From positions 1-62,597 of the forward strand of contig NZ_PRLC01000017.1 of the NCBI RefSeq assembly GCF_003287455.1: 62,597 nucleotides of DNA, in the 5' to 3' direction. The translations under genes were made by a program, and so were the position numbers. The stretch comes from Faecalibacterium hattorii (GTDB lineage: Bacteria; Bacillota; Clostridia; Oscillospirales; Ruminococcaceae). Positions within the stretch are counted from its first letter, which is position 1, and each line of letters begins with the position of its first letter. Shown here one piece after another: positions 1 to 62,597 of this stretch. Below the pieces are notes generated by a model, which worked only from the letters and a program-made list of their open reading frames with translations, was not told the DNA's origin and ran no database searches.

Positions 1-72
1 GAGCCCTGTGCAGTACAGGATTCAGACCGTTGGGGCCGCTTAATTTGATTTTTGTCTAACTTTTGGGGTTCA
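1..72 (+). mobile_element. 3' end of an IS3-family (IS150-like) insertion sequence
   Basis: The frame starting at base 2 reads SPVQYRIQTVGAA and stops at 41-43. This matches the usual C-terminus of IS3-family OrfB transposases (…LSPVQYR…). Ten bases later, 53-72 reads TGTCTAACTTTTGGGGTTCA, the style of right terminal inverted repeat seen in the IS150 group. The rest of the element lies left of the window, so intactness cannot be judged. Bases 73-162, between this end and the metY stop, show nothing further. Confidence 0.75.
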
Positions 73-162
73 TTTCACTGGAGGGCAGAAGTTCTTCTGG
101 TTTTTACACACACAGGAAGGAGAGTTGGTTGTCAGAGCATGGGGGTACGGAACCCGGCACGA

Positions 163-1452
163 TCACTCGCCGCGGACGGCTGCGAAACCGGCTTCGAGGT
201 CGGCGATGATATCGTCGATGTGCTCGGTGCCGATGGACAGGCGGATGGTGTTCTGATAGATCTGCTGCTCGGCCAGCTCCTCGTCGTTCAACTGGCTGTG
301 GGTGGTGGAAGCCGGGTGGATGACAAGGCTCTTTACGTCGGCGACATTGGCCAGAAGGGAGAAGACCTTCAGGTTGTCGATGAACTGAAAGGCTTCCTCA
401 CGACCGCCCTTGATATTAAAGGTAAAGATGGAAGCGCCGCCGTTGGGGAAATACTTCTCGTACAGCGCGTGATCGGGGTGGTCGGGCAGGGACGGATGGT
501 TGACCTTTTCGACCTGCGGATGGTTGGCGAGGAACTGGACGACCTTCTTGGTGTTCTCCACATGGCGCTCGATGCGGAGGCTCAGGGTCTCGGTGCCCTG
601 CAGCAGCAGGAAGGCGTTGAACGGGGAGATGGTCGCACCGGTATCACGCAGCAGGATGGCGCGGATGTAGGTGACGAAGGCAGCGGGGCCGGCAGCCTCG
701 GCGAAGGAAACGCCGTGGTAGCTGGGGTTGGGCGCGGCGATGTTGGGATAGCGGCCGCTGGCCTTCCAGTCGAAGTTGCCGCTGTCCACGATGATGCCGC
801 CCAGCGTGGTGCCGTGGCCGCCAATGAACTTGGTAGCGGAGTGGACCACGATGTCTGCGCCGTGCTCGATGGGACGGATCAGGTACGGGGTGCCGAAGGT
901 GTTATCAATGACCAACGGCAGACCGTGCTTATGGGCGAGGGCTGCAATGGCGTCGATGTCGGGGATGTCGCTGTTGGGGTTGCCCAGCGTCTCCAGATAG
1001 ACGGCCTTGGTGTTGGGCTGGATGGCGTTCTCCACCTCGGCGAGGTCGTGTGCATTGACGAAGGTGGTGGTGACGCCGAACTGGGTCAGGGTGTGCTCCA
1101 GCAGGTTGTAGCTGCCGCCGTAGATGGTCTTTTGGGCAACGATGTGGTCACCAGCCTGTGCCAGCGCCTCGATGGTGTAGGTGATGGCTGCGGCACCGGA
1201 AGCAGTTGCCAGAGCGGCCACGCCGCCTTCCAGCGCGGCGATGCGCTTCTCGAAGACGTCCTGCGTGGAGTTGGTCAGGCGGCCGTAGATGTTGCCCGCG
1301 TCAGCCAGACCGAAGCGGTCTGCGGCGTGCTGGCTGTTGCGGAAGACGTAGGAAGTGGTCTGATAAATGGGCACTGCGCGGGAATCGGTGGCGGGGTCGG
1401 CCTGCTCCTGACCGACGTGGAGCTGAAGGGTCTCGAATTTATAGTTAGACAT
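163..1452 (-). CDS. metY: O-acetylhomoserine sulfhydrylase (aminocarboxypropyltransferase)
   Basis: PLP enzyme of the Cys/Met metabolism family that makes homocysteine from O-acetylhomoserine and sulfide in the cytoplasm (family knowledge). The 429-residue product has the typical length. It shows the N-terminal YKFETLQLH start, the YGGSYNLL loop near 111, the IDNTFGTPY segment near 182-190, and the PLP lysine motif SATKF with Lys208. The start at 1452 (MSNYKF) is chosen because GAGAGG lies just upstream and the family alignment begins there; an in-frame extension to 1524 runs through the terminator hairpin and is not credible. Expression appears to be controlled by an upstream leader ORF plus terminator. 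metH and its activation gene are divergent, so the region forms a homocysteine-methionine locus. Confidence 0.95.
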   Translation of the reverse strand: MSNYKFETLQLHVGQEQADPATDSRAVPIYQTTSYVFRNSQHAADRFGLADAGNIYGRLTNSTQDVFEKRIAALEGGVAALATASGAAAITYTIEALAQAGDHIVAQKTIYGGSYNLLEHTLTQFGVTTTFVNAHDLAEVENAIQPNTKAVYLETLGNPNSDIPDIDAIAALAHKHGLPLVIDNTFGTPYLIRPIEHGADIVVHSATKFIGGHGTTLGGIIVDSGNFDWKASGRYPNIAAPNPSYHGVSFAEAAGPAAFVTYIRAILLRDTGATISPFNAFLLLQGTETLSLRIERHVENTKKVVQFLANHPQVEKVNHPSLPDHPDHALYEKYFPNGGASIFTFNIKGGREEAFQFIDNLKVFSLLANVADVKSLVIHPASTTHSQLNDEELAEQQIYQNTIRLSIGTEHIDDIIADLEAGFAAVRGE

Positions 1453-1496
1453 GTTATTTACCTCTCTATTTGTACTAATAGTATTATTTTTGCTTA

Positions 1497-1538
1497 CAAA
1501 AAATCCCGGTCGCTGCGGTCTCAAGACAGCGTACCGGG
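1497..1538 (-). terminator. Intrinsic terminator in the metY leader (attenuator)
   Basis: On the minus strand CCCGGT-A-CGCTG pairs with CAGCG-ACCGGG across a short loop and is followed by ATTTTTTG. It sits between the leader ORF stop (1567) and the metY start (1452), so it must be read through for metY expression. The 5' arm TGCCCGG is complementary to CCGGGCA inside the leader ORF, which gives a possible antiterminator pairing. The alternative fold is inference. Confidence 0.8.
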
Positions 1539-1566
1539 CAAGAAGTTCGACATTGCGCTTGCAGCA

Positions 1567-1695
1567 TTACACTTCGGGACACATTCGTCCACCGGAGGGC
1601 AAAGCACAGCAGCTCGTCAGATTTTCTGCCCGGCCTGAGTACATTCGCCCACAACGGAAGTTCGCGTGCAGCAGATTTTTCCAGATCAGCGTCAT
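1567..1695 (-). CDS. Cysteine-rich leader peptide upstream of metY
   Basis: A 42-codon ORF with its own Shine-Dalgarno (GGAGGGC, 1701-1707) lies between the metY promoter and the metY attenuator. It reads MTLIWKNLL… and has Cys at positions 15, 29, 30 and 39, clustered in the second half as …LTSCCALPSGGRMCPEV. Four cysteines and three methionines in 42 residues ahead of a sulfur-assimilation gene suggest a leader peptide whose translation senses Cys-tRNA (or Met-tRNA). No SAM riboswitch consensus is visible in the leader. I do not recognise the family with certainty. The ORF is too short for a normal gene call but has RBS, promoter and position in its favour. Confidence 0.6.
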   Translation of the reverse strand: MTLIWKNLLHANFRCGRMYSGRAENLTSCCALPSGGRMCPEV

Positions 1696-1749
1696 TGTAG
1701 TGCCCTCCTTTCTCTGAAATCCCACCAAGTTGGTGGATTGGATGGCTGC

Positions 1750-1778
1750 ATTATATCCCTATTTACCTAGATTGTCAA
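1750..1778 (-). promoter_or_regulatory. metY leader promoter
   Basis: Minus-strand TTGACA (1773-1778) and TATAAT (1750-1755) are both perfect sigma-A hexamers, 17 bases apart. Transcription would start near 1743, giving a leader of about 290 nt before metY. Confidence 0.85.
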
Positions 1779-1913
1779 TAGGTTAATGAAAAAATGTTTG
1801 GAAAAATTTTGGAGAGGGGAAGGACGCTGGCGGCGAAGCAGGGCCTTTGTTTGGCACTGCGTAAGGTGGGGCCGGGTAAGCCCGGCATCGTGAAATGCGG
1901 AGGGCACTTTTCG

Positions 1914-1942
1914 TTGACGGAACTCTTTCCCTGTTGTATACT
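1914..1942 (+). promoter_or_regulatory. Promoter for metH activation gene and metH
   Basis: TTGACG (1914-1919) and TATACT (1937-1942) are separated by 17 bases. It is divergent from the metY promoter. The start codon of the next gene is 35 bases downstream. Bases 1779-1913 between the two promoters show nothing else. Confidence 0.7.
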
Positions 1943-1976
1943 GATGCTATTATCGAAAAAAGAGGGGGGAGCGGCG

Positions 1977-2666
1977 ATGTCCATCGGGCCAAGCCGGCCG
2001 CTGGCGCTGGAAAAGCCGGAGACCATTGATCTGAAACAGGCTGCGCGGTATTTCGGCCAGCGGGGCGAACCGGATGCGGCAACGGCCTCTTTGTTAGAGA
2101 GGTGTGCCGTGCCCATCTTGGCGGCGGCAGCGCCCCACGCCGTCTGGCTGGAAAGCGATGTGGACAGCCTTGCGGAAGCGGGCCTTTTGCAGGGGGAAGA
2201 TGTGTACCGCCACCTGACCGGCTGTGACCGGGCCATCCTGCTGGCTGTGACCCTTGGCCCCGGCGTGGATGCACAGATCCGCCGGGCCGGGGTGGGGGAC
2301 ATCGCGGCGGGCGTGGCGTCGGATGCGCTGGGTTCCGCGCTGGCAGAGCAGATGGTCGATGCCGCCGAAGCCGAACTGCGCAATGCGGCAGCAGGGCAGG
2401 GCCGCTATCTGACCGGCCGCTACTCGCCGGGCTACGGCGATTGGCCCATCACGGTACAGCCGCTGGTGGCGGCGGCGCTGGATACTGCCCGGCGGGCCGG
2501 TCTGTGCGTGACGGACACCAACCTCATGACCCCCCGCAAGAGCGTCACCGCGCTGCTGGGCGTCAGCGAACACCCGGTCAAGGGCCATCTCGCAGGGTGC
2601 GGCCACTGTGTGCTGCACACCCGCTGCGAATATCGAAAGAGGGGGATCACCTGTGCAAGCGAATGA
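1977..2666 (+). CDS. MetH activation-domain protein (stand-alone)
   Basis: A 229-residue homologue of the C-terminal AdoMet-binding activation domain of cobalamin-dependent methionine synthase, which reductively remethylates oxidised Cob(II)alamin. The diagnostic motif SPGYGDWP starts at Ser150. The C-terminus carries GCGHCVLHTRCEY, a Cys cluster commonly seen in the stand-alone version. The start ATG at 1977 follows AGGGGGGAG. It overlaps metH by 14 bases and is translationally coupled to it. metH itself lacks this domain, so the two proteins should work as one enzyme. Confidence 0.88.
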   Translation: MSIGPSRPLALEKPETIDLKQAARYFGQRGEPDAATASLLERCAVPILAAAAPHAVWLESDVDSLAEAGLLQGEDVYRHLTGCDRAILLAVTLGPGVDAQIRRAGVGDIAAGVASDALGSALAEQMVDAAEAELRNAAAGQGRYLTGRYSPGYGDWPITVQPLVAAALDTARRAGLCVTDTNLMTPRKSVTALLGVSEHPVKGHLAGCGHCVLHTRCEYRKRGITCASE

Positions 2667-5079
2667 ACTGTTTACCCAACCGAATACCATCCTGCTGGAC
2701 GGCGGCATGGGCACCATGCTGCAGGCGGCGGGCCTGAAGCTGGGGGCCAAGCCGGAGGAGCTGAACATCACCGACCCGGCGCTCATCGAGGGCATCCACG
2801 CAAAATATGCCGCAGCGGGCAGCCGCATCATCAACGCCAACACCTTCGGCGCGTCGGCACACAAGCTGGCGGGCAGCGCCTATACGCTGGAAGAGATCAT
2901 TGCGGCGGGCATTGCCAACTGCAAGCGGGCGTGCGCCCCCTACGGCGCACTGGCGGCGCTGGACGTCGGCCCGCTGGGGGAGCTGCTGGAGCCCAACGGC
3001 ACGCTGGCCTTTGAGGACGCTGTGACCGAGTATGGCCGCATCGTCCGGGCCGGTGTGGCAGCGGGGGCTGACCTCATCTTCTTTGAAACGTTTACCGACC
3101 TGTACGAGCTGAAAGCGGCTCTGTTGGCGGCCAAGGAGAACAGCACCCTGCCCATTCTGGCCAGCATGAGCTTTGAGGCGGGGGGGCGCACCTTCACCGG
3201 CTGTACGGTGGAGAGCTTCGCCGCCACCGCGCGGGGTCTGGGTGCGGATGCCATCGGCATCAACTGCTCGCTGGGCCCCAAGGAGATCTTCCCGATGGCG
3301 AAGCGGCTGGCTGAGGCCGTGCCCGGCAGCTTCCCGGTCTTCGTCAAGCCCAACGCGGGTCTGCCCCGCGCCGACGGCTCCGGCTACGACATCACCCCGC
3401 AGCTCTATGCAATGCAGATGAAGCCTTACCGGGAGCTGAACCTGTTCGCGGCGGGCGGCTGCTGCGGCACCACGCCGGAGTTCATCCAACTGCTGAACGG
3501 TGTCTTTGCCGGCTGCAAGCCCGGCCGCCCCGACCACCCCATGAAGTCGGTCATCTGCTCGCCGGTGAGCTGCGTCAATGTGGACGGCATCACGGTGGTG
3601 GGCGAGCGGATCAACCCCACCGGCAAAAAGCGGTTCCAACAGGCCCTGCGGGAAAATGACATGAACTACGTCCTCGAACAGGCCGTCAGTCAGGTGGAAG
3701 CCGGGGCGCAGATCCTCGACGTCAACGTGGGTGCCCCCGGCGTGGACGAGCCCGCGCTGATGGAACAGGTGGTCAAAGCGCTGCAGAGCGTGGTCAGTCT
3801 GCCCTTGCAGCTGGATTCTTCCCACGCCGAGGCACTGGAGCGGGGTCTGCGGGTCTACAACGGCAAGCCCATCGTCAACTCGGTGAACGGCGAGCCGGAG
3901 GTGCTGGAAAAGATCCTGCCGCTGTGCAAAAAGTACGGCGCGGCCGTGGTCGGCCTTGCCATTGACAAGCGGGGCATCCAGCCCAAAGCCGAGGACCGCG
4001 TGGCCGTGGCCCGCCGCATCAAGGAAGCTGCGCTGGCCGTCGGCATCCCGCAGGAGGATATCTACATCGACTGCCTGACCCTGACCGCCAGCGCCCAGCA
4101 GCAGGACGTTCTGGCCACCGTGGAAGCCCTCCACACCTGCAAAACAGAACTGGGCGTCCGGACCATTCTGGGCGTGTCGAACATCAGCTTCGGCTTGCCC
4201 TGCCGCACCTACCTGAACACCACCTTCCTCACCATGGCCATGTACGCGGGGCTGGATCTCGCCATCATGAACCCGTCCAGCGAGGAGATGATGGCGGCGG
4301 TCTACGCCTACAATGTACTCATCAACCGCGACCCCCAGAGCACGAAGTACATCGAGCGGTACGCGAACCGGGTGCCCGCCTCCGCCGCGCTGGCCAAGGC
4401 TGCCCAAGCGGCCACGGTGGCCCAGTCCGGCGGCGAAGCGGAGTTGTCCGGCCCTTATGCCCCCCTGATGAAGGCCGTGGAAAAGGGCCTGAAGGGCGAA
4501 GCTGCGGCCCAGACCCGCGCCCTGCTGGAAACGAAGGAGCCGCTGGAACTAGTGGATGAAGCCCTCATCCCGGCGCTGGACATCGTGGGCAGCAAGTACG
4601 AAAAGGGCACCCTCTTCCTGCCCCAGCTGCTCCAAGCAGCCAGCGCCGCCCAGAGCGCCTTTGAGGAGATCAAGACCGCCATCGCAAAGAAGGGCGCGGC
4701 CAACGAGAGCAAGGGCCGCATCGTCATCGCGACGGTGAAGGGCGATGTCCACGACATCGGCAAGAACATCGTGAAGGTCATCCTCGAAAACTACGGCTTT
4801 GAGGTCATCGACCTTGGCCGCGACGTGCCGGTGGAGACGGTGGTGAACACGGTGCGGGAGAAGAATGTGCATCTGGTGGGCCTCTCCGCCCTGATGACCA
4901 CCACCCTCAAGAGCATGGAGGAGACCATCGCGGCCCTCCACGAAGCAAAGCTCGACTGCAAGATCATGGTCGGCGGTGCAGTGCTCACCCCCGAATACGC
5001 AAAGAAGATCGGCGCGGACTGGTATGCGAAGGATGCCAAGCGCAGCGCAGATATCGCAAAAGAATTTTTTGGGGTATAA
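2653..5079 (+). CDS. metH: Cobalamin-dependent methionine synthase, short form
   Basis: 808 residues. Domains in order: homocysteine S-methyltransferase barrel (1-300; Zn ligands Cys205 in NCS and Cys270/Cys271 in GGCC), pterin-binding methyl-THF barrel (about 320-575), cobalamin cap and Rossmann B12 domain (590-808) with DVHDIGKN, where His700 is the expected lower cobalt ligand. It transfers the methyl group from methyl-THF to homocysteine. The reactivation domain of the long E. coli-type enzyme is missing and is encoded by the gene just upstream. The GTG start at 2653 follows GAGGGGG and overlaps the previous stop; an upstream ATG at 2608 would enlarge the overlap without an RBS. Confidence 0.95.
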   Translation: MQANELFTQPNTILLDGGMGTMLQAAGLKLGAKPEELNITDPALIEGIHAKYAAAGSRIINANTFGASAHKLAGSAYTLEEIIAAGIANCKRACAPYGALAALDVGPLGELLEPNGTLAFEDAVTEYGRIVRAGVAAGADLIFFETFTDLYELKAALLAAKENSTLPILASMSFEAGGRTFTGCTVESFAATARGLGADAIGINCSLGPKEIFPMAKRLAEAVPGSFPVFVKPNAGLPRADGSGYDITPQLYAMQMKPYRELNLFAAGGCCGTTPEFIQLLNGVFAGCKPGRPDHPMKSVICSPVSCVNVDGITVVGERINPTGKKRFQQALRENDMNYVLEQAVSQVEAGAQILDVNVGAPGVDEPALMEQVVKALQSVVSLPLQLDSSHAEALERGLRVYNGKPIVNSVNGEPEVLEKILPLCKKYGAAVVGLAIDKRGIQPKAEDRVAVARRIKEAALAVGIPQEDIYIDCLTLTASAQQQDVLATVEALHTCKTELGVRTILGVSNISFGLPCRTYLNTTFLTMAMYAGLDLAIMNPSSEEMMAAVYAYNVLINRDPQSTKYIERYANRVPASAALAKAAQAATVAQSGGEAELSGPYAPLMKAVEKGLKGEAAAQTRALLETKEPLELVDEALIPALDIVGSKYEKGTLFLPQLLQAASAAQSAFEEIKTAIAKKGAANESKGRIVIATVKGDVHDIGKNIVKVILENYGFEVIDLGRDVPVETVVNTVREKNVHLVGLSALMTTTLKSMEETIAALHEAKLDCKIMVGGAVLTPEYAKKIGADWYAKDAKRSADIAKEFFGV

Positions 5080-5090
5080 ATAAAAAGCCG

Positions 5091-5141
5091 GAGTTGCTCC
5101 CCCAGTCGCCTGACGGCGCCAGCCCCCTCGGAGAGGGAGGC
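5091..5141. repeat. REP-like palindromic repeat
   Basis: Imperfect palindrome with CTCCCCCAGTCGCC at one side and CCCTCGGAGAGGGAGG at the other. The motif style is common in intergenic DNA of Clostridia from the gut (recall). It lies in the 250-base gap after metH, which otherwise holds no gene. Confidence 0.45.
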
Positions 5142-5281
5142 GGCGCTTGATCGCCCTATTCCGCCCTTGCGTTATACGCGCTTATAAACAATGGGTTCGT
5201 CATGTTTTTTACCTCCGCAAACGGGAACTTGTCGGGGCGAGGCCCCTCCATCTTGCTGCCGCAAGACCGTTCTGTCGCTTA

Positions 5282-5300
5282 AAAGCCCCACTGGGGCTTT
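5282..5300. repeat. Palindrome AAAGCCCCACTGGGGCTTT, copy 1
   Basis: Perfect 8-base arms around ACT. The same 19 bases recur at 7814-7832, each followed by a related ATTGC…GCGCT tail. The two copies flank the radical SAM/MarR cassette. Confidence 0.8.
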
Positions 5301-5331
5301 CATTGCTGCGCTGCGCTCCGCAAACGCGAAG

Positions 5332-6240
5332 TTAGCGATTTCTTTTTCCGGTATTCTCTGTCCCACGGATTTCCTCATGATAGAAATAATCTACGATCAC
5401 CGGATGCCCCTGCGGGACTCTGCCATAAGGCATTTCATTATCCACAAAGGCACAATCGTACTTTTTAGCCATTTTCTCAGCTTTTACTTCAAGTGCTTCA
5501 AAGTAGCTGCGGTTATGCTTGTTATAGATCTCGTCGTAAAGTGGTACAAGATCAGGATGTTTTTCGGCAATATAATCCATAATTGTCTTTTTGAAACCGC
5601 CTCGAAGATTGAGATTTTCGAGCCAGAACAGATCGCACTGATCCTTTACCCGCTCAAAGATTGCTTCAAAATCCGTGATACCGGGGAATACCGGGGATAC
5701 GAAACAGACTGTACGGATACCTGCTTCGTATACCTGCTTCATAGCAGAGATACGGCGCTCAATGCTCGAAGCAGAGTCCATATCGTTCTTGAAATTTTCA
5801 TCCAGTGTGTTGATCGACCATGAAACGGTTACACGTCCAAGCTTCTTCAGCAGATCAATATCCCGTACCACAAGATCCGACTTTGTGCAGATCAGAATAT
5901 CTGCGTCACTGCCGATCAGTTGCTCCAGAAGTTTTCTGGTATTCCCGAATTGCTCCTCCTGTGGATTGTAGCCATCTGTCACAGAACCGATGACCACCCG
6001 CTGTCCGGCATATTTCTTCGGATTCTTAATTTCCGGCCAATGCTTCACATCAAGGAAAGTGCCCCATTCTTCCGTGTGCCCGGTAAAGCGCTTCATAAAA
6101 GAAGCATAGCAATACTTGCAGGCATGTGTACAGCCCACATAGGGATTGACCGAGTAACCGCCTACCGGCAGACTGGACTTGGTCATGATGTTCTTTGTTT
6201 CCACCTCACGAATGAGGATTCCATTTATTACTTCTTCCAT
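5332..6240 (-). CDS. Radical SAM protein, mobile-pair protein B type
   Basis: 302 residues. The radical SAM cluster motif is CTHACKYCY (near residues 37-45), preceded by NPYVGC as in SPL/Rv2578c-like radical SAM proteins. Downstream are GSVTDGYNP and the TKS strand typical of this subgroup. It overlaps the end of the neighbouring DUF5131-type protein by 13 bases and forms an operon with it and a MarR gene. This trio matches what databases call the radical SAM mobile pair system (proteins A and B plus MarR regulator). Substrate and reaction are unknown. Codon use is more AT-rich than in flanking core genes, consistent with transfer. Confidence 0.8.
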   Translation of the reverse strand: MEEVINGILIREVETKNIMTKSSLPVGGYSVNPYVGCTHACKYCYASFMKRFTGHTEEWGTFLDVKHWPEIKNPKKYAGQRVVIGSVTDGYNPQEEQFGNTRKLLEQLIGSDADILICTKSDLVVRDIDLLKKLGRVTVSWSINTLDENFKNDMDSASSIERRISAMKQVYEAGIRTVCFVSPVFPGITDFEAIFERVKDQCDLFWLENLNLRGGFKKTIMDYIAEKHPDLVPLYDEIYNKHNRSYFEALEVKAEKMAKKYDCAFVDNEMPYGRVPQGHPVIVDYFYHEEIRGTENTGKRNR

Positions 6241-6917
6241 GATTTCTGTGCCTCTAACACTTTATTAAATTCTTCCGGCATTTCCTGAATCATATTTTCA
6301 TCCCCTATGATAGGGACAAGGTCTTCCTTCATAAACACCGGAATGCCGAGCTTATGGGCTTGGTCCGCCAGAGACCATGCCCATTCCGGCTCCGTATGAA
6401 TCTTCCTGCTCTGAGCTCCGGTCATGGTGCCCACAACGATCCAGTTGATTCCGGAAAGGTCAACTGTGCCGGGATCGTCGAATAACGGCTCAAAGGTAAC
6501 ATGGTAATGTTTTGCTCTGACGTTTTTCCGAAGGGCGTCGATACGCCACAGGTCTGCTTTCCTCGTCACCGTAACGCCAAACCATGCGTTTTCCAGATCG
6601 GTATCAAAATCCAGCAGATCGGGGCGCTTGGTAAGGAACAGGAACTGATGCTGTGGATTTTCACGGATCTTTGCAAATACCTCGTCTCTCCATTCCGGCT
6701 TCCATCCGGAGAGATCGCTCATGCCGGTAAGAAGAAAGTTCTGTGGACGTTTCTTTTCCATCATCTTGAGCTTACTCGGAAAGAATTCAGGGTCAGCGAA
6801 GTCATCCATCATATGCCAGCGTTTCACGTTGTTGCGGGCATAGCAATATGTACACCCCACTGTGCAGCCAATGACGATATTCATGTTCTGAATCTGATCC
6901 TTGATACAAATACTCAT
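6228..6917 (-). CDS. Radical SAM mobile-pair protein A (DUF5131/Gp37-Gp68-like)
   Basis: 229 residues. The N-terminus carries GCTVGCTYCYARN, a CxxxCxxC cluster for a [4Fe-4S] radical SAM centre, followed by strands typical of the phage Gp37/Gp68 (DUF5131) family (FLTKRPD, WFGVTVTRK, EPLFDD, VVGTMTG). Start chosen at 6917 because it forms an ATGA overlap with the marR stop and has GGAG upstream; a GTG at 6929 would put the RBS too close. Function of the family is not known; translational coupling to MarR and to protein B argues for a single regulated module. Confidence 0.78.
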   Translation of the reverse strand: MSICIKDQIQNMNIVIGCTVGCTYCYARNNVKRWHMMDDFADPEFFPSKLKMMEKKRPQNFLLTGMSDLSGWKPEWRDEVFAKIRENPQHQFLFLTKRPDLLDFDTDLENAWFGVTVTRKADLWRIDALRKNVRAKHYHVTFEPLFDDPGTVDLSGINWIVVGTMTGAQSRKIHTEPEWAWSLADQAHKLGIPVFMKEDLVPIIGDENMIQEMPEEFNKVLEAQKSWKK

Positions 6918-7351
6918 GACTTCTGCCACTCCTCAAGATTCTTTCTGATGCGGTCGAGGCATTCCTCAAACCGGGTAATTTCTTCCTCTGAAAAACCTTT
7001 GTAGTAAATACTGCCCATCTCATCAGATACAGAATCGTACTCGCCTTTTAAGGCATGTGCTTTCTCAGTCAGAAACAAGAGTGTTTTCCTTTTGTCCGTT
7101 TCAGACTGAACACGGCTTATCAGCCCTTGATTTTCCATTCTTTCCAGCATCGTAGTAAGAGATGTTATCGCTAATCCGCATTTAGTCGAGAGTGACCTGA
7201 TTGAAATACCATCCTTCTGCCACAGCACATAAAGAATACGCCCTTGGGCTCCATTAAACGCATCAATATTCTTTTCACTGAGAATCTTCTCGAAAATCCG
7301 GTCTCCAAGCTGTTTTATTTTGGTGACAAGAAATCCTCCATTCATTTCCAT
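6914..7351 (-). CDS. MarR-family regulator of the radical SAM pair
   Basis: 145 residues with the winged-helix core (LYVLWQKDGISIRSLS…, then ITSLTTMLERMENQGLISR, and the wing ETDKRKTLLFLTEKA). It is the first gene of the three-gene operon. Its promoter is embedded in a large inverted repeat, so autorepression is likely. RBS GGAG lies at 7359-7362, 7 bases from the ATG at 7351. Confidence 0.9.
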   Translation of the reverse strand: MEMNGGFLVTKIKQLGDRIFEKILSEKNIDAFNGAQGRILYVLWQKDGISIRSLSTKCGLAITSLTTMLERMENQGLISRVQSETDKRKTLLFLTEKAHALKGEYDSVSDEMGSIYYKGFSEEEITRFEECLDRIRKNLEEWQKS

Positions 7352-7354
7352 GCA

Positions 7355-7410
7355 AAAACTCCTATATAGTAGTTTATTAAAAACATACTATATAGGAGTT
7401 TTATTGTCAA
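7355..7410 (-). promoter_or_regulatory. Palindromic operator overlapping the marR-rSAM promoter
   Basis: Two perfect 17-base arms, AAAACTCCTATATAGTA (7355-7371) and its complement (7386-7402), are separated by 14 bases. On the minus strand TTGACA (7405-7410) and TATGTT (7382-7387) are 17 bases apart. One arm therefore lies between the -35 and -10 boxes and the other covers the start of the transcript and the RBS. This is the expected layout for a MarR-family autorepressor. Confidence 0.8.
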
Positions 7411-7470
7411 GAGTTTATATGTCTTGATAGGTAAATTCCGCTTTTTTCAATTCTCCAAACGGGAATCGTC

Positions 7471-7629
7471 TTACTTCTTGTCATTGAAGTAGATGATAAA
7501 AGCACCCATTACTGCAATAGCAATGAGCAATCCAAACTCAACCCAATTACCTAAAAGTTCAAGTCCTACGACCATACCTAAATAACCAACAATCAATGTA
7601 ACGATTGCTGCCAAAATCGCTTTACCCAT
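7471..7629 (-). CDS. Small membrane protein (52 aa)
   Basis: ATG at 7629 is preceded by AAGGAGTGTGATTAT, a strong RBS. The product begins MGKAILAAIVTLIVGYLGMV and has two hydrophobic segments (about 4-26 and 32-48) joined by LLGNWVEFG and ending in NDKK. Its length and composition fit a two-pass membrane peptide. It lies between the radical SAM module and the serine recombinase on the same strand. I do not recognise the family; a peptide with this RBS and clean transmembrane pattern is probably real. Confidence 0.6.
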   Translation of the reverse strand: MGKAILAAIVTLIVGYLGMVVGLELLGNWVEFGLLIAIAVMGAFIIYFNDKK

Positions 7630-7662
7630 ATAATCACACTCCTTACGCGGTTAAAAATAGCA

Positions 7663-7701
7663 AAAGGCAGGATACCATCGCTATGATGATACCCTGCCTT
7701 T
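7663..7701 (-). repeat. Palindromic repeat, copy 1 (terminator-like)
   Basis: AAAGGCAGG…CCTGCCTTT hairpin with two mismatches in 17-base arms, followed on the minus strand by TTGCTATTTTT. A close copy lies at 10262-10300; the pair brackets the recombinase and DUF3784-like genes. It may terminate minus-strand transcription. Confidence 0.7.
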
Positions 7702-7813
7702 GGTCATTATTGTTCGGGTTCGACGCTCTGACTGGTGTCGGTTGGAAAGGTGCTCCGGCAGCGGCATCTTTCTTGGTAGACATTCCTAGGGGTCTAGGAA
7801 CCGCGCACTAATC

Positions 7814-7832
7814 AAAGCCCCACTGGGGCTTT
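7814..7832. repeat. Palindrome AAAGCCCCACTGGGGCTTT, copy 2
   Basis: Identical to 5282-5300 and in the same relative context. It sits in the 250-base gap between the small membrane gene and the recombinase, which otherwise contains only the tRNA-like tail at 7864-7883. Confidence 0.8.
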
Positions 7833-7863
7833 GATTGCCTTCGCTGCGCTTCGGCACGTGCTT

Positions 7864-7883
7864 TTCGAGTCCTGTACCGCCAC
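7864..7883 (+). other. tRNA 3'-end-like sequence (possible attachment-site scar)
   Basis: TTCGAGTCCTGTACCGCCAC nearly repeats the T-arm and acceptor end of the tRNA-Val at 10403-10478, with one base missing, but on the opposite strand. It abuts the end of the recombinase gene. It could be an old integration scar or part of a widespread repeat; the orientation argues against a simple attL/attR pair. Confidence 0.35.
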
Positions 7884-9388
7884 TAACAAAAAATCCCCAG
7901 ACGAATGTCTGAGGATTTTTGTGGTGGAGCATTGTCCACAGCACTCGAACCCAACACTTCCTCACGGGTGACCGTTTTGGCATCATCCGTGAAGTTGAAA
8001 TTGAGTACGACCCGGTCATCAAAGACGTAGACCGAGTTGACAAAGGTATCAATGATCTGCCGCTGGTGCTCCGTGCTGCCCACGTCACCCTTGCGGAATT
8101 TTTCAAGCCAGAACCGAATCCACTCACGGGTCAGGACGGGCTTTTTCAGCTCTTCTTCCAGAATGCTGGTGTTCAGGGCTTCTTTCCGGGCTTCCAGCTC
8201 GTCCAACCGCTGCTTGGTAGTCGGGGTCAGGATGCCCTGTTCAATGGCTTCCAGAAGGTTTGCCAGCCGCTTCTCCGTGTCCCGGAGCTGCTCTTTCAGG
8301 ACAGGCAGCCGGGTGTTCTCCTTCTGCTGGGCATCCATGACCAAATCTATCAGCCGTTCGATGATTTCATCGCTGAAAATCACCTTAATGGCGGTATCCA
8401 CCACGAACCGTTCCAGCGGCTCCTTGCGGATGGCTTTCAGGTCGCAGTGCGCCTTGCCGTGGCGTTTGGCGTTGCCGCACTTATAATAATAGTAGGTGTT
8501 CCCCATGTGGCTGGTGCCGCTTTCGCCACCCATCAGGGTACCGCACTTGCCACAGAACAGCTTGGTGGTCAACAAATAGCTCACATCCTCTTTTGCAGGC
8601 CGACCATGGGCGATCCTGTTCTGCTCAAAACGCTGCTGCACCCGGTCAAACAGATCCTGGTCAACAATGGCCGGAATGCCGCCCGGCGTCACAATGTCCT
8701 TGTAGCGGTATTCGCCGATGTAGCGGCGGTTGCGGAAGATCTGGAAGAAGCTGTTCTTCACGAACGGCTTCCCGGTGCGGGTACGCAGGCCGCGCTCGTT
8801 CAGGGAGGCGGCAATCTTCTCAGCCGGTTCGCCGTCGGCATACCGGGTGAAGATCTCTTGCACGATGGGAGCCGTTTCCGGGTCGATATGGTACAGCCTG
8901 TCCTCCTTGCCGATGGTGAAGCCCAGCGGCACCACACCGCCGTTGTACTTGCACTGGAGGGCGTTTTCGCGCTCACCGCGCGCCACTTTCAGGGCGAGTT
9001 CGGCGGAATAGTATTCCGCCATGCCAATCAGCATACTCTCCACCATAATGCCTTCAGGCCCCTGCGAGATGGGTTCCATGGCAGACACCAGATGGACACC
9101 GTTCTTTTCCAGCTGGTACTTGTAGTTCACGGCATCGAACCGATTCCGGGCAAAGCGGTCGAGTTTCCAGACCAGAACCACATCGAAGATTTTCTTTGCG
9201 CTGTCCTTAATCATCCGCTGGAAGTCCGGGCGGTCATCCGTCTTGGCAGAGTAGGCACGGTCGATGTAGGTGCCGACCACGGTGATACCGTTCTTCTCGG
9301 CGTAGTCCTTGCAGTCGTGCAGCTGTCCTTCAATGGACGCTTCTCTCTGGCTGTCGGATGAATAGCGGGCATAAATCACGGCGGTCAT
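7883..9388 (-). CDS. Large serine recombinase
   Basis: 501 residues. The N-terminal resolvase domain (3-150) starts IYARYSSDSQREASIEGQ, with the nucleophile serine in YSSDSQ and the arginine motif KLDRFARN. A recombinase domain follows (160-265; RNRRYIGEY), then a zinc ribbon (CGKCG … YYYYKCGNAKRHGKAHC, about 285-330) and a coiled coil (about 360-425). This is the architecture of site-specific integrases of mobilisable elements. Start at 9388 follows AGGAGGTGCAACT; an in-frame extension to 9532 crosses the promoter. No relaxase or transfer genes are nearby, so the element is either minimal or decayed. Confidence 0.92.
   Translation of the reverse strand: MTAVIYARYSSDSQREASIEGQLHDCKDYAEKNGITVVGTYIDRAYSAKTDDRPDFQRMIKDSAKKIFDVVLVWKLDRFARNRFDAVNYKYQLEKNGVHLVSAMEPISQGPEGIMVESMLIGMAEYYSAELALKVARGERENALQCKYNGGVVPLGFTIGKEDRLYHIDPETAPIVQEIFTRYADGEPAEKIAASLNERGLRTRTGKPFVKNSFFQIFRNRRYIGEYRYKDIVTPGGIPAIVDQDLFDRVQQRFEQNRIAHGRPAKEDVSYLLTTKLFCGKCGTLMGGESGTSHMGNTYYYYKCGNAKRHGKAHCDLKAIRKEPLERFVVDTAIKVIFSDEIIERLIDLVMDAQQKENTRLPVLKEQLRDTEKRLANLLEAIEQGILTPTTKQRLDELEARKEALNTSILEEELKKPVLTREWIRFWLEKFRKGDVGSTEHQRQIIDTFVNSVYVFDDRVVLNFNFTDDAKTVTREEVLGSSAVDNAPPQKSSDIRLGIFC
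7888..7920 (-). terminator. Terminator at the recombinase end
   Basis: AAAAATCC-C-CAGAC / GTCTG-A-GGATTTTT hairpin. It overlaps the last codons of the recombinase gene and has T-runs in both directions. Confidence 0.6.
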
Positions 9389-9425
9389 AGTTGCACCTCC
9401 TTGGCAGCGTGTTCGGGTTGTCTTT

Positions 9426-9454
9426 ATAGTATCGGGGCAAGCGCAGCTTGTCAA
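9426..9454 (-). promoter_or_regulatory. Recombinase promoter
   Basis: Minus-strand TTGACA (9449-9454) and TACTAT (9426-9431), 17-base spacing, 38 bases before the start codon. Bases 9455-9631 upstream hold only small palindromes (AATTTTCAATTCTTGAAAATTTT) and no gene. Confidence 0.8.
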
Positions 9455-9631
9455 CAATCTGCGAACAGATTGAAATGTGAAAATTGCGAAACGCAGCGAA
9501 AAAGGTGAGAGCAAGAATCGTCCCGTGGCCACAAATTTTCAATTCTTGAAAATTTTCTGCCCCTTGGGACAGCTTCTTGTTGGGGCGTGCCTGCCCCAAA
9601 CCCTGCTGGAACGAGTACGGCAAACTGGAAT

Positions 9632-9949
9632 TTATATCCGGTACTTGTCTCGATTTATAGTCATATCAACCAAATGAAATACAAGTAAGATAATAAAAAA
9701 AACGGAAACTATTATTATTCCTGCGCCCGGCTTGATAAAATCAATTATACCGCCAAGACAAAAGAGCATTGCCCATGTCTTAATCCGTTTTCCAGTAACT
9801 CTGCATATTTTCTCTGTGTTTAATCCAGTATAATCTCCTGATAAAAACAGCACACTTCTTTCTGTATTCCTTGATTTGATAAAAAATCTTCCAACAAAAA
9901 AGAGAACAGTTGCCATCAGTAAATCAATAAATATAATTATTATTTTCAT
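9632..9949 (-). CDS. Small membrane protein, DUF3784-like
   Basis: 105 residues with an N-terminal transmembrane segment (2-22), a short loop with SGDYTGLNTEKICRVTGK, then two more hydrophobic segments (about 58-70 and 74-95). The loop pattern (AGYNT…, K-LC-F-GK) resembles DUF3784 proteins of Firmicutes. Start at 9949 (MKIIIIFID) follows GAGGTG; the ATG at 9985 lacks an RBS. It is AT-rich compared with its neighbours and lies inside the accessory segment. Function unknown. Confidence 0.6.
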   Translation of the reverse strand: MKIIIIFIDLLMATVLFFVGRFFIKSRNTERSVLFLSGDYTGLNTEKICRVTGKRIKTWAMLFCLGGIIDFIKPGAGIIIVSVFFIILLVFHLVDMTINRDKYRI

Positions 9950-10092
9950 TTTCAACACCTCTAATTCTAAGTTCACAACTTCCAATTTACTGGGCTAAGC
10001 CGAGTATACCACACTCCTCCATGAAAGAACACCCCGATATAGTGAAATTTTTCCATTTTTCTGCGTACGTGCGTACACGCTCCGCAGGGATT

Positions 10093-10149
10093 CTAAGGGG
10101 GCTGCCCCCTTAGCACACGGACTTTGGAACAAAGTCTAGTGTGTTACAC
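10093..10149. repeat. Palindrome cluster with mobile-element-type repeat, copy 1
   Basis: CTAAGGGGGC-T-GCCCCCTTAG (10093-10113) is immediately followed by a second palindrome built on ACTTTG…CAAAGT and ending TCTAGTGTGTTACACC. The second part recurs at 38588-38625. Together with the repeats at 10226-10248 and 10262-10300 it accounts for most of the 450-base gene-free stretch 9950-10402. Confidence 0.65.
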
Positions 10150-10225
10150 CTTGTCAGAGGTGTACAGGCTCCCGGTATGCACGTATGCAGCGACTACCCC
10201 CAAACGCGCCATATAGGGGGACGAC

Positions 10226-10248
10226 CAAGTTCGCACAAAGCGAACTTG
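10226..10248. repeat. Short inverted repeat
   Basis: CAAGTTCG / CGAACTTG arms with a 7-base loop. No T-run; role unknown. Confidence 0.5.
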
Positions 10249-10261
10249 ATTCCGCAAAGCA

Positions 10262-10300
10262 AAAGGCAGGATACCACCGTTATAGTGATACCCTGCCTTT
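10262..10300. repeat. Palindromic repeat, copy 2
   Basis: AAAGGCAGGATACCA…TGATACCCTGCCTTT, nearly identical to 7663-7701 and also followed by a related CGCTCTG segment. The paired copies bound the recombinase region. Confidence 0.7.
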
Positions 10301-10345
10301 GCTCGTTTAACGCTCTGTGTAGTCCTTCCGCAGAATCTCCGATAA

Positions 10346-10394
10346 ACAAAAAACGTACCCGAACCCTTTTTCATAAAGAATCGGGTTCGAGTAC
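10346..10394 (-). terminator. tRNA-Val terminator
   Basis: On the minus strand GTACTCGAACCC pairs with GGGTTCGGGTAC and is followed by GTTTTTTG. It lies 9 bases beyond the tRNA 3' end. Confidence 0.85.
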
Positions 10395-10402
10395 GAACTG
10401 TA

Positions 10403-10478
10403 TGGTGGACGGTACAGGACTCGAACCTGTGACCTCCTGCACGTCAAGCAGATGCTCTACCAGCTGAGCTAACCGTCC
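10403..10478 (-). tRNA. tRNA-Val (anticodon GAC)
   Basis: 76 bases with encoded CCA. Acceptor arm GGACGGT/ACCGTCC, D-arm AGCTCAGCTGGTAGAGC, anticodon stem TCTGC with loop TTGACGT (anticodon GAC), T-arm CAGGTTCGAGTCCTG. It reads GUC/GUU valine codons. The mobile segment 7.6-10.3 kb ends next to it. valS at 56.2 kb is under a T-box that would sense this or another tRNA-Val. Confidence 0.97.
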
Positions 10479-10615
10479 AGATGTCGTATCGACTCAGATA
10501 TCTTACCACATCTTCCGGGAAAAAGCAAGCTCTTTTTTGCAAAAAACAAATTTTTTCGCAGGGGGCAGCAAATCAGGAAAAATCGAGCGGTCCTTTTTGC
10601 CGCGTCTGCGGCTTT

Positions 10616-11209
10616 TCAGCCGAACGCTTTCCGTATAATATCGTACAGCACCGGCTTCATGGCATCGATGTTGTCGGGTTTGCCTTCGAGGATGGACGAA
10701 TAGCACACCGACATGCACATGCTGCCGAGGGAGGTGATGCGCTGGTAGATCTCCCGCTCGGTGCGGCCGGCCATTTCGGGGCTGGCGAGGATGGTGTGGA
10801 ACAGTTTGCGCATCAGCGGCTCGGCCTCGCCGGAGGCTTCGATCTGGTCCAGCCCCGGCCAGACGAAGCTGCGCTCCAGAAAGCGGAGCAGCAGGGTGTC
10901 CTTCCGCAGGGCCTCGATGATGTGATCGATCACGAAGATCATCTTGTCCGGGAAGCTGTCCAGCCCGGCGGTGTGCTCACAGGCGGTCACAGCGTCGTCC
11001 AGCAGCTGATAGCTCACCCGCGCCAGCAGCGCTTGGGTCACCGCGCCCTTGTCGGCAAAGTAGAGATAGAACGTGCCCTTGCCGACCTTTGCGCGGGAGG
11101 TGATCTCCTCTACGCTGGTCTTGGCGGCACCCCGCTCCAAAAACAGCTCATATGCGGCGTCCAGAAGCGCCCGGCGCTTCTCCTGTTTTTTGCCTTCCAC
11201 AGTGCTCAT
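10616..11209 (-). CDS. TetR/AcrR-family repressor
   Basis: 197 residues from MSTVEGKK. The N-terminal helix-turn-helix is typical: LLDAAYELFLERGAAKTSVEEI then KVGKGTFYLYFADKGAV. The C-terminal ligand domain is not assignable to a known effector. It is divergent from an MMPL exporter and separated from it by a perfect inverted repeat, so it most likely represses both. An in-frame ATG at 11257 would add 16 residues; the GAGGAA before 11209 is slightly distant, so the start is uncertain. Confidence 0.88.
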   Translation of the reverse strand: MSTVEGKKQEKRRALLDAAYELFLERGAAKTSVEEITSRAKVGKGTFYLYFADKGAVTQALLARVSYQLLDDAVTACEHTAGLDSFPDKMIFVIDHIIEALRKDTLLLRFLERSFVWPGLDQIEASGEAEPLMRKLFHTILASPEMAGRTEREIYQRITSLGSMCMSVCYSSILEGKPDNIDAMKPVLYDIIRKAFG

Positions 11210-11332
11210 GCTTTGAGTCGATTCCTCTTTTCTTCGATGTTCTGTCGTGTACACCATATTTTAGCAATGGTCACGCCGCGGCGCAAGCCCCTAAATGGCC
11301 GGAAGCACTATACAATTTTGGCTCGGTGATAA

Positions 11333-11357
11333 AAAAACTGACGTTTGGTCAGTTTTT
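11333..11357. promoter_or_regulatory. Putative TetR operator
   Basis: AAAAACTGAC-GTTTG-GTCAGTTTTT: perfect 10-base arms with a 5-base centre, directly before the -35 box of the exporter promoter. Geometry suits a TetR dimer; binding by the adjacent regulator is inference. Confidence 0.7.
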
Positions 11358-11360
11358 GGC

Positions 11361-11388
11361 TTGACAGTTTTTTCCGGGTTGCTATAAT
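11361..11388 (+). promoter_or_regulatory. MMPL operon promoter
   Basis: TTGACA (11361-11366) and TATAAT (11383-11388), 16 bases apart, 4 bases after the putative operator. A small hairpin AAGTGAC/GTCACTT follows in the leader. Confidence 0.85.
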
Positions 11389-11462
11389 AGTGCTTGCTCA
11401 GAAGTGACCGTGAGTCACTTTTCCGCACACCATTCCAATCCAACATCCAATGGAGGGTTTTC

Positions 11463-13562
11463 ATGAAAAAGATCGCACAGGGCATCGTGCGTCTGCGCAA
11501 GCTGATCTTAACAGTAGCAATCCTGCTGTTGATCCCTTCCGCCATCGGCGCCATTGCCACCCGCATCAACTATGACGTCCTCACCTATCTGCCGCAGGAG
11601 CTGGACTCCATGATCGGCGAGCAGATCCTTGAGAACGACTTCCATCTGGCTTCGACCGGTATGATCACGGTCGAGGGCCTCCCCACCAACGAGCTCATCG
11701 CCATGAAGAAGGACATCGAGGCCGTTCCCGGCGTCACCCAAGCGTTCTGGCTGAGCGATGTGCTGGACCCCAGCGTGCCGAAGGAAATGCTCCCGGCGGA
11801 CGTCCAGCAGTTCATGTTCGGCAAAAATGATTCCACCATGCTCATCGTCCGGTTCGACGGCCCCAGCGCCAGCGATGAGACGATGAACGCCGTTGGGCAG
11901 ATCAAGAAGGTGCTCCGGAAGGACTGCTTCTTCGGCGGCATGAGCGTCATTTTGCAGGACACCAAGACCCTGATCAATCAGGAAATGCCGCTGTACGTCC
12001 TCTGCGCTGTAGGTGCAAGCTTGCTGGTGCTCTTCCTCTCGCTGGAAAGCACCATCACGCCGCTGCTGTTCATGCTGGGCCTTTTGTTCCCCATCGTGTA
12101 CAACTTCGGCACCAACATCTTCCTTGGTCAGATCAGTTACATCACACAGGCCCTTTCCACGGTGCTGCAGCTGGGTGTCACGATGGACTTCTCCATCTTC
12201 CTGCTCCACCGCTATCAGGAGGAAAAAGAGCTCCGCTCCTCCAATGAGGAAGCCATGGTCAGCGCCATCTGCAAGACCATGACCTCCATCTCCGCTTCCT
12301 CCCTGACCACCATCGCGGGCTTCCTTGCCCTGTGCGCCATGCGCCTGACGCTGGGCCGCGATATCGGCCTTGTCATGGCAAAGGGCGTGGCGCTGGGTGT
12401 CATCTGCACCGTCGTCGTCCTGCCCGCGCTGATCCTCACTTTTGATAAGTGGGTCGAGAAGTACAAGCACCGCACCGTCATTCCCCGGCTCACCAAGCTG
12501 AGCTACTTCGTCTCGAAGCACGCAGCGCCCATCGTGGCCATCTTCCTTGTGCTGCTGGTCCCCTTTGCCGTTGCGCAGAACAAGACAGAAGTCTACTACA
12601 CCCTGTTCGACTCCCTGCCCCAAGACCTGACCGGCATTGTCGGCACCAACAAGCTGGGCGAGGACTTTGGCATGACCACCTCCCACTTCATCCTCGTTCA
12701 CGACGACCTGAGTGCCTCCCAAGTCTCTGACCTGTGCGACGAACTCAAGGACATCGACGGCATCACGCAGGTGGTCAGCCTCGATTCCATCACCGGCCCC
12801 GGCTTCGATACCAGTCTGCTGCCCGACAGCGTGACCGAGATCCTGCAGTCCGGCGGGTACAAGCTGATCCTTGCCAACAGCTCCTATAAGACCGGCACCG
12901 ACGCCATCAACGCCCAAGTGGATGAGATGAACGCCGCCATCAAGGCGGTGGACCCCGAAGGCGTCATGACCGGCGAGGGTGCCATGACCAAAGACCTGAT
13001 CGAGGTCGCGGATGTGGACTTCAAGAACGTCAACGTCTGGTCCATCATGGCCGTTGCCGTCATCATCCTGATCTCCTTCCGCAGCCTGTCCATCCCGGTG
13101 CTGCTGGTCGCCAGCATTGAAGCCGCCATCGCCATCAACATGGGCATCCCGTACTTCACCGGTACCCAGCTGCCCTTTATCGCCAGCATCGTCATCGGCA
13201 CCATCCAGCTGGGCGCAACGGTGGACTACTCCATCCTGATGACCACCCGCTACCACGAGGAGCGCGCCTACGGCCGCACCCCGCAGGAGGCAGCGCAGCA
13301 GTCTCTGGAGCATTGCAGCCAGTCCATCCTGACCAGCGGCCTGACCTTCTTCGCGGCCACGGTCGGCGTGGCTGCCATCAGCAAGATGGAGCTGCTGCAG
13401 AGCATCTGTCGGCTCATCTCCCGCGGTGCTCTGATCAGTATGGTTGTCATTCTGGTGGTCCTGCCCGCCGCCCTGATGCTGCTGGACTGGATCATCCGCC
13501 ACACCACGATGCACTGGCTCGTGCCCGAATACGCCAACGCCAAGAAGTCTGAGAAGGAGTAA
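11463..13562 (+). CDS. MMPL/RND-family exporter
   Basis: 699 residues. Two repeated halves, each with an N-terminal helix (about 10-32 and 357-375), an external domain, and a block of 5 helices (about 180-335 and 535-680). Motifs TMDFSIFLLHRYQEE and ATVDYSILMTTRYHEE are the RND signature helices, with Asp in the fourth helix of each half. The family exports lipids, peptides or small molecules using proton motive force. ATG 11463 follows GGAGGG. It is 5 bases upstream of a secreted heptad-repeat protein and divergent from TetR. Confidence 0.92.
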   Translation: MKKIAQGIVRLRKLILTVAILLLIPSAIGAIATRINYDVLTYLPQELDSMIGEQILENDFHLASTGMITVEGLPTNELIAMKKDIEAVPGVTQAFWLSDVLDPSVPKEMLPADVQQFMFGKNDSTMLIVRFDGPSASDETMNAVGQIKKVLRKDCFFGGMSVILQDTKTLINQEMPLYVLCAVGASLLVLFLSLESTITPLLFMLGLLFPIVYNFGTNIFLGQISYITQALSTVLQLGVTMDFSIFLLHRYQEEKELRSSNEEAMVSAICKTMTSISASSLTTIAGFLALCAMRLTLGRDIGLVMAKGVALGVICTVVVLPALILTFDKWVEKYKHRTVIPRLTKLSYFVSKHAAPIVAIFLVLLVPFAVAQNKTEVYYTLFDSLPQDLTGIVGTNKLGEDFGMTTSHFILVHDDLSASQVSDLCDELKDIDGITQVVSLDSITGPGFDTSLLPDSVTEILQSGGYKLILANSSYKTGTDAINAQVDEMNAAIKAVDPEGVMTGEGAMTKDLIEVADVDFKNVNVWSIMAVAVIILISFRSLSIPVLLVASIEAAIAINMGIPYFTGTQLPFIASIVIGTIQLGATVDYSILMTTRYHEERAYGRTPQEAAQQSLEHCSQSILTSGLTFFAATVGVAAISKMELLQSICRLISRGALISMVVILVVLPAALMLLDWIIRHTTMHWLVPEYANAKKSEKE

Positions 13563-13567
13563 CTACC

Positions 13568-15478
13568 ATGAAAAAATCGCTTCGTATCGCCAGTGCGGCG
13601 CTGGCGCTGACTCTCGCCGCCGGTATGACGATGCCTGCCTTTGCGGCAAGTTCGTCTTCCTTTACCAAATCCGAAAATGTCTATGTTGTGATGAACGCCG
13701 ACGGCTCGGTCCAGAGCACCACCGTCAGCGAACACCTGTACAACGCCGGGGGGCTGTCCTCCGTCACCGATGTGTCCAGCCTGACCAACATCCAGAACAC
13801 CGAGAGCGACGCCGCCTTTACGCAGGACGGCGAGAAGCTGGTCTGGAACACCGACGATACCGATGTTTACTACAAGGGTGACACCGACCGGGCCCTGCCC
13901 ATCGGTGCCAAGGTGACCTACACGCTGGACGGCACCACCGACAGCCTTGAGAACCTGATCGGCAAGAGCGGCCACCTGAAGATCACCGTGGATCTGACCA
14001 ACTACGAGACCGGCACCGTGACCGTCAACGGCAAGGAGCGCACCATCGTGACCCCGCTGGTCACGGCGGTGGGCGTCATCTTCGGGGAAGACGCCTCCAA
14101 CCTGAACGCAGACCACGGCATCGTTGAGTCCGCCGCTAAGAGCAACGTGGCTGCCTTTGTCTGCCTCCCCGGCGTCAAGGATTCCCTGAGCGGTCTGCTG
14201 CCCGATGACCTGTCCGCTGTGGAAGATTATTTGCAGGACAGCGTGACCGTGGAAGCCGATGTGGAGAACCTCGCCGCGCCCCAGATCATGCTGGCCGCTG
14301 CCACCAGCCCCGATGCCCTTGGCACCGACAATGTCTTCGACCTTGACAGCATCAACGAGCTGACCGACGGCATCCAGCAGCTCAACGACGCCATGAGTCA
14401 GCTGATGGACGGTGCTTCTCAATTGGAGGACGGCGTGAGCCAACTGGCCGACGGTACGCTGGCCCTGCTGGACGGTGCTTCTCAGTTGAACACCGGTGCC
14501 GCTGCCCTGAATGACGGCCTTGGCCAACTGACCAACGGCCTCGATACCCTGACCTCCAACAACGACGCCCTGAACAGCGCCGCCCAGCAGGTCGCTGACG
14601 GCGTGCTGGCTTCGGCCAACAGCAGCCTGATGGAGGGCGGCCTCATCGATACCCCGATGACATGGGACAACTACCAGTCCGTCATCGACGAAGTGCTGAC
14701 CATGAACGCAAAGACGCTGGCCGCTGCCCGCAAGAAGATGGTTCGCACCATCTGGGAGCAGGAACCCAGCTTCAAGGACAGCCAGCTCAATCTGGCCCTC
14801 TACCTCTCCGCCACCAAGACCAACCACGACCTTGAGGCTGCTCTGCGCCTGATGCAGAAGTACGACCCCTCGATGATCTGCGGCCTGATCGACCTGCTGA
14901 CCAGCGCCGAGGCCAAGCAGACCGTGCAGGATGAGCTGAAGCTTCAGGCCGAGAACAGCGAGGATATCGCCAATGTCCGCGCTTTGAAGACCAGCCTTTC
15001 TCAGATCCAGCTCTTCGTTTCCAGCGTTGGCCAGTACACCGGCGGCGTGGCCGCTGCGGCGGACGGTGCCCACTCCGCTAAGGACGGCAGCGCCCAACTG
15101 GCCGATGGCACCAAGACCCTTTACGACGGTGTGACCACCCTGAACAATGGTGTGGGGCAGCTTGCCGACGGTTCCACTCGGTTGGCGGACGGCCTGAACC
15201 AGTTCAACGAGGAGGGCATCTCCAAGCTGACCGGCTCCCTCGACACCGACCAGATCCACGCCCTCAAGACCGTGCTGGACGCCATGACCGACCGTCTGGA
15301 GAGCTACACCAGCTTTGCCGGTGCCCCGGAGGAGGCTTCCTCCAACGTGAAGTTCGTCTATAAGACCGGCGAGACCGTGGCCGCTGCCACCAACACCGCC
15401 GAGACCGAGACCACCACCCAGTCCGGCAACTTCTTCACCCGCCTGTGGGAGCGGATCGTGAACCTGTTCAAGTTCTGA
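13568..15478 (+). CDS. Secreted coiled protein with YhgE/Pip-type heptad repeats
   Basis: 636 residues with a clear signal peptide (KKSLRIASAALALTLAAG, AFA cleavage near 27). Residues about 260-340 and 500-560 are runs of the LxDGxxQLxDG heptad repeat found in the external domain of YhgE/Pip and in MmpL-linked proteins. The C-terminus FTRLWERIVNLFKF is amphipathic and could contact the membrane. Its gene is almost contiguous with the MMPL exporter, so it is probably an extracytoplasmic partner of that exporter. No catalytic domain is visible. Exact function unknown. Confidence 0.8.
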   Translation: MKKSLRIASAALALTLAAGMTMPAFAASSSSFTKSENVYVVMNADGSVQSTTVSEHLYNAGGLSSVTDVSSLTNIQNTESDAAFTQDGEKLVWNTDDTDVYYKGDTDRALPIGAKVTYTLDGTTDSLENLIGKSGHLKITVDLTNYETGTVTVNGKERTIVTPLVTAVGVIFGEDASNLNADHGIVESAAKSNVAAFVCLPGVKDSLSGLLPDDLSAVEDYLQDSVTVEADVENLAAPQIMLAAATSPDALGTDNVFDLDSINELTDGIQQLNDAMSQLMDGASQLEDGVSQLADGTLALLDGASQLNTGAAALNDGLGQLTNGLDTLTSNNDALNSAAQQVADGVLASANSSLMEGGLIDTPMTWDNYQSVIDEVLTMNAKTLAAARKKMVRTIWEQEPSFKDSQLNLALYLSATKTNHDLEAALRLMQKYDPSMICGLIDLLTSAEAKQTVQDELKLQAENSEDIANVRALKTSLSQIQLFVSSVGQYTGGVAAAADGAHSAKDGSAQLADGTKTLYDGVTTLNNGVGQLADGSTRLADGLNQFNEEGISKLTGSLDTDQIHALKTVLDAMTDRLESYTSFAGAPEEASSNVKFVYKTGETVAAATNTAETETTTQSGNFFTRLWERIVNLFKF

Positions 15479-15499
15479 TCGTTTTCGAAAAACAGCCCC

Positions 15500-15542
15500 A
15501 AAGCCGCTGAGCAGCACCCGCTGCCCGGCGGCTTTGACTTTT
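15500..15542 (+). terminator. Terminator of the MMPL operon
   Basis: AAAGCCGC…GCGGCTTT stem followed by GACTTTTTT. Confidence 0.85.
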
Positions 15543-15597
15543 TTCCCCGGCGGGCGTACAATAAAGCCAAAAACTGAACCACTGGGAGGAAGATACC

Positions 15598-16602
15598 ATG
15601 TCGAAACAGATCCTTGTCTGTCTGCCGCTCCGTGAAGAGCAGAAACGGGCGATGCAGCAAGCGGCCCCGGAAGCGGAGTTTCGCTTCACCGTCCCTGCGG
15701 ACGTGACGGCGGAGGACGTCCGCTGGGCCGATGCCGTACTGGGCAATGTGCCGGTGGAACTCATCCGGCAGAACGACCGTCTGGAATGGTTCCAGTCCAA
15801 TACGGCCGGGCCGGACGCTTATCTGGCCCCCGGTGTGCTGCCGGAACGCTGTGTGGTCACCAATGCCACCGGGGCTTACGGTCTTGCCATCAGCGAGTGG
15901 ATGCTGGGCATGTGGCTGGGGCTGCAGAAGGACCTCTTCCTCTACCGTGACCGCCAGAACCGCAGCGAATGGGCCCCCACCGGCCACTCCGTCCGCAGCG
16001 TGTACGGTTCGCGGGTGCTCTGCGTCGGCATGGGGGACATCGGTTCGAACTTTGCCCGCCGGGCGCACGCATTGGGGGCCGAGGTGGTGGGCGTCCGCCG
16101 CACGGTCCACCCGGACACCCCCTGCCCCGATTACTGTCTGCGGGTGGTGCCCCAAAGCCAGATGGACGCTGAGCTGCCCGAAGCCGACCTTGTGGCCCTG
16201 AGTCTGCCCGGCACGCCGGAGACGAAGCATCTGTTCCACCGGGAGCGGATCGCCAAGTGCAAGCCCGGTGCCATCCTGATGAATGTGGGCCGGGGCAGCG
16301 TGGTGGACCACATGGCGCTGTATGAGGCTGTCCACAGCGGCCGGCTCTTCGGCGCGGCGCTGGATGTGACCGAGCCGGAACCCCTGCCCAGAGACCACCC
16401 GCTCTGGCGTGAGCCGGGGGTGATCATCACGCCCCATGTGTCCGGCGGGTTCAGTCTGCCCAAGACGCTGGACAACATCGCGGACATCTTTGTCCACAAC
16501 CTGAAGAAATACGCAGCCGGTCAGCCGCTGGATAATCAGGTCAGCCGCAAAACGCTGTACGTCAGTGGCGGGGCCGGGGAGCGGCTGCTCAGCACCTTTT
16601 AA
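15598..16602 (+). CDS. D-isomer-specific 2-hydroxyacid dehydrogenase
   Basis: 334 residues. NAD-binding motif GMGDIG (near 149-154), catalytic arginine in VGRGSVV (near 236), glutamate in DVTEPEPLP and histidine in PHVSGG (near 280). It interconverts a 2-keto acid and a D-2-hydroxy acid; substrate not predictable (family includes glyoxylate/hydroxypyruvate and 2-ketoisocaproate reductases). Monocistronic, with strong terminators on both sides. RBS GGGAGGA precedes the ATG. Confidence 0.88.
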   Translation: MSKQILVCLPLREEQKRAMQQAAPEAEFRFTVPADVTAEDVRWADAVLGNVPVELIRQNDRLEWFQSNTAGPDAYLAPGVLPERCVVTNATGAYGLAISEWMLGMWLGLQKDLFLYRDRQNRSEWAPTGHSVRSVYGSRVLCVGMGDIGSNFARRAHALGAEVVGVRRTVHPDTPCPDYCLRVVPQSQMDAELPEADLVALSLPGTPETKHLFHRERIAKCKPGAILMNVGRGSVVDHMALYEAVHSGRLFGAALDVTEPEPLPRDHPLWREPGVIITPHVSGGFSLPKTLDNIADIFVHNLKKYAAGQPLDNQVSRKTLYVSGGAGERLLSTF

Positions 16603-16626
16603 GAAACGATCATAGGATACTACCTT

Positions 16627-16670
16627 CCCGCAAAGCTGGAGCTTGCAGCCAGCTTTGCGGGAATTTTTTT
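16627..16670 (+). terminator. Strong terminator after the dehydrogenase
   Basis: CCCGCAAAGCTGG / CCAGCTTTGCGGG perfect 13-base stem followed by AATTTTTTT. Confidence 0.95.
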
Positions 16671-16779
16671 GCCCGATTTTTGCGCAGAAAAGCGGTCGAA
16701 CGGTCATGAACAAGCTGGCAAAAACTGGCAAACGATCGAATGACCTTACAAAAACGAACGATTTGTCGCACGATTTTCG

Positions 16780-16808
16780 TTGACCTGCGGTACGATTCTG
16801 CTTATAAT
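16780..16808 (+). promoter_or_regulatory. Promoter of the Pel-type operon
   Basis: TTGACC (16780-16785) and TATAAT (16803-16808) with 17-base spacing, 75 bases before the first gene. The leader shows no c-di-GMP riboswitch consensus. Confidence 0.8.
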
Positions 16809-16882
16809 TGCCCTAACGGAACACCCGGACCGGAGACCGGGCGGGCCGGGGAAATTTTGGGAGGAACGCGGAGGAGCTGGAA

Positions 16883-18661
16883 GTGGAGATTCTATTGACC
16901 GGGAACACCTGTTTTGTGACGAAGGCATGGGTCGAGATGGCGTTCCCTGAGGACCATGTGCTCATCACCTGTGGGCGGGGGCAGCCCCACCCGCCCAAGC
17001 TGCGGGCCATCACGCTGGACAACAAGGAGCGGATCGGGCAACTGGTGGACAGCTACGAATTTGACCGCATCGTCTACTTTTCGGAATACTTGACGCCCCA
17101 CAGCGAGCAGGAGGGCGAGCTGGATCGTTTGCGGCGGGTGCTGCAAGCCAACCGCGACCGGGAAAGCCAGTTGCTCTATCTGGCGGGGCCGGAGGCGGTG
17201 CTGACCCCGGCCATCGGCAAAACGGTGGTAGCACAGGCGGCGGAAGCACTCTGCCGCCACTACGCCGAAACGAGCAAGGTGCAGATCAAGGTGCTGCACC
17301 TGCCCTACTTATATGGCTGCGACGGCACCGGGGCCCCGGCGGGCATCGCCGGGCTGCTGACCCGGATGCGGGACGGTGAGCTGCACTTCGATGAACAGGC
17401 GCTGGCCCCGGTGTTCGCCCTCTGCATGGAGGATCTTTCCGAGCTGGTGCTGCGGGTGTTCGACAACTGGACGCCGGAGTGGGAGAGCTTCACCGCACCG
17501 GTGGTCTTTGCGCTGAACTACGAGCAACTGGGGGAGGCGTGGAAGGCGCTGCATCCGGGCCTGAAGATGACCTACGGCACCGACCTCATCCGCACCTACC
17601 CGCCCGACGACGGGGTGCTGCGCTGCCGTTACGGGTGGTTCCCCCGGTACTCGCTGGAGGAGGATCTGCCCCGGCTGTTCCGGACCGAGACCCACGCCCG
17701 CCACAGCCGGACATGGGGCCAGCGGCTCGGCGGTCTGTGGGAGCGGCACCGGCATCTGCTGGAAGCAGCCGAGATCGTGGCATCCTTCGGATTTACGGAA
17801 TTGCTGGTGCAGCTGACCGGCTCACAGGCGCAGTTCCGGGTGGTGGACTTCCGGCTGGCCTTCATCGTGCTGGCAGCCAATGTCTACGGGCTGAATGCCG
17901 GGGTGGCTGCGGCACTTCTGGCGTCGGCGTCGCTGGCGGTCGGCTACTGGGAGCAGGGGGCTTCGCCGCTGCTACTCTTCTACGAGCCTTCCAACTGGCT
18001 GGCTTTCCTCGTCTACTTTGTGGTGGGGGCGGTCTGCGGCTATGTGCAGCTGCGCAGCGCCGAAAATGTCCGCTTCGCCGAGGAGCAATGCCGTCTGCTG
18101 GAAGAGCGGCTGCGGTTCGTGCGGCAGCTCTATCAGGACGTCATGGAGGACAAGCGCTCCCTTCGGCGGCAGATCTTGGGCCGCCGGGACAGCTTCGGCA
18201 AGGTGTACGCCGTGACGCGGGCACTGAACGAGACACCGCCGGACAAGCTGCCCGCAAAGACCGTGGAGCTGCTGGAAGATGTGTTCCAAAACCGCAGCGC
18301 CGCATTCTATTTCGTGGACGCGGCGGGCCGCACCGCCAAGCGGGCCGCGTGCAGCGAAGGGGCCGAGGCTCCGCGTTTTTTGGAAGGCCCGGCCCTCGCC
18401 GCGCTGGTGCAGACGCTGGAACAGGAAGAGGTCTGGGTCAACCGGACCCTGACGCCGGGGCTGCCGATGTTCGGCGCGGCGGTGCGGGTGGACGGGAAGC
18501 TCCGGGCCCTTGTGCTGCTGTATGATGCGGGCGGGGAGCAGCTCTCGCTCCACTACCAGAACCTATTCCGCATCCTGTGCGGGCTGGTGGAGACCGCGAT
18601 GACACGGGCGGCTCAGCCGCTGCCCGAAAAGCGGCCCCGGCGGCAGGAGGTGCGGGCATGA
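16883..18661 (+). CDS. pelD: PelD-like protein: degenerate SDR + membrane helices + GAF
   Basis: 592 residues. Residues 1-290 resemble an NAD-dependent epimerase/SDR fold, but the glycine-rich loop reads LTGNTCFVTKAW and lacks GxxGxxG, so catalysis is doubtful. Four transmembrane helices follow (about 295-400), then a coiled coil (402-440) and a GAF domain (about 445-580). Helices plus GAF is the layout of PelD, the c-di-GMP receptor of Pel secretion. The C-terminal degenerate GGDEF domain of classical PelD is absent and no clear RxxD site is seen. First gene of the operon; TGA overlaps the next ATG. Assignment rests on architecture and on the pelE/A/F/G neighbours. Confidence 0.72.
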   Translation: MEILLTGNTCFVTKAWVEMAFPEDHVLITCGRGQPHPPKLRAITLDNKERIGQLVDSYEFDRIVYFSEYLTPHSEQEGELDRLRRVLQANRDRESQLLYLAGPEAVLTPAIGKTVVAQAAEALCRHYAETSKVQIKVLHLPYLYGCDGTGAPAGIAGLLTRMRDGELHFDEQALAPVFALCMEDLSELVLRVFDNWTPEWESFTAPVVFALNYEQLGEAWKALHPGLKMTYGTDLIRTYPPDDGVLRCRYGWFPRYSLEEDLPRLFRTETHARHSRTWGQRLGGLWERHRHLLEAAEIVASFGFTELLVQLTGSQAQFRVVDFRLAFIVLAANVYGLNAGVAAALLASASLAVGYWEQGASPLLLFYEPSNWLAFLVYFVVGAVCGYVQLRSAENVRFAEEQCRLLEERLRFVRQLYQDVMEDKRSLRRQILGRRDSFGKVYAVTRALNETPPDKLPAKTVELLEDVFQNRSAAFYFVDAAGRTAKRAACSEGAEAPRFLEGPALAALVQTLEQEEVWVNRTLTPGLPMFGAAVRVDGKLRALVLLYDAGGEQLSLHYQNLFRILCGLVETAMTRAAQPLPEKRPRRQEVRA

Positions 18662-19395
18662 GCCGGAGGGAGAAGACACCGTTCCGGATGGAACCCTTCC
18701 GGGTGGACGATGAACTGCATCGGAGCATCCGGGTGGAGAACCGGGAGGATGCGGCCTCGACCGTGCCGCTGGAAGAGGCGCTGCTGCTGGACTCTGCCGA
18801 GCAGCGGCGGAAGCTGATCCTCTCGGTCTTGACGGATGACCCGGTGCAGTATTACGACCTGTTGGAACAGGCCCGCCTCAACGACGACAGCGAGGTGGTC
18901 CACTACGCGGCCACCGCCATGGCCCAGATCTCGAAACAGGCGGATGCGGCGCTGCAGCGGCACGCGGCCCGGTTCGCCGCCGACCCGAAGGACCCGGCGG
19001 TGCTGGCGGAATACGCCGCCGCGCTGGAAGCCTCCCTTGCGCTGGGGCTGGCGCAGGGCCGGGCGGCACAGCTGCAGCGCCAGCAGCTCGAACGTCTGCT
19101 GAAGATGCAGCTGGCCGATCAGCCGAAGGAAGAACAGTACGGGCTGGGGTGCCGCTTGGCCAAGGTGCAGTTGGAACTGGCGGAGTACGCCGCCGCCGAG
19201 CAGACCTTGGCGGAACTGACCGCCCGCTGGCCGGTGCGGGAGACCCCGTGGCTGCTGCGGCTGCGCAGCGCCGCCGCCCGGAAGGACGGGGCCGAGCTGG
19301 CCCGCTGGCTGGCCGAGATGGAGCGCGCGCAGGTCTACCTGAGCGCCGCCGGGCGGCGGGAGGTGGATTTCTGGAAGGGAGGGGGACAGCCATGA
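18658..19395 (+). CDS. pelE: PelE-like helical repeat protein
   Basis: 245 residues, no signal peptide. All-helical, Ala/Leu/Gln-rich, with TPR-like helical hairpins in about 75-235 (VVHYAATAMAQISK, LAEYAAALEASLALGL, KVQLELAEYAAAEQTLAEL). PelE of Pel systems carries TPR repeats and works with PelD and PelG at the membrane. Here the usual N-terminal membrane helices are missing. Start at 18658 gives an ATGA overlap with pelD; the stop overlaps the next ATG in the same way. Called from position and fold, since sequence identity of such proteins is low. Confidence 0.6.
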   Translation: MSRREKTPFRMEPFRVDDELHRSIRVENREDAASTVPLEEALLLDSAEQRRKLILSVLTDDPVQYYDLLEQARLNDDSEVVHYAATAMAQISKQADAALQRHAARFAADPKDPAVLAEYAAALEASLALGLAQGRAAQLQRQQLERLLKMQLADQPKEEQYGLGCRLAKVQLELAEYAAAEQTLAELTARWPVRETPWLLRLRSAAARKDGAELARWLAEMERAQVYLSAAGRREVDFWKGGGQP

Positions 19396-21239
19396 GGCGG
19401 CTGCAAAGCTGGTTTTTGCGGTTCCGGTGGCAGAAGCTGCTGGTGGTCTGGCTCGTGTTCGGGCTGATGGCGGCGGCGTTATTTGCTGAGCGCAGCGGCG
19501 TGCAGTACACCGGCACCCATCTTCGGCTCAACCTGCTGGATACTGGGCTGACCAAGGAGGAGGCAGCCACCGGTGAGACGCCGACCTGCCTTCTCCTCTG
19601 CGACAGCACGGTGGACGGCGGGGACGAGGCGCGGGCGCAGTTCCAGCAGATGCTGCTGGACATGAAAGTGCCCACCGCCGTGGCCGACCTCGCCGAAGAG
19701 GAGGTGCTTCCGGCGTTTGAAAACTACCAGACCGTCGTGGTGCTGGCCGCAGACCTCGACACGCTGGGTCTGCGGCTGCTGGACCTGATGGACTGGGTGG
19801 AGCAGGGCGGAAACGTCCTCTTTGCTATGACGCTGGAAAAATCCGGCGCGTTCGACACCGTGGCGCAGAAACTGGGGGTGCTGTCCTCTTCATGGAGCAA
19901 CAAGGTGGCCGAGAGCATCGTTCCCGCCGCGGGCTTCATGCTGGGCGGCGGGCAGCGGTATGAACTCAGCGACCCATTCGAATCGGCGCTGGGGGTCCAG
20001 CTGCGGGACGATGCCACGGTCTATGCCGTCACCGGGGACGAGGGCGTGCCGCTGGTGTGGAGCACGGAACTGGGCAAGGGCCGGATCGTGGTGGACAACA
20101 TCGGCGTCTATGACAAGGTGATGCGGGGCTTTTACGCGGCCTCCTACAGTCTGCTGGGGAATGCGTGCGCCTACCCGGTGCTCAACAGCGCGGTCTTCTT
20201 TTTGGACGACTTCCCGTCCCCAGTGCCGGAGGGTGACGGCCAGTACATCCGCCAGCAATACGGGCTGAGCATCGCGGAATTTTACGCAAAAGTCTGGTGG
20301 CCGGATCTTGTCCGGCTGGCGGAACGGTACGGCATCCGGTACACCGGCGTCATGATCGAAAACTACGGCGACGACACCGAGGCCCCGCCCACCCGCCAGC
20401 GCAATATCCGGCAGTTCCAGTATTATGGCGGGCTGCTGCTGCGGCAGGGCGGGGAGCTGGGCTTCCACGGCTACAACCATCAGCCGCTGGTGCTGCCGGA
20501 GACGGACTACGGCGATCGGTACGATTATCGGCAGTGGCCCAGCGCCGACGCCATCGTGGCGGCCATGGACGAGCTGACGAGCTTCCAGAAAGCCGTGCTG
20601 CCCTATGCGTCCGGGTCGGTGTATGTGCCGCCGTCCAATATCCTGTCGGCGTCTGGCCGCGCGATCTTGGGCAGCCGGGTGCCGCAGGTGCGCACCATTG
20701 CCAGCTCCTATCTGGAGGACGGCACCGACCTGCCCTATGTGCAGGAGTTCGGCGTGGCCGAGGACGGTGTCGTGGAGGAGCCGCGCATCGTTTCGGGCAG
20801 CATGGTGGGGGATACCTACATGCGCACCGCCGCGCTGAGCGAGTTGAACCTCCACTTCGTCAGCACCCACTTCATGCACCCGGACGACCTGTTGGACGTG
20901 GATCGGGGCGCGGCGGAAGGCTGGGAAGTGTACAAGACCGGGCTGGAAGACTATCTGGAGTGGCTCACCGCCGCCGCGTCTGCCCTGCGGATGCAGACGG
21001 CGACCGAGTGCGCCGGGGCCATCCAGCGGTTTTCGGCCCTGACCGTCCGCTTGGAGAGTGGGGCCGATGCTTGGACGCTCCGTCTTGGCAACTTTGCGGA
21101 TGAGGCGTGGCTGCTGTTCCGGGCCAACGGCGGCACCCCCGGCAGCGTGTCCGGTGGGAAGCTGACCCACCTGACCGGAAATCTCTACCTGCTGCGGGCC
21201 GACGGGCCCATCGTGACTATGGAACGAAAGGAGAAATGA
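19392..21239 (+). CDS. pelA: PelA-like membrane-anchored deacetylase (DUF2194-type)
   Basis: 615 residues with one N-terminal anchor helix (about 14-34). Residues 50-240 form a glutamine-amidotransferase-like fold (LLLCDSTVDGG…). Residues about 270-540 resemble a polysaccharide deacetylase barrel: FFLDDFPSPVPEGD carries the metal/catalytic Asp pair, and GFHGYNHQPL carries the His pair; STHFMHPDD is a further candidate site. In Pel systems PelA partly deacetylates the GalNAc-rich polymer outside the membrane. The hydrolase half of Gram-negative PelA is absent. Upstream extension to 19149 is out; the ATG at 19392 overlaps pelE by 4 bases. Confidence 0.7.
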   Translation: MRRLQSWFLRFRWQKLLVVWLVFGLMAAALFAERSGVQYTGTHLRLNLLDTGLTKEEAATGETPTCLLLCDSTVDGGDEARAQFQQMLLDMKVPTAVADLAEEEVLPAFENYQTVVVLAADLDTLGLRLLDLMDWVEQGGNVLFAMTLEKSGAFDTVAQKLGVLSSSWSNKVAESIVPAAGFMLGGGQRYELSDPFESALGVQLRDDATVYAVTGDEGVPLVWSTELGKGRIVVDNIGVYDKVMRGFYAASYSLLGNACAYPVLNSAVFFLDDFPSPVPEGDGQYIRQQYGLSIAEFYAKVWWPDLVRLAERYGIRYTGVMIENYGDDTEAPPTRQRNIRQFQYYGGLLLRQGGELGFHGYNHQPLVLPETDYGDRYDYRQWPSADAIVAAMDELTSFQKAVLPYASGSVYVPPSNILSASGRAILGSRVPQVRTIASSYLEDGTDLPYVQEFGVAEDGVVEEPRIVSGSMVGDTYMRTAALSELNLHFVSTHFMHPDDLLDVDRGAAEGWEVYKTGLEDYLEWLTAAASALRMQTATECAGAIQRFSALTVRLESGADAWTLRLGNFADEAWLLFRANGGTPGSVSGGKLTHLTGNLYLLRADGPIVTMERKEK

Positions 21240-21242
21240 AGG

Positions 21243-22703
21243 ATGCGGGTCTGTCTGGTGCTGGAAGGGTCCTATCCTTATGTATATGGCGGCGTGTCCA
21301 CATGGATGCACGGCTGCATCCGCGCGATGCCGGAGCACGAATTCATCCTCTGGGTCATCGGGGCAAAAGCGGCCGACCGCGGGAAATTCGTCTACGAGCT
21401 GCCCGCCAATGTGGCCGAGGTGCACGAAGTCTTTCTGGACGACGCGCTGCGGCTGCGCGGCGGTGCCCCGCCGGTGCACTTCACGCCCGAAGAATGCGCG
21501 GCCCTGCGGGAGCTGGTGCGGCTGGGGGCGCCGGATTGGGAGGTTCTGTTCCGCCTGTTCCACGAAAAGCGGGCCCACCCGCTTGCCGTTTTGCAGAGCC
21601 GGGAGTTTATGGCGCTGTTCACCAAGCTGTGCGAGGAGGAGTACCCCTACACGGCCTTTGCGGATGCGTTCCACACCGTCCGCTCCATGCTGCTGCCGGT
21701 GCTCTGGCTGATGACGGGCGAGGTGCCCGAAGCGGACTGCTACCACGCCATCTGCACCGGGTACGGCGGGCTGCTGGCGTGCCTTGGCGGCAGCGTCCGC
21801 CACCGCCCCGTCCTGCTCACGGAACACGGCATCTACACCCGTGAGCGGGAGGAGGAAATCATCCGGGCCGAGTGGGTGGCCCCGGATTTCAAGGCCCGGT
21901 GGACGCGGTTCTTCTATATGCTGTCGGAACAAATTTACCGGCAGGCGGACCGGGTCACGAGCCTGTTCCCCCGCGCCCGCAGCATCCAGATCGGGATGGG
22001 GTGCGAACCGGGAAAGTGCATCGTGATCCCGAACGGGGTGGACTACGAGAAATTCTGCGCCATCCCGCCCAAAGCCGAAGACGGATGGGTGGACATCGGG
22101 GCCGTGGTGCGGCTGGCCCCCATCAAGGACATCAAGACCCTGCTCTACGCTTTTCTGGAACTGAGCGCCCGGTGCAAAAATGTCCGGCTGCACATTCTGG
22201 GCGGCGTGGACGACGAGGAATACGCGCGGGAGTGCTACGCGCTGGCCGAACAATTGGGGCTGGAGAACGTCCGCTTCACCGGGCGGGTGGACATTGCGGC
22301 CTACCTGCAAAAGCTGGACTTTACCATCCTGACCAGCATTTCGGAAGGGCAGCCCCTCTCGGTGCTGGAATCGCTGGCGGCGCGCCGCCCCTGCGTGACC
22401 ACCGATGTGGGCTGCTGCCGGGAGCTGCTGGAAGGAACCCCCGGCGACACCCTTGGTGCGGCAGGGTTCTGCGTGCCGCCCATGTACCGGCAGGGGCTGG
22501 CTGACGCCATGGAGAAGCTCTGCGTCAGCCGCCCGCTGCGGCAGCGGATGGGGGCCATCGGCCAGCAGCGGGTGGCGCAGAGCTACCGCCACGAGCAGAT
22601 GCTGGCGCGGTATCGGGCTCTCTACGCCGAAACGGCAGCCACGGCGCAGAAAGAGAAGGAAACGGAATCGGAGGAACTATGGCTGGAATTGGGTTCGAAC
22701 TGA
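21243..22703 (+). CDS. pelF: Pel glycosyltransferase PelF (GT4)
   Basis: 486 residues. The N-terminus VCLVLEGSYPYVYGGVSTW is characteristic of PelF, the cytoplasmic UDP-sugar-dependent glycosyltransferase that polymerises Pel. The C-terminal GT-B half has VRLAPIKDIKTLL, FTGRVD and the nucleotide-sugar motif SISEGQPLSVLE (near 362-373). RBS GAAAGGAG just before ATG. It overlaps pelG by 25 bases. This is the most confident Pel assignment in the cluster and anchors the rest. Confidence 0.93.
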   Translation: MRVCLVLEGSYPYVYGGVSTWMHGCIRAMPEHEFILWVIGAKAADRGKFVYELPANVAEVHEVFLDDALRLRGGAPPVHFTPEECAALRELVRLGAPDWEVLFRLFHEKRAHPLAVLQSREFMALFTKLCEEEYPYTAFADAFHTVRSMLLPVLWLMTGEVPEADCYHAICTGYGGLLACLGGSVRHRPVLLTEHGIYTREREEEIIRAEWVAPDFKARWTRFFYMLSEQIYRQADRVTSLFPRARSIQIGMGCEPGKCIVIPNGVDYEKFCAIPPKAEDGWVDIGAVVRLAPIKDIKTLLYAFLELSARCKNVRLHILGGVDDEEYARECYALAEQLGLENVRFTGRVDIAAYLQKLDFTILTSISEGQPLSVLESLAARRPCVTTDVGCCRELLEGTPGDTLGAAGFCVPPMYRQGLADAMEKLCVSRPLRQRMGAIGQQRVAQSYRHEQMLARYRALYAETAATAQKEKETESEELWLELGSN

Positions 22704-24094
22704 AAAAGCTGTTCCGGCGCAAGGGGATGCTGGCGGGGCTGCGGGCCTACGGCTACGCGGGCATCATCTGCACCGGGCCCATGCTGCTGGGGGTGCTGCT
22801 CCAAGGGGGGCTGCTGCTGCTCTGCGGCTGGGCGGGGGCACCCCGCGCTGCGCGGGATCTCCTCGTCTGTATGGTGACCTACACCCTCCTCGCCTCGCTG
22901 ACGGTGACGAGCTTTTTCTCGATGCCGGTCACCCGGTTCGTGGCCGACCAGCTGTACGAAGAGCGGGCCGAGCGGGTGCTGCCCTCCTTTGCGGGGGCGT
23001 GCGCGGTGCAGCTTGCGCTGGGCTGTGGGGGGTACGGGGCGTTTTTGCTGGCATCCGGCGCGACTTTTTGCCAAGGGCTGCTCTGTCTGTGGCTTTTTGC
23101 GGAGCTTGTCGTCTGCTGGACTGCCATGAGCTACCTGACCGCCCTGAAGGAGTACCGCGGCATCCTCATCGCCTTTGCGGCGGCGGTGGGCGCGGCCTTT
23201 GGGGCCGGGTGGGTGCTGGTGTTTTGGCTCGGCGTGCCGGTGGTGGAGGGCTTCCTCGCGGCCACGGCGCTGGGTTACGGCGTCATGCTGGGGCTGGATG
23301 TGCGGCTGCTGTGCCGCTTTTTCCCGGAGCGGGAGGGCAGCCCGTGGCGGTTTCTGCGCTGGGTAAAGCGCTACCGCACCTTGGCGCTGACCGGTCTTTT
23401 GCTGGATCTCGGCCTGTTTGCCCACCTTGTGATCGTCTGGCTGGGGCCCCTCGGCGTGCAGGTGAAGGGGCTGTTCTATGGTGCCCCTTATTACGATGTG
23501 CCCGCTCTGCTGGCCTTCCTGAGCATCCTCACCACTACGGTGAACTTCGTCGTCTCGGTGGAGGTGCAGTTCTACCCGCGCTACCGCACCTACTACAGCC
23601 TGTTCAACGACGGCGGCGTGGTGGGGGATATCAAGGCGGCGGAGGAAGAAATGCTGGCCGTGCTGAACCGGGAACTGTACTATACGGCCCTCAAGCAGCT
23701 CTTTACGACGGCGGCGGTCATCTCGCTGGAAACGCTGGTGCTGGGGTATCTGCCGCTGGGCTTCAATGACCTGATGCACGGCTGTCTCCGCACCCTCTGC
23801 GCGGGGTATGGGCTGTATGCGGTGGGAAACACCGTCCTGCTCATCCTGCTCTACTTTACCGATTATAAGGGCGCGCTGGGCGCGGCGGCAGCCTTTGCGG
23901 TGCTGGCCGGGGGCGGCACCGCGCTTTCGCTCCGGTTCGACCCGGCGTTTTACGGCTTTGGCTTTCTGGCCGGGGCGGCGGTGCTGTTTCTGGCCGCGCT
24001 GCTGCGGCTGGACTGGTTCACCCGGAACCTGCCCTACCGCATTCTGGGCCAGCAGCCCCTCGCGGCTGCGGAGGAAAAGGACAAGGAGGCTTGA
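22679..24094 (+). CDS. pelG: Pel flippase-like membrane protein PelG
   Basis: 471 residues with about 12 transmembrane helices. The N-terminus AGIGFELKKLF followed by the first helix (YGYAGIICTGPMLLGVLL) is the signature of PelG, a MATE/Wzx-like transporter that moves the Pel polymer across the membrane. SVEVQFYPRYRTYYSLFNDGG is another conserved cytoplasmic segment. It should form the inner-membrane complex with PelD and PelE. Confidence 0.93.
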   Translation: MAGIGFELKKLFRRKGMLAGLRAYGYAGIICTGPMLLGVLLQGGLLLLCGWAGAPRAARDLLVCMVTYTLLASLTVTSFFSMPVTRFVADQLYEERAERVLPSFAGACAVQLALGCGGYGAFLLASGATFCQGLLCLWLFAELVVCWTAMSYLTALKEYRGILIAFAAAVGAAFGAGWVLVFWLGVPVVEGFLAATALGYGVMLGLDVRLLCRFFPEREGSPWRFLRWVKRYRTLALTGLLLDLGLFAHLVIVWLGPLGVQVKGLFYGAPYYDVPALLAFLSILTTTVNFVVSVEVQFYPRYRTYYSLFNDGGVVGDIKAAEEEMLAVLNRELYYTALKQLFTTAAVISLETLVLGYLPLGFNDLMHGCLRTLCAGYGLYAVGNTVLLILLYFTDYKGALGAAAAFAVLAGGGTALSLRFDPAFYGFGFLAGAAVLFLAALLRLDWFTRNLPYRILGQQPLAAAEEKDKEA

Positions 24095-24097
24095 AAA

Positions 24098-25876
24098 ATG
24101 CAAGAACGGAAACTCCCCCGCCGCACGGTGCTGCTGCTGGGGGCCGCGCTGGCGGGGTGGTGCGCCGGGTGCAGCGTGCTCCCGGCGGAGGAAACGGCGT
24201 CTTCCAATGGATTTTCCACCGCCAAGGCAGAACCGGTGGAAAAAATGGCGGACACCGGCTTCCATCTGCGGGATAACGACGCGCTGTACACCGTCTACGA
24301 CGACAGCGGCGTGGTGACCATGTACCTCACCGTGACCCGCGGCACTGAGGCCGAAAACACCGACCACACATGGGAACAGATCAATTCCTACTCTGCTTAC
24401 GATTACGAGGCCATGCAGGTGCCCCGCTATCAGGTGGAGGGGCTGCTCCAAGTGGGGGATGAAAGCGGCCCGGCGGCTTCGGAGGTGGGTTACGGCGAAA
24501 CGGTCCCCAACGCCACGGTGCAGATCCGGGGCCAGACTTCCAGCCGGAATGCCCAGAAAAACTACAAGATCAAGCTGAAAAAGAATAAGGGGAGCTGGCG
24601 GGGCCAGCGGACCGTGGCGCTGAACAAGCATCAGGGCGACGGGCTGCGCTTCCGCAACAAGATGGCCTATGACCTCATCCGGGGCATCCCGCAGATGATG
24701 GGGCTGCGCACCCAGTTCGTCCACCTCTACGTCAAGGACAAGACCCAGACCGCTGGGGCCTCCTTCGTGGATCACGGGCTGTACACCCAAGTGGAGCAGC
24801 TCAACAAAACGACCCTCCGGGCGCACGGGCTGGATGAGAACGGCCAGCTTTATAAGGTGAACTTCTTTGAGTTCCTGCGCTATGGGGATGTGATCCGGCT
24901 CAAGACCGACCCGGCCTATGACAAAACGGCCTTTGAGCAGCTTCTGGAGATCAAGGGCAGCGACGACCACCAGAAGCTCATCGAGATGCTGGACGTGCTG
25001 AACGACGAGACCTCCCCGATGGAAGACCTCTTCGAAACGACCTTCGACACCGAGAACATCGCCTACTGGATGGCGTTCCAGATCCTGCTGGGCAACACCG
25101 ACACCCAGAGCCGGAATATGTACCTCTACAGCCCGCTGAACAGCAAGCGGTGGTACATCCTCGACTGGGACAACGACGCCATGCTCTCCCGCACCGAGTG
25201 GGAGTACCGCAATTACTCCGACAGCCTGAGCTGGGAGCGGGGCGTCAGCAATTACTGGGGCAATGTGCTCTTCCGCCGTTGTCTGCAGACAAAGCGCTTC
25301 CGGCAGGAGCTGGACGCCGCCATCGAAGAATTGTTCCGGTACTTCAGCGCGGACCGCATCGGGGAGATGACGGCGCGCTACCGCAGCCTTGTGGAGCCTT
25401 TCGTCTGGCAGCAGCCGGATCTTCTCCACGAGCCGCTGAGCCGGGAGGAATACGACAGGGTGGCGAACAGTCTGCACAAGGAGATCACCGAGAACCGGGA
25501 AGCGTACCGGGAAAGCCTGAAAAAGCCCATGCCTTTTTACATCGGGGTGCCGGAGCCGCAGGGCGACGAGCTGCGCCTGATGTGGGACGCCTCCTTCGAC
25601 TTTGCCGCCGAGGACATCACCTATACGGCGGAGCTGGCGAAGGACTACCGGTTCACCACGACCTTCTGGACCGAGGAGAACATCCGGCTGCCGGAAACGG
25701 TGGTCTATGCCCTCCCGGCGGGGCATTACTTCCTGCGGGTGCGGGCCGCAAACGAGTCCGGCTATACACAGGATGCTTTCGACTACTACGTGATGGAGAC
25801 CGGCAAAGCCTACGGCATGAAGAGCTTCTTCGTGGAGGCCGACGGCAGCGTGACGGAGGATTTTTACGATGAGTGA
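24098..25876 (+). CDS. CotH-kinase-family lipoprotein
   Basis: 592 residues. The N-terminus has a lipobox-like LAGWCAGC following a hydrophobic stretch, so it is probably lipid-anchored outside the membrane. The CotH domain spans about 125-440: RGQTSSRNAQKNYKIKL, LNKHQGDGLRFRNKMAYDL, GLYTQVEQ, LLGNTDTQSRNMYLY (GNxDxxxxN) and LDWDNDAML (catalytic Asp-rich motif). CotH proteins are atypical secreted kinases that phosphorylate protein substrates. A fibronectin-like C-terminus follows (530-592). It overlaps the VTC gene by 8 bases. The CotH-VTC-DUF4956 trio is recurrent in Firmicutes (recall). Confidence 0.85.
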   Translation: MQERKLPRRTVLLLGAALAGWCAGCSVLPAEETASSNGFSTAKAEPVEKMADTGFHLRDNDALYTVYDDSGVVTMYLTVTRGTEAENTDHTWEQINSYSAYDYEAMQVPRYQVEGLLQVGDESGPAASEVGYGETVPNATVQIRGQTSSRNAQKNYKIKLKKNKGSWRGQRTVALNKHQGDGLRFRNKMAYDLIRGIPQMMGLRTQFVHLYVKDKTQTAGASFVDHGLYTQVEQLNKTTLRAHGLDENGQLYKVNFFEFLRYGDVIRLKTDPAYDKTAFEQLLEIKGSDDHQKLIEMLDVLNDETSPMEDLFETTFDTENIAYWMAFQILLGNTDTQSRNMYLYSPLNSKRWYILDWDNDAMLSRTEWEYRNYSDSLSWERGVSNYWGNVLFRRCLQTKRFRQELDAAIEELFRYFSADRIGEMTARYRSLVEPFVWQQPDLLHEPLSREEYDRVANSLHKEITENREAYRESLKKPMPFYIGVPEPQGDELRLMWDASFDFAAEDITYTAELAKDYRFTTTFWTEENIRLPETVVYALPAGHYFLRVRAANESGYTQDAFDYYVMETGKAYGMKSFFVEADGSVTEDFYDE

Positions 25877-26639
25877 ACCGCACGCAGCCGCCGTTTTGCA
25901 GCGGGCCGCTCCGCCGAAAACACGCCGGAGCGAAGTGTACCGCCACGAGCTGAAGTACCGCATCTCGTATGCCGAAAAGGCGGCGCTGGAACTGCGGCTG
26001 GCCCCGCTGCTGCGCCGGGATGCCCACGCAAAGCCCGGCGGCTACCGGATCCGGAGCCTCTACTTCGACGACTGGTGGAACTCCGCCTATGGGGAGAAGG
26101 AGGCCGGGGTCTTCCTGCGCAAAAAGTACCGCATCCGCATCTACGACGGCAGCGATGCCGTCATTAAGCTGGAGCGAAAAAAGAAGGTGGGCAGCTACAT
26201 CTATAAGGAAGATGCCGCCCTCACCCGCGAGGAAACGGAGCGCATCCTGCGGGGGGACTACGGCGTTCTCCTCGCGTCGCCCCAGAACCTCTGCCGGGAG
26301 TTCTATGTGGAGTGCGTCTCCCATGTCCTGCGTCCCCGCGTCCTCGTGGATTACGAGCGGGAGGCGTGGGTGCTGGACGAGGGAACCGTGCGCATCACCT
26401 TTGACCAGAACGTCCGGGCCGCTGTGGGCGGCTGGAATCTGTTTGACCCAAAGCTCCCCACCCTGCCGGTGCTGGACCCCGGCACGCTGGTGCTGGAAGT
26501 AAAGTTCACCGAGTTTCTGCCGGAAGTTCTCCGCCAGCTCCTGCCGCCCAAGGCGCAGGAGTGGACGGCAGTGTCCAAATATGTCCTCTGTGCGGACAAA
26601 ACGGCCTACCGCCACGGGTTTTCCGGCTGGAACGACTAG
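25869..26639 (+). CDS. VTC-domain polyphosphate polymerase
   Basis: 256 residues, a single VTC catalytic domain of the triphosphate-tunnel fold. Basic and acidic tunnel residues are visible in order: Lys in HELKYRI, Arg in RIRSLYFDD, Arg pair in KKYRIRIYD, Lys in IKLERKKK, Arg in RPRVLVDYER, Glu/Lys in LEVKF, and Lys in SKY. The set appears complete, so the enzyme is probably active in making polyphosphate from NTP or acting on a related phosphate polymer. No membrane helices; the neighbouring DUF4956 protein may anchor it. Confidence 0.85.
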   Translation: MSEPHAAAVLQRAAPPKTRRSEVYRHELKYRISYAEKAALELRLAPLLRRDAHAKPGGYRIRSLYFDDWWNSAYGEKEAGVFLRKKYRIRIYDGSDAVIKLERKKKVGSYIYKEDAALTREETERILRGDYGVLLASPQNLCREFYVECVSHVLRPRVLVDYEREAWVLDEGTVRITFDQNVRAAVGGWNLFDPKLPTLPVLDPGTLVLEVKFTEFLPEVLRQLLPPKAQEWTAVSKYVLCADKTAYRHGFSGWND

Positions 26640-26658
26640 AAGGGAAAGGAACGCAGCT

Positions 26659-27324
26659 ATGAGTGTCAAGGACTTTATCAAGAAATCGGTGCTGGAAGGC
26701 TTCAGCCCGTACAATGTGCCCCAGATGGCGGGGGCCCTGCTGGCGGCGCTGGCCATGGGGGTGCTGATCTACTGGGTGTACCAGCGGTTCTACGCGGGGG
26801 TCATCTTTTCCCGCAGTTTCGCCATGACCTTGGTGGGCATGTCCGTCCTCACATGTATGGTCACGCTGGCCATCAGCTCCAATGTGGTCATCTCGCTGGG
26901 CATGGTGGGTGCACTGTCCATCGTGCGGTTCCGCACGGCGGTCAAGGACCCGCTGGACCTGCTCTATCTGTTCTGGTCCATCACGGCGGGCATCACCACC
27001 GGCGCGGGGATGTACCTGCTGGCCGTGGCGGCGTCGGCGGTGATGATCGGGGTGGTGGTCTTCCTCTCCCGCTGGCAGACGGCGGGCCGCAGCTATGTGG
27101 CGGTGCTCCACTATCAGGGCGAAAAGCCCGGCGACGAGATCGTCCGGGCGCTGGGGCGGAACAAGTTCGCCGTCAAATCGAAGACCCTCCGGGCCGAGGG
27201 CACCGAGCTGGCCGTGGAGGTCTGCTGCCGGGACAACGCCAGTGAGGTCACCGACCGGCTGCGCAGCATTGAGGGCGTGGAGGACGTGACCATGATCCAG
27301 TACAATGGCGAGTACCATGGCTGA
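26659..27324 (+). CDS. DUF4956 membrane protein
   Basis: 221 residues with four hydrophobic segments (about 24-43, 48-70, 95-112, 115-137) and a cytoplasmic C-terminal ferredoxin-like domain (145-221). The segment SLGMVGALSIVRFRTAVKDP is the hallmark of DUF4956. The family is usually next to VTC genes and may form the membrane channel or anchor for polyphosphate polymerase (inference). ATG 26659 follows AAAGGAACG; in-frame extension to 26581 lies inside the previous gene. Confidence 0.88.
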   Translation: MSVKDFIKKSVLEGFSPYNVPQMAGALLAALAMGVLIYWVYQRFYAGVIFSRSFAMTLVGMSVLTCMVTLAISSNVVISLGMVGALSIVRFRTAVKDPLDLLYLFWSITAGITTGAGMYLLAVAASAVMIGVVVFLSRWQTAGRSYVAVLHYQGEKPGDEIVRALGRNKFAVKSKTLRAEGTELAVEVCCRDNASEVTDRLRSIEGVEDVTMIQYNGEYHG

Positions 27325-28663
27325 GCGCCGGACCGCGGCGGCCGCAGCCTGTCTGCTGCTGGCGGGGTGTCTGCTCTGGGCCGGGCGGAAGCACACGGCG
27401 GTGTACCAGCCGGACGAAACGGCCTTCCCCAATGCGCAGATCGGCTATGCGCCCGGTGTGCTGGATACAGGCCCGGACGAGCCGGCTGTGACCCTGCGCT
27501 ACCTCGGCCTGACGTGGCGGGAGCTGGAGCCGGAAGAGGGCGTCTATGCGTGGGAGGCCATCCAGCAGACCTGCCACCTCGATGCCCTGCGGCAGCAAGG
27601 GGTGCATCTGGTCCTCCGCATTCTCTGCGACGAGCCGGGGGCGGAAGCCCACCTCGACATCCCGGATTGGCTCTACGAAAAAACCGGGAACGGCAGCTGG
27701 TACGATCTCTCCTACGGCAAAGGCTACTCGCCCGATTACGCCGACCCGGCCTTCTTTGCGGCCCACGCGGCGCTGCTGCGGGCGGTGGGGGAGTGGTTCG
27801 GGGCCGATGGCTTTGTCAGCTATGTGGAGCTGGGCAGCCTCGGCCACTGGGGCGAGTGGCACGTAAAGTCCGGCGAGGGGCTGGTGCCCCTGCCGGAGGA
27901 AGCGGTCCGTGACCGGTATATGGCCCTGTATCGGGAAGCCTTCCCGGCGGCAAAGCTGCTGGTGCGCCGCCCCTTCCGCGGGGCGGCGGGGCAGGGCTTC
28001 GGCCTGTACAACGACATGACCGGCCACGCCGGGGACACCGCCGAGTGGCTGGGCTGGATCGAAAACGGCGGCTGGTATGAGGGCGACCCGGCGGGCCTTT
28101 CGCCCATGCCGGATGCGTGGCAGACCGCCCCCATCGGCGGGGAACTTACCAGCCGCATCTCCATGGAACAGCTTCTGGAGACCGGCCTTGACCAGACTCT
28201 TTCCCTCGTGAAAAGATCCCACATGAGCTTCCTCGGCCCCAAAACGGCGGATGCCGCTTACCGGACCGGGTACGACGCGGTGCTGTCGGCCCTCGGCTAC
28301 CGGCTGCGGGTGACGGAAGCGGCGTGGCGGCGGGTGCCGGGCGGCATGGAGCTGACCGTTACCCTTGCGAACGAGGGCAGCGCCCCCTTTTACTGGGACT
28401 GGCCGGTGAACCTCTACGCGGAAACGGCAGAGGGCACCACGCTGGAAAAGGTTCCGCTGGGCATCTCGCTGCCGGAACTGCTGCCGGGACAGACCCGGAC
28501 GGCAAAGGCCAAACTCACCGCCCTGCCCGCACCCTTCTGGGAAGAGCGGGACCGGCGGGTGACCATGGGCATCGTGGACCCCATGACGGGCCGGGATGCC
28601 GTCCGCTTCGCGATGCAGACGGCGCAGGAAAACGGCCGCGCTGTCCTCTTTGCGGGGGTCTGA
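27317..28663 (+). CDS. DUF4832 glycoside-hydrolase-like exported protein
   Basis: 448 residues. The N-terminus has a short hydrophobic stretch with LLLAGCLLWAG, which may be a lipobox or signal anchor. The barrel region has VHLVLRILCDEPG and the conserved VELGSLGHWGEWH motif of DUF4832/DUF4874 proteins, which resemble clan GH-A glycosidases; the Glu in GEWH is the candidate acid/base. The C-terminal 110 residues form a beta domain. As last gene of the Pel-type operon it could trim or bind the polymer. Start is uncertain: ATG 27305 is in frame but neither site has a good RBS. Confidence 0.72.
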   Translation: MAERRTAAAAACLLLAGCLLWAGRKHTAVYQPDETAFPNAQIGYAPGVLDTGPDEPAVTLRYLGLTWRELEPEEGVYAWEAIQQTCHLDALRQQGVHLVLRILCDEPGAEAHLDIPDWLYEKTGNGSWYDLSYGKGYSPDYADPAFFAAHAALLRAVGEWFGADGFVSYVELGSLGHWGEWHVKSGEGLVPLPEEAVRDRYMALYREAFPAAKLLVRRPFRGAAGQGFGLYNDMTGHAGDTAEWLGWIENGGWYEGDPAGLSPMPDAWQTAPIGGELTSRISMEQLLETGLDQTLSLVKRSHMSFLGPKTADAAYRTGYDAVLSALGYRLRVTEAAWRRVPGGMELTVTLANEGSAPFYWDWPVNLYAETAEGTTLEKVPLGISLPELLPGQTRTAKAKLTALPAPFWEERDRRVTMGIVDPMTGRDAVRFAMQTAQENGRAVLFAGV

Positions 28664-28667
28664 ACAC

Positions 28668-28708
28668 AAAAAAGCCTGAGACTTGTGAGGCAGGTCTCAG
28701 GCTTTTTT
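28668..28708. terminator. Bidirectional terminator between the Pel operon and serA
   Basis: AAAAAA-GCCTGAGAC … GTCTCAGGC-TTTTTT, a 9-base perfect stem with T-runs both ways; it serves two convergent operons. Confidence 0.95.
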
Positions 28709-28759
28709 GCTGCCTTGCGGCAGCGATTCAGGAATATAGGAAATGGAGAGTGTCAGAGA

Positions 28760-29920
28760 TCAAAGGATGCGCACCCGGATGACGGCGGGGATGGCGGAAA
28801 GCTTTTCGGCCAGCGCCGCATTTACGGCACCGGTGGCATCCAGCATGGTGTAGGCCATGTTCTTTTTGCTCTTATTCACCATGTTTTCGATGTTCAGGCC
28901 CGCTTCGGTGGTCAGCGCGGTGATCTGGCTGATCATGCCGGGCTCGTTTTTGTGGATGATGCAGATGCGCTTGCCGCCGGCGCGGGGCTGGACCACCTCC
29001 GGCAGGTTCACCGAGTGGGTGATGTTGCCGTTCTTGAGGTAATCGCTGATCTCCAGCGCGGCCATGACGGCGCAGTTGTCCTCGGCTTCCGGGGTGGAAG
29101 CGCCCAGATGGGGGGTGCAGATGACGCCCGCCTTGCCCAGCAGGGCTTCGGTGGGGAAGTCGGTCATGTAGCCGGAGACTTTGCCGGCCTCCAGCGCGTC
29201 CAGCAGGGCGGGGGTGTTCACCAGCTCGCCGCGGGCATAGTTCAGGATCTTCACGCCGTCCTTGCACAGGGCAAGGGTCTGGGCGTTGATGGTGTCCTTG
29301 GTGGTGGGCAGGTAGGGCACATGGATGGTGAGGTAGTCGCACAGCGGGAGCATGTCGTTCAGGTTCACGCAGTGGTGCACTTGGCTGCTCAGGTTCCATG
29401 CGGCGTCGATGGAGATGTAGGGGTCGTAGCCGTAGACCTCCATGCCCAGCGCAATGGCGCAGTTGGCCACACGGGAGCCGATGGCGCCCAGACCGATGAC
29501 GCCCAGCGTCTTGCCCTTGATCTCGTTGCCGACGAACTGCTTTTTGCCCTTTTCCACGCTCTTGGCCATGGCGGCATCCCCCGCAAGGCCCTGCGTCCAC
29601 TGGGCGGCGGCGGGCACATTGCGGCTGCCCGCGATCAGCATCCCGATGACCAGCTCGGCCACGGCGTTGGCGTTGGCACCGGGGGTATTAAAGACCACGA
29701 TGCCCTGCTCGCTGCAGCGGTCCAGCGGGATGTTGTTCACACCGGCACCGGCGCGGGCAATGGCCAGCAGGTTGTCGTTGAAGGCGGTGTTCAGCAGGTC
29801 GGCGCTGCGCACAAGGATGCCGTCCGGCGTGTCGGTGTCCACCGAGACGTCGAAGAGATTTTTATTCAGCTTTGCCAGCCCCACCGGGCTGATGGCGTTG
29901 AGCGTTTTGACGGTATACAT
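28760..29920 (-). CDS. serA: D-3-phosphoglycerate dehydrogenase
   Basis: 386 residues. Substrate loop ARAGAGVNNIPLD (56-68), NAD motif GLGAIG (143-148), catalytic Arg in YARGELV, His in PHLGAST (near 275) and a C-terminal ACT domain (about 318-386; PGMISQITALTTEAGLNIENM) for serine feedback. First committed step of serine synthesis. The ATG overlaps the serC stop by one base (TAATG), so the two are coupled. Confidence 0.95.
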   Translation of the reverse strand: MYTVKTLNAISPVGLAKLNKNLFDVSVDTDTPDGILVRSADLLNTAFNDNLLAIARAGAGVNNIPLDRCSEQGIVVFNTPGANANAVAELVIGMLIAGSRNVPAAAQWTQGLAGDAAMAKSVEKGKKQFVGNEIKGKTLGVIGLGAIGSRVANCAIALGMEVYGYDPYISIDAAWNLSSQVHHCVNLNDMLPLCDYLTIHVPYLPTTKDTINAQTLALCKDGVKILNYARGELVNTPALLDALEAGKVSGYMTDFPTEALLGKAGVICTPHLGASTPEAEDNCAVMAALEISDYLKNGNITHSVNLPEVVQPRAGGKRICIIHKNEPGMISQITALTTEAGLNIENMVNKSKKNMAYTMLDATGAVNAALAEKLSAIPAVIRVRIL

Positions 29921-31002
29921 TAGGCGTTCTCCTTCCGGAATTTCTCCATGAAATCGACCAGCTTGTCAATGCCTTCGGGGGGCATCGCGTTGTAAATGGA
30001 AGCGCGCATACCGCCCACAAGGCGGTGACCCTTCAGGTTGACGAACCCGGCCTCCGCAGCCTCGGCGCAGAACTTTTTGTCCATGTCGGGGTCGGGGCTG
30101 GTGAAGGTCACGTTCATGGTGCTGCGGTAGCGGTGCTCCACGGGGTTTTGGAAGAAGTCCTGCCCGTCGAGATAATCGTACAGCACCTTGGCCTTGGCCT
30201 CGTTGATCTTCTGCATATTGGCAAGGCCGCCGATGTCGTTTTCGAGGTACTTCAGCACCAGACCGGTCATGTAGATGCACCAGCAGGGGGGCGTGTTGTA
30301 CATGCTGTCCTTCGCCAGCAGGGTGGTGTAATTCATCATGGTGGGCACGGTGTCCGCCGCGTGGCCCAGCAGGTCGTCCCGCACGATGGCGATGGCCATG
30401 CCGGCGGGGGCAACGTTCTTCTGGACGCCGAAGTAGATGCAGCCGTACTTGGTCACATCCACAGGCTTCGAGAGGATCATGGAACTCATGTCCGCCACCA
30501 GCGGCACACCCTCCACCTGCGGCACCTCGACGTACTGGGTGCCGAAAATGGTGTTGTTCTGGCAGATGTGGATGTAGCTGGCATCCTTGTCGTAGTCGAT
30601 GGCGTTGACGTCCGGGATGTAGGTGAAGTTCTTGTCCTTGCTGGAAGCAACGATCTTCACCTCCCCGAACTTGGCGGCTTCCTTGGCGGCCAAGTTCGAG
30701 AAGTTGCCGGTAACGAGGTAATCGGCCTTGCCGGTGGTCATGAAGTTCAGCGGCACCATGGCGAACTGCTGGGTCGCACCGCCCTGAAAGAAACCGACCT
30801 TGTAGTTGTCCGGGATGTTCATCACCCGGCGCAGGGTGGCTTCGGTCTCGGTGATGATGGCGTCGAACCACTTGCTGCGGTGGCTCATCTCCATCACGCT
30901 CTGGCCGCTGCCGCCGTATTCGAGCAGCTCGGCCTGTGCCTGTTTCAGGACTTTTTCGGGCAGCATGCTGGGCCCTGCGCTGAAGTTGTAAACTCGTGCC
31001 AT
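29920..31002 (-). CDS. serC: Phosphoserine aminotransferase
   Basis: 360 residues, the usual SerC length. It begins ARVYNFSAGPSMLPEKVL, has FFQGGATQQFAM for phosphate binding and the PLP lysine in YFGVQKNVAPAG. C-terminal GLKGHR-type segment reads NLKGHRLVGGMRASIYNAMP. It converts phosphohydroxypyruvate to phosphoserine. Start at 31002 follows GGAAAGGGAGAG; upstream in-frame sequence is the promoter region. Minus-strand -10 TATACT is at about 31075-31080 with a weak -35. Confidence 0.96.
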   Translation of the reverse strand: MARVYNFSAGPSMLPEKVLKQAQAELLEYGGSGQSVMEMSHRSKWFDAIITETEATLRRVMNIPDNYKVGFFQGGATQQFAMVPLNFMTTGKADYLVTGNFSNLAAKEAAKFGEVKIVASSKDKNFTYIPDVNAIDYDKDASYIHICQNNTIFGTQYVEVPQVEGVPLVADMSSMILSKPVDVTKYGCIYFGVQKNVAPAGMAIAIVRDDLLGHAADTVPTMMNYTTLLAKDSMYNTPPCWCIYMTGLVLKYLENDIGGLANMQKINEAKAKVLYDYLDGQDFFQNPVEHRYRSTMNVTFTSPDPDMDKKFCAEAAEAGFVNLKGHRLVGGMRASIYNAMPPEGIDKLVDFMEKFRKENA

Positions 31003-31156
31003 AATGAACTCTCCCTTTCCTATCAAGTGCCGCCCGGATGGTCGGCGGCATTGTGCTCTGGATTTGTCCGTAGTATAATGGTTTTGGGGGTGCGAAAACA
31101 AGAGCATCTTTGCACAAAGATGTGGCATCTGGCCGCACCCTGAAAGCACAGAACAC

Positions 31157-31291
31157 ACAAATGTCCTTAATATAAATACAAAAATAAAGACATTTGTAAA
31201 AATATGCTGAAAGACCCGCATTCTGCCTGAAAAGCGCGGCTTGCGGGAAACGGAAAAAACTGCTATACTGGTCAAAACAAAGACGAATGTA
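31157..31291. promoter_or_regulatory. Repeated half-sites and promoter upstream of blaI-like gene
   Basis: GACATTTGTA (31189-31198) forms a 9-base inverted repeat with ACAAATGTC (31157-31165), and a third related copy GACGAATGTA lies at 31282-31291. BlaI/MecI repressors bind TACA/TGTA-type dyads, so these are candidate operators. The promoter TTGCGG (31241-31246) / TATACT (31264-31269), 17-base spacing, sits between sites two and three. The region is shared with divergent serC. Confidence 0.5.
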
Positions 31292-31312
31292 AAATCAAAA
31301 AAGGAAGAGGTG

Positions 31313-31741
31313 ATGGCAGTGTATGGCCTCTCGGACAGCCTGAAACCGCTCTCGGCAGCGGAGGAACAGGTGCTTCTGGCCGTGTGGAGCTGCAAACCGC
31401 CCGCATCCCGGCGGGACATCGGGGAGCGTCTGGCCGAAAAAGGATGGAAACCGGCCACGGTGCTCAATTTTCTCTACCGGCTGGAAGCGAAGGGCTGGGT
31501 GAAGAGCGGCAAGGACCAGAACCGCAACATCTACACGCCCACCATCACGAAACGCGCCTACAGCGTCTGGATTATGCGGGAGCGGCTGGACGCCGTTTTC
31601 GGCGGGGATGTCGCCGCCGCCGTCCGTGCCCTCGTCAGCGAGAGCGGCTGCTCCCAAAGCCAGCTCGAACAGGCCATCGCCGTGCTCGAAGAAAAACACG
31701 CCGAGGCCGAGGAATATGATCTGTATGACCCCTACGGCTAA
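31313..31741 (+). CDS. BlaI/MecI/CopY-family repressor
   Basis: 142 residues with the N-terminal winged helix (LSAAEEQVLLAVWSCKPPASRRDI, ATVLNFLYRLEAKGWVKS, YTPTITKRAY) and the C-terminal dimerisation helices. No BlaR1-type sensor protease is adjacent, so the signal and targets are unknown. ATG 31313 follows GGAAGAGG. Possible copper- or cell-wall-stress regulator; only autoregulation is suggested by the sequence. Confidence 0.85.
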   Translation: MAVYGLSDSLKPLSAAEEQVLLAVWSCKPPASRRDIGERLAEKGWKPATVLNFLYRLEAKGWVKSGKDQNRNIYTPTITKRAYSVWIMRERLDAVFGGDVAAAVRALVSESGCSQSQLEQAIAVLEEKHAEAEEYDLYDPYG

Positions 31742-31842
31742 ACCTCTCAGTCTCGCCTCTGGCGAAACCGAACACTTTGCGGGGAATGCCAAGGCCTCCC
31801 CTACTAGGGGAGGTGGCAATGCGAAGCATTGACGGAGAGGTT
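31741..31842. repeat. MITE-like palindromic element
   Basis: About 102 bases bounded by AACCTCTCAGTC and GACGGAGAGGTT (11 of 12 bases complementary). Internal hairpins are CCTCCCCTACTAGGGGAGG and CAATGCGAAGCATTG. It overlaps the last base of the blaI-like stop codon and contains no gene. The style is frequent in gut Clostridia (recall). Confidence 0.6.
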
Positions 31843-31878
31843 GTACGAAGGAAGACGTAAGATGAGGAGAGATAGAGT

Positions 31879-33054
31879 ATGACCTGCAAAAATCGCGCCA
31901 AAAACTGCGGCGGGTGCCCGCTGCTGGAAGTTCCATACCCGGAACAACTGAAACAAAAAGAGGCAAAAGTCCGCGCCCTGCTGGGCAAGTATGGCCCGGT
32001 GCACCCCATCCGGGGGATGGAAACGCCGACCCATTACCGCAACAAAGTGATCTCCACCTTTGCAATGGGTTTTGGTGGAAAACTGGTCTCCGGCATCTAC
32101 GCCACCAAGACCCACAAAGTGCTGCCGGTAGAGCGCTGTCTGCTGGAAGACGAGGTGCTGGACACGGTCATGGAAGCCGTCCGCGCAGCGGCAGCGGCCT
32201 GCAAATACCAGCCTTACCATGAGGACAAAGGCACCGGGCTGCTCCGGCACTGTCTGCTGCGCCGGGGCGTCGCCACCGGGCAGGTGATGGTGGTGCTGGT
32301 CACAGCCCAGCCGGTGCTGCCGGGCGCAAAAAACTTCGTCCGCGCCCTCCTCGCCGAGGCGGAAAAGCGCAGCGTCCCCGTGACGACCGTGGTCCAGAAC
32401 TACAACCCCCGCCGCACCAGCGTCGTGTTGGGCGAGCAGGAAAAGGTGCTATACGGCAAGGGCTTCATTCTGGATACCCTCTGCGGCAAGACCTACGCCC
32501 TCAGCCCCCGCAGCTTTTATCAGGTGAACCCGGTGCAGACGGCGGTGCTGTACGGCCTTGCCGTAGATGCCGCCAAGCTGACCGGAAACGAAGTGGTACT
32601 GGACGCCTACTGCGGCATCGGCACCATCGGACTGACCGCTGCCGACAAGGCAAAGCAGGTGGTGGGCGTGGAGCTGAACCGCGACGCGGTGCACGACGCC
32701 ATCGGCAATGCCAAGCACAACGGCGTGAAGAACGCCCGCTTCTTCGCCGCCGACGCGACGGAGTGGATCAGCACCGCCGCGGCTGCCGGGGAGCGGGCCG
32801 ACGTCATCTTCATGGACCCGCCCCGCGAGGGCTCGACCCCGCAGTTCATCGAGAGCGTCGCCCGCATGGCCCCGAAGCGGGTGGTCTACGTCAGCTGCAA
32901 CCCGGAAACCATGGCCCGGGACCTCGCCCTCCTGACGAAAAAAGGCTACCACGCGGAAGGCTTCACCCCGGTCGATATGTTCCCGAACAGTGAGCATATC
33001 GAGGTGGTCTGCGCCCTGTCCCGACAGGAACAACGGAAGCAAAGCCGCCGATGA
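31879..33054 (+). CDS. 23S rRNA (uracil-C5)-methyltransferase, RumA/TrmA family
   Basis: 391 residues. N-terminal Cys cluster (CKNRAKNCGGCPL, later RCLLED) fits the [4Fe-4S] site of RlmD-type enzymes. AdoMet region VLDAYCGIGTIGLTAA, catalytic segment MDPPREG and nucleophile motif SCNPETMARDL near 345. It lacks the N-terminal TRAM domain of longer homologues. It methylates a uracil in 23S rRNA; the exact position is not predictable. Confidence 0.9.
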   Translation: MTCKNRAKNCGGCPLLEVPYPEQLKQKEAKVRALLGKYGPVHPIRGMETPTHYRNKVISTFAMGFGGKLVSGIYATKTHKVLPVERCLLEDEVLDTVMEAVRAAAAACKYQPYHEDKGTGLLRHCLLRRGVATGQVMVVLVTAQPVLPGAKNFVRALLAEAEKRSVPVTTVVQNYNPRRTSVVLGEQEKVLYGKGFILDTLCGKTYALSPRSFYQVNPVQTAVLYGLAVDAAKLTGNEVVLDAYCGIGTIGLTAADKAKQVVGVELNRDAVHDAIGNAKHNGVKNARFFAADATEWISTAAAAGERADVIFMDPPREGSTPQFIESVARMAPKRVVYVSCNPETMARDLALLTKKGYHAEGFTPVDMFPNSEHIEVVCALSRQEQRKQSRR

Positions 33055-33105
33055 AGCGTTCCGGGGGCCTTTGGCCGCGAAAATGTGAGAGAACGCGGAC
33101 CATGG

Positions 33106-33134
33106 TTGAGAAAGGCACTGCAACGTGATATACT
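33106..33134 (+). promoter_or_regulatory. Promoter of the diguanylate cyclase
   Basis: TTGAGA (33106-33111) and TATACT (33129-33134), 17 bases apart, 54 bases before the ATG. Confidence 0.65.
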
Positions 33135-33188
33135 AAAACAGCATATACGTGCCTTGATTACAGAAATCCAAAGGTGAAATGTCTTACA

Positions 33189-34292
33189 ATGAACGGTTAT
33201 TTTTATGTATTGACGGCCATTGACCTTTTTGTGCTGAGCTTCATGTGCATCCTCACAAAGTTCAGCGAGTCCCTGAACAAGAAGCAGAAACGGGGATTTT
33301 TTCTGGCCTTTGCGCTGATCGCGGGGATCTCGGTGCTGGAGGTGGTGACGCTGGCGGTGGATGGCGCACCGGCGGGCTACCGTTGGCTGAACATCCTGTC
33401 CAACTATCTGGGGTTCGGCCTCTCCCCAGCGGTGTCCCTCTGCCTAGTGTACGTCATGGACCGAAAAAAGATGGTGAACTTCTGGTTCCGGGCGGCCGTG
33501 TGCTGCGAGGGGGGCTACCTGCTGTTCCTTGCCCTGTCCATCCCTGCCGGGCTGGTGTTCTCCGTTAGCGAAGACAACGTCTATTCCCGCGGGCCTTGCT
33601 TTTGCATTTACATCCTGATGTACCTTGCGGCCATCGTGTACCTTTCGGCGTCCACCATCGTCACGGCGCGGGAGTTTCAGAACCGCAGCCGGGCGCTGAT
33701 CTACCCCCTGATGCTCTTTCTGACCATCGAGACCATCATTCAGGTGGCCTTGCCGAGCCTCCACGTTACATGGCTGTGCGTTACCCTGCTGTCGGTGTTG
33801 TACTTTATTTATTGCAGTGAGATGTGGAACCAGCTGGACGCCCTCACCGGGCTGCTGAACCAGAACAGCTACCTGAACCGCACCGCAGAGATGCGCCGCA
33901 GCGGCGGGGTGCTGGTGGTGTTCGATGTGGACGACTTCAAGCAGGTCAACGACCGCTACGGCCACTTACAGGGGGACGTCTGCCTAGCCGAGATCGCCCG
34001 CTGCATCAAAAAAGCCTATGCCCACTGCGGCTACTGTTACCGCATCGGCGGCGACGAGTTCTGTGTGCTGCTGAAAAACGCAGACCGGGAGGCCCGGTGC
34101 GCGCAGGAATTTGAGCGTCAGCTGGCACTGCGGCGCGAGGTCGTGCATTGTCTGCCCAGAGTGTCCATGGGGTCGGCACCCATTTCGGGGGAGGATCTGC
34201 TGGCTGTGAAAGACCAAGCCGACCGGGAGATGTACCGCTGCAAAAAGGCCCGGAAGGCTGCGATGGAAAGGGCCGGAAGCGGAAGGCCCTGA
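33189..34292 (+). CDS. Membrane diguanylate cyclase (GGDEF)
   Basis: 367 residues. Seven hydrophobic segments fill residues 1-205, followed by a GGDEF domain (about 210-360): DALTGLLNQNSY, FDVDDFKQVNDRYGH (Mg/GTP site) and RIGGDEFCVLL (intact active site). The residues before GGDEF (AHCGYCY) lack the RxxD inhibitory site, so product inhibition is unlikely. It makes cyclic di-GMP, the usual ligand of PelD, and is the only c-di-GMP enzyme in the window. A GTG at 33174 is in frame but overlaps the RBS AAGGTGAA, so 33189 is preferred. Confidence 0.88.
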   Translation: MNGYFYVLTAIDLFVLSFMCILTKFSESLNKKQKRGFFLAFALIAGISVLEVVTLAVDGAPAGYRWLNILSNYLGFGLSPAVSLCLVYVMDRKKMVNFWFRAAVCCEGGYLLFLALSIPAGLVFSVSEDNVYSRGPCFCIYILMYLAAIVYLSASTIVTAREFQNRSRALIYPLMLFLTIETIIQVALPSLHVTWLCVTLLSVLYFIYCSEMWNQLDALTGLLNQNSYLNRTAEMRRSGGVLVVFDVDDFKQVNDRYGHLQGDVCLAEIARCIKKAYAHCGYCYRIGGDEFCVLLKNADREARCAQEFERQLALRREVVHCLPRVSMGSAPISGEDLLAVKDQADREMYRCKKARKAAMERAGSGRP

Positions 34293-34322
34293 CCCATAGG
34301 CTGTACAAAAGGGGAGAAAGCC

Positions 34323-34511
34323 ATGAACGATTTTTCACACTTGAAAAACAAGCTTCTGGCCGAACAGATCGAAGATCAGATCTATCACTACATTCTGGAT
34401 ACCCCCATCGAACCGGGGGCAAAGCTGCCCAATGAATTCGAATTGGGCGAAAAGTTCGGCGTGGGCCGTAGCACCATCCGGGAAGCACTGAAGCATTTTA
34501 AGATGATATAA
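34323..34511 (+). pseudogene. Truncated GntR-family regulator
   Basis: 62 residues: NKLLAEQIEDQIYHYILD, then KLPNEFELGEKFGVGRSTIREALK, a full GntR winged-helix N-terminus, but the stop comes directly after HFKMI where the wing and the ligand domain should begin. RBS GGGGAGAAAG is intact. A terminator follows at once, so this is either a decayed gene or a shortened DNA-binding peptide. Confidence 0.7.
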
Positions 34512-34514
34512 GAA

Positions 34515-34557
34515 AACGTGGGGAAGTATCTGTAAAAGGTACCGCCCCACGTTTTTT
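34515..34557 (+). terminator. Terminator after the truncated GntR gene
   Basis: AACGTGGGG … CCCCACGTT stem with TTTTTT. Confidence 0.85.
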
Positions 34558-34569
34558 GGTTGTTGGGAT

Positions 34570-34890
34570 TCACTTCATTCTTCGCAGGCGGCGCACAAGG
34601 TCAGATGCACTGTACAGCACACGAGCCACCGACACGGCATCCTCGCCCACGATGTAGAATACCGAGTAGTTGTCCACCAACATCTGCCGCAGCCCTTGGG
34701 TGCGCTCCGGCTCGCTTTCCACCAGCGCACAGCGTTCCGGCAGGATGTTCAGCGACTGGATGGCTTCCGCAATGCGGTTATACTGCCCCATAGCCGTGTC
34801 AGGCTCCAGCAGACGGTCGGCAATATAGCTGTAGATCTGCTCCATATCGCTGAGGGCTGCATGGGAAATTTTTACGTCATACTGCTTCAT
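34570..34890 (-). CDS. ParE/RelE-family toxin
   Basis: 106 residues, beginning KQYDVKISHAALSDMEQIYSYIAD, with the family's central NILPERCALV and C-terminal YSVFYIV…VARVLYSASD strands. It overlaps the antitoxin gene by 4 bases (ATGA). ParE members poison gyrase and RelE members cleave mRNA; the sequence does not decide between them. Confidence 0.85.
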   Translation of the reverse strand: MKQYDVKISHAALSDMEQIYSYIADRLLEPDTAMGQYNRIAEAIQSLNILPERCALVESEPERTQGLRQMLVDNYSVFYIVGEDAVSVARVLYSASDLVRRLRRMK

Positions 34891-35192
34891 CTGTGCTGTT
34901 CCCTGAACTGTGCGAATGCGCTTGCAGCATCCACAGTATCACCGTTCTGAATCTCCTTAATGCCCACCTGCAAAGCTGCATGAAGCTGGTCATCGGTCAT
35001 GGTGTCAGCGTTCAGAGCCGCAGGAGCTTTCGGCAGGGACAGCGAGAAGGGGATGCCGCCAGTCAGGGTGATCTGGCGCAGGTACATATCAATGGCGGTT
35101 GCCATCGGGATACCGAGCTGCTTCAACACATCTTCGGCCTGCTGCTTGACAGTAGGGTTGACACGAAGATTCAGTGTCATCGTTTTTTCCAT
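34887..35192 (-). CDS. RelB/DinJ-family antitoxin
   Basis: 101 residues. The N-terminus TMTLNLRVNPTVKQQAEDVLKQLGIPMATAIDMYL is a ribbon-helix-helix of the RelB/DinJ type. The C-terminal half should wrap the toxin. Start at 35192 follows GAGGTGATAACC. It is first in the operon, as usual. Confidence 0.9.
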   Translation of the reverse strand: MEKTMTLNLRVNPTVKQQAEDVLKQLGIPMATAIDMYLRQITLTGGIPFSLSLPKAPAALNADTMTDDQLHAALQVGIKEIQNGDTVDAASAFAQFREQHR

Positions 35193-35210
35193 GGTTATCA
35201 CCTCGGCTTT

Positions 35211-35239
35211 ATTGTAACGTATTTTGCGTTGCGAATCAA
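35211..35239 (-). promoter_or_regulatory. Toxin-antitoxin promoter
   Basis: Minus-strand TTGATT (35234-35239) and TACAAT (35211-35216), 17 bases apart. CGTTGCGAATCAACG (inverted repeat) covers the -35 box and is a candidate antitoxin operator. Confidence 0.65.
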
Positions 35240-35260
35240 CGAATGTGCCATATATACGGA

Positions 35261-35298
35261 AAAATCTCCAGATTACACAAAAACGATCTGGAGATTTT
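35261..35298. terminator. Hairpin with T-runs
   Basis: AAAATCTCCAGAT / ATCTGGAGATTTT. Bases 35299-35615 after it are AT-rich and hold no gene that I can support; they include the parA leader. Confidence 0.65.
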
Positions 35299-35615
35299 GG
35301 TAAAGCATTCAAGAATCTTCGGCTGATTTATTGTTTTCTCACGTTATAGACTAGATAAAAATAGTCATATCACAGTGTCGTGCAAATTCTATAGGGGTTT
35401 GCTATCTTGACAGACTTTCCTGTGATGATTCCAACATCTTCGGCCTATAACGAATTCGAGATACCATTTTAGTTAATCAAACATAATTTTTTCTTCTTTT
35501 TCGAAAAATCATTGCAATTTCACGAAGAAAGCTGTATTATCAATTAGAATTGATGTACTATCATTTCCTGAATTTCAATCATATTTTTCATTCAATCCCA
35601 CAAAAGGAGGCCTGT

Positions 35616-36590
35616 ATGGTTAGTATCGCTATTTTCAACAACAAAGGTGGTGTCGGAAAAACGACTTATCTTTACCACCTTTCAAATCTTCTCGCTGATG
35701 CTGGAAAGAAAGTTTTGATGGTTGACTGTGATAGCCAATGTAATTTAACAGCTTATGCGTTAACTGATGAGCAAATCAGCCAATCTTGGAGTTCTTCCGG
35801 AAATAGTATTTATCAAGCTATAAAGCCAATCGCTACAGGTACTGGTGATTATATTGATTGCACTCCTACCTTTGTAAGCAGCAATCTCTACCTCGTTCCC
35901 GGAGACATTGATTTAAGCGTTTTTGAGGATCGTTTGGGGGATACATGGTCAAGCGCTGCTACGCAAGAAATTTCTTTGCGCACGCAGGTTGCTATCTATC
36001 GTTATGTTAACTTCGAAGCTAAAAAATTATCTGCCGATTTCGTATTATTCGATTTGGGGCCCAATTTAGGTGCTCTTAATCGTTCTGTCTTAGGTGGATG
36101 CGATTATTTTATCACACCACTTTCACCGGATTTATTTTCTATTAAGGGTACACAAAATCTTGGAAATAAATTCGTTACATGGAATGAAGAATGGAACCCC
36201 ATCCTTTCTCGCTGGAGAACCAAGGGATTCAAGGAACTACCTACAGCCAAGCCGAAATTTTTGGGATATGTTATGCAGCAGCATAACCTGCGAACCAATT
36301 CGACAGGTATGACGCAGGGCTGGAAAATCTTCGGTGATCAAGTCAACACAGCCGTAATGGAAAATATTGTCGATCGTCTGGCACCTTTGCATCAAGTTGT
36401 TTCCCGCGATAATTACTGCTTGGGTGCTATTCCGAACCTTCATAGTTTAATTCCTTATTCTCTTAATGCCAGAAAGCCTGTATATAAATGCACTGGGGCA
36501 GATGGATTGAAGGGGGCACACATTAGTAAAGCAAAGTCAAGCGCACAAGATTACTCCCAAATGGTTGATTTCCTCCTTAGTCTTGTTTAG
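35616..36590 (+). CDS. Stand-alone ParA-type ATPase
   Basis: 324 residues. Deviant Walker A NNKGGVGKTT (8-17), A' motif VDCDSQCNLT and Walker B LFDLGPNLG identify a ParA/MinD ATPase. No ParB gene or parS array is next to it, so a chromosome or plasmid partition role is not evident. Length and insertions between motifs exceed a minimal ParA. Codon use is AT-rich, unlike the surrounding core genes. Start at 35616 follows AAAAGGAGGCCTGT. The neighbouring convergent gene is an Mrr-type nuclease; the two may belong to one acquired island. Confidence 0.85.
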   Translation: MVSIAIFNNKGGVGKTTYLYHLSNLLADAGKKVLMVDCDSQCNLTAYALTDEQISQSWSSSGNSIYQAIKPIATGTGDYIDCTPTFVSSNLYLVPGDIDLSVFEDRLGDTWSSAATQEISLRTQVAIYRYVNFEAKKLSADFVLFDLGPNLGALNRSVLGGCDYFITPLSPDLFSIKGTQNLGNKFVTWNEEWNPILSRWRTKGFKELPTAKPKFLGYVMQQHNLRTNSTGMTQGWKIFGDQVNTAVMENIVDRLAPLHQVVSRDNYCLGAIPNLHSLIPYSLNARKPVYKCTGADGLKGAHISKAKSSAQDYSQMVDFLLSLV

Positions 36591-36737
36591 ATTTTATATG
36601 GAGCCTTAGGGGTGAAAACCAGTTTTATCATTTTCAACTGACTTTTCCTTTGCCAAGCTATTATTGACATTTTCGGCGTAAATCTCGGAATTATGAAAAA
36701 GGAATTGACTACTTTATAAATTATGATAATAATAGTT

Positions 36738-38471
36738 TCACCTAATCATTTTTTCTAAATCTTCTGTTGCACCGATTTGCTCTGCTCTGTGTAAAGCATA
36801 TTCTTTTAATCCCTTGATTTTTCTCTGTGCTTCTTGTTCGCATTCCTCAGTATCACTTGCAAGGTTTGCCTTTACTTGCTCAACATACCGTTCGATAGTG
36901 GCAATCGTTGCATCTATTTTTGCATCACGTTCTTTTCTGAAAAAGGTAAACGACTGTTTTTTCTTCAAAAGATCAGCAATCTGCTGTTGTGTTTGACTTA
37001 TTGCTACCTGCGCTTTATTTTCAAGTTCCTTTTTTCGGTTTGACATTTCTGCGTTTATCTTTTTACACCCGTCATTGTATACAGTAACTATCGACTGTAT
37101 TAAAAGTTCTTTTTCCTGTTGTTGCTTAAGCAGCCTTTCCTCTTCCTGCTGCTTTTCAAAAAGACTTTCCCTCTCTCTTCTTTCTTTCTCCTTGAGTATT
37201 CTTTCTTTTTCTTGTTGTTCTTTGCATTTTTGCTCTAGTTCTCGGCGTCGTTCCTGTTCAACCATTGACTTAAACTCAATCACACTATCAAACACACTCG
37301 CCATTTTTGATTTGTGTTCTTCGATTTTCTTTTTCACCTCCGCATTTCCCTCCCATGGTCTCCAAATCGTGTAAAAATACTCCTCACGCCCAATATATCG
37401 CTTCCATTCTTCAAATGTTCCCTTTACAGAGTTTTTAAGAGTATCAAATGCGCGTGCTTCCGGTGTATCTGGCTCATACCAAAAATCCGATGCCATTCCT
37501 GAAATCTGAAACAACTCATCTCTTTCCAAGGAATCGAATACTCTTCCAATCAGTGAAAGTGCTATTTGATATTGCTCAGCCCAATAGCTATTTTCCCAGC
37601 ATTGCAATTCAAAGCCATTAAAACCGTAATCTGTTACTCTTTGGGATTCAGCAAATTTTAGTGCATCGTTCATGCGCTCACAGTTGAACTGAAACTGACT
37701 CCCAATCAATGCTCCATACATAACTTTTTGGAGCGTACTCATATATTGTAGTTTTCCCAAAAGAAGATCTGATTTTAACACAGTTTTATTGATGTTTTCC
37801 AATTCATCACAATAGCACTGAATTGAACGAACAATTTTTCTGCAACCATTTTTCATTGAGACGCTTAGCCATGCTGTTGCCTTAGTAAATCTATGATATC
37901 GATACACTGGCTTCATCATCATTGCAACGCCATGAGAACACGATTTTCGTGATTTTTTCGATGATGACCGCAGCTTCTTTCGAACTTCTTCTTCGCACTC
38001 ATCCTCCAACAATTTTTGATTTTGAAGATATTCCTGATAGTTTCTAGGCTCATCCGACTGCTGAAACAATTGAGATGTTTTTATTTTTTCCGCATTACTA
38101 ACCTTATGGGATGGATTTTCAAGTTTTTTATCATCCTTAGGAACATAATCTGCAATGTCCCAGAATTTCACTCGGAGCTTTTGAGCTTTATCCTTTGCCT
38201 GTTTCGTTAATTCCGAATTGCTCATAATAACAGCAACGTCGCAGTCATAGTAGGATGCCCCTGTATACGCTTCCTGCACAGCTTTATTGGGAATCTGCCC
38301 CTGATAGAGCTTGCATTGAATGCCAAATCGAATTCCGTTCTGTTCTGCAATAATATCAACACCATGGTCGCCGGAACCAGAAGTTACCTCTGCCTTGGTA
38401 AAACCTTTTTTCAGCAGACAGTCTGCACAGTAACGCTCAAAGTCCCAACCGCTCATCGAAGAAAAATCCAT
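36738..38471 (-). CDS. Mrr-type restriction endonuclease with long coiled coil
   Basis: 577 residues. Residues 1-115 are an Mrr_cat PD-(D/E)xK nuclease: GWDFERYCADCLLKKGF, SGSGDHGVDII and IQCKLYQG supply the Glu, Asp and Gln-x-Lys active-site residues. The middle (150-400) has no fold I recognise. Residues about 405-470 are an uninterrupted Glu/Lys/Arg coiled coil, with further helices to the end. Mrr nucleases cut modified or foreign DNA. AT-rich, with RBS GGGAGGTC before the ATG at 38471; the ORF extension to 38519 is not needed. Probable defence gene. Confidence 0.8.
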   Translation of the reverse strand: MDFSSMSGWDFERYCADCLLKKGFTKAEVTSGSGDHGVDIIAEQNGIRFGIQCKLYQGQIPNKAVQEAYTGASYYDCDVAVIMSNSELTKQAKDKAQKLRVKFWDIADYVPKDDKKLENPSHKVSNAEKIKTSQLFQQSDEPRNYQEYLQNQKLLEDECEEEVRKKLRSSSKKSRKSCSHGVAMMMKPVYRYHRFTKATAWLSVSMKNGCRKIVRSIQCYCDELENINKTVLKSDLLLGKLQYMSTLQKVMYGALIGSQFQFNCERMNDALKFAESQRVTDYGFNGFELQCWENSYWAEQYQIALSLIGRVFDSLERDELFQISGMASDFWYEPDTPEARAFDTLKNSVKGTFEEWKRYIGREEYFYTIWRPWEGNAEVKKKIEEHKSKMASVFDSVIEFKSMVEQERRRELEQKCKEQQEKERILKEKERRERESLFEKQQEEERLLKQQQEKELLIQSIVTVYNDGCKKINAEMSNRKKELENKAQVAISQTQQQIADLLKKKQSFTFFRKERDAKIDATIATIERYVEQVKANLASDTEECEQEAQRKIKGLKEYALHRAEQIGATEDLEKMIR

Positions 38472-38587
38472 GATTGACCTCCCGAATCGTTGACATATTT
38501 TAAGCTGAGTATAGCACAATTATCCCTAGTGCGCTATACTTCCACCGTATTCTCTTGGGTTTCCAAAGGGACCGCAACACCCCTTTG

Positions 38588-38625
38588 GCACACGACTTTG
38601 CTTGCAAAGTCTAGTGTGTTATACC
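38588..38625. repeat. Mobile-element-type repeat, copy 2
   Basis: GCACACGACTTTG…CAAAGTCTAGTGTG plus TTATACC, a near copy of the repeat near 10112-10149. It lies at the boundary between the AT-rich island and debris. Confidence 0.65.
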
Positions 38626-38840
38626 TTTGCTTCCGGCTGACGCGGGAAAGGGGTTGCGAGAGGCTCCGGCAAGCACCTGTTCTGTGGCAGAAGGATGCGC
38701 GGATGGGCGTGGCAGTTGACGGTCTTTGCCCACCCAGCGCAGACTTGCGGAGGAACCAATGGTGTACGTTCTCCTTCCTGCCGCAGCAGTGGTGTTGTAC
38801 AATAAAAGTTGACACAGGGAACTCAAAGAGCCAATATATA

Positions 38841-39104
38841 GAAAAGGAGAAACAGGAGGCAAGAAGAGATGGCTCGGAATCACGAGTTGATCGTCTGGAG
38901 GAACTTGAACCATACGATGCGGGCAATATGGCGCTTTCACTGGGAGGCGACCTTGGTTCATGTTTTATACAGCCGGATCGGAAGTATATGGAGAACGATA
39001 TGCAATCCATTATGAATGCCGAACTTGATTTGAGGGCAATCCAGACGATATTCTGAGATATGGTGGAGCGGCTGCTTGCGGCTGGCTGGTGTCTGCGCAA
39101 TTAG
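38841..39104 (+). pseudogene. Remnant ORF with in-frame TGA, probably mobile-element debris
   Basis: The frame reads EKEKQEARRDGSESRVDRLEELEPYDAG…MNAELDLRAIQTIF, then a TGA at 39054-39056, then continues DMVERLLAAGWCLRN to a TAG at 39102-39104. It has no start codon with an RBS in this frame. The coding look continues on both sides of the stop, so it is read as a decayed gene tail. A different frame has ATG 38869 after an AGGAGG and would give 48 residues, but its composition is unconvincing. Family unknown. Confidence 0.4.
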
Positions 39105-39173
39105 ACCATCAAGTGTTTATTTTCAAATTGTTCAAAAACCTCACAAAGAAACTCCATTTTTATCCGGTACAAT

Positions 39174-39331
39174 GTAGACGTACTTAAGAAGACACTGTCC
39201 CCCGCGAATGCGAGGCAATAGCCAATGCGGCGGGCAGACTACCAACCATCTCCTGACAGCCGCAAATGTTTGGGAGTTCTCATATACAGGCAGCGCCGCT
39301 TTCTCCTCCTTTCCACGGCGCTGCCTGTTTT
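39174..39331 (+). ncRNA. Possible structured RNA with terminator
   Basis: The stretch has no ORF but contains several stems: CCCGC…GCGGG around 39200-39235, CTCC…GGGAG around 39250-39275, and a strong terminal hairpin CAGGCAGCGCCG / CGGCGCTGCCTG (39287-39327) followed by TTTT. A TACAAT box at 39168-39173 could start transcription, although no good -35 is seen. It does not match an RNA family I can name. Confidence 0.3.
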
Positions 39332-39345
39332 AGATTCTGCGCAGC

Positions 39346-39383
39346 AAAAAGCTCTCCGTTTCAACCGAAGCGGAGAGCTTTTT
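39346..39383. terminator. Bidirectional terminator
   Basis: AAAAAGCTCTCCG / CGGAGAGCTTTTT perfect 13-base stem; ends the minus-strand gene at 39404 and any plus-strand transcript. Confidence 0.9.
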
Positions 39384-39403
39384 GCATGTTCGGGATCTGG
39401 TGT

Positions 39404-39931
39404 TCAGCGCAGGTCCCGCAGACGGGCGGCGGGGAGGGTGGAACTCAAAAACGTCCACACAGCGTCCTGACTGTCGTTCACGAGGTAGGCTTGGGTCTGC
39501 TGGACATAGAGGTAAACGGCATCGGGGGTGCGGTAGGCGATGTGGAGGTCCTGCCACGGGTACTGATGGCTTGGCTCCGGGCGGTCCTGCTCGCCCGCCA
39601 TCCAGACGGCAAGGCCGGCGTCATCGAACCGGAGGCGGTAGAACGGGCGGGGGAGGCCCAGCTTTTTGATGGTGGTGCGCAGGTCGCGGAAGAAGGTGTA
39701 GAAGTACACGGCCGGGAGCCCCAGCGCCACTACGGCCAGCACCACAGCCAGCAGGGCGGCACCTTCCCGCACGCCCACCTGCGACAGGCAGATACAGGAA
39801 AACACCAGCAAGATGGCCGTAAAGGCCAGCGGGCGCCGCCAGCGCTTCTGGTGGCGGAACAAGTCGAAGGAGCGGAACTTGTGGAACGATGCGGCGTCCA
39901 TGGTGATGGAAACGCTGATGGGCTGCAACAT
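39404..39931 (-). CDS. YcxB-like membrane protein
   Basis: 175 residues from MLQPISVSITMD. Two central transmembrane helices (about 35-52 and 58-80) are followed by a cytoplasmic PH-like domain (RFDDAGLAVW…YPWQDLHIAYRTPDAVYLYVQQTQAYLV), the pattern of YcxB/YokE-type proteins. RBS GGAGATG before the start at 39931. Promoter TTGCCT (39978-39983) / TACTAT (39955-39960) on the minus strand. Function unknown. Confidence 0.6.
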   Translation of the reverse strand: MLQPISVSITMDAASFHKFRSFDLFRHQKRWRRPLAFTAILLVFSCICLSQVGVREGAALLAVVLAVVALGLPAVYFYTFFRDLRTTIKKLGLPRPFYRLRFDDAGLAVWMAGEQDRPEPSHQYPWQDLHIAYRTPDAVYLYVQQTQAYLVNDSQDAVWTFLSSTLPAARLRDLR

Positions 39932-39991
39932 GGATAACATCTCCTTTTTTAGGCATAGTACCATATTTTTTTTCGCGAGGCAAGCGCAATC

Positions 39992-40021
39992 TTGCGCAAA
40001 TGGCAGAAAACGTGGTAGAAT
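39992..40021 (+). promoter_or_regulatory. Promoter of the kinase-regulator operon
   Basis: TTGCGC (39992-39997) and TAGAAT (40016-40021), 18-base spacing; divergent from the YcxB-like gene promoter. Confidence 0.55.
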
Positions 40022-40064
40022 AAGACGATTCATGGTTTGAAAATTTTGCCGGGAGGGGAAGAAA

Positions 40065-41597
40065 GTGCATCGACAAAGTACGCTCAAGCAGCGGATGATC
40101 CTGTGTCTGGCAGCTTTTTTTGTGGCCTTGGCGGCCCAGATCGTGCTGAGCTTTTACCAGTCCGGCACGGTGCTGCGGGAGCTGGACGACCAGATGGGCA
40201 ACTTCAATGCCATCAGCCGCTTTCAGAACGGCGTGGAGCGCAGCCTGACGGCGCTGGACGAATACCGCTGGGAGTACGGCGACACGGATGCCTTCTTGAC
40301 AGAGCTGGACAGCGCTTTCTCTACGATGAACGCATGGCTGTGGCGGATTGACGGCAGCCTTGACACCGTGAGCGAGGAGCAGTATCTGCTCTACAGCGCC
40401 GTCTGCACCACCTATAAAAGCTACGCAGCCCTCATCGACGAGGTGAAGGCGGATGTTGCCGCCGGGGCCGACGCCCAAGCGGCCCAGCTCTATTATAGTA
40501 AAGTCTCGCCCTGCGGCGGATATCTGCGGCAGTATGCCCAGCAGCTATTGAACACCGCCATCTCGGACGCGCAGGGCACCTACATGACCGTCTCGGAACT
40601 GAGCAGCCGGGTCAAGTGGGCCCAGACCGTCGTGGTGGGGCTCTGCCTTGCGCTGGGCCTTGTGATGGCGTGGTCGCTGATGCGGCTGCTGACGCCGGTG
40701 CAGGAGATGATCGGGGCCTCACAGGCCGTCGTCCGGGGCGAGCTGGACACGCCGGACATCCCGGTGCCCCGGCAGGACGAGATGGGCCGGTTGATCGACG
40801 CGTTCAACCGGATGAAACACTCGATGGCCCAGCAGGTGAACACCCTGCGGGAGAAAAACGAGATGGAACAGGCGCTGCACCAGCAGAAGACACAGGCGCT
40901 GGAACTGCAGAACCGGATGGAGCGGAGCCGTTTGCAGCAGCTGCGCAGCCAGATCGACCCGCATTTCCTGTTCAACACCCTGAACGTCATCCTGCAGACG
41001 GCAGGGCAGGAGACGGCCTACCGCACCCAAGCGCTCATCACGGCGCTGAGCCATCTATTGCGGTACAGCCTGATGAGCAACGACGAGCAGGTGCCCCTCT
41101 CCCGCGAGGTACGGATCGTGGACGAGTATTACTCCATCTACCACGTCCGCTTCGGCGAGCGGGTGCAGATGGAATGGCGCATCTCGGACTCCATCGACCT
41201 GACCGAGACGCTGGTGCCCTCGTTTATTTTGCAGCCCATCGTGGAAAACGCCTTCAAGCACGGCATCGCCCCCAAGGAAGAGGGCGGCCGGGTCCGCATC
41301 CGGGTCAACCCGCTGCGGGACAAGGGGCTGCTGTATATCAGCGTCTGCGACAACGGTGTGGGCATTGCGCCCGAACAACTGCACGAATTGCAGACGGCGC
41401 TGGAATCCCCCGACGAGCGGTGGGAGCATATTGGTGTGTACAACGTAGCGGCGCGGCTGCGGCTGCTGGATCCGCGCTGTGCGTTGAAAGTTCGTTCCCA
41501 TCCGGGGCGGGGCACGGCGGTGAGCCTGTACCTGCCCCTTGTGGAACCCACAGAAGAGGAGGACTTGGATGATGATTCGCTTGTTGATCGCGGATGA
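40065..41597 (+). CDS. YesM-type sensor histidine kinase
   Basis: 510 residues. Two transmembrane helices (about 10-30 and 186-207) bracket an extracytoplasmic helical sensor; then HAMP (210-262), His_kinase motif SQIDPHFLFNTLNVILQ with the phosphoacceptor His near 305, and HATPase motifs VENAFKHGI, CDNGVGI and GRGTAVSLYLP. GTG start after GGGAGGGG. Overlaps the response regulator gene. With the adjacent solute-binding protein and TRAP genes it probably senses the transported compound. Confidence 0.93.
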   Translation: MHRQSTLKQRMILCLAAFFVALAAQIVLSFYQSGTVLRELDDQMGNFNAISRFQNGVERSLTALDEYRWEYGDTDAFLTELDSAFSTMNAWLWRIDGSLDTVSEEQYLLYSAVCTTYKSYAALIDEVKADVAAGADAQAAQLYYSKVSPCGGYLRQYAQQLLNTAISDAQGTYMTVSELSSRVKWAQTVVVGLCLALGLVMAWSLMRLLTPVQEMIGASQAVVRGELDTPDIPVPRQDEMGRLIDAFNRMKHSMAQQVNTLREKNEMEQALHQQKTQALELQNRMERSRLQQLRSQIDPHFLFNTLNVILQTAGQETAYRTQALITALSHLLRYSLMSNDEQVPLSREVRIVDEYYSIYHVRFGERVQMEWRISDSIDLTETLVPSFILQPIVENAFKHGIAPKEEGGRVRIRVNPLRDKGLLYISVCDNGVGIAPEQLHELQTALESPDERWEHIGVYNVAARLRLLDPRCALKVRSHPGRGTAVSLYLPLVEPTEEEDLDDDSLVDRG

Positions 41598-42402
41598 TGA
41601 GCGGCTGGAGCGCGAAGCTCTGGCGGAGATGGTGACGCGGCGGTTCGTGGAGCACGAGATCGTGCTGGAAGAAGCCGAGAATGGCCGCAAGGCAGCAGAT
41701 ACGGCGATCCTGTGGGGGGCGGACCTCATCCTGATGGACATCGAGATGCCGGGCATGAACGGCCTTGATGCGGCCCGCGCTGTGCTGGCTCAGCGGCCCG
41801 GCTGCAGGGTCATCTTCGTAACGGCCTACAGCTTGTTCCAGTACGCCCACGAGGCGGTGCATCTGGGGGCGTGCGACTATCTGCTCAAGCCGGTAGACCC
41901 GGACGAGCTGGAAGCGTCCATCCGCCGGGCCATCCGGCAGATCGAGACCGAACGCAAGCTGGAAGCGCTGGCCCCCGTCCAGCAGGAGCAGGAGCCTGAA
42001 GCGCCCGCCGCGCCGCAGGAGGAAGGCGGGGACGAGAGCAGCCAGAACGCCCTTGTCATGGCGCACGTGCGGCGGTATCTCGAAGACAACTATATGTTCG
42101 ACATCTCGCTGGACAGCGTGGGCGAGATTTTGCACATCAGCCCGGCCTACCTTTCGGCTCAGTTCAAGAAATACCAGAAGATGAACTTCCTCGACTGCCT
42201 GACCGAACTGCGGATCAACGCGGCCAAGGAGCTGCTGAACGACCCCTTCCGCTCCTCGGCGGAGGTGGCCTCCATGGTGGGCTACGAGGACGCCAGCTAT
42301 TTTGCCCGCGCCTTCAAAAAGCGGACGGGCGTCACCCCCACCCAGTACCGCCGCCAAGCCGCCAAGGCTGCGAAGGGCGAAAAACAGGGGGCGCTGCTGT
42401 GA
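41569..42402 (+). CDS. AraC-type response regulator
   Basis: 277 residues. Receiver domain: acidic pocket DDE, phospho-acceptor Asp in LILMDIEMPGMNG (near residue 56), TAYS and LLKPVD. A Glu/Pro/Gln-rich linker (135-165) leads to an AraC DNA-binding domain (170-270; two helix-turn-helices ending YFARAFKKRTGVTPTQYR). Cognate partner of the upstream kinase. Tandem ATGs at 41569 and 41572 follow GAGGAGG; either may serve. The stop overlaps the next GTG. Confidence 0.93.
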   Translation: MMIRLLIADDERLEREALAEMVTRRFVEHEIVLEEAENGRKAADTAILWGADLILMDIEMPGMNGLDAARAVLAQRPGCRVIFVTAYSLFQYAHEAVHLGACDYLLKPVDPDELEASIRRAIRQIETERKLEALAPVQQEQEPEAPAAPQEEGGDESSQNALVMAHVRRYLEDNYMFDISLDSVGEILHISPAYLSAQFKKYQKMNFLDCLTELRINAAKELLNDPFRSSAEVASMVGYEDASYFARAFKKRTGVTPTQYRRQAAKAAKGEKQGALL

Positions 42403-43412
42403 ACCGGAAGCTGACCCGGCGGCAGGTGCTGACCGCCGCGGCCGCCGGGGCGGCGCTGACGCTCTGCGGCTGCAGGCAGCAGGAGCCGGAAGAGGCCAAG
42501 CCGGAGCTGATCCTGCGCTACGCCGAGAACCAGCCGGAGGACTACCCCACCACACAGGCGGCGCTGGCCTTTGCGGGGCTGATGGCCGACCAGACGGACG
42601 GCCGGGTGAAGGTGGCCGTGTACAGCGGCGGAGAGCTGGGAGCCGAGCAGAGTGTCATCCAGCAGATGCAGTTCGGCGGCATCGACTTTGCCCGCGTCTC
42701 CCTGAGCCAGCTGGCCGAATACGTCCCGGCGCTGAGCGTATTGCAGCTGCCCTACCTTTACGAAGACGCCAGCCAGATGTGGCGGGTGCTGGACGGCAGC
42801 ATCGGCGACGATTTTCTGGCCATGCTGGACGAGATGGATCTTGTAGGCCTGTCGTGGTTCGATGCGGGCGTCCGCAGCTTCTACACCCGCGAAAAGGTCA
42901 CGGATCTGGAACAATTGCAGGGGCTGACCCTCCGGGTGCAGGAGTCGGACATGATGAGCGAGATGATCACCGACCTTGGCGCAGAGCCGGTGCAGGTGGT
43001 GTACAGTCAGGTCTATGCGGCCCTCCGCAACGGTCAGATCGACGGGGCCGAGAACAACTGGCCCAGCTACGACGCCATGGGCCATTACGAGGTCGCGCCC
43101 TACTTTTTGCAGGACGAGCACACCCGCGTGCCGGAGATCCAACTGGCCAGCACGGCCGCCATCGAAAAGCTGGAAGCCCTTGACCCCTCTTACCCGGAGG
43201 TGCTGCGCACCTGCGCGCGGGAGTCCGCCCGCACCGAGCGGCGGCTCTGGGCCGAGCGGGAGGCCCGCAGTGAAAAGGAACTGCGGGAGTGGGGTGTGGA
43301 AGTGACCACCCTGCCCGATGCCGAAAAGCAGAAATTCCGCGCCGCCGTCCAGCCTCTCTATGACCGGTTCGCCGATCAGGCGGAGCTGCTGGAGAGAATC
43401 AAGGAAAGTTGA
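42399..43412 (+). CDS. DctP-family solute-binding lipoprotein, kinase-linked
   Basis: 337 residues. Tat/Sec-like NRKLTRRQVLTAAAAG leads to the lipobox TLCGC. The DctP fold shows GGELGAEQSVIQQMQFGGID and GLTLRVQESDMMSEMITDLGAEPV with the conserved Arg that binds a carboxylate, then the QIDGAENNWPSY signature. It is co-transcribed with the histidine kinase and regulator rather than with a permease, so it may present ligand to the kinase or act as a second receptor for the TRAP transporter downstream. GTG start overlaps the previous TGA. Confidence 0.88.
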   Translation: MNRKLTRRQVLTAAAAGAALTLCGCRQQEPEEAKPELILRYAENQPEDYPTTQAALAFAGLMADQTDGRVKVAVYSGGELGAEQSVIQQMQFGGIDFARVSLSQLAEYVPALSVLQLPYLYEDASQMWRVLDGSIGDDFLAMLDEMDLVGLSWFDAGVRSFYTREKVTDLEQLQGLTLRVQESDMMSEMITDLGAEPVQVVYSQVYAALRNGQIDGAENNWPSYDAMGHYEVAPYFLQDEHTRVPEIQLASTAAIEKLEALDPSYPEVLRTCARESARTERRLWAEREARSEKELREWGVEVTTLPDAEKQKFRAAVQPLYDRFADQAELLERIKES

Positions 43413-43557
43413 GATAAAAGCTTGGAAAATCGAAATGAATTTTATGTTGCATCCTACTCCTTGTCGAGAACGTCAAATTAAACTATAAAAACTTGTGCAT
43501 ATCATCCAAAAGTAATTTTCACATTCTTTCGAAAATCAGGACATTTTTTGAAATCCC

Positions 43558-43586
43558 TTGTCCCGGCTTAAAAAATTTGCTAAAGT
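43558..43586 (+). promoter_or_regulatory. TRAP operon promoter
   Basis: TTGTCC (43558-43563) and TAAAGT (43581-43586), 17-base spacing. The leader contains a GACGGC…GCCGTC hairpin around 43605-43636. Confidence 0.6.
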
Positions 43587-43662
43587 GTGAACAGCGAATG
43601 AACGACGGCGCGGGCCCTGTGCAGGACGTGCCGTCCGGAGAAAATTTTAGGAGGATTTACTT

Positions 43663-44748
43663 ATGAAAAAGATCACTCGTCGCAGCTTCCTCGCAGCAGC
43701 CGGTGTTTCCGCCGCTGCTCTGGCTCTGACCGCTTGCGGTGGCTCTTCCAACAGCACCACCAGCACCGCTGCTTCTTCCGCTGCAGCTTCTACCACCGCC
43801 GGTGATGCAGCCGCTGCTGCTTCCGACCCGAAGGTGACTCTGGTTTACGCCGAGGTCAACCCGCTGGACACCATCGTTGGCCAGACCGCTACCCACTTCA
43901 AGGAGAAGGTCGAGGAGCTGACCGGCGGTTCCGTGGTCATCGACGTGCAGGCTTCCGGTGTTCTGGGTTCTGAGAACGACGTTCTGGACGCCATTCTGGG
44001 CGGCTCCACTTCCATCGATATGAGCCGTATCTCCGCTTTCGCACTGACCAGCTACGGCTGCAACAAGTCCAAGCTGCTGAGCATCCCCTTCACCTTTGAG
44101 AACCGTGCACACTTCTGGAACTTCGCAAACAGCGACCTCGCTCCGGAGTTCCTGAACGAGCCGCAGGAGCTGGGTCTGCCCGTTCGCGGCATCTTCTACG
44201 GCGAGGAGGGCTTCCGCCACTTCTTCACCGTCAACCCCGTTTCCGGCATTGAGGACTTCAAGGGCCTGAAGCTGCGTGTGTCCAACGACCCCGTCATGAA
44301 CGGCATGGTCGAGGGTCTGGGCGCGAACCCCACCGTCGTTTCCTTCGGTGAACTGTACAGCGCACTGCAGACCGGCGTTGTGGATGGCGCTGAGCAGCCC
44401 ATCGCAAACTACAAGTCCAACGCATTCCCCGAAGTTGCAAACAACCTGATCCTCGACGGTCACACGCTGGGTGCCATTCAGGCTGTTATCACCGATAACG
44501 CTTGGGGCAAGCTGACCGAGAACCAGCAGGCTGCCATCATGGAGGCCGGTGCGGATACGCAGGCCTTCAACGCAGATCTGTCTGAGAGCGCTGAGAACAA
44601 GGTCCTCGACGAGCTGAAGTCTTCCGGCTGCAATGTCGTCGACGTCCCCGATAAGACTCCTTGGCAGGAAGCTTGCCAGAAGGTCATCAGCGAGAACACT
44701 TCGGATCAGGCAGAGCTGTATCAGCAGCTGCTGGACATGAAGGGCTGA
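43663..44748 (+). CDS. dctP: TRAP transporter solute-binding protein
   Basis: 361 residues. KKITRRSFLAAAG twin-arginine-like start, lipobox LTACGG, Ser/Thr/Ala-rich tether (25-52), then the DctP fold: SGVLGSENDVLDAILGGST, GLKLRVSNDPVMNGMVEGLGANP (carboxylate-binding Arg) and VVDGAEQPIANY. RBS TAGGAGGA. Codon use suggests high expression. It is separated from dctQ-dctM by a hairpin, which would keep the binding protein in excess over the membrane parts. Confidence 0.94.
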   Translation: MKKITRRSFLAAAGVSAAALALTACGGSSNSTTSTAASSAAASTTAGDAAAAASDPKVTLVYAEVNPLDTIVGQTATHFKEKVEELTGGSVVIDVQASGVLGSENDVLDAILGGSTSIDMSRISAFALTSYGCNKSKLLSIPFTFENRAHFWNFANSDLAPEFLNEPQELGLPVRGIFYGEEGFRHFFTVNPVSGIEDFKGLKLRVSNDPVMNGMVEGLGANPTVVSFGELYSALQTGVVDGAEQPIANYKSNAFPEVANNLILDGHTLGAIQAVITDNAWGKLTENQQAAIMEAGADTQAFNADLSESAENKVLDELKSSGCNVVDVPDKTPWQEACQKVISENTSDQAELYQQLLDMKG

Positions 44749-44779
44749 GCCTGAGCGTCCGCTCCTAAAGTTGTAAGAC

Positions 44780-44829
44780 GCCCGGCGGGTGGTGACGGGA
44801 TCTTCCCCGCCGCACCCGCCGGGCTTTTT
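44780..44829 (+). terminator. Intra-operon terminator between dctP and dctQ
   Basis: GCCCGGCGGGTG … CACCCGCCGGGC with TTTTT. It lies 32 bases after dctP and 17 before dctQ, with no second promoter visible, so partial read-through is likely. Confidence 0.9.
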
Positions 44830-44845
44830 GTAAGGAGGAATGAAC

Positions 44846-45367
44846 ATGCCGAAAATCTTTGACACACTGGATAAGATCAAGCCGGCCTATGACATTACCT
44901 ACAAAGTGGTGCTTTTCATCTGCAAGATCCTGCTGATCGCGGATATCGCCATCACCACGATGTCGGTCATCGGCCGCTACGTTCCCTTTATCCCGGACCC
45001 CGCATGGTCGGAAGAGGTCGTGCTGACCTGCATGAGCTACATGGCCGTTCTGAGCGCTGCGCTGGCCATCCGCCGCGGTGCCCACATCCGCATGACCGCA
45101 TTTGATGTCTACCTGCCCAAGACCGTGCTGAAGTGCCTTGAGATCCTGTCCGATGTGGCCGTCTTTGCACTGGGCGTCATCATGATGGTGGTCGGCTGGA
45201 ACTACGCCACCACGCTGGGCGGCCGCGGTTTCTACGTCTCGATGCCTTGGCTGAGCCGCTTCTGGATGTACTTCCCGGTGCCTCTGGCCGGTGTTGCCAT
45301 GATCATCTTTGAGATCGAGGCCGTCTACAACCACATCAAGAGCTTTTTTGTAAAGGAGGAGAACTGA
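44846..45367 (+). CDS. dctQ: TRAP transporter small permease
   Basis: 173 residues, four transmembrane helices (about 20-42, 55-73, 96-120, 138-158) and the family motif WSEEVVLTCMSYMAVLSAALAIRRGAHIRM split around helix 2. ATG 44846 is preferred over 44840 because AAGGAGG directly precedes 44840. Pairs with DctM in the membrane. Confidence 0.93.
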   Translation: MPKIFDTLDKIKPAYDITYKVVLFICKILLIADIAITTMSVIGRYVPFIPDPAWSEEVVLTCMSYMAVLSAALAIRRGAHIRMTAFDVYLPKTVLKCLEILSDVAVFALGVIMMVVGWNYATTLGGRGFYVSMPWLSRFWMYFPVPLAGVAMIIFEIEAVYNHIKSFFVKEEN

Positions 45368-45368
45368 T

Positions 45369-46709
45369 ATGACAGTACAGACACTGGCAATTGTTGTCCT
45401 TCTGGTCAGCTTCTTCGTAATGATCTTCCTGCGCTTCCCCATCGCGTATGCGGTCGGCCTGTCCAGCGTGTTCTGCATGTTGGTGCAGGGTCAGGCGCTG
45501 ACCGATGTCTGCCGCCTGATGGTCAAGGGCATCTCGTCCTTCAGCCTGATGGCTGTGCCGTTCTTCATCACCATGGGCGTGCTCATGGGCTCCGGCGGTA
45601 TTTCCGAAAAGCTGATCGCGCTGGCTGACGCCTGCGTCGGCTGGATGCGCGGCGGCATGGCCATGGTCAACATCGTGGCTTCCTACTTCTTCGGCGGCAT
45701 TTCCGGTTCTGCTTCGGCCGATACCGCTTCCATCGGTTCCATCATGATCCCCATGATGGTCGATCAGGGTTACGACGCCGACTTCTCCACGGCTGTTACC
45801 ATCACCTCCTCCTGCGAGGGTCTGCTGGTCCCGCCGAGTCATAACATGGTCATCTACGCAACCACCGCGGGTGGTATCTCCGTCGGCAGCCTGTTCCTCG
45901 CGGGCTACCTGCCCGGCGCTCTGCTGGCCATCGTCCTGATGGTCGGCTCCTACATCATCTCCGTCAAGGAGAATTACCCCAAGGGCTCTCCGTTCAGCAT
46001 CAAGGGCTTTATCAAGCAGATGGGCACCTCCGTCTGGGCACTGGCCGCTGTCATCATCGTCGTGGTCGGCGTCGTCGGCGGCGCGTTCACTGCCACCGAG
46101 TCCGCTGCAATCGCAGTTATCTACTCGCTGTTCGTTTCCGTCTTCGTCTACAAGGGCCTTGACTGGAAGGGCGTCTGGCACGCTCTGGACGAGTGCGTGA
46201 ACACCCTGTCCATCGTCCTGATCCTGATCGCCACCTCTGCGGTGTTCGGCAACTGCCTGACCATGCTGCACGTGCCCGATCTGGCTGCAAACGCCATCAC
46301 CAGCGTGACCGATAACCCCTACATCATCGCTCTGCTGATCGACCTGATCATTCTGATTCTGGGCTGCATTATGGATATGGCCCCCATCATCCTGATCGCA
46401 ACCCCGATCCTGCTGCCCATCGCAACGTCCATCGGCATCGATCCCATCCAGTTCGGTATCATCGTGGTCCTGAACTGCGGCATCGGTCTGCTGACTCCCC
46501 CTGTCGGTGCGGTCCTGTTCATCGGCTCTGCCGTGGCGAAGCGCCCGATGGAGAAGGTCGTCAAGGCCACCCTGCCGTTCTACCTGTGCATGTTCATCGC
46601 CCTGCTGCTGCTGACGTTCATCCCCGATATCAGCCTTGCCATCCCCAAGCTGCTCGGCGGCTACGTCAGCCCCATCGCAAACCCGCTGGGCCCGGTGTTC
46701 ATCCACTAA
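45369..46709 (+). CDS. dctM: TRAP transporter large permease
   Basis: 446 residues, about 12 helices. Family motifs GGISGSASADTASIGSIMIPMM and GLLTPPVGAVLF are present. It carries the sodium-coupled transport of an organic acid or sialic-acid-like substrate bound by DctP; the substrate is not predictable here. RBS AAGGAGGAGAAC overlaps the end of dctQ. Confidence 0.95.
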   Translation: MTVQTLAIVVLLVSFFVMIFLRFPIAYAVGLSSVFCMLVQGQALTDVCRLMVKGISSFSLMAVPFFITMGVLMGSGGISEKLIALADACVGWMRGGMAMVNIVASYFFGGISGSASADTASIGSIMIPMMVDQGYDADFSTAVTITSSCEGLLVPPSHNMVIYATTAGGISVGSLFLAGYLPGALLAIVLMVGSYIISVKENYPKGSPFSIKGFIKQMGTSVWALAAVIIVVVGVVGGAFTATESAAIAVIYSLFVSVFVYKGLDWKGVWHALDECVNTLSIVLILIATSAVFGNCLTMLHVPDLAANAITSVTDNPYIIALLIDLIILILGCIMDMAPIILIATPILLPIATSIGIDPIQFGIIVVLNCGIGLLTPPVGAVLFIGSAVAKRPMEKVVKATLPFYLCMFIALLLLTFIPDISLAIPKLLGGYVSPIANPLGPVFIH

Positions 46710-46753
46710 ACAAGTCATTCTCTCCTTCTTCTCCACAATTGTATAGAATGCGG

Positions 46754-46792
46754 AACAAGACCCCCGGCGTAAGCCGGGGGTCTTGTTCTTTT
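46754..46792. terminator. TRAP operon terminator
   Basis: AACAAGACCCCCGGC / GCCGGGGGTCTTGTT, a perfect 15-base stem, then CTTTT. It may also end the convergent kinase gene. Confidence 0.95.
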
Positions 46793-46793
46793 G

Positions 46794-47618
46794 TCAGAGC
46801 AGCTTTTTCAGCGTCGTTTCCCGCAGACCCGCCAGCTTATCGGGCCATGTGTTCAGGCGGGCAAGATCGCGGAGGAACTGGGCTTCGGTGAGGTCGGAAG
46901 TTGCCGCTTGCAGCAGTACATTCCGTGTAAAAAGAAAAACATTGTCCGAACTGGAATAAAAAATCAGCTCGACATGACCGGAGAAGAGGGAAAACAGCGC
47001 CGTGCGCAGCTCGTGGGAGCCGAACAGAGGAACGAGGTCGGAATCTTTCAACAACAGCACGTCTGCTTGTGGAAAAAATTGCAGGGCCGTTTCGCGCAGG
47101 GCGGCGGCGTCCGGCCAGCAGGGAGCGGCTTCCGCCATCCGGGGCGCATAGCAGACGAAGGCTCCGGCGTCCCGCGCGGCGGCAATGGCCTTGAGGTGGG
47201 TCAACCGGGCGGGGGAGTCCAGCAGACAGCCGGAGGAAAAGCAGAGGGCGAAGGCGCCCCGCAGGGCGGCGGCATCCAACTGTTCCGGCGCATACAGCAG
47301 TTCGGCGGAAGGGGCGCGGTAGGGGAGAAGCTTCCCCGCGCCGGAGAAGACCACCGGCGTGCGGGCCGCGTCCGTGAAGCAGAGGTGGGTGCAGTCGATG
47401 CCGTCGGCGGCAAGCTGGGCTGCCGCCTTGCGGCCGAAGGGGTCGGCCCCCAGTTGGGAGAGGAGCGCGGCGTGCCCGCCCGCGCGGACATAGGCGCGGC
47501 AGAACGCAGCGCCCCATCCGCCGACCGAAACGCGGAACGTCTCGGCCAGCTCCGGCACCGTGTCCGCGCCCAGCTCCACCCATGCCTCGCCAAGGCAGAA
47601 AAGCGGCTTTTCCGGCAT
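46794..47618 (-). CDS. Degenerate PfkB-family carbohydrate kinase
   Basis: 274 residues. The N-terminal half matches PfkB/ribokinase proteins: LGEAWVELGAD, the VGGWGAAFCRAYVRAGGHAALLSQLGAD glycine-rich segment split by family-typical residues, and YAPRMAEAAPCWPD. The C-terminal third is short and lacks the (A/D)TxGAGD catalytic motif and anion hole, so kinase activity is doubtful. No frameshift is visible; the protein ends in an unrelated LRDLARLNTWPDKLAGLR helix. Promoter TTGACG (47678-47683) / TATACT (47654-47659) on the minus strand. Confidence 0.75.
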   Translation of the reverse strand: MPEKPLFCLGEAWVELGADTVPELAETFRVSVGGWGAAFCRAYVRAGGHAALLSQLGADPFGRKAAAQLAADGIDCTHLCFTDAARTPVVFSGAGKLLPYRAPSAELLYAPEQLDAAALRGAFALCFSSGCLLDSPARLTHLKAIAAARDAGAFVCYAPRMAEAAPCWPDAAALRETALQFFPQADVLLLKDSDLVPLFGSHELRTALFSLFSGHVELIFYSSSDNVFLFTRNVLLQAATSDLTEAQFLRDLARLNTWPDKLAGLRETTLKKLL

Positions 47619-47695
47619 CTGTGCTCCCTCCTCTCCCGGTAAAATCGGGTTTCAGTATACACCCACAAAAAGTGGTTCGTCAACGGGATCTTCCC

Positions 47696-47725
47696 TTGAC
47701 AATGATGGGAAGACTATGCTAAACT
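47696..47725 (+). promoter_or_regulatory. MATE transporter promoter
   Basis: TTGACA (47696-47701) and TAAACT (47720-47725), 18-base spacing. Confidence 0.7.
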
Positions 47726-47762
47726 TGCGAACTGGTGTAAGAAAAAACAGAAAGGACGTTCC

Positions 47763-49067
47763 ATGGACCTCACAAAGCAGTTTGTTAAGTACGTATCCCA
47801 GAACATTTTCGGCTTGCTGGGCACTTCGTGCTATATTCTGGCGGACACCTATTTCATCGCACAGGCGGCGGGCACCGACGGCGTGACCCTGCTGAACCTT
47901 TGTCTGCCGATCTACAACTTCATCTTTGCCATCGGCTCGATGATCGGCCTCGGCGCGGCGACCCGCTACGCCATCCTGCGGGCGCAGGGCGACGAGAAGG
48001 CTCAGCGGTATTTTTCCAACGCTATCTTCTGCGCCTGCATTCTGGCGGTGCCCTTTGTTCTGGCGGGCATCTTCTGCCCGGACGGGCTGCTGCGGCTGAT
48101 GGGCGGCGACGCGGGCATCGTGGCGCTGGGCGAGAACTACGCCCGCATCTTCCTGCTCTTTACGCCCTTCTTCATGTGCAACTATGTGGTGGCGTCCTTC
48201 GTCCGCAACGACGGCGACCCTTCGCTGGCCATGGTGGCGACGCTGAGCGGCAGCCTGTTCAATGTGGTGTTTGACTACATCTTCATCTTCCCCATGGGGC
48301 TGGGGCTGCCCGGCGCGGCGCTGGCAACGGCCATTTCGCCGATGCTCAGCATTGCCATTTGCAGCACCCACTTTTTGAAAAAGAGCAACACCGTCGCCTT
48401 TGTACGGAAGGCACCGTCCCTCCGGCTGCTGGCCCAGAGCTGCCAGCTTGGCATCTCCGGTTTCGTCGGGGAGCTGTCGTCGGGCGTGACCACCACCGTC
48501 TTCAACTTCCTGCTGCTTCGGCTGGCGGGCAATGTGGCCGTGGCGGCCTATGGCGTCGTGGCAAACTTCGCGCTGGTGGCGACGGCCATCTTCAACGGTG
48601 TGGCGCAGGGCGCACAGCCGCTGGTCAGCCAGTGCTACGGCAGGAATGAGATGGCCGGGGCCAAGAAGCTCCTGCTGCTGGGCTGCGGCACGGCGCTGGG
48701 GCTGGCGGCGGTGCTGTACGGCGTCGTGTTCGGCTTTACCGATTCGCTGGTGGCCCTGTTCAACAGCGAAAATTCGGCCCTTATGGCGGAGTTTGCCCAC
48801 AGTGGGATGCGCCTCTACTTCGCGGGTTACTTCTTCGCGGGGTGCAACATCGTGGCGGCGGGCTACCTCGGCGCGGTGGACCGCCCGACGGAAGCTTCCA
48901 TCACCTCGCTCTGCCGGGGCATGGCGGCCATCGTGGTCTGTTCGCTGGTGCTGAGCGCCCTGTTCGGGATGGCCGGCGTCTGGGCGGCCTTCCCGGCGTC
49001 GGAGGCCATCACCTTTGCGCTGACGCTCTACCTGCTCAAGCGGGGGGAGCGGACCGCCAAGGCGTAG
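47763..49067 (+). CDS. MATE-family efflux transporter
   Basis: 434 residues, twelve helices in two homologous halves. Typical segments are ILADTYFIAQAAGTDGVTLLNLCLP near 25-50, FVRNDGDPSLAMVAT near 145-158, and VAQGAQPLVSQCYG near 282-295. Sodium- or proton-driven exporter; substrate unknown. RBS AAAGGACG. Convergent with an AraC-type regulator that could control it. Confidence 0.92.
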   Translation: MDLTKQFVKYVSQNIFGLLGTSCYILADTYFIAQAAGTDGVTLLNLCLPIYNFIFAIGSMIGLGAATRYAILRAQGDEKAQRYFSNAIFCACILAVPFVLAGIFCPDGLLRLMGGDAGIVALGENYARIFLLFTPFFMCNYVVASFVRNDGDPSLAMVATLSGSLFNVVFDYIFIFPMGLGLPGAALATAISPMLSIAICSTHFLKKSNTVAFVRKAPSLRLLAQSCQLGISGFVGELSSGVTTTVFNFLLLRLAGNVAVAAYGVVANFALVATAIFNGVAQGAQPLVSQCYGRNEMAGAKKLLLLGCGTALGLAAVLYGVVFGFTDSLVALFNSENSALMAEFAHSGMRLYFAGYFFAGCNIVAAGYLGAVDRPTEASITSLCRGMAAIVVCSLVLSALFGMAGVWAAFPASEAITFALTLYLLKRGERTAKA

Positions 49068-49073
49068 ACCTTA

Positions 49074-49931
49074 TTAAATATAGAGCTCCTGCTCCCGCCG
49101 GTTCTCTGCCGGCGAGAGGGGACGCACTGCCTGACCGGCCATTGCCCGCCACTGCGCGGGGGATTGGCCGGTCTCTTTTTTGAAGACGCGGCAGAGGTAG
49201 TTGGCTCCCGAAAAACCGCAGAGGCTGGCGATGACGTCCAGCGTGTACTCCCGGTGGAGCAGCAGCCGCATGGCCGCTTCGATCCGGACCGTGGTGAGGT
49301 AGCGCCCCGGCGGCACCCCCACCGCAGCGGTGAAGGTGCGGACGAGGTGGCTCTTGGAGACGCCCAGCCGCTCGCTGAGCTCTTCCACGCCGTAGAGGCC
49401 CGCGTAGTTCTGGCGGATGTCCTCGATGGCGGCGGTGACGAGGGGCGGCAGCGCAGGGGCAGCGCTGTCCGCGCCCGAAAGCTCGCACAGCAGGGCAAAG
49501 ACCAGCTGGCTCGTCATCCGGCCGTGGTGGTCCGGCGGCTCGTCCCCGGCGGCTGCGGCAAGGCGGCCCATCAGCTCGGCGGCGGCAGGGCAGGTCTCGC
49601 CGCGGGCAAGGAAGGGCAGCTCGGTAAGCCCGGCGAGGAACTGGGCGGCGGCTTGGCCGGTGAGCTGGACGCAGAGCAGGTGGCAGCTTCCTTCCGGGGC
49701 GAGGGCCAGCGGCGCGCGGCTCAAGATCAGGTGTCCGGCGGGGACGCTTTGGGGCGGCAGGATGAGAGCCGACCCCGCCGCCGACGGCCCCATGGCGGGG
49801 AGAGAGGCGGTGCATTTTCCGCTGGAGACAAGGCAGACCCACAGCCCCTCGCCGCTCAGGGTGAAGGGGGCATCGGGCTGGATATCCTGCACCGAAGCAA
49901 GCGCGGCGGTGGTGCTCCAATCGTAAATCAA
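49074..49931 (-). CDS. AraC-family transcriptional regulator
   Basis: About 285 residues. N-terminal cupin-like sensing domain (1-150), then the AraC DNA-binding domain (185-275): LYGVEELSERLGVSKSHLVRTFTAAVGVPPGRYL and LDVIASLCGFSGANYLCRVFKKETGQSPAQWR. A TTG start at 49931 is preferred because GAGGTG lies 7-12 bases upstream; the alternative TTG at 49946 would contain that RBS. It is divergent from the msmK-like ATPase gene, so it may regulate sugar uptake or the convergent MATE gene. Confidence 0.85.
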   Translation of the reverse strand: MIYDWSTTAALASVQDIQPDAPFTLSGEGLWVCLVSSGKCTASLPAMGPSAAGSALILPPQSVPAGHLILSRAPLALAPEGSCHLLCVQLTGQAAAQFLAGLTELPFLARGETCPAAAELMGRLAAAAGDEPPDHHGRMTSQLVFALLCELSGADSAAPALPPLVTAAIEDIRQNYAGLYGVEELSERLGVSKSHLVRTFTAAVGVPPGRYLTTVRIEAAMRLLLHREYTLDVIASLCGFSGANYLCRVFKKETGQSPAQWRAMAGQAVRPLSPAENRREQELYI

Positions 49932-50058
49932 TATCTGACACCTCAAATCAATAAAATGCTATTTTATATCATAAAATAATCTGTTATTATAATACCAACG
50001 AGAACGAGCACCGTCAAGGTGCCGTAACATAGAAAAATTTTTATGGAGGAAATGACCT

Positions 50059-51174
50059 ATGGCTTCGATCAGCTGCCAGCATATCTACAAGATCTATCCG
50101 GGCGCTACCGCTCCTTCTGTTACCGACTTCAACCTTGAGATTCAGGACAAGGAGTTCATCATCTTCGTCGGCCCCTCTGGCTGCGGTAAGTCCACCACCC
50201 TGCGCATGATCGCCGGTCTGGAGGAGATCTCCAAGGGCGAGATGTACATCGGCGGCCGCCTGATCAACGATGTCCCCCCGAAGGACCGCGATATCGCAAT
50301 GGTGTTCCAGAGCTACGCTCTGTACCCCCACATGACCGTTTACAAGAACATTGCATTCGGTCTGGAGCTGCGCAAGACCCCGAAGGACGAGATCGACCGC
50401 CGCGTCCACGAAGCTGCTAAGATCCTTGAGATCGAGCATCTGCTGGATCGTAAGCCGAAGGCTCTGTCCGGCGGCCAGCGCCAGCGTGTTGCTCTGGGCC
50501 GTGCAATGGTCCGTAACCCGGCCGTCTTCCTGCTGGACGAGCCTCTGTCCAACTTGGACGCTAAGCTCCGTACCAGCATGCGTACCGAGATCATCAAGCT
50601 GCACAAGAAGCTGGCTACCACCTTCATCTACGTTACCCACGACCAGACCGAGGCTATGACCATGGGCGATCGTATCGTCGTTATGAAGGACGGTATCATC
50701 CAGCAGGTCGATACCCCGCAGAACCTGTACGATATGCCTTGCAACATGTTCGTTGCAGGCTTCATCGGCAGCCCCCAGATGAACTTCCTCGACGGCACCG
50801 TGACCAAGAGCGGCGACCAGTACGCCATTGATCTGGGCGGCGACACCATCCCCCTGCCCAAGGAGAAGACCGCTGACGGCAAGCTGGATTCTTACGTCGG
50901 CAAGAAGGTCAAGATGGGCATCCGTCCTGAGGATATCGATGATGAGCCCGAATTCATGGCAAAGCATCCGGACTGCCATCTGGAAACTCAGGTCGATGTC
51001 TCTGAGATGATGGGCGCTGAGATCTACCTGTATCTGGAGTACAAGGGCAATAAGATGACCGCCCGCGTCGCTCCCACCTCCAAGGCCCGCAACGGAGATA
51101 CCGTTAGGGTCGCCTTCGATCCGCACAAGGTCCATGTCTTCGATGTGGAGACCGAGCAGACCATCCTGAACTGA
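50059..51174 (+). CDS. Sugar ABC transporter ATPase (MsmK/UgpC type)
   Basis: 371 residues. Walker A GPSGCGKST (38-46), Q-loop, signature LSGGQRQR, Walker B VFLLDEP and H-loop THDQTEA. The C-terminal OB-type regulatory domain (245-371) identifies the carbohydrate CUT1/MalK group. No permease or binding protein is adjacent, so it is likely a shared ATPase for several sugar importers, as MsmK is in other Firmicutes. Codon bias suggests high expression. RBS GGAGGAAATG. Confidence 0.93.
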   Translation: MASISCQHIYKIYPGATAPSVTDFNLEIQDKEFIIFVGPSGCGKSTTLRMIAGLEEISKGEMYIGGRLINDVPPKDRDIAMVFQSYALYPHMTVYKNIAFGLELRKTPKDEIDRRVHEAAKILEIEHLLDRKPKALSGGQRQRVALGRAMVRNPAVFLLDEPLSNLDAKLRTSMRTEIIKLHKKLATTFIYVTHDQTEAMTMGDRIVVMKDGIIQQVDTPQNLYDMPCNMFVAGFIGSPQMNFLDGTVTKSGDQYAIDLGGDTIPLPKEKTADGKLDSYVGKKVKMGIRPEDIDDEPEFMAKHPDCHLETQVDVSEMMGAEIYLYLEYKGNKMTARVAPTSKARNGDTVRVAFDPHKVHVFDVETEQTILN

Positions 51175-51208
51175 TTATCCAAGGATCGTTTTTGGTCCTC
51201 CTAATAGC

Positions 51209-51242
51209 AAAAGCCGCTGGGAAGAGATTCCCGGCGGCTTTT
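51209..51242. terminator. Bidirectional terminator
   Basis: AAAAGCCGC-T-GGGAA / TTCCC-GGCGGCTTTT between convergent msmK-like and hflX genes. Confidence 0.9.
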
Positions 51243-51263
51243 GTTGTTATATAGATCGAAAAA

Positions 51264-52529
51264 TCAGACCAGATACCCTTCGAAGCAGTGGAGGTCCTCG
51301 GTCTTGACGATGCCTTCCAGATAGAGGCCGTCCTCGCGGTATTCCTCCACCTGCACGCTGCCGCGCTCCCGCATGGGGGCGGCGAGGCCGAGCTTGTCGT
51401 AGGGGAGCAGCACCTTCAGGGTGTGCACCCGGTCGCTGAGGATCCCGTCCAGCTTTTGCAGCAGCTTGTCCAGCCCGTAGCCGGTCTTGGCGCTGGTGAG
51501 CAGGATGTCCGGGTCAAAGTTCAGGGCGTTGGGCTTATCGCACTTGTTGTAGACGGTCAGGCGGGGGATGTCGGCGCAGTCCAGCCCGTCCAGAACCTCG
51601 TCGGTCACGGCGAGCTGTTCCTCGCGCTGTTCATCGCCCGCGTCGGCAACCCGGACGATGACGTCCGACCACGCGGCTTCTTCCAGCGTAGATTTGAAGG
51701 CTTCCACTAGATTGTGCGGCAGACGGGACACGAAACCGACCGTGTCCACCAGCAGCACGGCCATGCCGCTGGGGAGCACCAGCTTCCGGCTGGTGGGGTC
51801 CAGCGTGGCAAAGAGCATGTCGGCCTCGGCGACGCTGGGGCCGCAGAGGGCGTTCATCAGGCTGGATTTGCCCACGTTGGTATAACCCACCAAGCTGACC
51901 ACCGGCATTCCGGTCTTGGCGCGGGCCTTCCGGCTCTCGCCGCGGCGCTTCTCCATCTCGGCCAGCTTTTCGGCCAGCGCGTCGATGCGGGCGTGGACAT
52001 GGCGGCGGTCCAGTTCCAGCTTGGTCTCACCGGCACCACGGCGGGCACCCCCGCCGCCGCCGCCACCGCCGCCTTGGCGGCTCAGGCTCTCGCCCATGCC
52101 CTGCAAGCGGGGCAGCCGGTAGCGCAGCAGGGCCAGCTCGGTCTGGAGCTTGCCCTCGTTGGTCACGGCGCGGCTGCGGAAGATCTCCAAGATCAGCATG
52201 GTGCGGTCGATGACTTCCAGCCCACCCAGCGCGGTGGAGATGTTGCGGATCTGGCTGCCGGTCAGTTCGCCGTCAAACACGGCGCACTGGGCCCCCAGCT
52301 CCTCGGCGGCGAGGTGGGCTTCCTCCAGTTTGCCGCTGCCCAGCACGATGCCGGTCTCCGGCGTCTGGCGCTTCTGGGTCACCTCGGCCACGGCCTCCAT
52401 GTGGTTGGCTTCGCACAGGGCCGAAAGCTCGGCAAGGCTGCGCTCACAGTCCCAAAGGCCCTGATCCAGCGCCAATAAGATTACCTTCGTCGGGGGTGTT
52501 TCCACTAAAATATCGTAAAGTTCGCTCAA
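51264..52529 (-). CDS. hflX: GTPase HflX
   Basis: 421 residues. N-terminal HflX domain, a Gly-rich linker of nine consecutive glycines followed by ARRGAGETKLELDRR, coiled coil, then the G domain: G1 GYTNVGKSS, G2/G3 TLDPTSR and VDTVGFVSRLP, G4 NKCD. Ribosome-splitting GTPase in stress. The TTG at 52529 is chosen as start: GAGAGG lies 6-7 bases upstream and it follows the GNAT stop by 2 bases. The longer ATG form from 52580 lies wholly inside the GNAT gene. Confidence 0.93.
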   Translation of the reverse strand: MSELYDILVETPPTKVILLALDQGLWDCERSLAELSALCEANHMEAVAEVTQKRQTPETGIVLGSGKLEEAHLAAEELGAQCAVFDGELTGSQIRNISTALGGLEVIDRTMLILEIFRSRAVTNEGKLQTELALLRYRLPRLQGMGESLSRQGGGGGGGGGARRGAGETKLELDRRHVHARIDALAEKLAEMEKRRGESRKARAKTGMPVVSLVGYTNVGKSSLMNALCGPSVAEADMLFATLDPTSRKLVLPSGMAVLLVDTVGFVSRLPHNLVEAFKSTLEEAAWSDVIVRVADAGDEQREEQLAVTDEVLDGLDCADIPRLTVYNKCDKPNALNFDPDILLTSAKTGYGLDKLLQKLDGILSDRVHTLKVLLPYDKLGLAAPMRERGSVQVEEYREDGLYLEGIVKTEDLHCFEGYLV

Positions 52530-52531
52530 AA

Positions 52532-53134
52532 TTAACCTCTCAGTAATATATTGTGATGTTCTCTTGTCAGTGCGTAGCATTTGCAGGGGACCGGGGTGCC
52601 GTCGAATTTGTGGTATACGGAATCGTGGTCGTAGACGAAGCCGGCCTTCTGCTGTACCCGGCCGCTGGCGGGGTTTTCGACCGCATGGCAGCAGGCCAGC
52701 CAGTTGCTATCTGTATTTTTGAACCAGTATTCTACAACGGCGTTCAGCGCTTCGGTGGTAAAGCCTTTGTTCCACCAGCTCCGGCCGATGCAGTAGCCCA
52801 CTTCCCACACACCGTTGGTATGGTCAAAACCGGGCCACGGGTCCCGCTCCGGTTCGGCGGAACTGGAGGTGAAAACACTGATAGACCCGAACACCTGCCC
52901 GGTGGCCTTTTCCACAATGCCCCACTGGTAGTAATCTCCGTTGGGGTAGAGCAGTGCCCATGCGGTCAGCAGCTCGCGGGTCTCGTCCGCGTTTTTGTGC
53001 GGCTCCCACCGCAGATATTTTGTCACCTGTGGGTCGTTGGCCCAATTCTGGTACATCATCCCGGCGTCCTCCGGGGTCAGGCGGCGCAAAACCAGCCGCT
53101 CGGTCTTGATCTCCTGCGTTCCTGCATGGCGCAT
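52532..53134 (-). CDS. GNAT-family N-acetyltransferase (RimJ/RimL type)
   Basis: 200 residues. ETERLVLRRLTPEDA start, then WGIVEKATGQVFGSIS and VGYCIGRSWWNKGFTTEALNAVVEYWF, the acetyl-CoA pyrophosphate loop region, and NPASGRVQQKAGF. Typical RimJ/RimL-like acetyltransferase; substrate unknown. Start at 53134 follows GAGGAG; ATG 53152 would include that RBS. Coupled to hflX. Confidence 0.87.
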   Translation of the reverse strand: MRHAGTQEIKTERLVLRRLTPEDAGMMYQNWANDPQVTKYLRWEPHKNADETRELLTAWALLYPNGDYYQWGIVEKATGQVFGSISVFTSSSAEPERDPWPGFDHTNGVWEVGYCIGRSWWNKGFTTEALNAVVEYWFKNTDSNWLACCHAVENPASGRVQQKAGFVYDHDSVYHKFDGTPVPCKCYALTREHHNILLRG

Positions 53135-53276
53135 GATGCTCACGCTCCTCATCCTGTAAAGTTACGCATAGGATAGCACAAAATCCGCCCCCGCGCAAGC
53201 AAAACCGCGCCGATGAAGGAAAAAATGCTTGACAAGGAGAGAAACTTCATTAAACTGAAGAAGAGGAGAATAAAAA

Positions 53277-53296
53277 CTCCCCGCCAACGCGGGGAG
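53277..53296 (-). terminator. Terminator of the toxin-antitoxin operon
   Basis: Minus-strand CTCCCCGC-GTTG-GCGGGGAG then TTTTTATT, 6 bases after the toxin stop. Confidence 0.85.
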
Positions 53297-53301
53297 AAAG
53301 A

Positions 53302-53634
53302 TCAGTTGGGGTGAAAATCGGTTTTCAGGATAGAAGCCCAGTTGCTCTGGCCGTACAAAAAACGAAGAATGTGTACGGTTTGGGTAACTTCATTGACCTG
53401 ATAAAAGGCGAGATAACCCTGCACGGGGACGAAGCGAATGGAAAGGCTTGCTAAGAAAGGGTCTCGTACAACGGAAAACCGAGCCGGGAGTTCTTCCAGC
53501 GAGTCAATGGAGCCGAATGCTCGGCGAACAAGATTCTGTGCGGCAGAAGGATTTTTAAGCTGATACGCAATATAACAAGCAGCATCTTCAATATCCTGAT
53601 GTGCCCGGTGGGAAATGTCGATTTGGTAGAGCAT
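53302..53634 (-). CDS. RelE/ParE-family toxin
   Basis: 110 residues: LYQIDISHRAHQDIEDAACYIA, then LEELPARFSVVRDP and YLAFYQVNEVTQTVHILRFLYG, the standard ParE/RelE strand order. It follows the antitoxin gene with no gap. Mechanism is not predictable from sequence. Confidence 0.87.
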   Translation of the reverse strand: MLYQIDISHRAHQDIEDAACYIAYQLKNPSAAQNLVRRAFGSIDSLEELPARFSVVRDPFLASLSIRFVPVQGYLAFYQVNEVTQTVHILRFLYGQSNWASILKTDFHPN

Positions 53635-53898
53635 TCAGACCTCCCAGCGTTTTGCCAATTCGGCTTTGACTTCTGCCCACGGACGGGTCCGCCCGGCGGC
53701 TACATCGTCGAGGCCTTCCTGAAGCTTCCCGTACAGCTCGAAGCGGCCGACCATTTCCTCGTAAGTTTCAATGCTCATCACAGCGAGGTCACCCTTGCCG
53801 TTTTTGGTGATGAACACCGGTTCAGCGTAAGTGTGGCAGAACGTGGAGATATCATTGTAATTGTTGCGCAGGTCTGCGCTGGAACGAATCTTAGGCAT
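53635..53898 (-). CDS. Phd/YefM-family antitoxin
   Basis: 87 residues. PKIRSSADLRNNYNDISTFC and EPVFITKNGKGDLAVMSIETYEEM are the Phd/YefM fold. Start at 53898 follows TAAGGAGGTGTATCGG. It pairs with the toxin downstream and should repress the operon. Confidence 0.88.
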   Translation of the reverse strand: MPKIRSSADLRNNYNDISTFCHTYAEPVFITKNGKGDLAVMSIETYEEMVGRFELYGKLQEGLDDVAAGRTRPWAEVKAELAKRWEV

Positions 53899-53978
53899 CC
53901 GATACACCTCCTTATAACAAAATTATACCTGAATTCTTGTATAAAGGCAAGCGCAATCAAAGGAAAAGGAGCTTTATC

Positions 53979-55772
53979 ATGGACGATATCCGTGCATTTT
54001 TATCCCGCAAGCCGCTGCTGTTTGACGGCGGCATGGGCACCTATTATAAAGCGGCCCCCGGAACGGACTGCGAGCAGGCGAATCTGACCGACCCGGCGGG
54101 GGTGCGGAAGGTCCACGCCGAGTATCTGGCCGCCGGGGCGGACGCCATCAAGACGAATACCTTCAGTCTACCCCGGCTGGCGGCGGGTCATGTCCCCGGC
54201 TGGGAGAAGCTGGCGGATGCGGGCTGGAAGCTGGCTGCAGAGGCGGCGGCGGAGACCGGCGCGGCGGTCTTTGCGGACCTCGGCCCGGCCCCGGATACCG
54301 AGGCGGTTCCGGCGGCGCAGGTGTATACTGCTGTGGCCGAACGTTTTGCGGCGCTGGGGGCCAAAAACTTTTTGTTCGAGACCCTGAGCTCCGACGTGGG
54401 GATTCTGGAGGCTGTCCGTGCCGTGAAGGCGCAGGTGCCGGAGGCCTTTGTGCTGGTGTCTTTCGCGGTGCTGCCGGACGGCTACACCCGCGAGGGCGTC
54501 TACTGCAAGGACCTTGTCCGCCGGATGACCGAGAGCGGCTGCGTGGATGCGGTGGGCCTGAACTGCGTGTCGGCCCCCGGCGCGATGCGTACGCTGGCAA
54601 GAGGGCTGGCGGGCGGGGCGCTGCCCCTTTCCGTGATGCCGAACGCGGGCTACCCGGTGGTGACCCGGACGCAGGTGCGGTATCAGGGCAAGCCGGAATA
54701 CTTTGCGCGGGAGCTGAGCGGGATGGCGGCAGAGGGCGCAGTGCGCATCCTCGGCGGCTGCTGCGGCACCACCCCCGCCCACATTGCGGCCCTGCGGGCG
54801 GCGCTGGATGCCCTGCCGGAGAGGAAGCTGTCGGCGGAACCGGCAAAACTTTCCACAACGGAAGTAAAACCGGTGGAAAACGATGACGCTTTCCTGCGCA
54901 AGCTGAACGCGGGCGAAAAGGTCATTGCCATTGAGCTGGACTCCCCCCGCAACGCCGACCTGACCGGTTATCTGGAGGGAGCACGAAAATTGCAGGCGGC
55001 GGGGGCTGACCTGCTGACCATCGCCGACTGCCCCATTGCGCAGGCGCGGATGGATTCCTCCCTTGTGGCGTGCCGGGTCCACCGGGAGCTGGGAATGTGC
55101 ACCCTGCCCCACATGACCTGCCGGGACCGCAACCTGAACGCCACCAAGGCGCTGCTGCTGGGCCTGTACGCCGAGGGCGTGCGGGAGGTGCTGGCCATCA
55201 CGGGGGACCCCATCCCCACCGCTGAGCGGGACGAGGTGAAGAACGTCTACCAGTTCAACTCCCGCAAACTGGCTCAGTACATCGTCTCGCTGGCCGGAGA
55301 GGACCGGGAGATGCCCACCCCCATGACGGTCTTCGGGGCGCTGAACCTGAACGCCCGCAACTTTGATGTGGAGCTGCGCCGGGCGGGCGAAAAGCTGGAA
55401 AACGGGATGTCCGGTTTCCTGACCCAGCCGGTGCTGTCCGAACAGGCGGTGGAGAACCTCCGCCGCACGCGGGAGACGCTGGGCAGCCGGGCCAAGATCT
55501 TGGCGGGCATCATGCCGGTGGTCAGCCAGCGGAACGCCATCTTTATGGAAAACGAGATCAACGGCATCCATGTGGACGAAGAGATCATTCAGAAGTTCGC
55601 CGGGCTGGATCGGACCGGGGGCGAGGAACTGGGCCTTGCCATCTCGCTGGAGATGGCCCGGAAAGCCCTGCCCTACGCGGACGGCTTCTATCTGATGACC
55701 CCCTTCAACCGGGTGGCTCTGATGGAGCGGCTCATCGCGCAGCTCCGCACCGAGGTGTTGCAGGAGTCCTGA
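53979..55772 (+). CDS. Bifunctional homocysteine S-methyltransferase / 5,10-methylene-THF reductase
   Basis: 597 residues, YitJ-type fusion. The N-terminal half (1-285) is a homocysteine methyltransferase barrel with LLFDGGMGT, zinc ligands in LNCVSAP and GGCCGTT. The C-terminal half (about 305-597) is a MetF-like flavin barrel (AIELDSPRNADLTGYLEGA, PHMTCRDRNLNATKALLLGL, ITGDP, FGALNLN, FLTQPV). It can form methyl-THF and methylate homocysteine, and feeds the B12 MetH at 2.7 kb. Start at 53979 follows AAAAGGAGC. No obvious riboswitch upstream. Confidence 0.92.
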   Translation: MDDIRAFLSRKPLLFDGGMGTYYKAAPGTDCEQANLTDPAGVRKVHAEYLAAGADAIKTNTFSLPRLAAGHVPGWEKLADAGWKLAAEAAAETGAAVFADLGPAPDTEAVPAAQVYTAVAERFAALGAKNFLFETLSSDVGILEAVRAVKAQVPEAFVLVSFAVLPDGYTREGVYCKDLVRRMTESGCVDAVGLNCVSAPGAMRTLARGLAGGALPLSVMPNAGYPVVTRTQVRYQGKPEYFARELSGMAAEGAVRILGGCCGTTPAHIAALRAALDALPERKLSAEPAKLSTTEVKPVENDDAFLRKLNAGEKVIAIELDSPRNADLTGYLEGARKLQAAGADLLTIADCPIAQARMDSSLVACRVHRELGMCTLPHMTCRDRNLNATKALLLGLYAEGVREVLAITGDPIPTAERDEVKNVYQFNSRKLAQYIVSLAGEDREMPTPMTVFGALNLNARNFDVELRRAGEKLENGMSGFLTQPVLSEQAVENLRRTRETLGSRAKILAGIMPVVSQRNAIFMENEINGIHVDEEIIQKFAGLDRTGGEELGLAISLEMARKALPYADGFYLMTPFNRVALMERLIAQLRTEVLQES

Positions 55773-55865
55773 CGGGCTGTTCCTGCTTTCGCCCGAAGTC
55801 TACCGTAAGGCCCAGATGCTGAAGGCCCGCCTGAAAGGCTGACACGGCTTTTTTGAAAAAAGAGA

Positions 55866-55894
55866 TTGACAAAACGCACAAAAACGGCTATATT
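55866..55894 (+). promoter_or_regulatory. valS promoter
   Basis: TTGACA (55866-55871) and TATATT (55889-55894), 17-base spacing; transcription starts at about 55901, just before the T-box. Confidence 0.85.
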
Positions 55895-55900
55895 CTTTGT

Positions 55901-56160
55901 ATAAATGCAATGAAAAAGAGTGCGCATCGCGGGCAGCTTTCCAGAGAGCCGGGGCAGGTGAAAGCCGGTAAGGACGCAGCGGTGTGCTGTCGCTTTTGAG
56001 CAGGGGCGGGGAATCCAGTAGTCGCCTCCGGGGCTGCCCCACGTTATCGGGGCATCAAGGGGCACAAAAAAGCCAGACGCTTTTTGTGCAATTTGGGTGG
56101 TACCGCGGTGTAATAAAAGTTACAGCCGTCCCATGGAACGTTCCGTGGGGCGGCTTTTTT
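55901..56160 (+). promoter_or_regulatory. T-box leader (valine)
   Basis: Stem I begins with AGAGAGCCGGGGCAGGTGAAAGCCGG. The invariant T-box GGGTGGTACCGCG is at 56095-56107. A terminator stem GCCGTCCCATGGAA / TTCCGTGGGGCGGC with TTTTTT follows at 56125-56160. The segment CCAGTAGTCGCC near 56017-56028 is the likely specifier region, with GTC as candidate Val codon. Uncharged tRNA-Val should stabilise the antiterminator and allow valS expression. Confidence 0.93.
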
Positions 56161-56196
56161 CGTCCCACTTCACAAACAGTTTGGGAGGAGATTCGG

Positions 56197-58902
56197 ATGA
56201 AAGAACTCGCAAAACAGTACGATCCCAGTCAGGTGGAAGACCGCATCTACCAGTTCTGGCTGGACGGCGGCTACTTCCACACGGAAGCAGACCCCGACAA
56301 GAAACCCTACACCATCGTGATGCCGCCGCCGAACGTCACCGGCCAGCTGCACATGGGTCATGCACTGGATAACACCATGCAGGACGTGCTCATCCGCACC
56401 AAGCGGATGCAGGGCTACGCGGCCCTGTGGGTGCCCGGCACCGACCACGCATCCATCGCCACCGAGGCCAAGGTCGTGGAGGCCATGCGTGCCGAGGGCC
56501 TGACCAAGGAGATGGTGGGCCGCGACGGCTTCTTGGAGCGCGCTTGGGAGTGGAAGACCAAGTATGGCAACCGCATCGTCAGCCAGCTCAAGAAGCTGGG
56601 CACCAGCTGCGACTGGCAGCGCGAGCGCTTTACCATGGATGAGGGCTGCTCCGATGCCGTCAAGGAAGTGTTCGTCCGCCTGTACGACAAGGGCCTGATC
56701 TACCGCGGCAACCGGATGGTCAACTGGTGCCCCCACTGCAACACCTCCATCTCGGATGCGGAAGTGGAGTACGAGGAGAAGGACGGCAATTTCTGGCACC
56801 TGCTCTACCCGGTCAAGGAGACCGGCGAGATGCTGGAGCTGGCCACCACCCGCCCGGAGACCATGCTGGGCGATACCGCTGTCGCCATCAACGGCGACGA
56901 CCCCCGCTATGCCCACCTGCACGGCTGCCATGTCGTCCTGCCGCTGCTGAACAAGGAGATCCCCATCGTCTGCGACGAACACGCCGACATGACCAAGGGC
57001 ACCGGTGTCGTCAAGATCACCCCGGCCCACGACCCCAACGACTTTGAGGTGGGTCTGCGCCATGACCTGCCCATCGTCCGCGTCTTTACCTACGACGGCC
57101 GCATGACCGGCGCTGCCGACAAGGCCGCTGCCGATGCCCTCTTTGCAGCGGGCAAGAACACCGTGAACGAACCGCAGGTGTTGGATTGCGGCAAGTACGC
57201 CGGCATGACCACCATGGAAGCCCGCAAGGCCATTCTGGCCGACCTGAAAGAGGGCGGCTTCCTGAAGGAGATCGAGCCCCTGAAGCACGAGGTCGGCACC
57301 TGCTACCGCTGCCACTCCACCATCGAGCCTATGGTCTCGAAGCAGTGGTTCGTCAAGATGGAGCCGCTGGCAAAGCCCGCCATCGATAGCGTGGAAAAGG
57401 GTGAGATCAAGTTCATCCCGGAGCGCTTCACCAAAAACTATATGAACTGGATGAAGGGCACCCGCGACTGGTGCATCAGCCGCCAGCTGTGGTGGGGCCA
57501 CCAGATCCCGGCTTACTACTGCGACGACTGCGGCGAGACCGTGGTGGCGAAGGAGACTCCCTGCACCTGCCCCAAGTGCGGCGGCAGCAAGTTCACGCAG
57601 GACCCCGACACGCTGGATACGTGGTTCTCTTCTGCGCTGTGGCCCTTCAGCACGCTGGGCTGGCCCAATGAGGACAGCGCCGATCTCAAGTATTTCTACC
57701 CCACCAACACCCTCGTCACCGGCTACGACATCATCGGCTTCTGGGTCAGCCGCATGATCTTCTCTGGTCTGGCCTACACCGGCAAGGCCCCCTTCGACAC
57801 CGTCTGCATCCACGGCATCGTCCGCGACAGTCAGGGCCGGAAGATGTCCAAGAGCCTCGGCAACGGCATCGATCCGCTGGAAGTCATCGCCAAGTACGGC
57901 GCGGATGCTCTGCGCTTCATGCTGCTGGACGGCTCCACCCCCGGCAACGACATGCGCTACAGTGAGAAGAAGGTCGAGGCAGCTCGCAACTTCGCCAATA
58001 AGCTGTGGAACGCTACCCGCTTCGTGCTGATGAACCTGCCCGAAGATTTCCAGCCGGGTCTGCCCGCCGACGACAAGCTGGACATGAGCGACAAGTGGGT
58101 ACTGACCAAGCTGAATCAGGTGGCCGGTGCCATGACCGACAACCTCGACCACTACGAGATGGGTCTGGCCGCTGCCAAGATCAACAGCTTCATCTGGGAT
58201 GTCTACTGCGACTGGTTCATCGAGATCGCAAAGCCCCGCCTGAACTCCGGCGACGCCGAACAGGCCGACACCGCCCGCCGTGTGCTGGTGTACGTGCTGG
58301 ACAAGGCCCTCAAGCTGCTGCATCCCTTCATGCCCTTCGTGACCGAGGAGCTGTATCAGGCCCTGCCCGGCTCCGCCGAGACCATCATGATCCAGAGCTG
58401 GCCGACCGTGGACGACGCCCACAACTGGCCGGAGGAAGAGGAAGCCTTTGAGAAGGTCATGGATTATATCAAGGCCGTGCGCACCATGCGCACCGAGATG
58501 AACGTCCACCCCGCCAAGAAGACCAGCATGATCATCGAGACGGCGGACGCAGCCCCCTTCCAGAACGCACAGGTCTATCTGGCCAAGTTCGCCTTTGCCA
58601 CCGAGGTGACCTTTACCGAGAAGTACGAAGGCAGCACCGACGGCATGGTGCAGGTCTCCACCCACGCCGCCCGCGGCTTCATCCCCATGATGGAGCTGAT
58701 CGACCGCGAGAAGGAGCTGGCCCGCCTGAACAAGGAAAAGGCCAAGGCGGAAAAAGAACTGGCCATGTTCGAGAACCAGCTCAACAACCCCAAGTTCGTC
58801 GAGCGCGCCCCGGCGGCACTGGTGGAGGATATCCGCGCAAAGCACGCCAAGAGTCAGGACAAGCTGGCCAACATCGAGCAGAGCATCAAGGCGCTGGGCT
58901 GA
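56197..58902 (+). CDS. valS: Valyl-tRNA synthetase
   Basis: 901 residues, the usual length. Class I motifs: HIGH variant GQLHMGHALD (near 50) and KMSKS at Lys549. Zinc-type Cys cluster CTCPKCGG around 465, editing domain between, anticodon domain after 620 and a C-terminal coiled coil (about 830-901). ATG 56197 follows GGGAGGAG; longer in-frame forms would run through the T-box. The stop overlaps the next ATG by one base. Confidence 0.97.
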   Translation: MKELAKQYDPSQVEDRIYQFWLDGGYFHTEADPDKKPYTIVMPPPNVTGQLHMGHALDNTMQDVLIRTKRMQGYAALWVPGTDHASIATEAKVVEAMRAEGLTKEMVGRDGFLERAWEWKTKYGNRIVSQLKKLGTSCDWQRERFTMDEGCSDAVKEVFVRLYDKGLIYRGNRMVNWCPHCNTSISDAEVEYEEKDGNFWHLLYPVKETGEMLELATTRPETMLGDTAVAINGDDPRYAHLHGCHVVLPLLNKEIPIVCDEHADMTKGTGVVKITPAHDPNDFEVGLRHDLPIVRVFTYDGRMTGAADKAAADALFAAGKNTVNEPQVLDCGKYAGMTTMEARKAILADLKEGGFLKEIEPLKHEVGTCYRCHSTIEPMVSKQWFVKMEPLAKPAIDSVEKGEIKFIPERFTKNYMNWMKGTRDWCISRQLWWGHQIPAYYCDDCGETVVAKETPCTCPKCGGSKFTQDPDTLDTWFSSALWPFSTLGWPNEDSADLKYFYPTNTLVTGYDIIGFWVSRMIFSGLAYTGKAPFDTVCIHGIVRDSQGRKMSKSLGNGIDPLEVIAKYGADALRFMLLDGSTPGNDMRYSEKKVEAARNFANKLWNATRFVLMNLPEDFQPGLPADDKLDMSDKWVLTKLNQVAGAMTDNLDHYEMGLAAAKINSFIWDVYCDWFIEIAKPRLNSGDAEQADTARRVLVYVLDKALKLLHPFMPFVTEELYQALPGSAETIMIQSWPTVDDAHNWPEEEEAFEKVMDYIKAVRTMRTEMNVHPAKKTSMIIETADAAPFQNAQVYLAKFAFATEVTFTEKYEGSTDGMVQVSTHAARGFIPMMELIDREKELARLNKEKAKAEKELAMFENQLNNPKFVERAPAALVEDIRAKHAKSQDKLANIEQSIKALG

Positions 58903-59411
58903 TGACGGAACAGAAGAAGCGCATCTCGCCGTGGCTGCTGGCCGGGCGGGTGATCTTTACCTTTGCGCTCATCGGCTGCATCACCTTCATCTTCACCAAC
59001 TCCATGCAGGTGGCCGCCGTCTCGGAAGGGGCCAGCGGCCGGGTGCTGGAGCGGATGCAGCAGATTCTGCGGGTGCTGGGGCTGAACGGCGCGGCACACC
59101 ATCTTACGATGCACATCGTCCGCAAGCTGGCCCATTTCTGCGAATATATGCTGGAGGGGTTCCTGCTCATGCTCTGTCTGCGGGTGTACACGCGGCACCT
59201 GCTGCGGCATGTCTCGTGGCCCATCTTGGGTGGGTTGCTCACAGCGCTGACCGATGAGACCGTCCAGCTCTTCGTGCCGGGGCGCAGCGGACAGGTCACC
59301 GACATCTGGATCGATTTTTCCGGCGTCATGACCGGCCTCATGGTGGGGCTCATCCTGCTGGGGCTGATCCGTATGTGTATCCTGCTTTACAAACATCGAA
59401 ACGAGGATTGA
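58902..59411 (+). CDS. VanZ-family membrane protein
   Basis: 169 residues with four hydrophobic segments (about 13-32, 68-90, 100-118, 132-158). The VanZ signatures HIVRKLAHFCEYMLEG and DETVQLFVPGRSGQVTDIWIDFSG are complete. The family is linked to teicoplanin resistance and cell-envelope functions, but the role is unclear. It sits between valS and folC in one operon. Confidence 0.88.
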   Translation: MTEQKKRISPWLLAGRVIFTFALIGCITFIFTNSMQVAAVSEGASGRVLERMQQILRVLGLNGAAHHLTMHIVRKLAHFCEYMLEGFLLMLCLRVYTRHLLRHVSWPILGGLLTALTDETVQLFVPGRSGQVTDIWIDFSGVMTGLMVGLILLGLIRMCILLYKHRNED

Positions 59412-59415
59412 CGCA

Positions 59416-60681
59416 ATGACCATAGATCGGGCAAATGAATACTTTGCCGCTCTGCCGGAGGGGTTTGCCCCGGCGGAGGAACTGCGCGCCGCTCTGCCCG
59501 CTGCGGCGCAGCAGGTGGCGTATGTGGGCGCAGCCGGTACGGCGGGCAAGACCGCATCCGCTGCCCTCATCGCTGCGGTGCTCAAGGCCGCGGGCTTCGT
59601 CACCGGCCTGTACCACGCGGGCTGCGAGCCGCTGGCCCAGCGCATCCGCATCAACGGGAACCCCGTGGACGCCGGGCTGCTCTGCACCGCAGCAGAACAG
59701 CTCAGCAGCCGCAAGCCCCTGCCCCGCGCGGCGGCGGAACTGGCGGCTGCGGCGATCTGCTTCGGCGCGGCGGGCTGCCGTCTGGCCGTGGTGGAACTGC
59801 CGGACGCTGGCCTTGCCGAGGCGCTGGCCCACATGCCGGTCTGCGTGGTGACGTCCATCGGCCCGGACGGTGTGAGCCGTTCGCTGGAGCGGTCGGCTGC
59901 GCTGGCGGCGGGCGTCATGCGGGAGGGCGCGATCTGCGTCACCGCACCGGGCCAGCCCAAGGCCGTGCTCAGCGAGCTGATCGTGGCTGCCGGGCGGGAG
60001 GACTGCGAACTGGTGGTCCCCGACCCGGATGACATCACCTTCCTCGAAGCGGAAAAGTTCACCAGCAAGGTGGACTACGGCGGCTATACCGCTCCGCTGG
60101 CCTTTTTGGGCCGCCACGCGGCGGGCAGCGCCGCCATCGCGGTGGAAACCGCCCTTGCCCTGTGCAAGAAAGGCCTCGACATCCCGGATGAAGCAATTCT
60201 GGAGGGGCTTGCCGCCGTCGAGAACCGCAGCAGCATCCGGGTGCTCTCCCAGCGCCCGCTGATCGTGCTGGATGCCTGCCACACCCCGCAGCAAGCCATG
60301 GCGCTGCTCCGCGTCCTCAACATGGCCAAGGTGCGCCACTTGAGCGCCATCATCGGCCTGACCGAGGAGGAAGGGGCGGAAGCCTTCTTCACCGCGCTGG
60401 AAACGGGCCTGACCCCGGAGGAGCAGAAGAAGGACAAAGGCTCCATGCCCGGCATGAGGGAGAATCCCTTCGACAAGGTCTTCCTCGTCACGCCCAAGGG
60501 CACTGAGGATGCCCTGACCGAACGGCTTTTGGAAAAGGCGCGGTATCACTTCGACGCCGAGCTGTGCGAGAGCCTCGAAGAGGCTATCGGCCTTGCCAAG
60601 GCCGGCAGCCGCCGCGGTCTGCTGATCTGCGGCAGTGAAGCCATCGCGCTGGAAGCCGCTGCCCAGCTCGAAAACCGCTGA
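59416..60681 (+). CDS. folC: Folylpolyglutamate/dihydrofolate synthase homologue
   Basis: 421 residues of the Mur-ligase superfamily. The P-loop is GAAGTAGKTA (near 39-48) instead of the usual FolC GTNGKGS; RIRINGNPVDA and VELPDAG/DACHTPQ mark the central and C-terminal domains. The valS-folC order is common in Firmicutes and supports FolC over a Mur ligase. Several substrate-loop residues differ from textbook FolC (SPHL is replaced by AGCEPL), so the exact activity is less sure than the family. Confidence 0.75.
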   Translation: MTIDRANEYFAALPEGFAPAEELRAALPAAAQQVAYVGAAGTAGKTASAALIAAVLKAAGFVTGLYHAGCEPLAQRIRINGNPVDAGLLCTAAEQLSSRKPLPRAAAELAAAAICFGAAGCRLAVVELPDAGLAEALAHMPVCVVTSIGPDGVSRSLERSAALAAGVMREGAICVTAPGQPKAVLSELIVAAGREDCELVVPDPDDITFLEAEKFTSKVDYGGYTAPLAFLGRHAAGSAAIAVETALALCKKGLDIPDEAILEGLAAVENRSSIRVLSQRPLIVLDACHTPQQAMALLRVLNMAKVRHLSAIIGLTEEEGAEAFFTALETGLTPEEQKKDKGSMPGMRENPFDKVFLVTPKGTEDALTERLLEKARYHFDAELCESLEEAIGLAKAGSRRGLLICGSEAIALEAAAQLENR

Positions 60682-60709
60682 GCGACAACATTTTCTAAAA
60701 ATCACACGC

Positions 60710-60752
60710 AAGAGCTTGTACACTGGGTTTGTGTACAAGCTCTTTTGTTTTT
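60710..60752 (+). terminator. Terminator of the valS-vanZ-folC operon
   Basis: AAGAGCTTGTACAC / GTGTACAAGCTCTT, a perfect 14-base stem, then TTGTTTTT. Confidence 0.95.
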
Positions 60753-60817
60753 ATATTGCGAAGGATCTTACGCCGCCGGTGGAAGATCCTTCAGCGTAGA
60801 TCGGAAAGGGGGAGCCT

Positions 60818-61144
60818 ATGGCGACCGTGACATTCAGCGCGGCAGACGATCTGCTCTATGCTTACTTGGCGGGCGAGATCGACCACGATTCCGCGCAAAA
60901 TCTTCGCATCCAGCTCGACGATGCCCTGCTCACCCGCACGCCCCGCACGCTGGTGCTGGACCTCGGCGGGGTGGGCTTTATGGATTCGTCCGGTGTGGGG
61001 CTGATCTTGGGGCGTCAGCGCTGCGCCCGCAGCTTGGGCGGCACCCTGCGCATCCAGCACGCGCCGGAACAACTGCGCCGAGTGCTGCAGCTTGCGGGCA
61101 TCGCCTGTGCGGACGAGCCCGGCCGGGAAGGACAGGAGGAATGA
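60818..61144 (+). CDS. spoIIAA: Anti-sigma F factor antagonist
   Basis: 108 residues, STAS domain. FMDSSGVGLILGR contains Ser57/Ser58, the phosphorylation site controlled by SpoIIAB. Dephosphorylated SpoIIAA displaces SpoIIAB from sigma F in the forespore. First gene of the spoIIA operon; RBS AAGGGGGAG. Its end overlaps the next gene's RBS region. Confidence 0.93.
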   Translation: MATVTFSAADDLLYAYLAGEIDHDSAQNLRIQLDDALLTRTPRTLVLDLGGVGFMDSSGVGLILGRQRCARSLGGTLRIQHAPEQLRRVLQLAGIACADEPGREGQEE

Positions 61145-61146
61145 CC

Positions 61147-61587
61147 ATGAAAGCGGAAAACACCACAAAAATACAGTTTGACTCCCTCAGTGTCAACGAA
61201 GCCTACGCCCGCGGCGCGGCAGCGGCCTTTCTGGCCCGGTATGACCCTACCGTACCCCAGCTCGCCGACCTGAAGACCGCCGTGTCCGAAGCGGTCACCA
61301 ACTGCATCGTCCACGCCTACCCGGACTGCGTGGGGCCCATCGTGATGACGGTGGCCGTCTATCCCGGCCGGCTCGTGAAGATCACGGTGGCGGATAAAGG
61401 CATCGGCATCCCGGATATCCACAAGGCCATGGAGCCGCTCTTTACCACCGGCAACCCCGAAGAGCGCTCTGGGCTGGGCTTTGCAGTGATGCAGAGCTTT
61501 ATGGATAAGGTACAGGTCCGCTCGGCACCGGGCCGGGGCACCCGCGTTACCCTGACCAAGCGTCTGGAGGAAAAGCCCTCTACATAA
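61147..61587 (+). CDS. spoIIAB: Anti-sigma F factor / SpoIIAA kinase
   Basis: 146 residues of the HATPase fold. N-box AVSEAVTNCIVHAYPD, G1 DKGIGIPD and G2 PEERSGLGFAVM are all present, so ATP binding and SpoIIAA phosphorylation should work. ATG 61147 is preferred because AGGAGG lies 7 bases upstream; ATG 61141 directly abuts that RBS. Confidence 0.94.
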   Translation: MKAENTTKIQFDSLSVNEAYARGAAAAFLARYDPTVPQLADLKTAVSEAVTNCIVHAYPDCVGPIVMTVAVYPGRLVKITVADKGIGIPDIHKAMEPLFTTGNPEERSGLGFAVMQSFMDKVQVRSAPGRGTRVTLTKRLEEKPST

Positions 61588-61606
61588 AAAGGAAAGAGGG
61601 AACACG

Positions 61607-62281
61607 ATGATCACGGAGAACACGGAGCGCAGTGCGTTCATTGAGCAGAATCTGGGGCTGGTGCATTCCTGCGCCGGGCGCTTCCGGGGCAGAGGCATTG
61701 AATACGACGACCTGTACAGCGCGGGCTGCATGGGGCTGGTCAAGGCTTACGATGCCTTTGACCCGGCGCGGGGCGTCTGCTTTTCCACCTACGCGGTGCC
61801 GGTCATCCTCGGCGAGATCAAGAAGCTGTTCCGGGATGGGGGCACAGTTAAGGTGAGCCGCTCCCTAAAGGAACTGAATCTGCGGGTCAACGCGGCGCGG
61901 GAACATCACCGCAAGCTCTGCGGCACCGAGCCCACCCTTTCCCAACTGGCCGAGGAGCTGGGGGAGAGCGTGGAGAACATCACGCTGGCCGTACAGGCTG
62001 CCCAGCCCACCATCAGCCTAACCCCGGAGAACCGGGATGAGCCCGACCGTCAGATCGACATCCCCGTGGAATCCCCCGAAGAAGCGCTGGCCGACCGCAT
62101 CGGGCTGGCCGAGGTGCTGGAAAAGCTGCCGGAAGAGGATCAGCTGCTGATCCGGCTTCGTTTTTATGGGGGCAAGACCCAGAGCGAAACGGCGAAGCTC
62201 CTGCATACCACACAGGTGCAGATCTCCCGGCGGGAACGCAAGCTGCTCAAGCTTATGCGGGCAAAATTGCTGGAAGAGTAA
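61607..62281 (+). CDS. sigF: Forespore sigma factor SigF
   Basis: 224 residues. Region 2 (LVHSCAGRFRGRGIEYDDLYSAGCMGLVKAYDAFDP split by normal spacing; FSTYAVPVILGEIKKLFRD), region 3 (LGESVENIT) and region 4 (RLRFYGGKTQSETAKLL, QVQISRRERKLLKLM). Third gene of spoIIAA-spoIIAB-sigF. Position after the other two makes SigF more likely than SigG. RBS AAAGAGGG. Confidence 0.93.
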   Translation: MITENTERSAFIEQNLGLVHSCAGRFRGRGIEYDDLYSAGCMGLVKAYDAFDPARGVCFSTYAVPVILGEIKKLFRDGGTVKVSRSLKELNLRVNAAREHHRKLCGTEPTLSQLAEELGESVENITLAVQAAQPTISLTPENRDEPDRQIDIPVESPEEALADRIGLAEVLEKLPEEDQLLIRLRFYGGKTQSETAKLLHTTQVQISRRERKLLKLMRAKLLEE

Positions 62282-62319
62282 GAAAATTGGATTTTCTTGA
62301 AAAAAGTTGAAAAAAGCTC

Positions 62320-62348
62320 TTGCTTTTTGTCCGGGGCTGTGATAAAAT
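62320..62348 (+). promoter_or_regulatory. rRNA operon promoter P1
   Basis: TTGCTT (62320-62325) and TAAAAT (62343-62348), 17-base spacing. A CTGTCAG/CTGACAG hairpin follows at 62355-62376. Confidence 0.7.
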
Positions 62349-62459
62349 ACATTACTGTCAGGCGGACGTCTGACAGACAAATCTCAGCAAAAAACGGATG
62401 AAAAAGTACGAAGCTCGATGAGTTCTTCCGAGAATTTCAAAAACTTCTGAAAAAAGTGC

Positions 62460-62597
62460 TTGACATTCAAAACCAAATCTGGTAAAATGTTTAAGCTGTC
62501 AGCCGCCAAGGTTGAGAGACACAGGACCTTGAAAATTGAACAATATCGAAAAACTTGTAACGGAACCTATTTTCGTGTTGGAAAAACACGGTAAACA
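62460..62597 (+). promoter_or_regulatory. rRNA operon promoter P2 and leader
   Basis: TTGACA (62460-62465) and TAAAAT (62483-62488), 17-base spacing. The following AGGACCTTGAAAATTGAACAATA is typical of Firmicutes rrn leaders (cut to the part shown: CCTTGAAAATTGAACAATA). The 16S gene should begin shortly beyond the window. Confidence 0.75.

What the first reader, a model, noticed from the sequence alone, without database searches (positions are those of the whole stretch)
16883..28663. Hybrid operon: Gram-positive Pel exopolysaccharide genes plus CotH kinase, VTC polyphosphate polymerase, DUF4956 and DUF4832
Nine genes run without gaps, most overlapping by 4-25 bases, behind one promoter (16780-16808) and one terminator (28668-28708). 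PelF and PelG are clear. PelD-, PelE- and PelA-like proteins precede them. The second half brings a secreted atypical kinase, a VTC enzyme with an apparently complete active site, its usual membrane partner, and a GH-like protein. The gene fusion into one transcript suggests that polymer export is combined with a phosphate-based modification or anchoring: polyphosphate or a phosphorylated matrix protein joined to a Pel-like polymer. The parts are known; the combined system and its product are, to my knowledge, not described.
Basis: partly seen in the sequence, partly recalled or inferred. Interest (0 to 1): 0.82.

Follow-up and report, generated by a model that had tools for sequence, protein, structure and literature searches.

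The report
Pel biofilm operon with phosphate module
A gut bacterium carries a known kind of sugar-polymer (Pel) operon joined to a three-gene phosphate module, and comparison of hundreds of genomes suggests that the module is a widespread unit in its own right that serves a kinase working outside the cell.

Summary
In detail: nine contiguous genes (16883-28663), a strong terminator, a plausible promoter. Its novelty claim is wrong: Pel operons carrying cotH, polyphosphate polymerase, DUF4956 and DUF4832 were described in 2020 (PMC7112168), and the four extra genes were deleted one by one in Streptococcus intermedius in 2025 (PMC12345266). Coordinate matches place the window in Faecalibacterium.

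New here: (1) VTC-DUF4956-CotH also lives without Pel, in 38 of 75 VTC neighbourhoods of the window's phylum; the 2025 paper reports not finding it outside Pel (true here only for the exact order CotH-VTC-DUF4956). (2) CotH with an export signal goes with VTC: 49 of 50 genomes, 11 of 12 where unlinked. A prediction noted beforehand held in Actinomycetota: 21 of 22 CotH genomes carry VTC. Genomes with only signal-less CotH: 1 of 5. One ORF fuses VTC, a membrane helix and CotH. (3) Window PelD lacks the degenerate GGDEF domain found in 80 of 82 loci, and PelE its membrane anchor; the other lacking locus is a sister species, under purifying selection.

Likeliest: Pel plus a trans-membrane phosphate module. 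Polyphosphate as the kinase's outside phosphate source is possible but unproven; the S. intermedius VTC deletion without phenotype speaks against it.

The parts
16780..16808 (+). sigma-70-like promoter TTGACC-17-TATAAT
   Evidence: 11 of 12 consensus positions; a consensus match only
16883..18661 (+). PelD-like: degenerate SDR domain, TM region, GAF; the C-terminal degenerate GGDEF domain of relatives is missing
   Evidence: alignment A5; profile of the domain found in the PelD ORF of 80 of 82 loci, not in the window or sister genome G422; GGDEF fold of that domain
18655..19395 (+). PelE-like protein without the N-terminal membrane helices of relatives
   Evidence: 82 of 86 PelE ORFs have a membrane helix; the window, G422 and two split or broken loci (L149, L196) do not; ATG 18655 preceded by AGGAGG
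19389..21239 (+). PelA deacetylase-like protein (DUF2194)
   Evidence: PF09960 E 2.9e-168
21243..22703 (+). PelF glycosyltransferase
   Evidence: PF11997 E 1e-76 plus glycosyltransferase group 1
22679..24094 (+). PelG exporter
   Evidence: PF16933 E 2.3e-134
24098..25876 (+). CotH-family atypical kinase with an N-terminal export signal and a lipoprotein-like Cys
   Evidence: PF08757 E 1.1e-72; family profile matches CotH structure 5jd9 E 4.8e-49; D335 in 113 of 113 and D358 in 112 of 113 CotH rows
25869..26639 (+). VTC polyphosphate-polymerase-like enzyme
   Evidence: PF09359 E 2.2e-32; family profile matches yeast Vtc4 3g3q E 1.6e-20; tunnel residues kept
26659..27324 (+). DUF4956 membrane protein: about 5 helices plus ACT/ferredoxin-like C-terminal domain
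   Evidence: PF16316 E 1e-12; model pLDDT 76; ACT-type folds incl. MgtC C-domain 2lqj (E 4e-3 to 1e-2, weak)
27305..28663 (+). DUF4832 protein, glycoside-hydrolase-like
   Evidence: PF16116 E 1.3e-15; the S. intermedius counterpart is an active hydrolase (PMC12345266)
28667..28709 (+). rho-independent terminator
   Evidence: 20-pair stem, -32.9 kcal/mol, z -5.9

Best explanation
It is a Gram-positive Pel operon of Faecalibacterium with the published accessory cassette. PelF polymerises and PelG exports a GalNAc-rich polymer, PelA deacetylates it and the DUF4832 enzyme can trim it (inferred from relatives). The second half is a phosphate module spanning the membrane: VTC inside, DUF4956 in the membrane, CotH kinase outside. 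The three work as one unit that other bacteria use without Pel; here it tunes how much polymer is made or how cells stick together. Shown here by computation: the genes, intact VTC and CotH catalytic residues, predicted export of CotH, coupling of exported CotH to VTC in two phyla, and one VTC-TM-CotH fusion ORF. Inferred: that VTC makes polyphosphate, that DUF4956 passes phosphate or polyphosphate across, and that CotH uses it outside, where ATP is scarce. The c-di-GMP receptor domain of PelD has been lost in this lineage, so control through PelD should be absent although the genome has eight GGDEF domains.
For: Pel families and order. Cassette in print and genetically relevant. Twelve VTC tunnel positions the same in 140 of 140 rows, K237 in 139; Vtc4 is the best match among solved structures. 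Trio without Pel in 38 of 75 VTC neighbourhoods. Exported CotH with VTC: 49 of 50 genomes of the window's phylum, 11 of 12 with only unlinked copies (p 2e-8), against 1 of 5 genomes with only signal-less CotH. Prediction noted, then 21 of 22 CotH genomes with VTC in Actinomycetota, 2.4 expected. VTC-TM-CotH ORF beside DUF4956. 15 of 64 VTC genomes lack exported CotH, as expected of a supplier with several clients.
Against: In S. intermedius no change is reported for the polymerase (VTC) deletion, while the CotH and presumed DUF4956 deletions changed Pel and aggregation, and in opposite directions for Pel (PMC12345266); the three did not behave as one pathway in that assay. The window genome also has a PPK1-type kinase. 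Two Pel loci have CotH without VTC next door (L193, L199; VTC lies elsewhere in those genomes), and G072 has exported CotH without VTC. Pel is often without the module: of 12 genomes with a clear PelG only 3 carry it next door, and PelG and VTC do not co-occur significantly (p 0.11). The fusion was seen once, in an unnamed draft genome. Genome counts are not corrected for relatedness.
Confidence: 0.6

Rival explanations
1. CotH is a regulatory kinase: it phosphorylates outward-facing Pel machinery or a matrix protein and so sets Pel output. VTC and DUF4956 only manage phosphate inside the cell.
For: Regulation of Pel by CotH phosphorylation was proposed in PMC7112168. In S. intermedius the CotH deletion gave less Pel and less aggregation, the presumed DUF4956 deletion more Pel but less aggregation, the polymerase deletion no reported change.
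Against: It does not explain why exported CotH, even when unlinked, is found with VTC in 11 of 12 genomes, why 21 of 22 Actinomycetota CotH genomes have VTC, or the VTC-TM-CotH fusion.
Confidence: 0.25
2. CotH phosphorylates the polysaccharide itself, changing its charge.
For: Related secreted kinases of the Fam20 type act on sugars (recalled, no call). In one search CotH follows PelG directly in every trio-bearing Pel locus, and it is fused to PelG in one MAG ORF (L165).
Against: No phosphate on Pel is reported in the passages read; loss of CotH in S. intermedius lowers but does not abolish the antibody signal.
Confidence: 0.15
3. Polyphosphate is secreted as a polyanion that cross-links the polymer.
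For: VTC active site intact; DUF4956, a membrane protein, is near VTC in 72 of 75 neighbourhoods.
Against: Polymerase deletion without reported effect on aggregation in S. intermedius; the polymer there may be neutral rather than cationic; the module also lives without Pel.
Confidence: 0.1
4. The cassette is a passenger: useful on its own, kept beside Pel by shared transcription or transfer only.
For: The module is common without Pel and Pel is common without the module.
Against: The order CotH-VTC-DUF4956 is found in 68 of 71 Pel loci with VTC, the Pel-linked VTC are nearly one clade, and two cassette genes affect Pel output in S. intermedius.
Confidence: 0.1

Closest known systems
Gram-positive pelDEADAFG locus with cotH, PPP, DUF4956, DUF4832 (PMC7112168, S4 Fig group; text passages and legend read, figure not held)
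   Same: same genes; cassette directly downstream of pelG; N-terminal degenerate SDR domain in PelD
   Different: here PelD lacks the degenerate GGDEF domain and PelE its membrane anchor; 'Faecalibacterium' does not occur in that paper's main text
S. intermedius pel operon with SIR_1591-1594 (PMC12345266, passages read)
   Same: same gene content by description; PelD without GGDEF
   Different: the authors found no diguanylate cyclases in that group, while this genome has eight GGDEF domains; PelE anchor of S. intermedius not compared here
P. aeruginosa / B. cereus Pel
   Same: PelD, E, F, G and deacetylase core
   Different: no such cassette described; their PelD keeps the c-di-GMP-binding GGDEF domain (PMC7112168)
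Yeast VTC complex (Vtc4, 3g3q)
   Same: tunnel-enzyme domain and its charged residues
   Different: the 256-residue protein is the VTC domain alone; DUF4956 is a separate partner
Spore coat kinase CotH (5jd9)
   Same: kinase family match and catalytic Asp pair
   Different: exported, longer, with a C-terminal extension; the spore-type CotH fetched here have no export signal

Membership tests
Gram-positive Pel operon | PelF and PelG | tested here: met
   PF11997 and PF16933 far above cut-off
Gram-positive Pel operon | PelA deacetylase-like gene between pelE and pelF | tested here: met
   DUF2194 and order; catalytic residues not checked
Gram-positive Pel operon | PelD with TM region and GAF | tested here: met
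   alignment to nine relatives; Pfam hits below cut-off
Gram-positive Pel operon | PelD degenerate GGDEF domain with RxxD | tested here: not met
   absent in window and G422, present in the PelD ORF of the other 80 of 82 loci; RxxD in 68 of 68 ORFs of 650 aa or more. Not required: streptococcal members lack it too (PMC7112168)
Gram-positive Pel operon | PelE with N-terminal membrane anchor | tested here: not met
   82 of 86 PelE ORFs have it, window and G422 do not. The rest of PelE matches
Gram-positive Pel operon | GalNAc-rich polymer | not testable with these tools
   needs lectin, antibody or chemistry
cotH-PPP-DUF4956-DUF4832 accessory cassette | four genes downstream of and contiguous with pelG | tested here: met
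VTC polyphosphate polymerase | charged tunnel residues | tested here: met
   of 14 positions 12 invariant in 140 of 140 rows, K237 in 139, R62 varies outside Pel; their role in Vtc4 is recalled
VTC polyphosphate polymerase | makes polyphosphate | not testable with these tools
   needs enzyme assay
CotH kinase | catalytic Asp pair | tested here: met
   D335 and D358; 23-residue spacing as in B. subtilis D228/D251 (recalled)
CotH kinase | kinase activity | not testable with these tools
   needs assay
DUF4832 hydrolase | family membership | tested here: met
   PF16116; activity not tested

The most novel reading that the evidence does not exclude
Bacteria energise kinases outside the cell with polyphosphate: a cytosolic VTC enzyme makes it, DUF4956 passes it through the membrane, and an exported CotH kinase uses it as phosphate donor in place of ATP. 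Pel operons have borrowed this unit. It would explain why exported CotH is almost never found without VTC, why signal-less spore CotH does not need it, and why one ORF joins VTC to CotH across a membrane helix.
Probability: 0.2. Interest if true: 0.88.

Novelty: new variant of a known kind. Interest (0 to 1): 0.52.

Why it matters
The operon type is known, but what its phosphate genes do is open. Showing that VTC-DUF4956-CotH is a common unit without Pel, and that exported CotH goes with VTC in two phyla, moves the question from 'a Pel accessory' to 'how does a kinase work outside the cell', and makes it testable in harmless bacteria. The Faecalibacterium variant is also a natural experiment: Pel genes kept under selection after losing the c-di-GMP receptor domain and the PelE anchor together.

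Tried and rejected
Chance or a one-strain fusion: rejected. Frameshifted or decaying PelD/PelE: rejected, a sister species shares the form and both genes are under purifying selection. Single-sequence searches of solved structures with VTC and CotH gave only noise; alignments gave Vtc4 and CotH. DUF4956 has no sequence match to a solved structure. Three paper searches showed in their listings no paper that proposes polyphosphate as donor for CotH; listings were capped and most subscription papers are not held. Of PMC7112168, PMC12345266 and PMC2879425 I read abstracts' starts or passages only; no whole text, no supplement.

Limits. The 80 named Pel loci are the nearest 80 of 377 by PelG, so they are biased to this operon type. 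One weak VTC hit in G386 (below cut-off) was not fetched. Some fetched stretches are cut by contig ends (L045, L049, L054, L062 are under 10 kb), so absence of Pel there rests on the genome-wide PelG search. Dropped before counts: G176 (below cut-off, in-frame stop) and a weak fragment in G245 from the CotH lists; L245 and L250 were not classed (fragment; cut at contig end); L252 (no signal) was left out of the genome lists, its genome has other, exported copies. Of 17 genomes with a PelG match, five were not counted as Pel genomes: four below cut-off and G281, over it only by summed pieces. The export threshold (hydrophobicity 1.6 in the first 60 aa) was set after seeing the values, which fall in two groups (up to 1.17; 1.63 and up). 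CotH genes beside VTC were taken as exported from the first-150-aa test (38 of 38 Pel-free; 66 of 75 Pel-linked). In Actinomycetota export was not classed. The 68-of-68 RxxD count used ORFs of 650 aa or more, which favours PelD with the domain; one search repeated the presence test without a length filter (three of its 82 loci are places fetched twice). The CotH tree is a quick one with long branches flagged.
Full report
What is there. The window carries nine same-strand genes from 16883 to 28663, with overlaps or gaps of a few to 25 bases. Pfam names PelA (DUF2194), PelF, PelG, CotH, VTC, DUF4956 and DUF4832 above cut-off. PelD and PelE have no hit above cut-off and rest on position and on alignment to relatives. 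A promoter-like site matching 11 of 12 ends 75 bases upstream, and a 20-pair hairpin with a T run follows the last gene. A dehydrogenase-like gene faces it on the other strand (name by my reading of the sequence).

Where it is. PelG at 71 percent identity sits in two named Faecalibacterium genomes. Among 150 relatives, 10 have a PelG match; 7 of these, the window genome included, belong to the genus, and at least 20 listed genomes of the genus have none. The nearest named relatives include Collinsella and Bifidobacterium, of another phylum, at 64-70 percent, which suggests transfer between gut bacteria (inference).

It is in print. A 2020 paper describes cotH, a polyphosphate polymerase, DUF4956 and DUF4832 contiguous with pelDEADAFG in streptococci and clostridia, with a variant in bifidobacteria (PMC7112168, passages). 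A 2025 paper deletes each gene in S. intermedius: loss of CotH lowers Pel and aggregation; loss of SIR_1592 (four TM segments plus ACT domain, which I take for DUF4956) raises Pel but lowers aggregation; no change is reported for the polymerase; the DUF4832 enzyme is an active hydrolase (PMC12345266, passages). In the 80 nearest named loci plus the window, 66 of 81 hold CotH, VTC and DUF4956 together with PelG; of the other 15, 6 are cut by contig ends and 9 are real differences (L168, L169, L183, L189, L191, L193, L199, L202, L207).

The module without Pel. The 2025 paper says that its analyses fail to find the syntenic arrangement of the three genes outside Pel loci. I searched 398 genomes of the window's phylum: 64 have VTC. 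I fetched 75 neighbourhoods outside the window. DUF4956 is near VTC in 72 of 75; CotH is also near in 40, of which 38 have no PelG in the fetched stretch. Of these 38, 36 lie in genomes without any clear PelG; the exceptions are L053 (G136) and L067 (G105), whose PelG lies elsewhere, and G352 has one weak hit below cut-off. The order is VTC-DUF4956-CotH in 33 of 38, while Pel loci with VTC show CotH-VTC-DUF4956 in 68 of 71 (the other three lack one partner), so the exact order is Pel-only in this sample. In Actinomycetota, 15 of 20 stretches fetched around VTC or CotH hold all three, none with PelG by profile. A 2010 paper on Clostridium perfringens already lists VTC, a 222-residue membrane protein called tubulin/FtsZ, and CotH in a row (PMC2879425, passages); that the middle one is DUF4956 is my inference. 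Where CotH is absent, a secreted Cthe_2159-type protein (PF14262 for the representative) lies in the neighbourhood in 22 of 35 loci, against 1 of 38 with CotH; 10 of the 12 positions printed lie right after DUF4956. The VTC tree puts 47 of 48 Pel-linked rows in one clade with one Pel-free row (L039); the other, L034, lies apart with L053. On the quick CotH tree the Pel-type CotH, with L034 and L053, stand together.

Coupling of exported CotH to VTC. In the same 398 genomes, 56 have CotH, 64 VTC, 50 both (9 expected, p 9e-44). I then fetched 31 CotH places not beside VTC and split them by export signal. Genomes with an exported CotH: 50, of which 49 have VTC; genomes whose exported CotH is only unlinked: 12, of which 11 have VTC (p 2e-8); genomes with only signal-less, spore-type CotH: 5, of which 1 has VTC. 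I noted a prediction and tested it in 296 Actinomycetota genomes: 22 have CotH, 32 VTC, 21 both, 2.4 expected; the exception, G710, has its CotH at a contig end. The control genomes agree: VTC rings in Bacteroides ihuae, Corynebacterium glutamicum and Methanosarcina acetivorans; CotH in the last two and in Bacillus subtilis, a spore former. The reverse does not hold: 15 of 64 VTC genomes lack exported CotH. One Actinomycetota ORF of 790 residues joins VTC, an arginine-rich stretch, one membrane helix and CotH, right beside DUF4956. By the positive-inside rule (recalled) VTC would be inside and CotH outside. Assembly error cannot be excluded, and a lipobox-like Cys after the helix could mean that the two parts are cut apart.

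Active sites. Of 14 VTC positions checked, 12 are the same in 140 of 140 rows, K237 in 139, and R62 varies outside Pel. The profile matches Vtc4 best. CotH D335 is kept in 113 of 113 rows and D358 in 112 (one gap). DUF4956 models as a membrane bundle with an ACT-like end (pLDDT 76; weak fold matches).

The odd PelD and PelE. Window PelD has 592 residues; typical relatives have about 700 with an extra C-terminal domain. A profile of that domain finds it in the PelD ORF of 80 of 82 loci; only the window and the sister genome G422 lack it. RxxD is intact in 68 of 68 long PelD ORFs and none has GG[DE]EF. Its profile and its model (pLDDT 93) match GGDEF domains, so it is the degenerate c-di-GMP receptor known from P. 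aeruginosa and B. cereus PelD (PMC7112168). Window PelE lacks the first membrane helices, as does G422; 82 of 86 PelE ORFs have them, and the two other exceptions (L149, L196) lie in loci with split ORFs. G422 (PelG 81 percent) has the same compact gene junction, and dN/dS is 0.25 for PelD and 0.26 for PelE. The domain loss resembles that published for streptococci, but those are said to lack c-di-GMP enzymes, while this genome has eight GGDEF domains, one in the window.

How it likely works. The Pel half works as its relatives do. For the other half the evidence favours a unit reaching from cytosol to cell surface, with VTC-DUF4956 as supplier and CotH (or another secreted protein) as client. 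That the supplied item is polyphosphate is inference; a PPK1-type kinase is present as well, so VTC is not simply the cell's only polyphosphate maker. The missing VTC phenotype in S. intermedius is the strongest fact against; redundancy or assay conditions could explain it, but that is not shown.

Noticed in passing
L265:3010-5382 (-), genome G847: Single ORF VTC - membrane helix - CotH beside DUF4956, the only such fusion seen.
   Followed up: partly
L165:10001-13210 (+): Single ORF PelG - lipobox-like helix - CotH in a Lachnospiraceae MAG; assembly error not excluded.
   Followed up: partly
L144:2918-5959 (+): PelD and PelE in one ORF in Collinsella aerofaciens, the same junction that is cut down in the window.
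   Followed up: no
L154:3015-5804 and other PelD of 923-963 aa in ruminant MAGs: PelD with an N-terminal HD domain (Pfam seen for L154 only); several of these loci have two GGDEF genes after the cassette.
   Followed up: no
L079:6193-8622 (-) and other CotH-less loci: VTC-DUF4956 with a secreted Cthe_2159 carbohydrate-binding protein instead of CotH (22 of 35 CotH-less Pel-free loci; Pfam checked for the representative).
   Followed up: partly
   Followed up: no
window 33174-34292: GGDEF gene (diguanylate-cyclase-like) 4.5 kb after the operon, while the operon's PelD has lost its GGDEF domain.
   Followed up: partly
window 11394-15478: MMPL-family transporter gene followed by a long secreted-looking protein with repeats, upstream of a dehydrogenase-like gene.
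   Followed up: no
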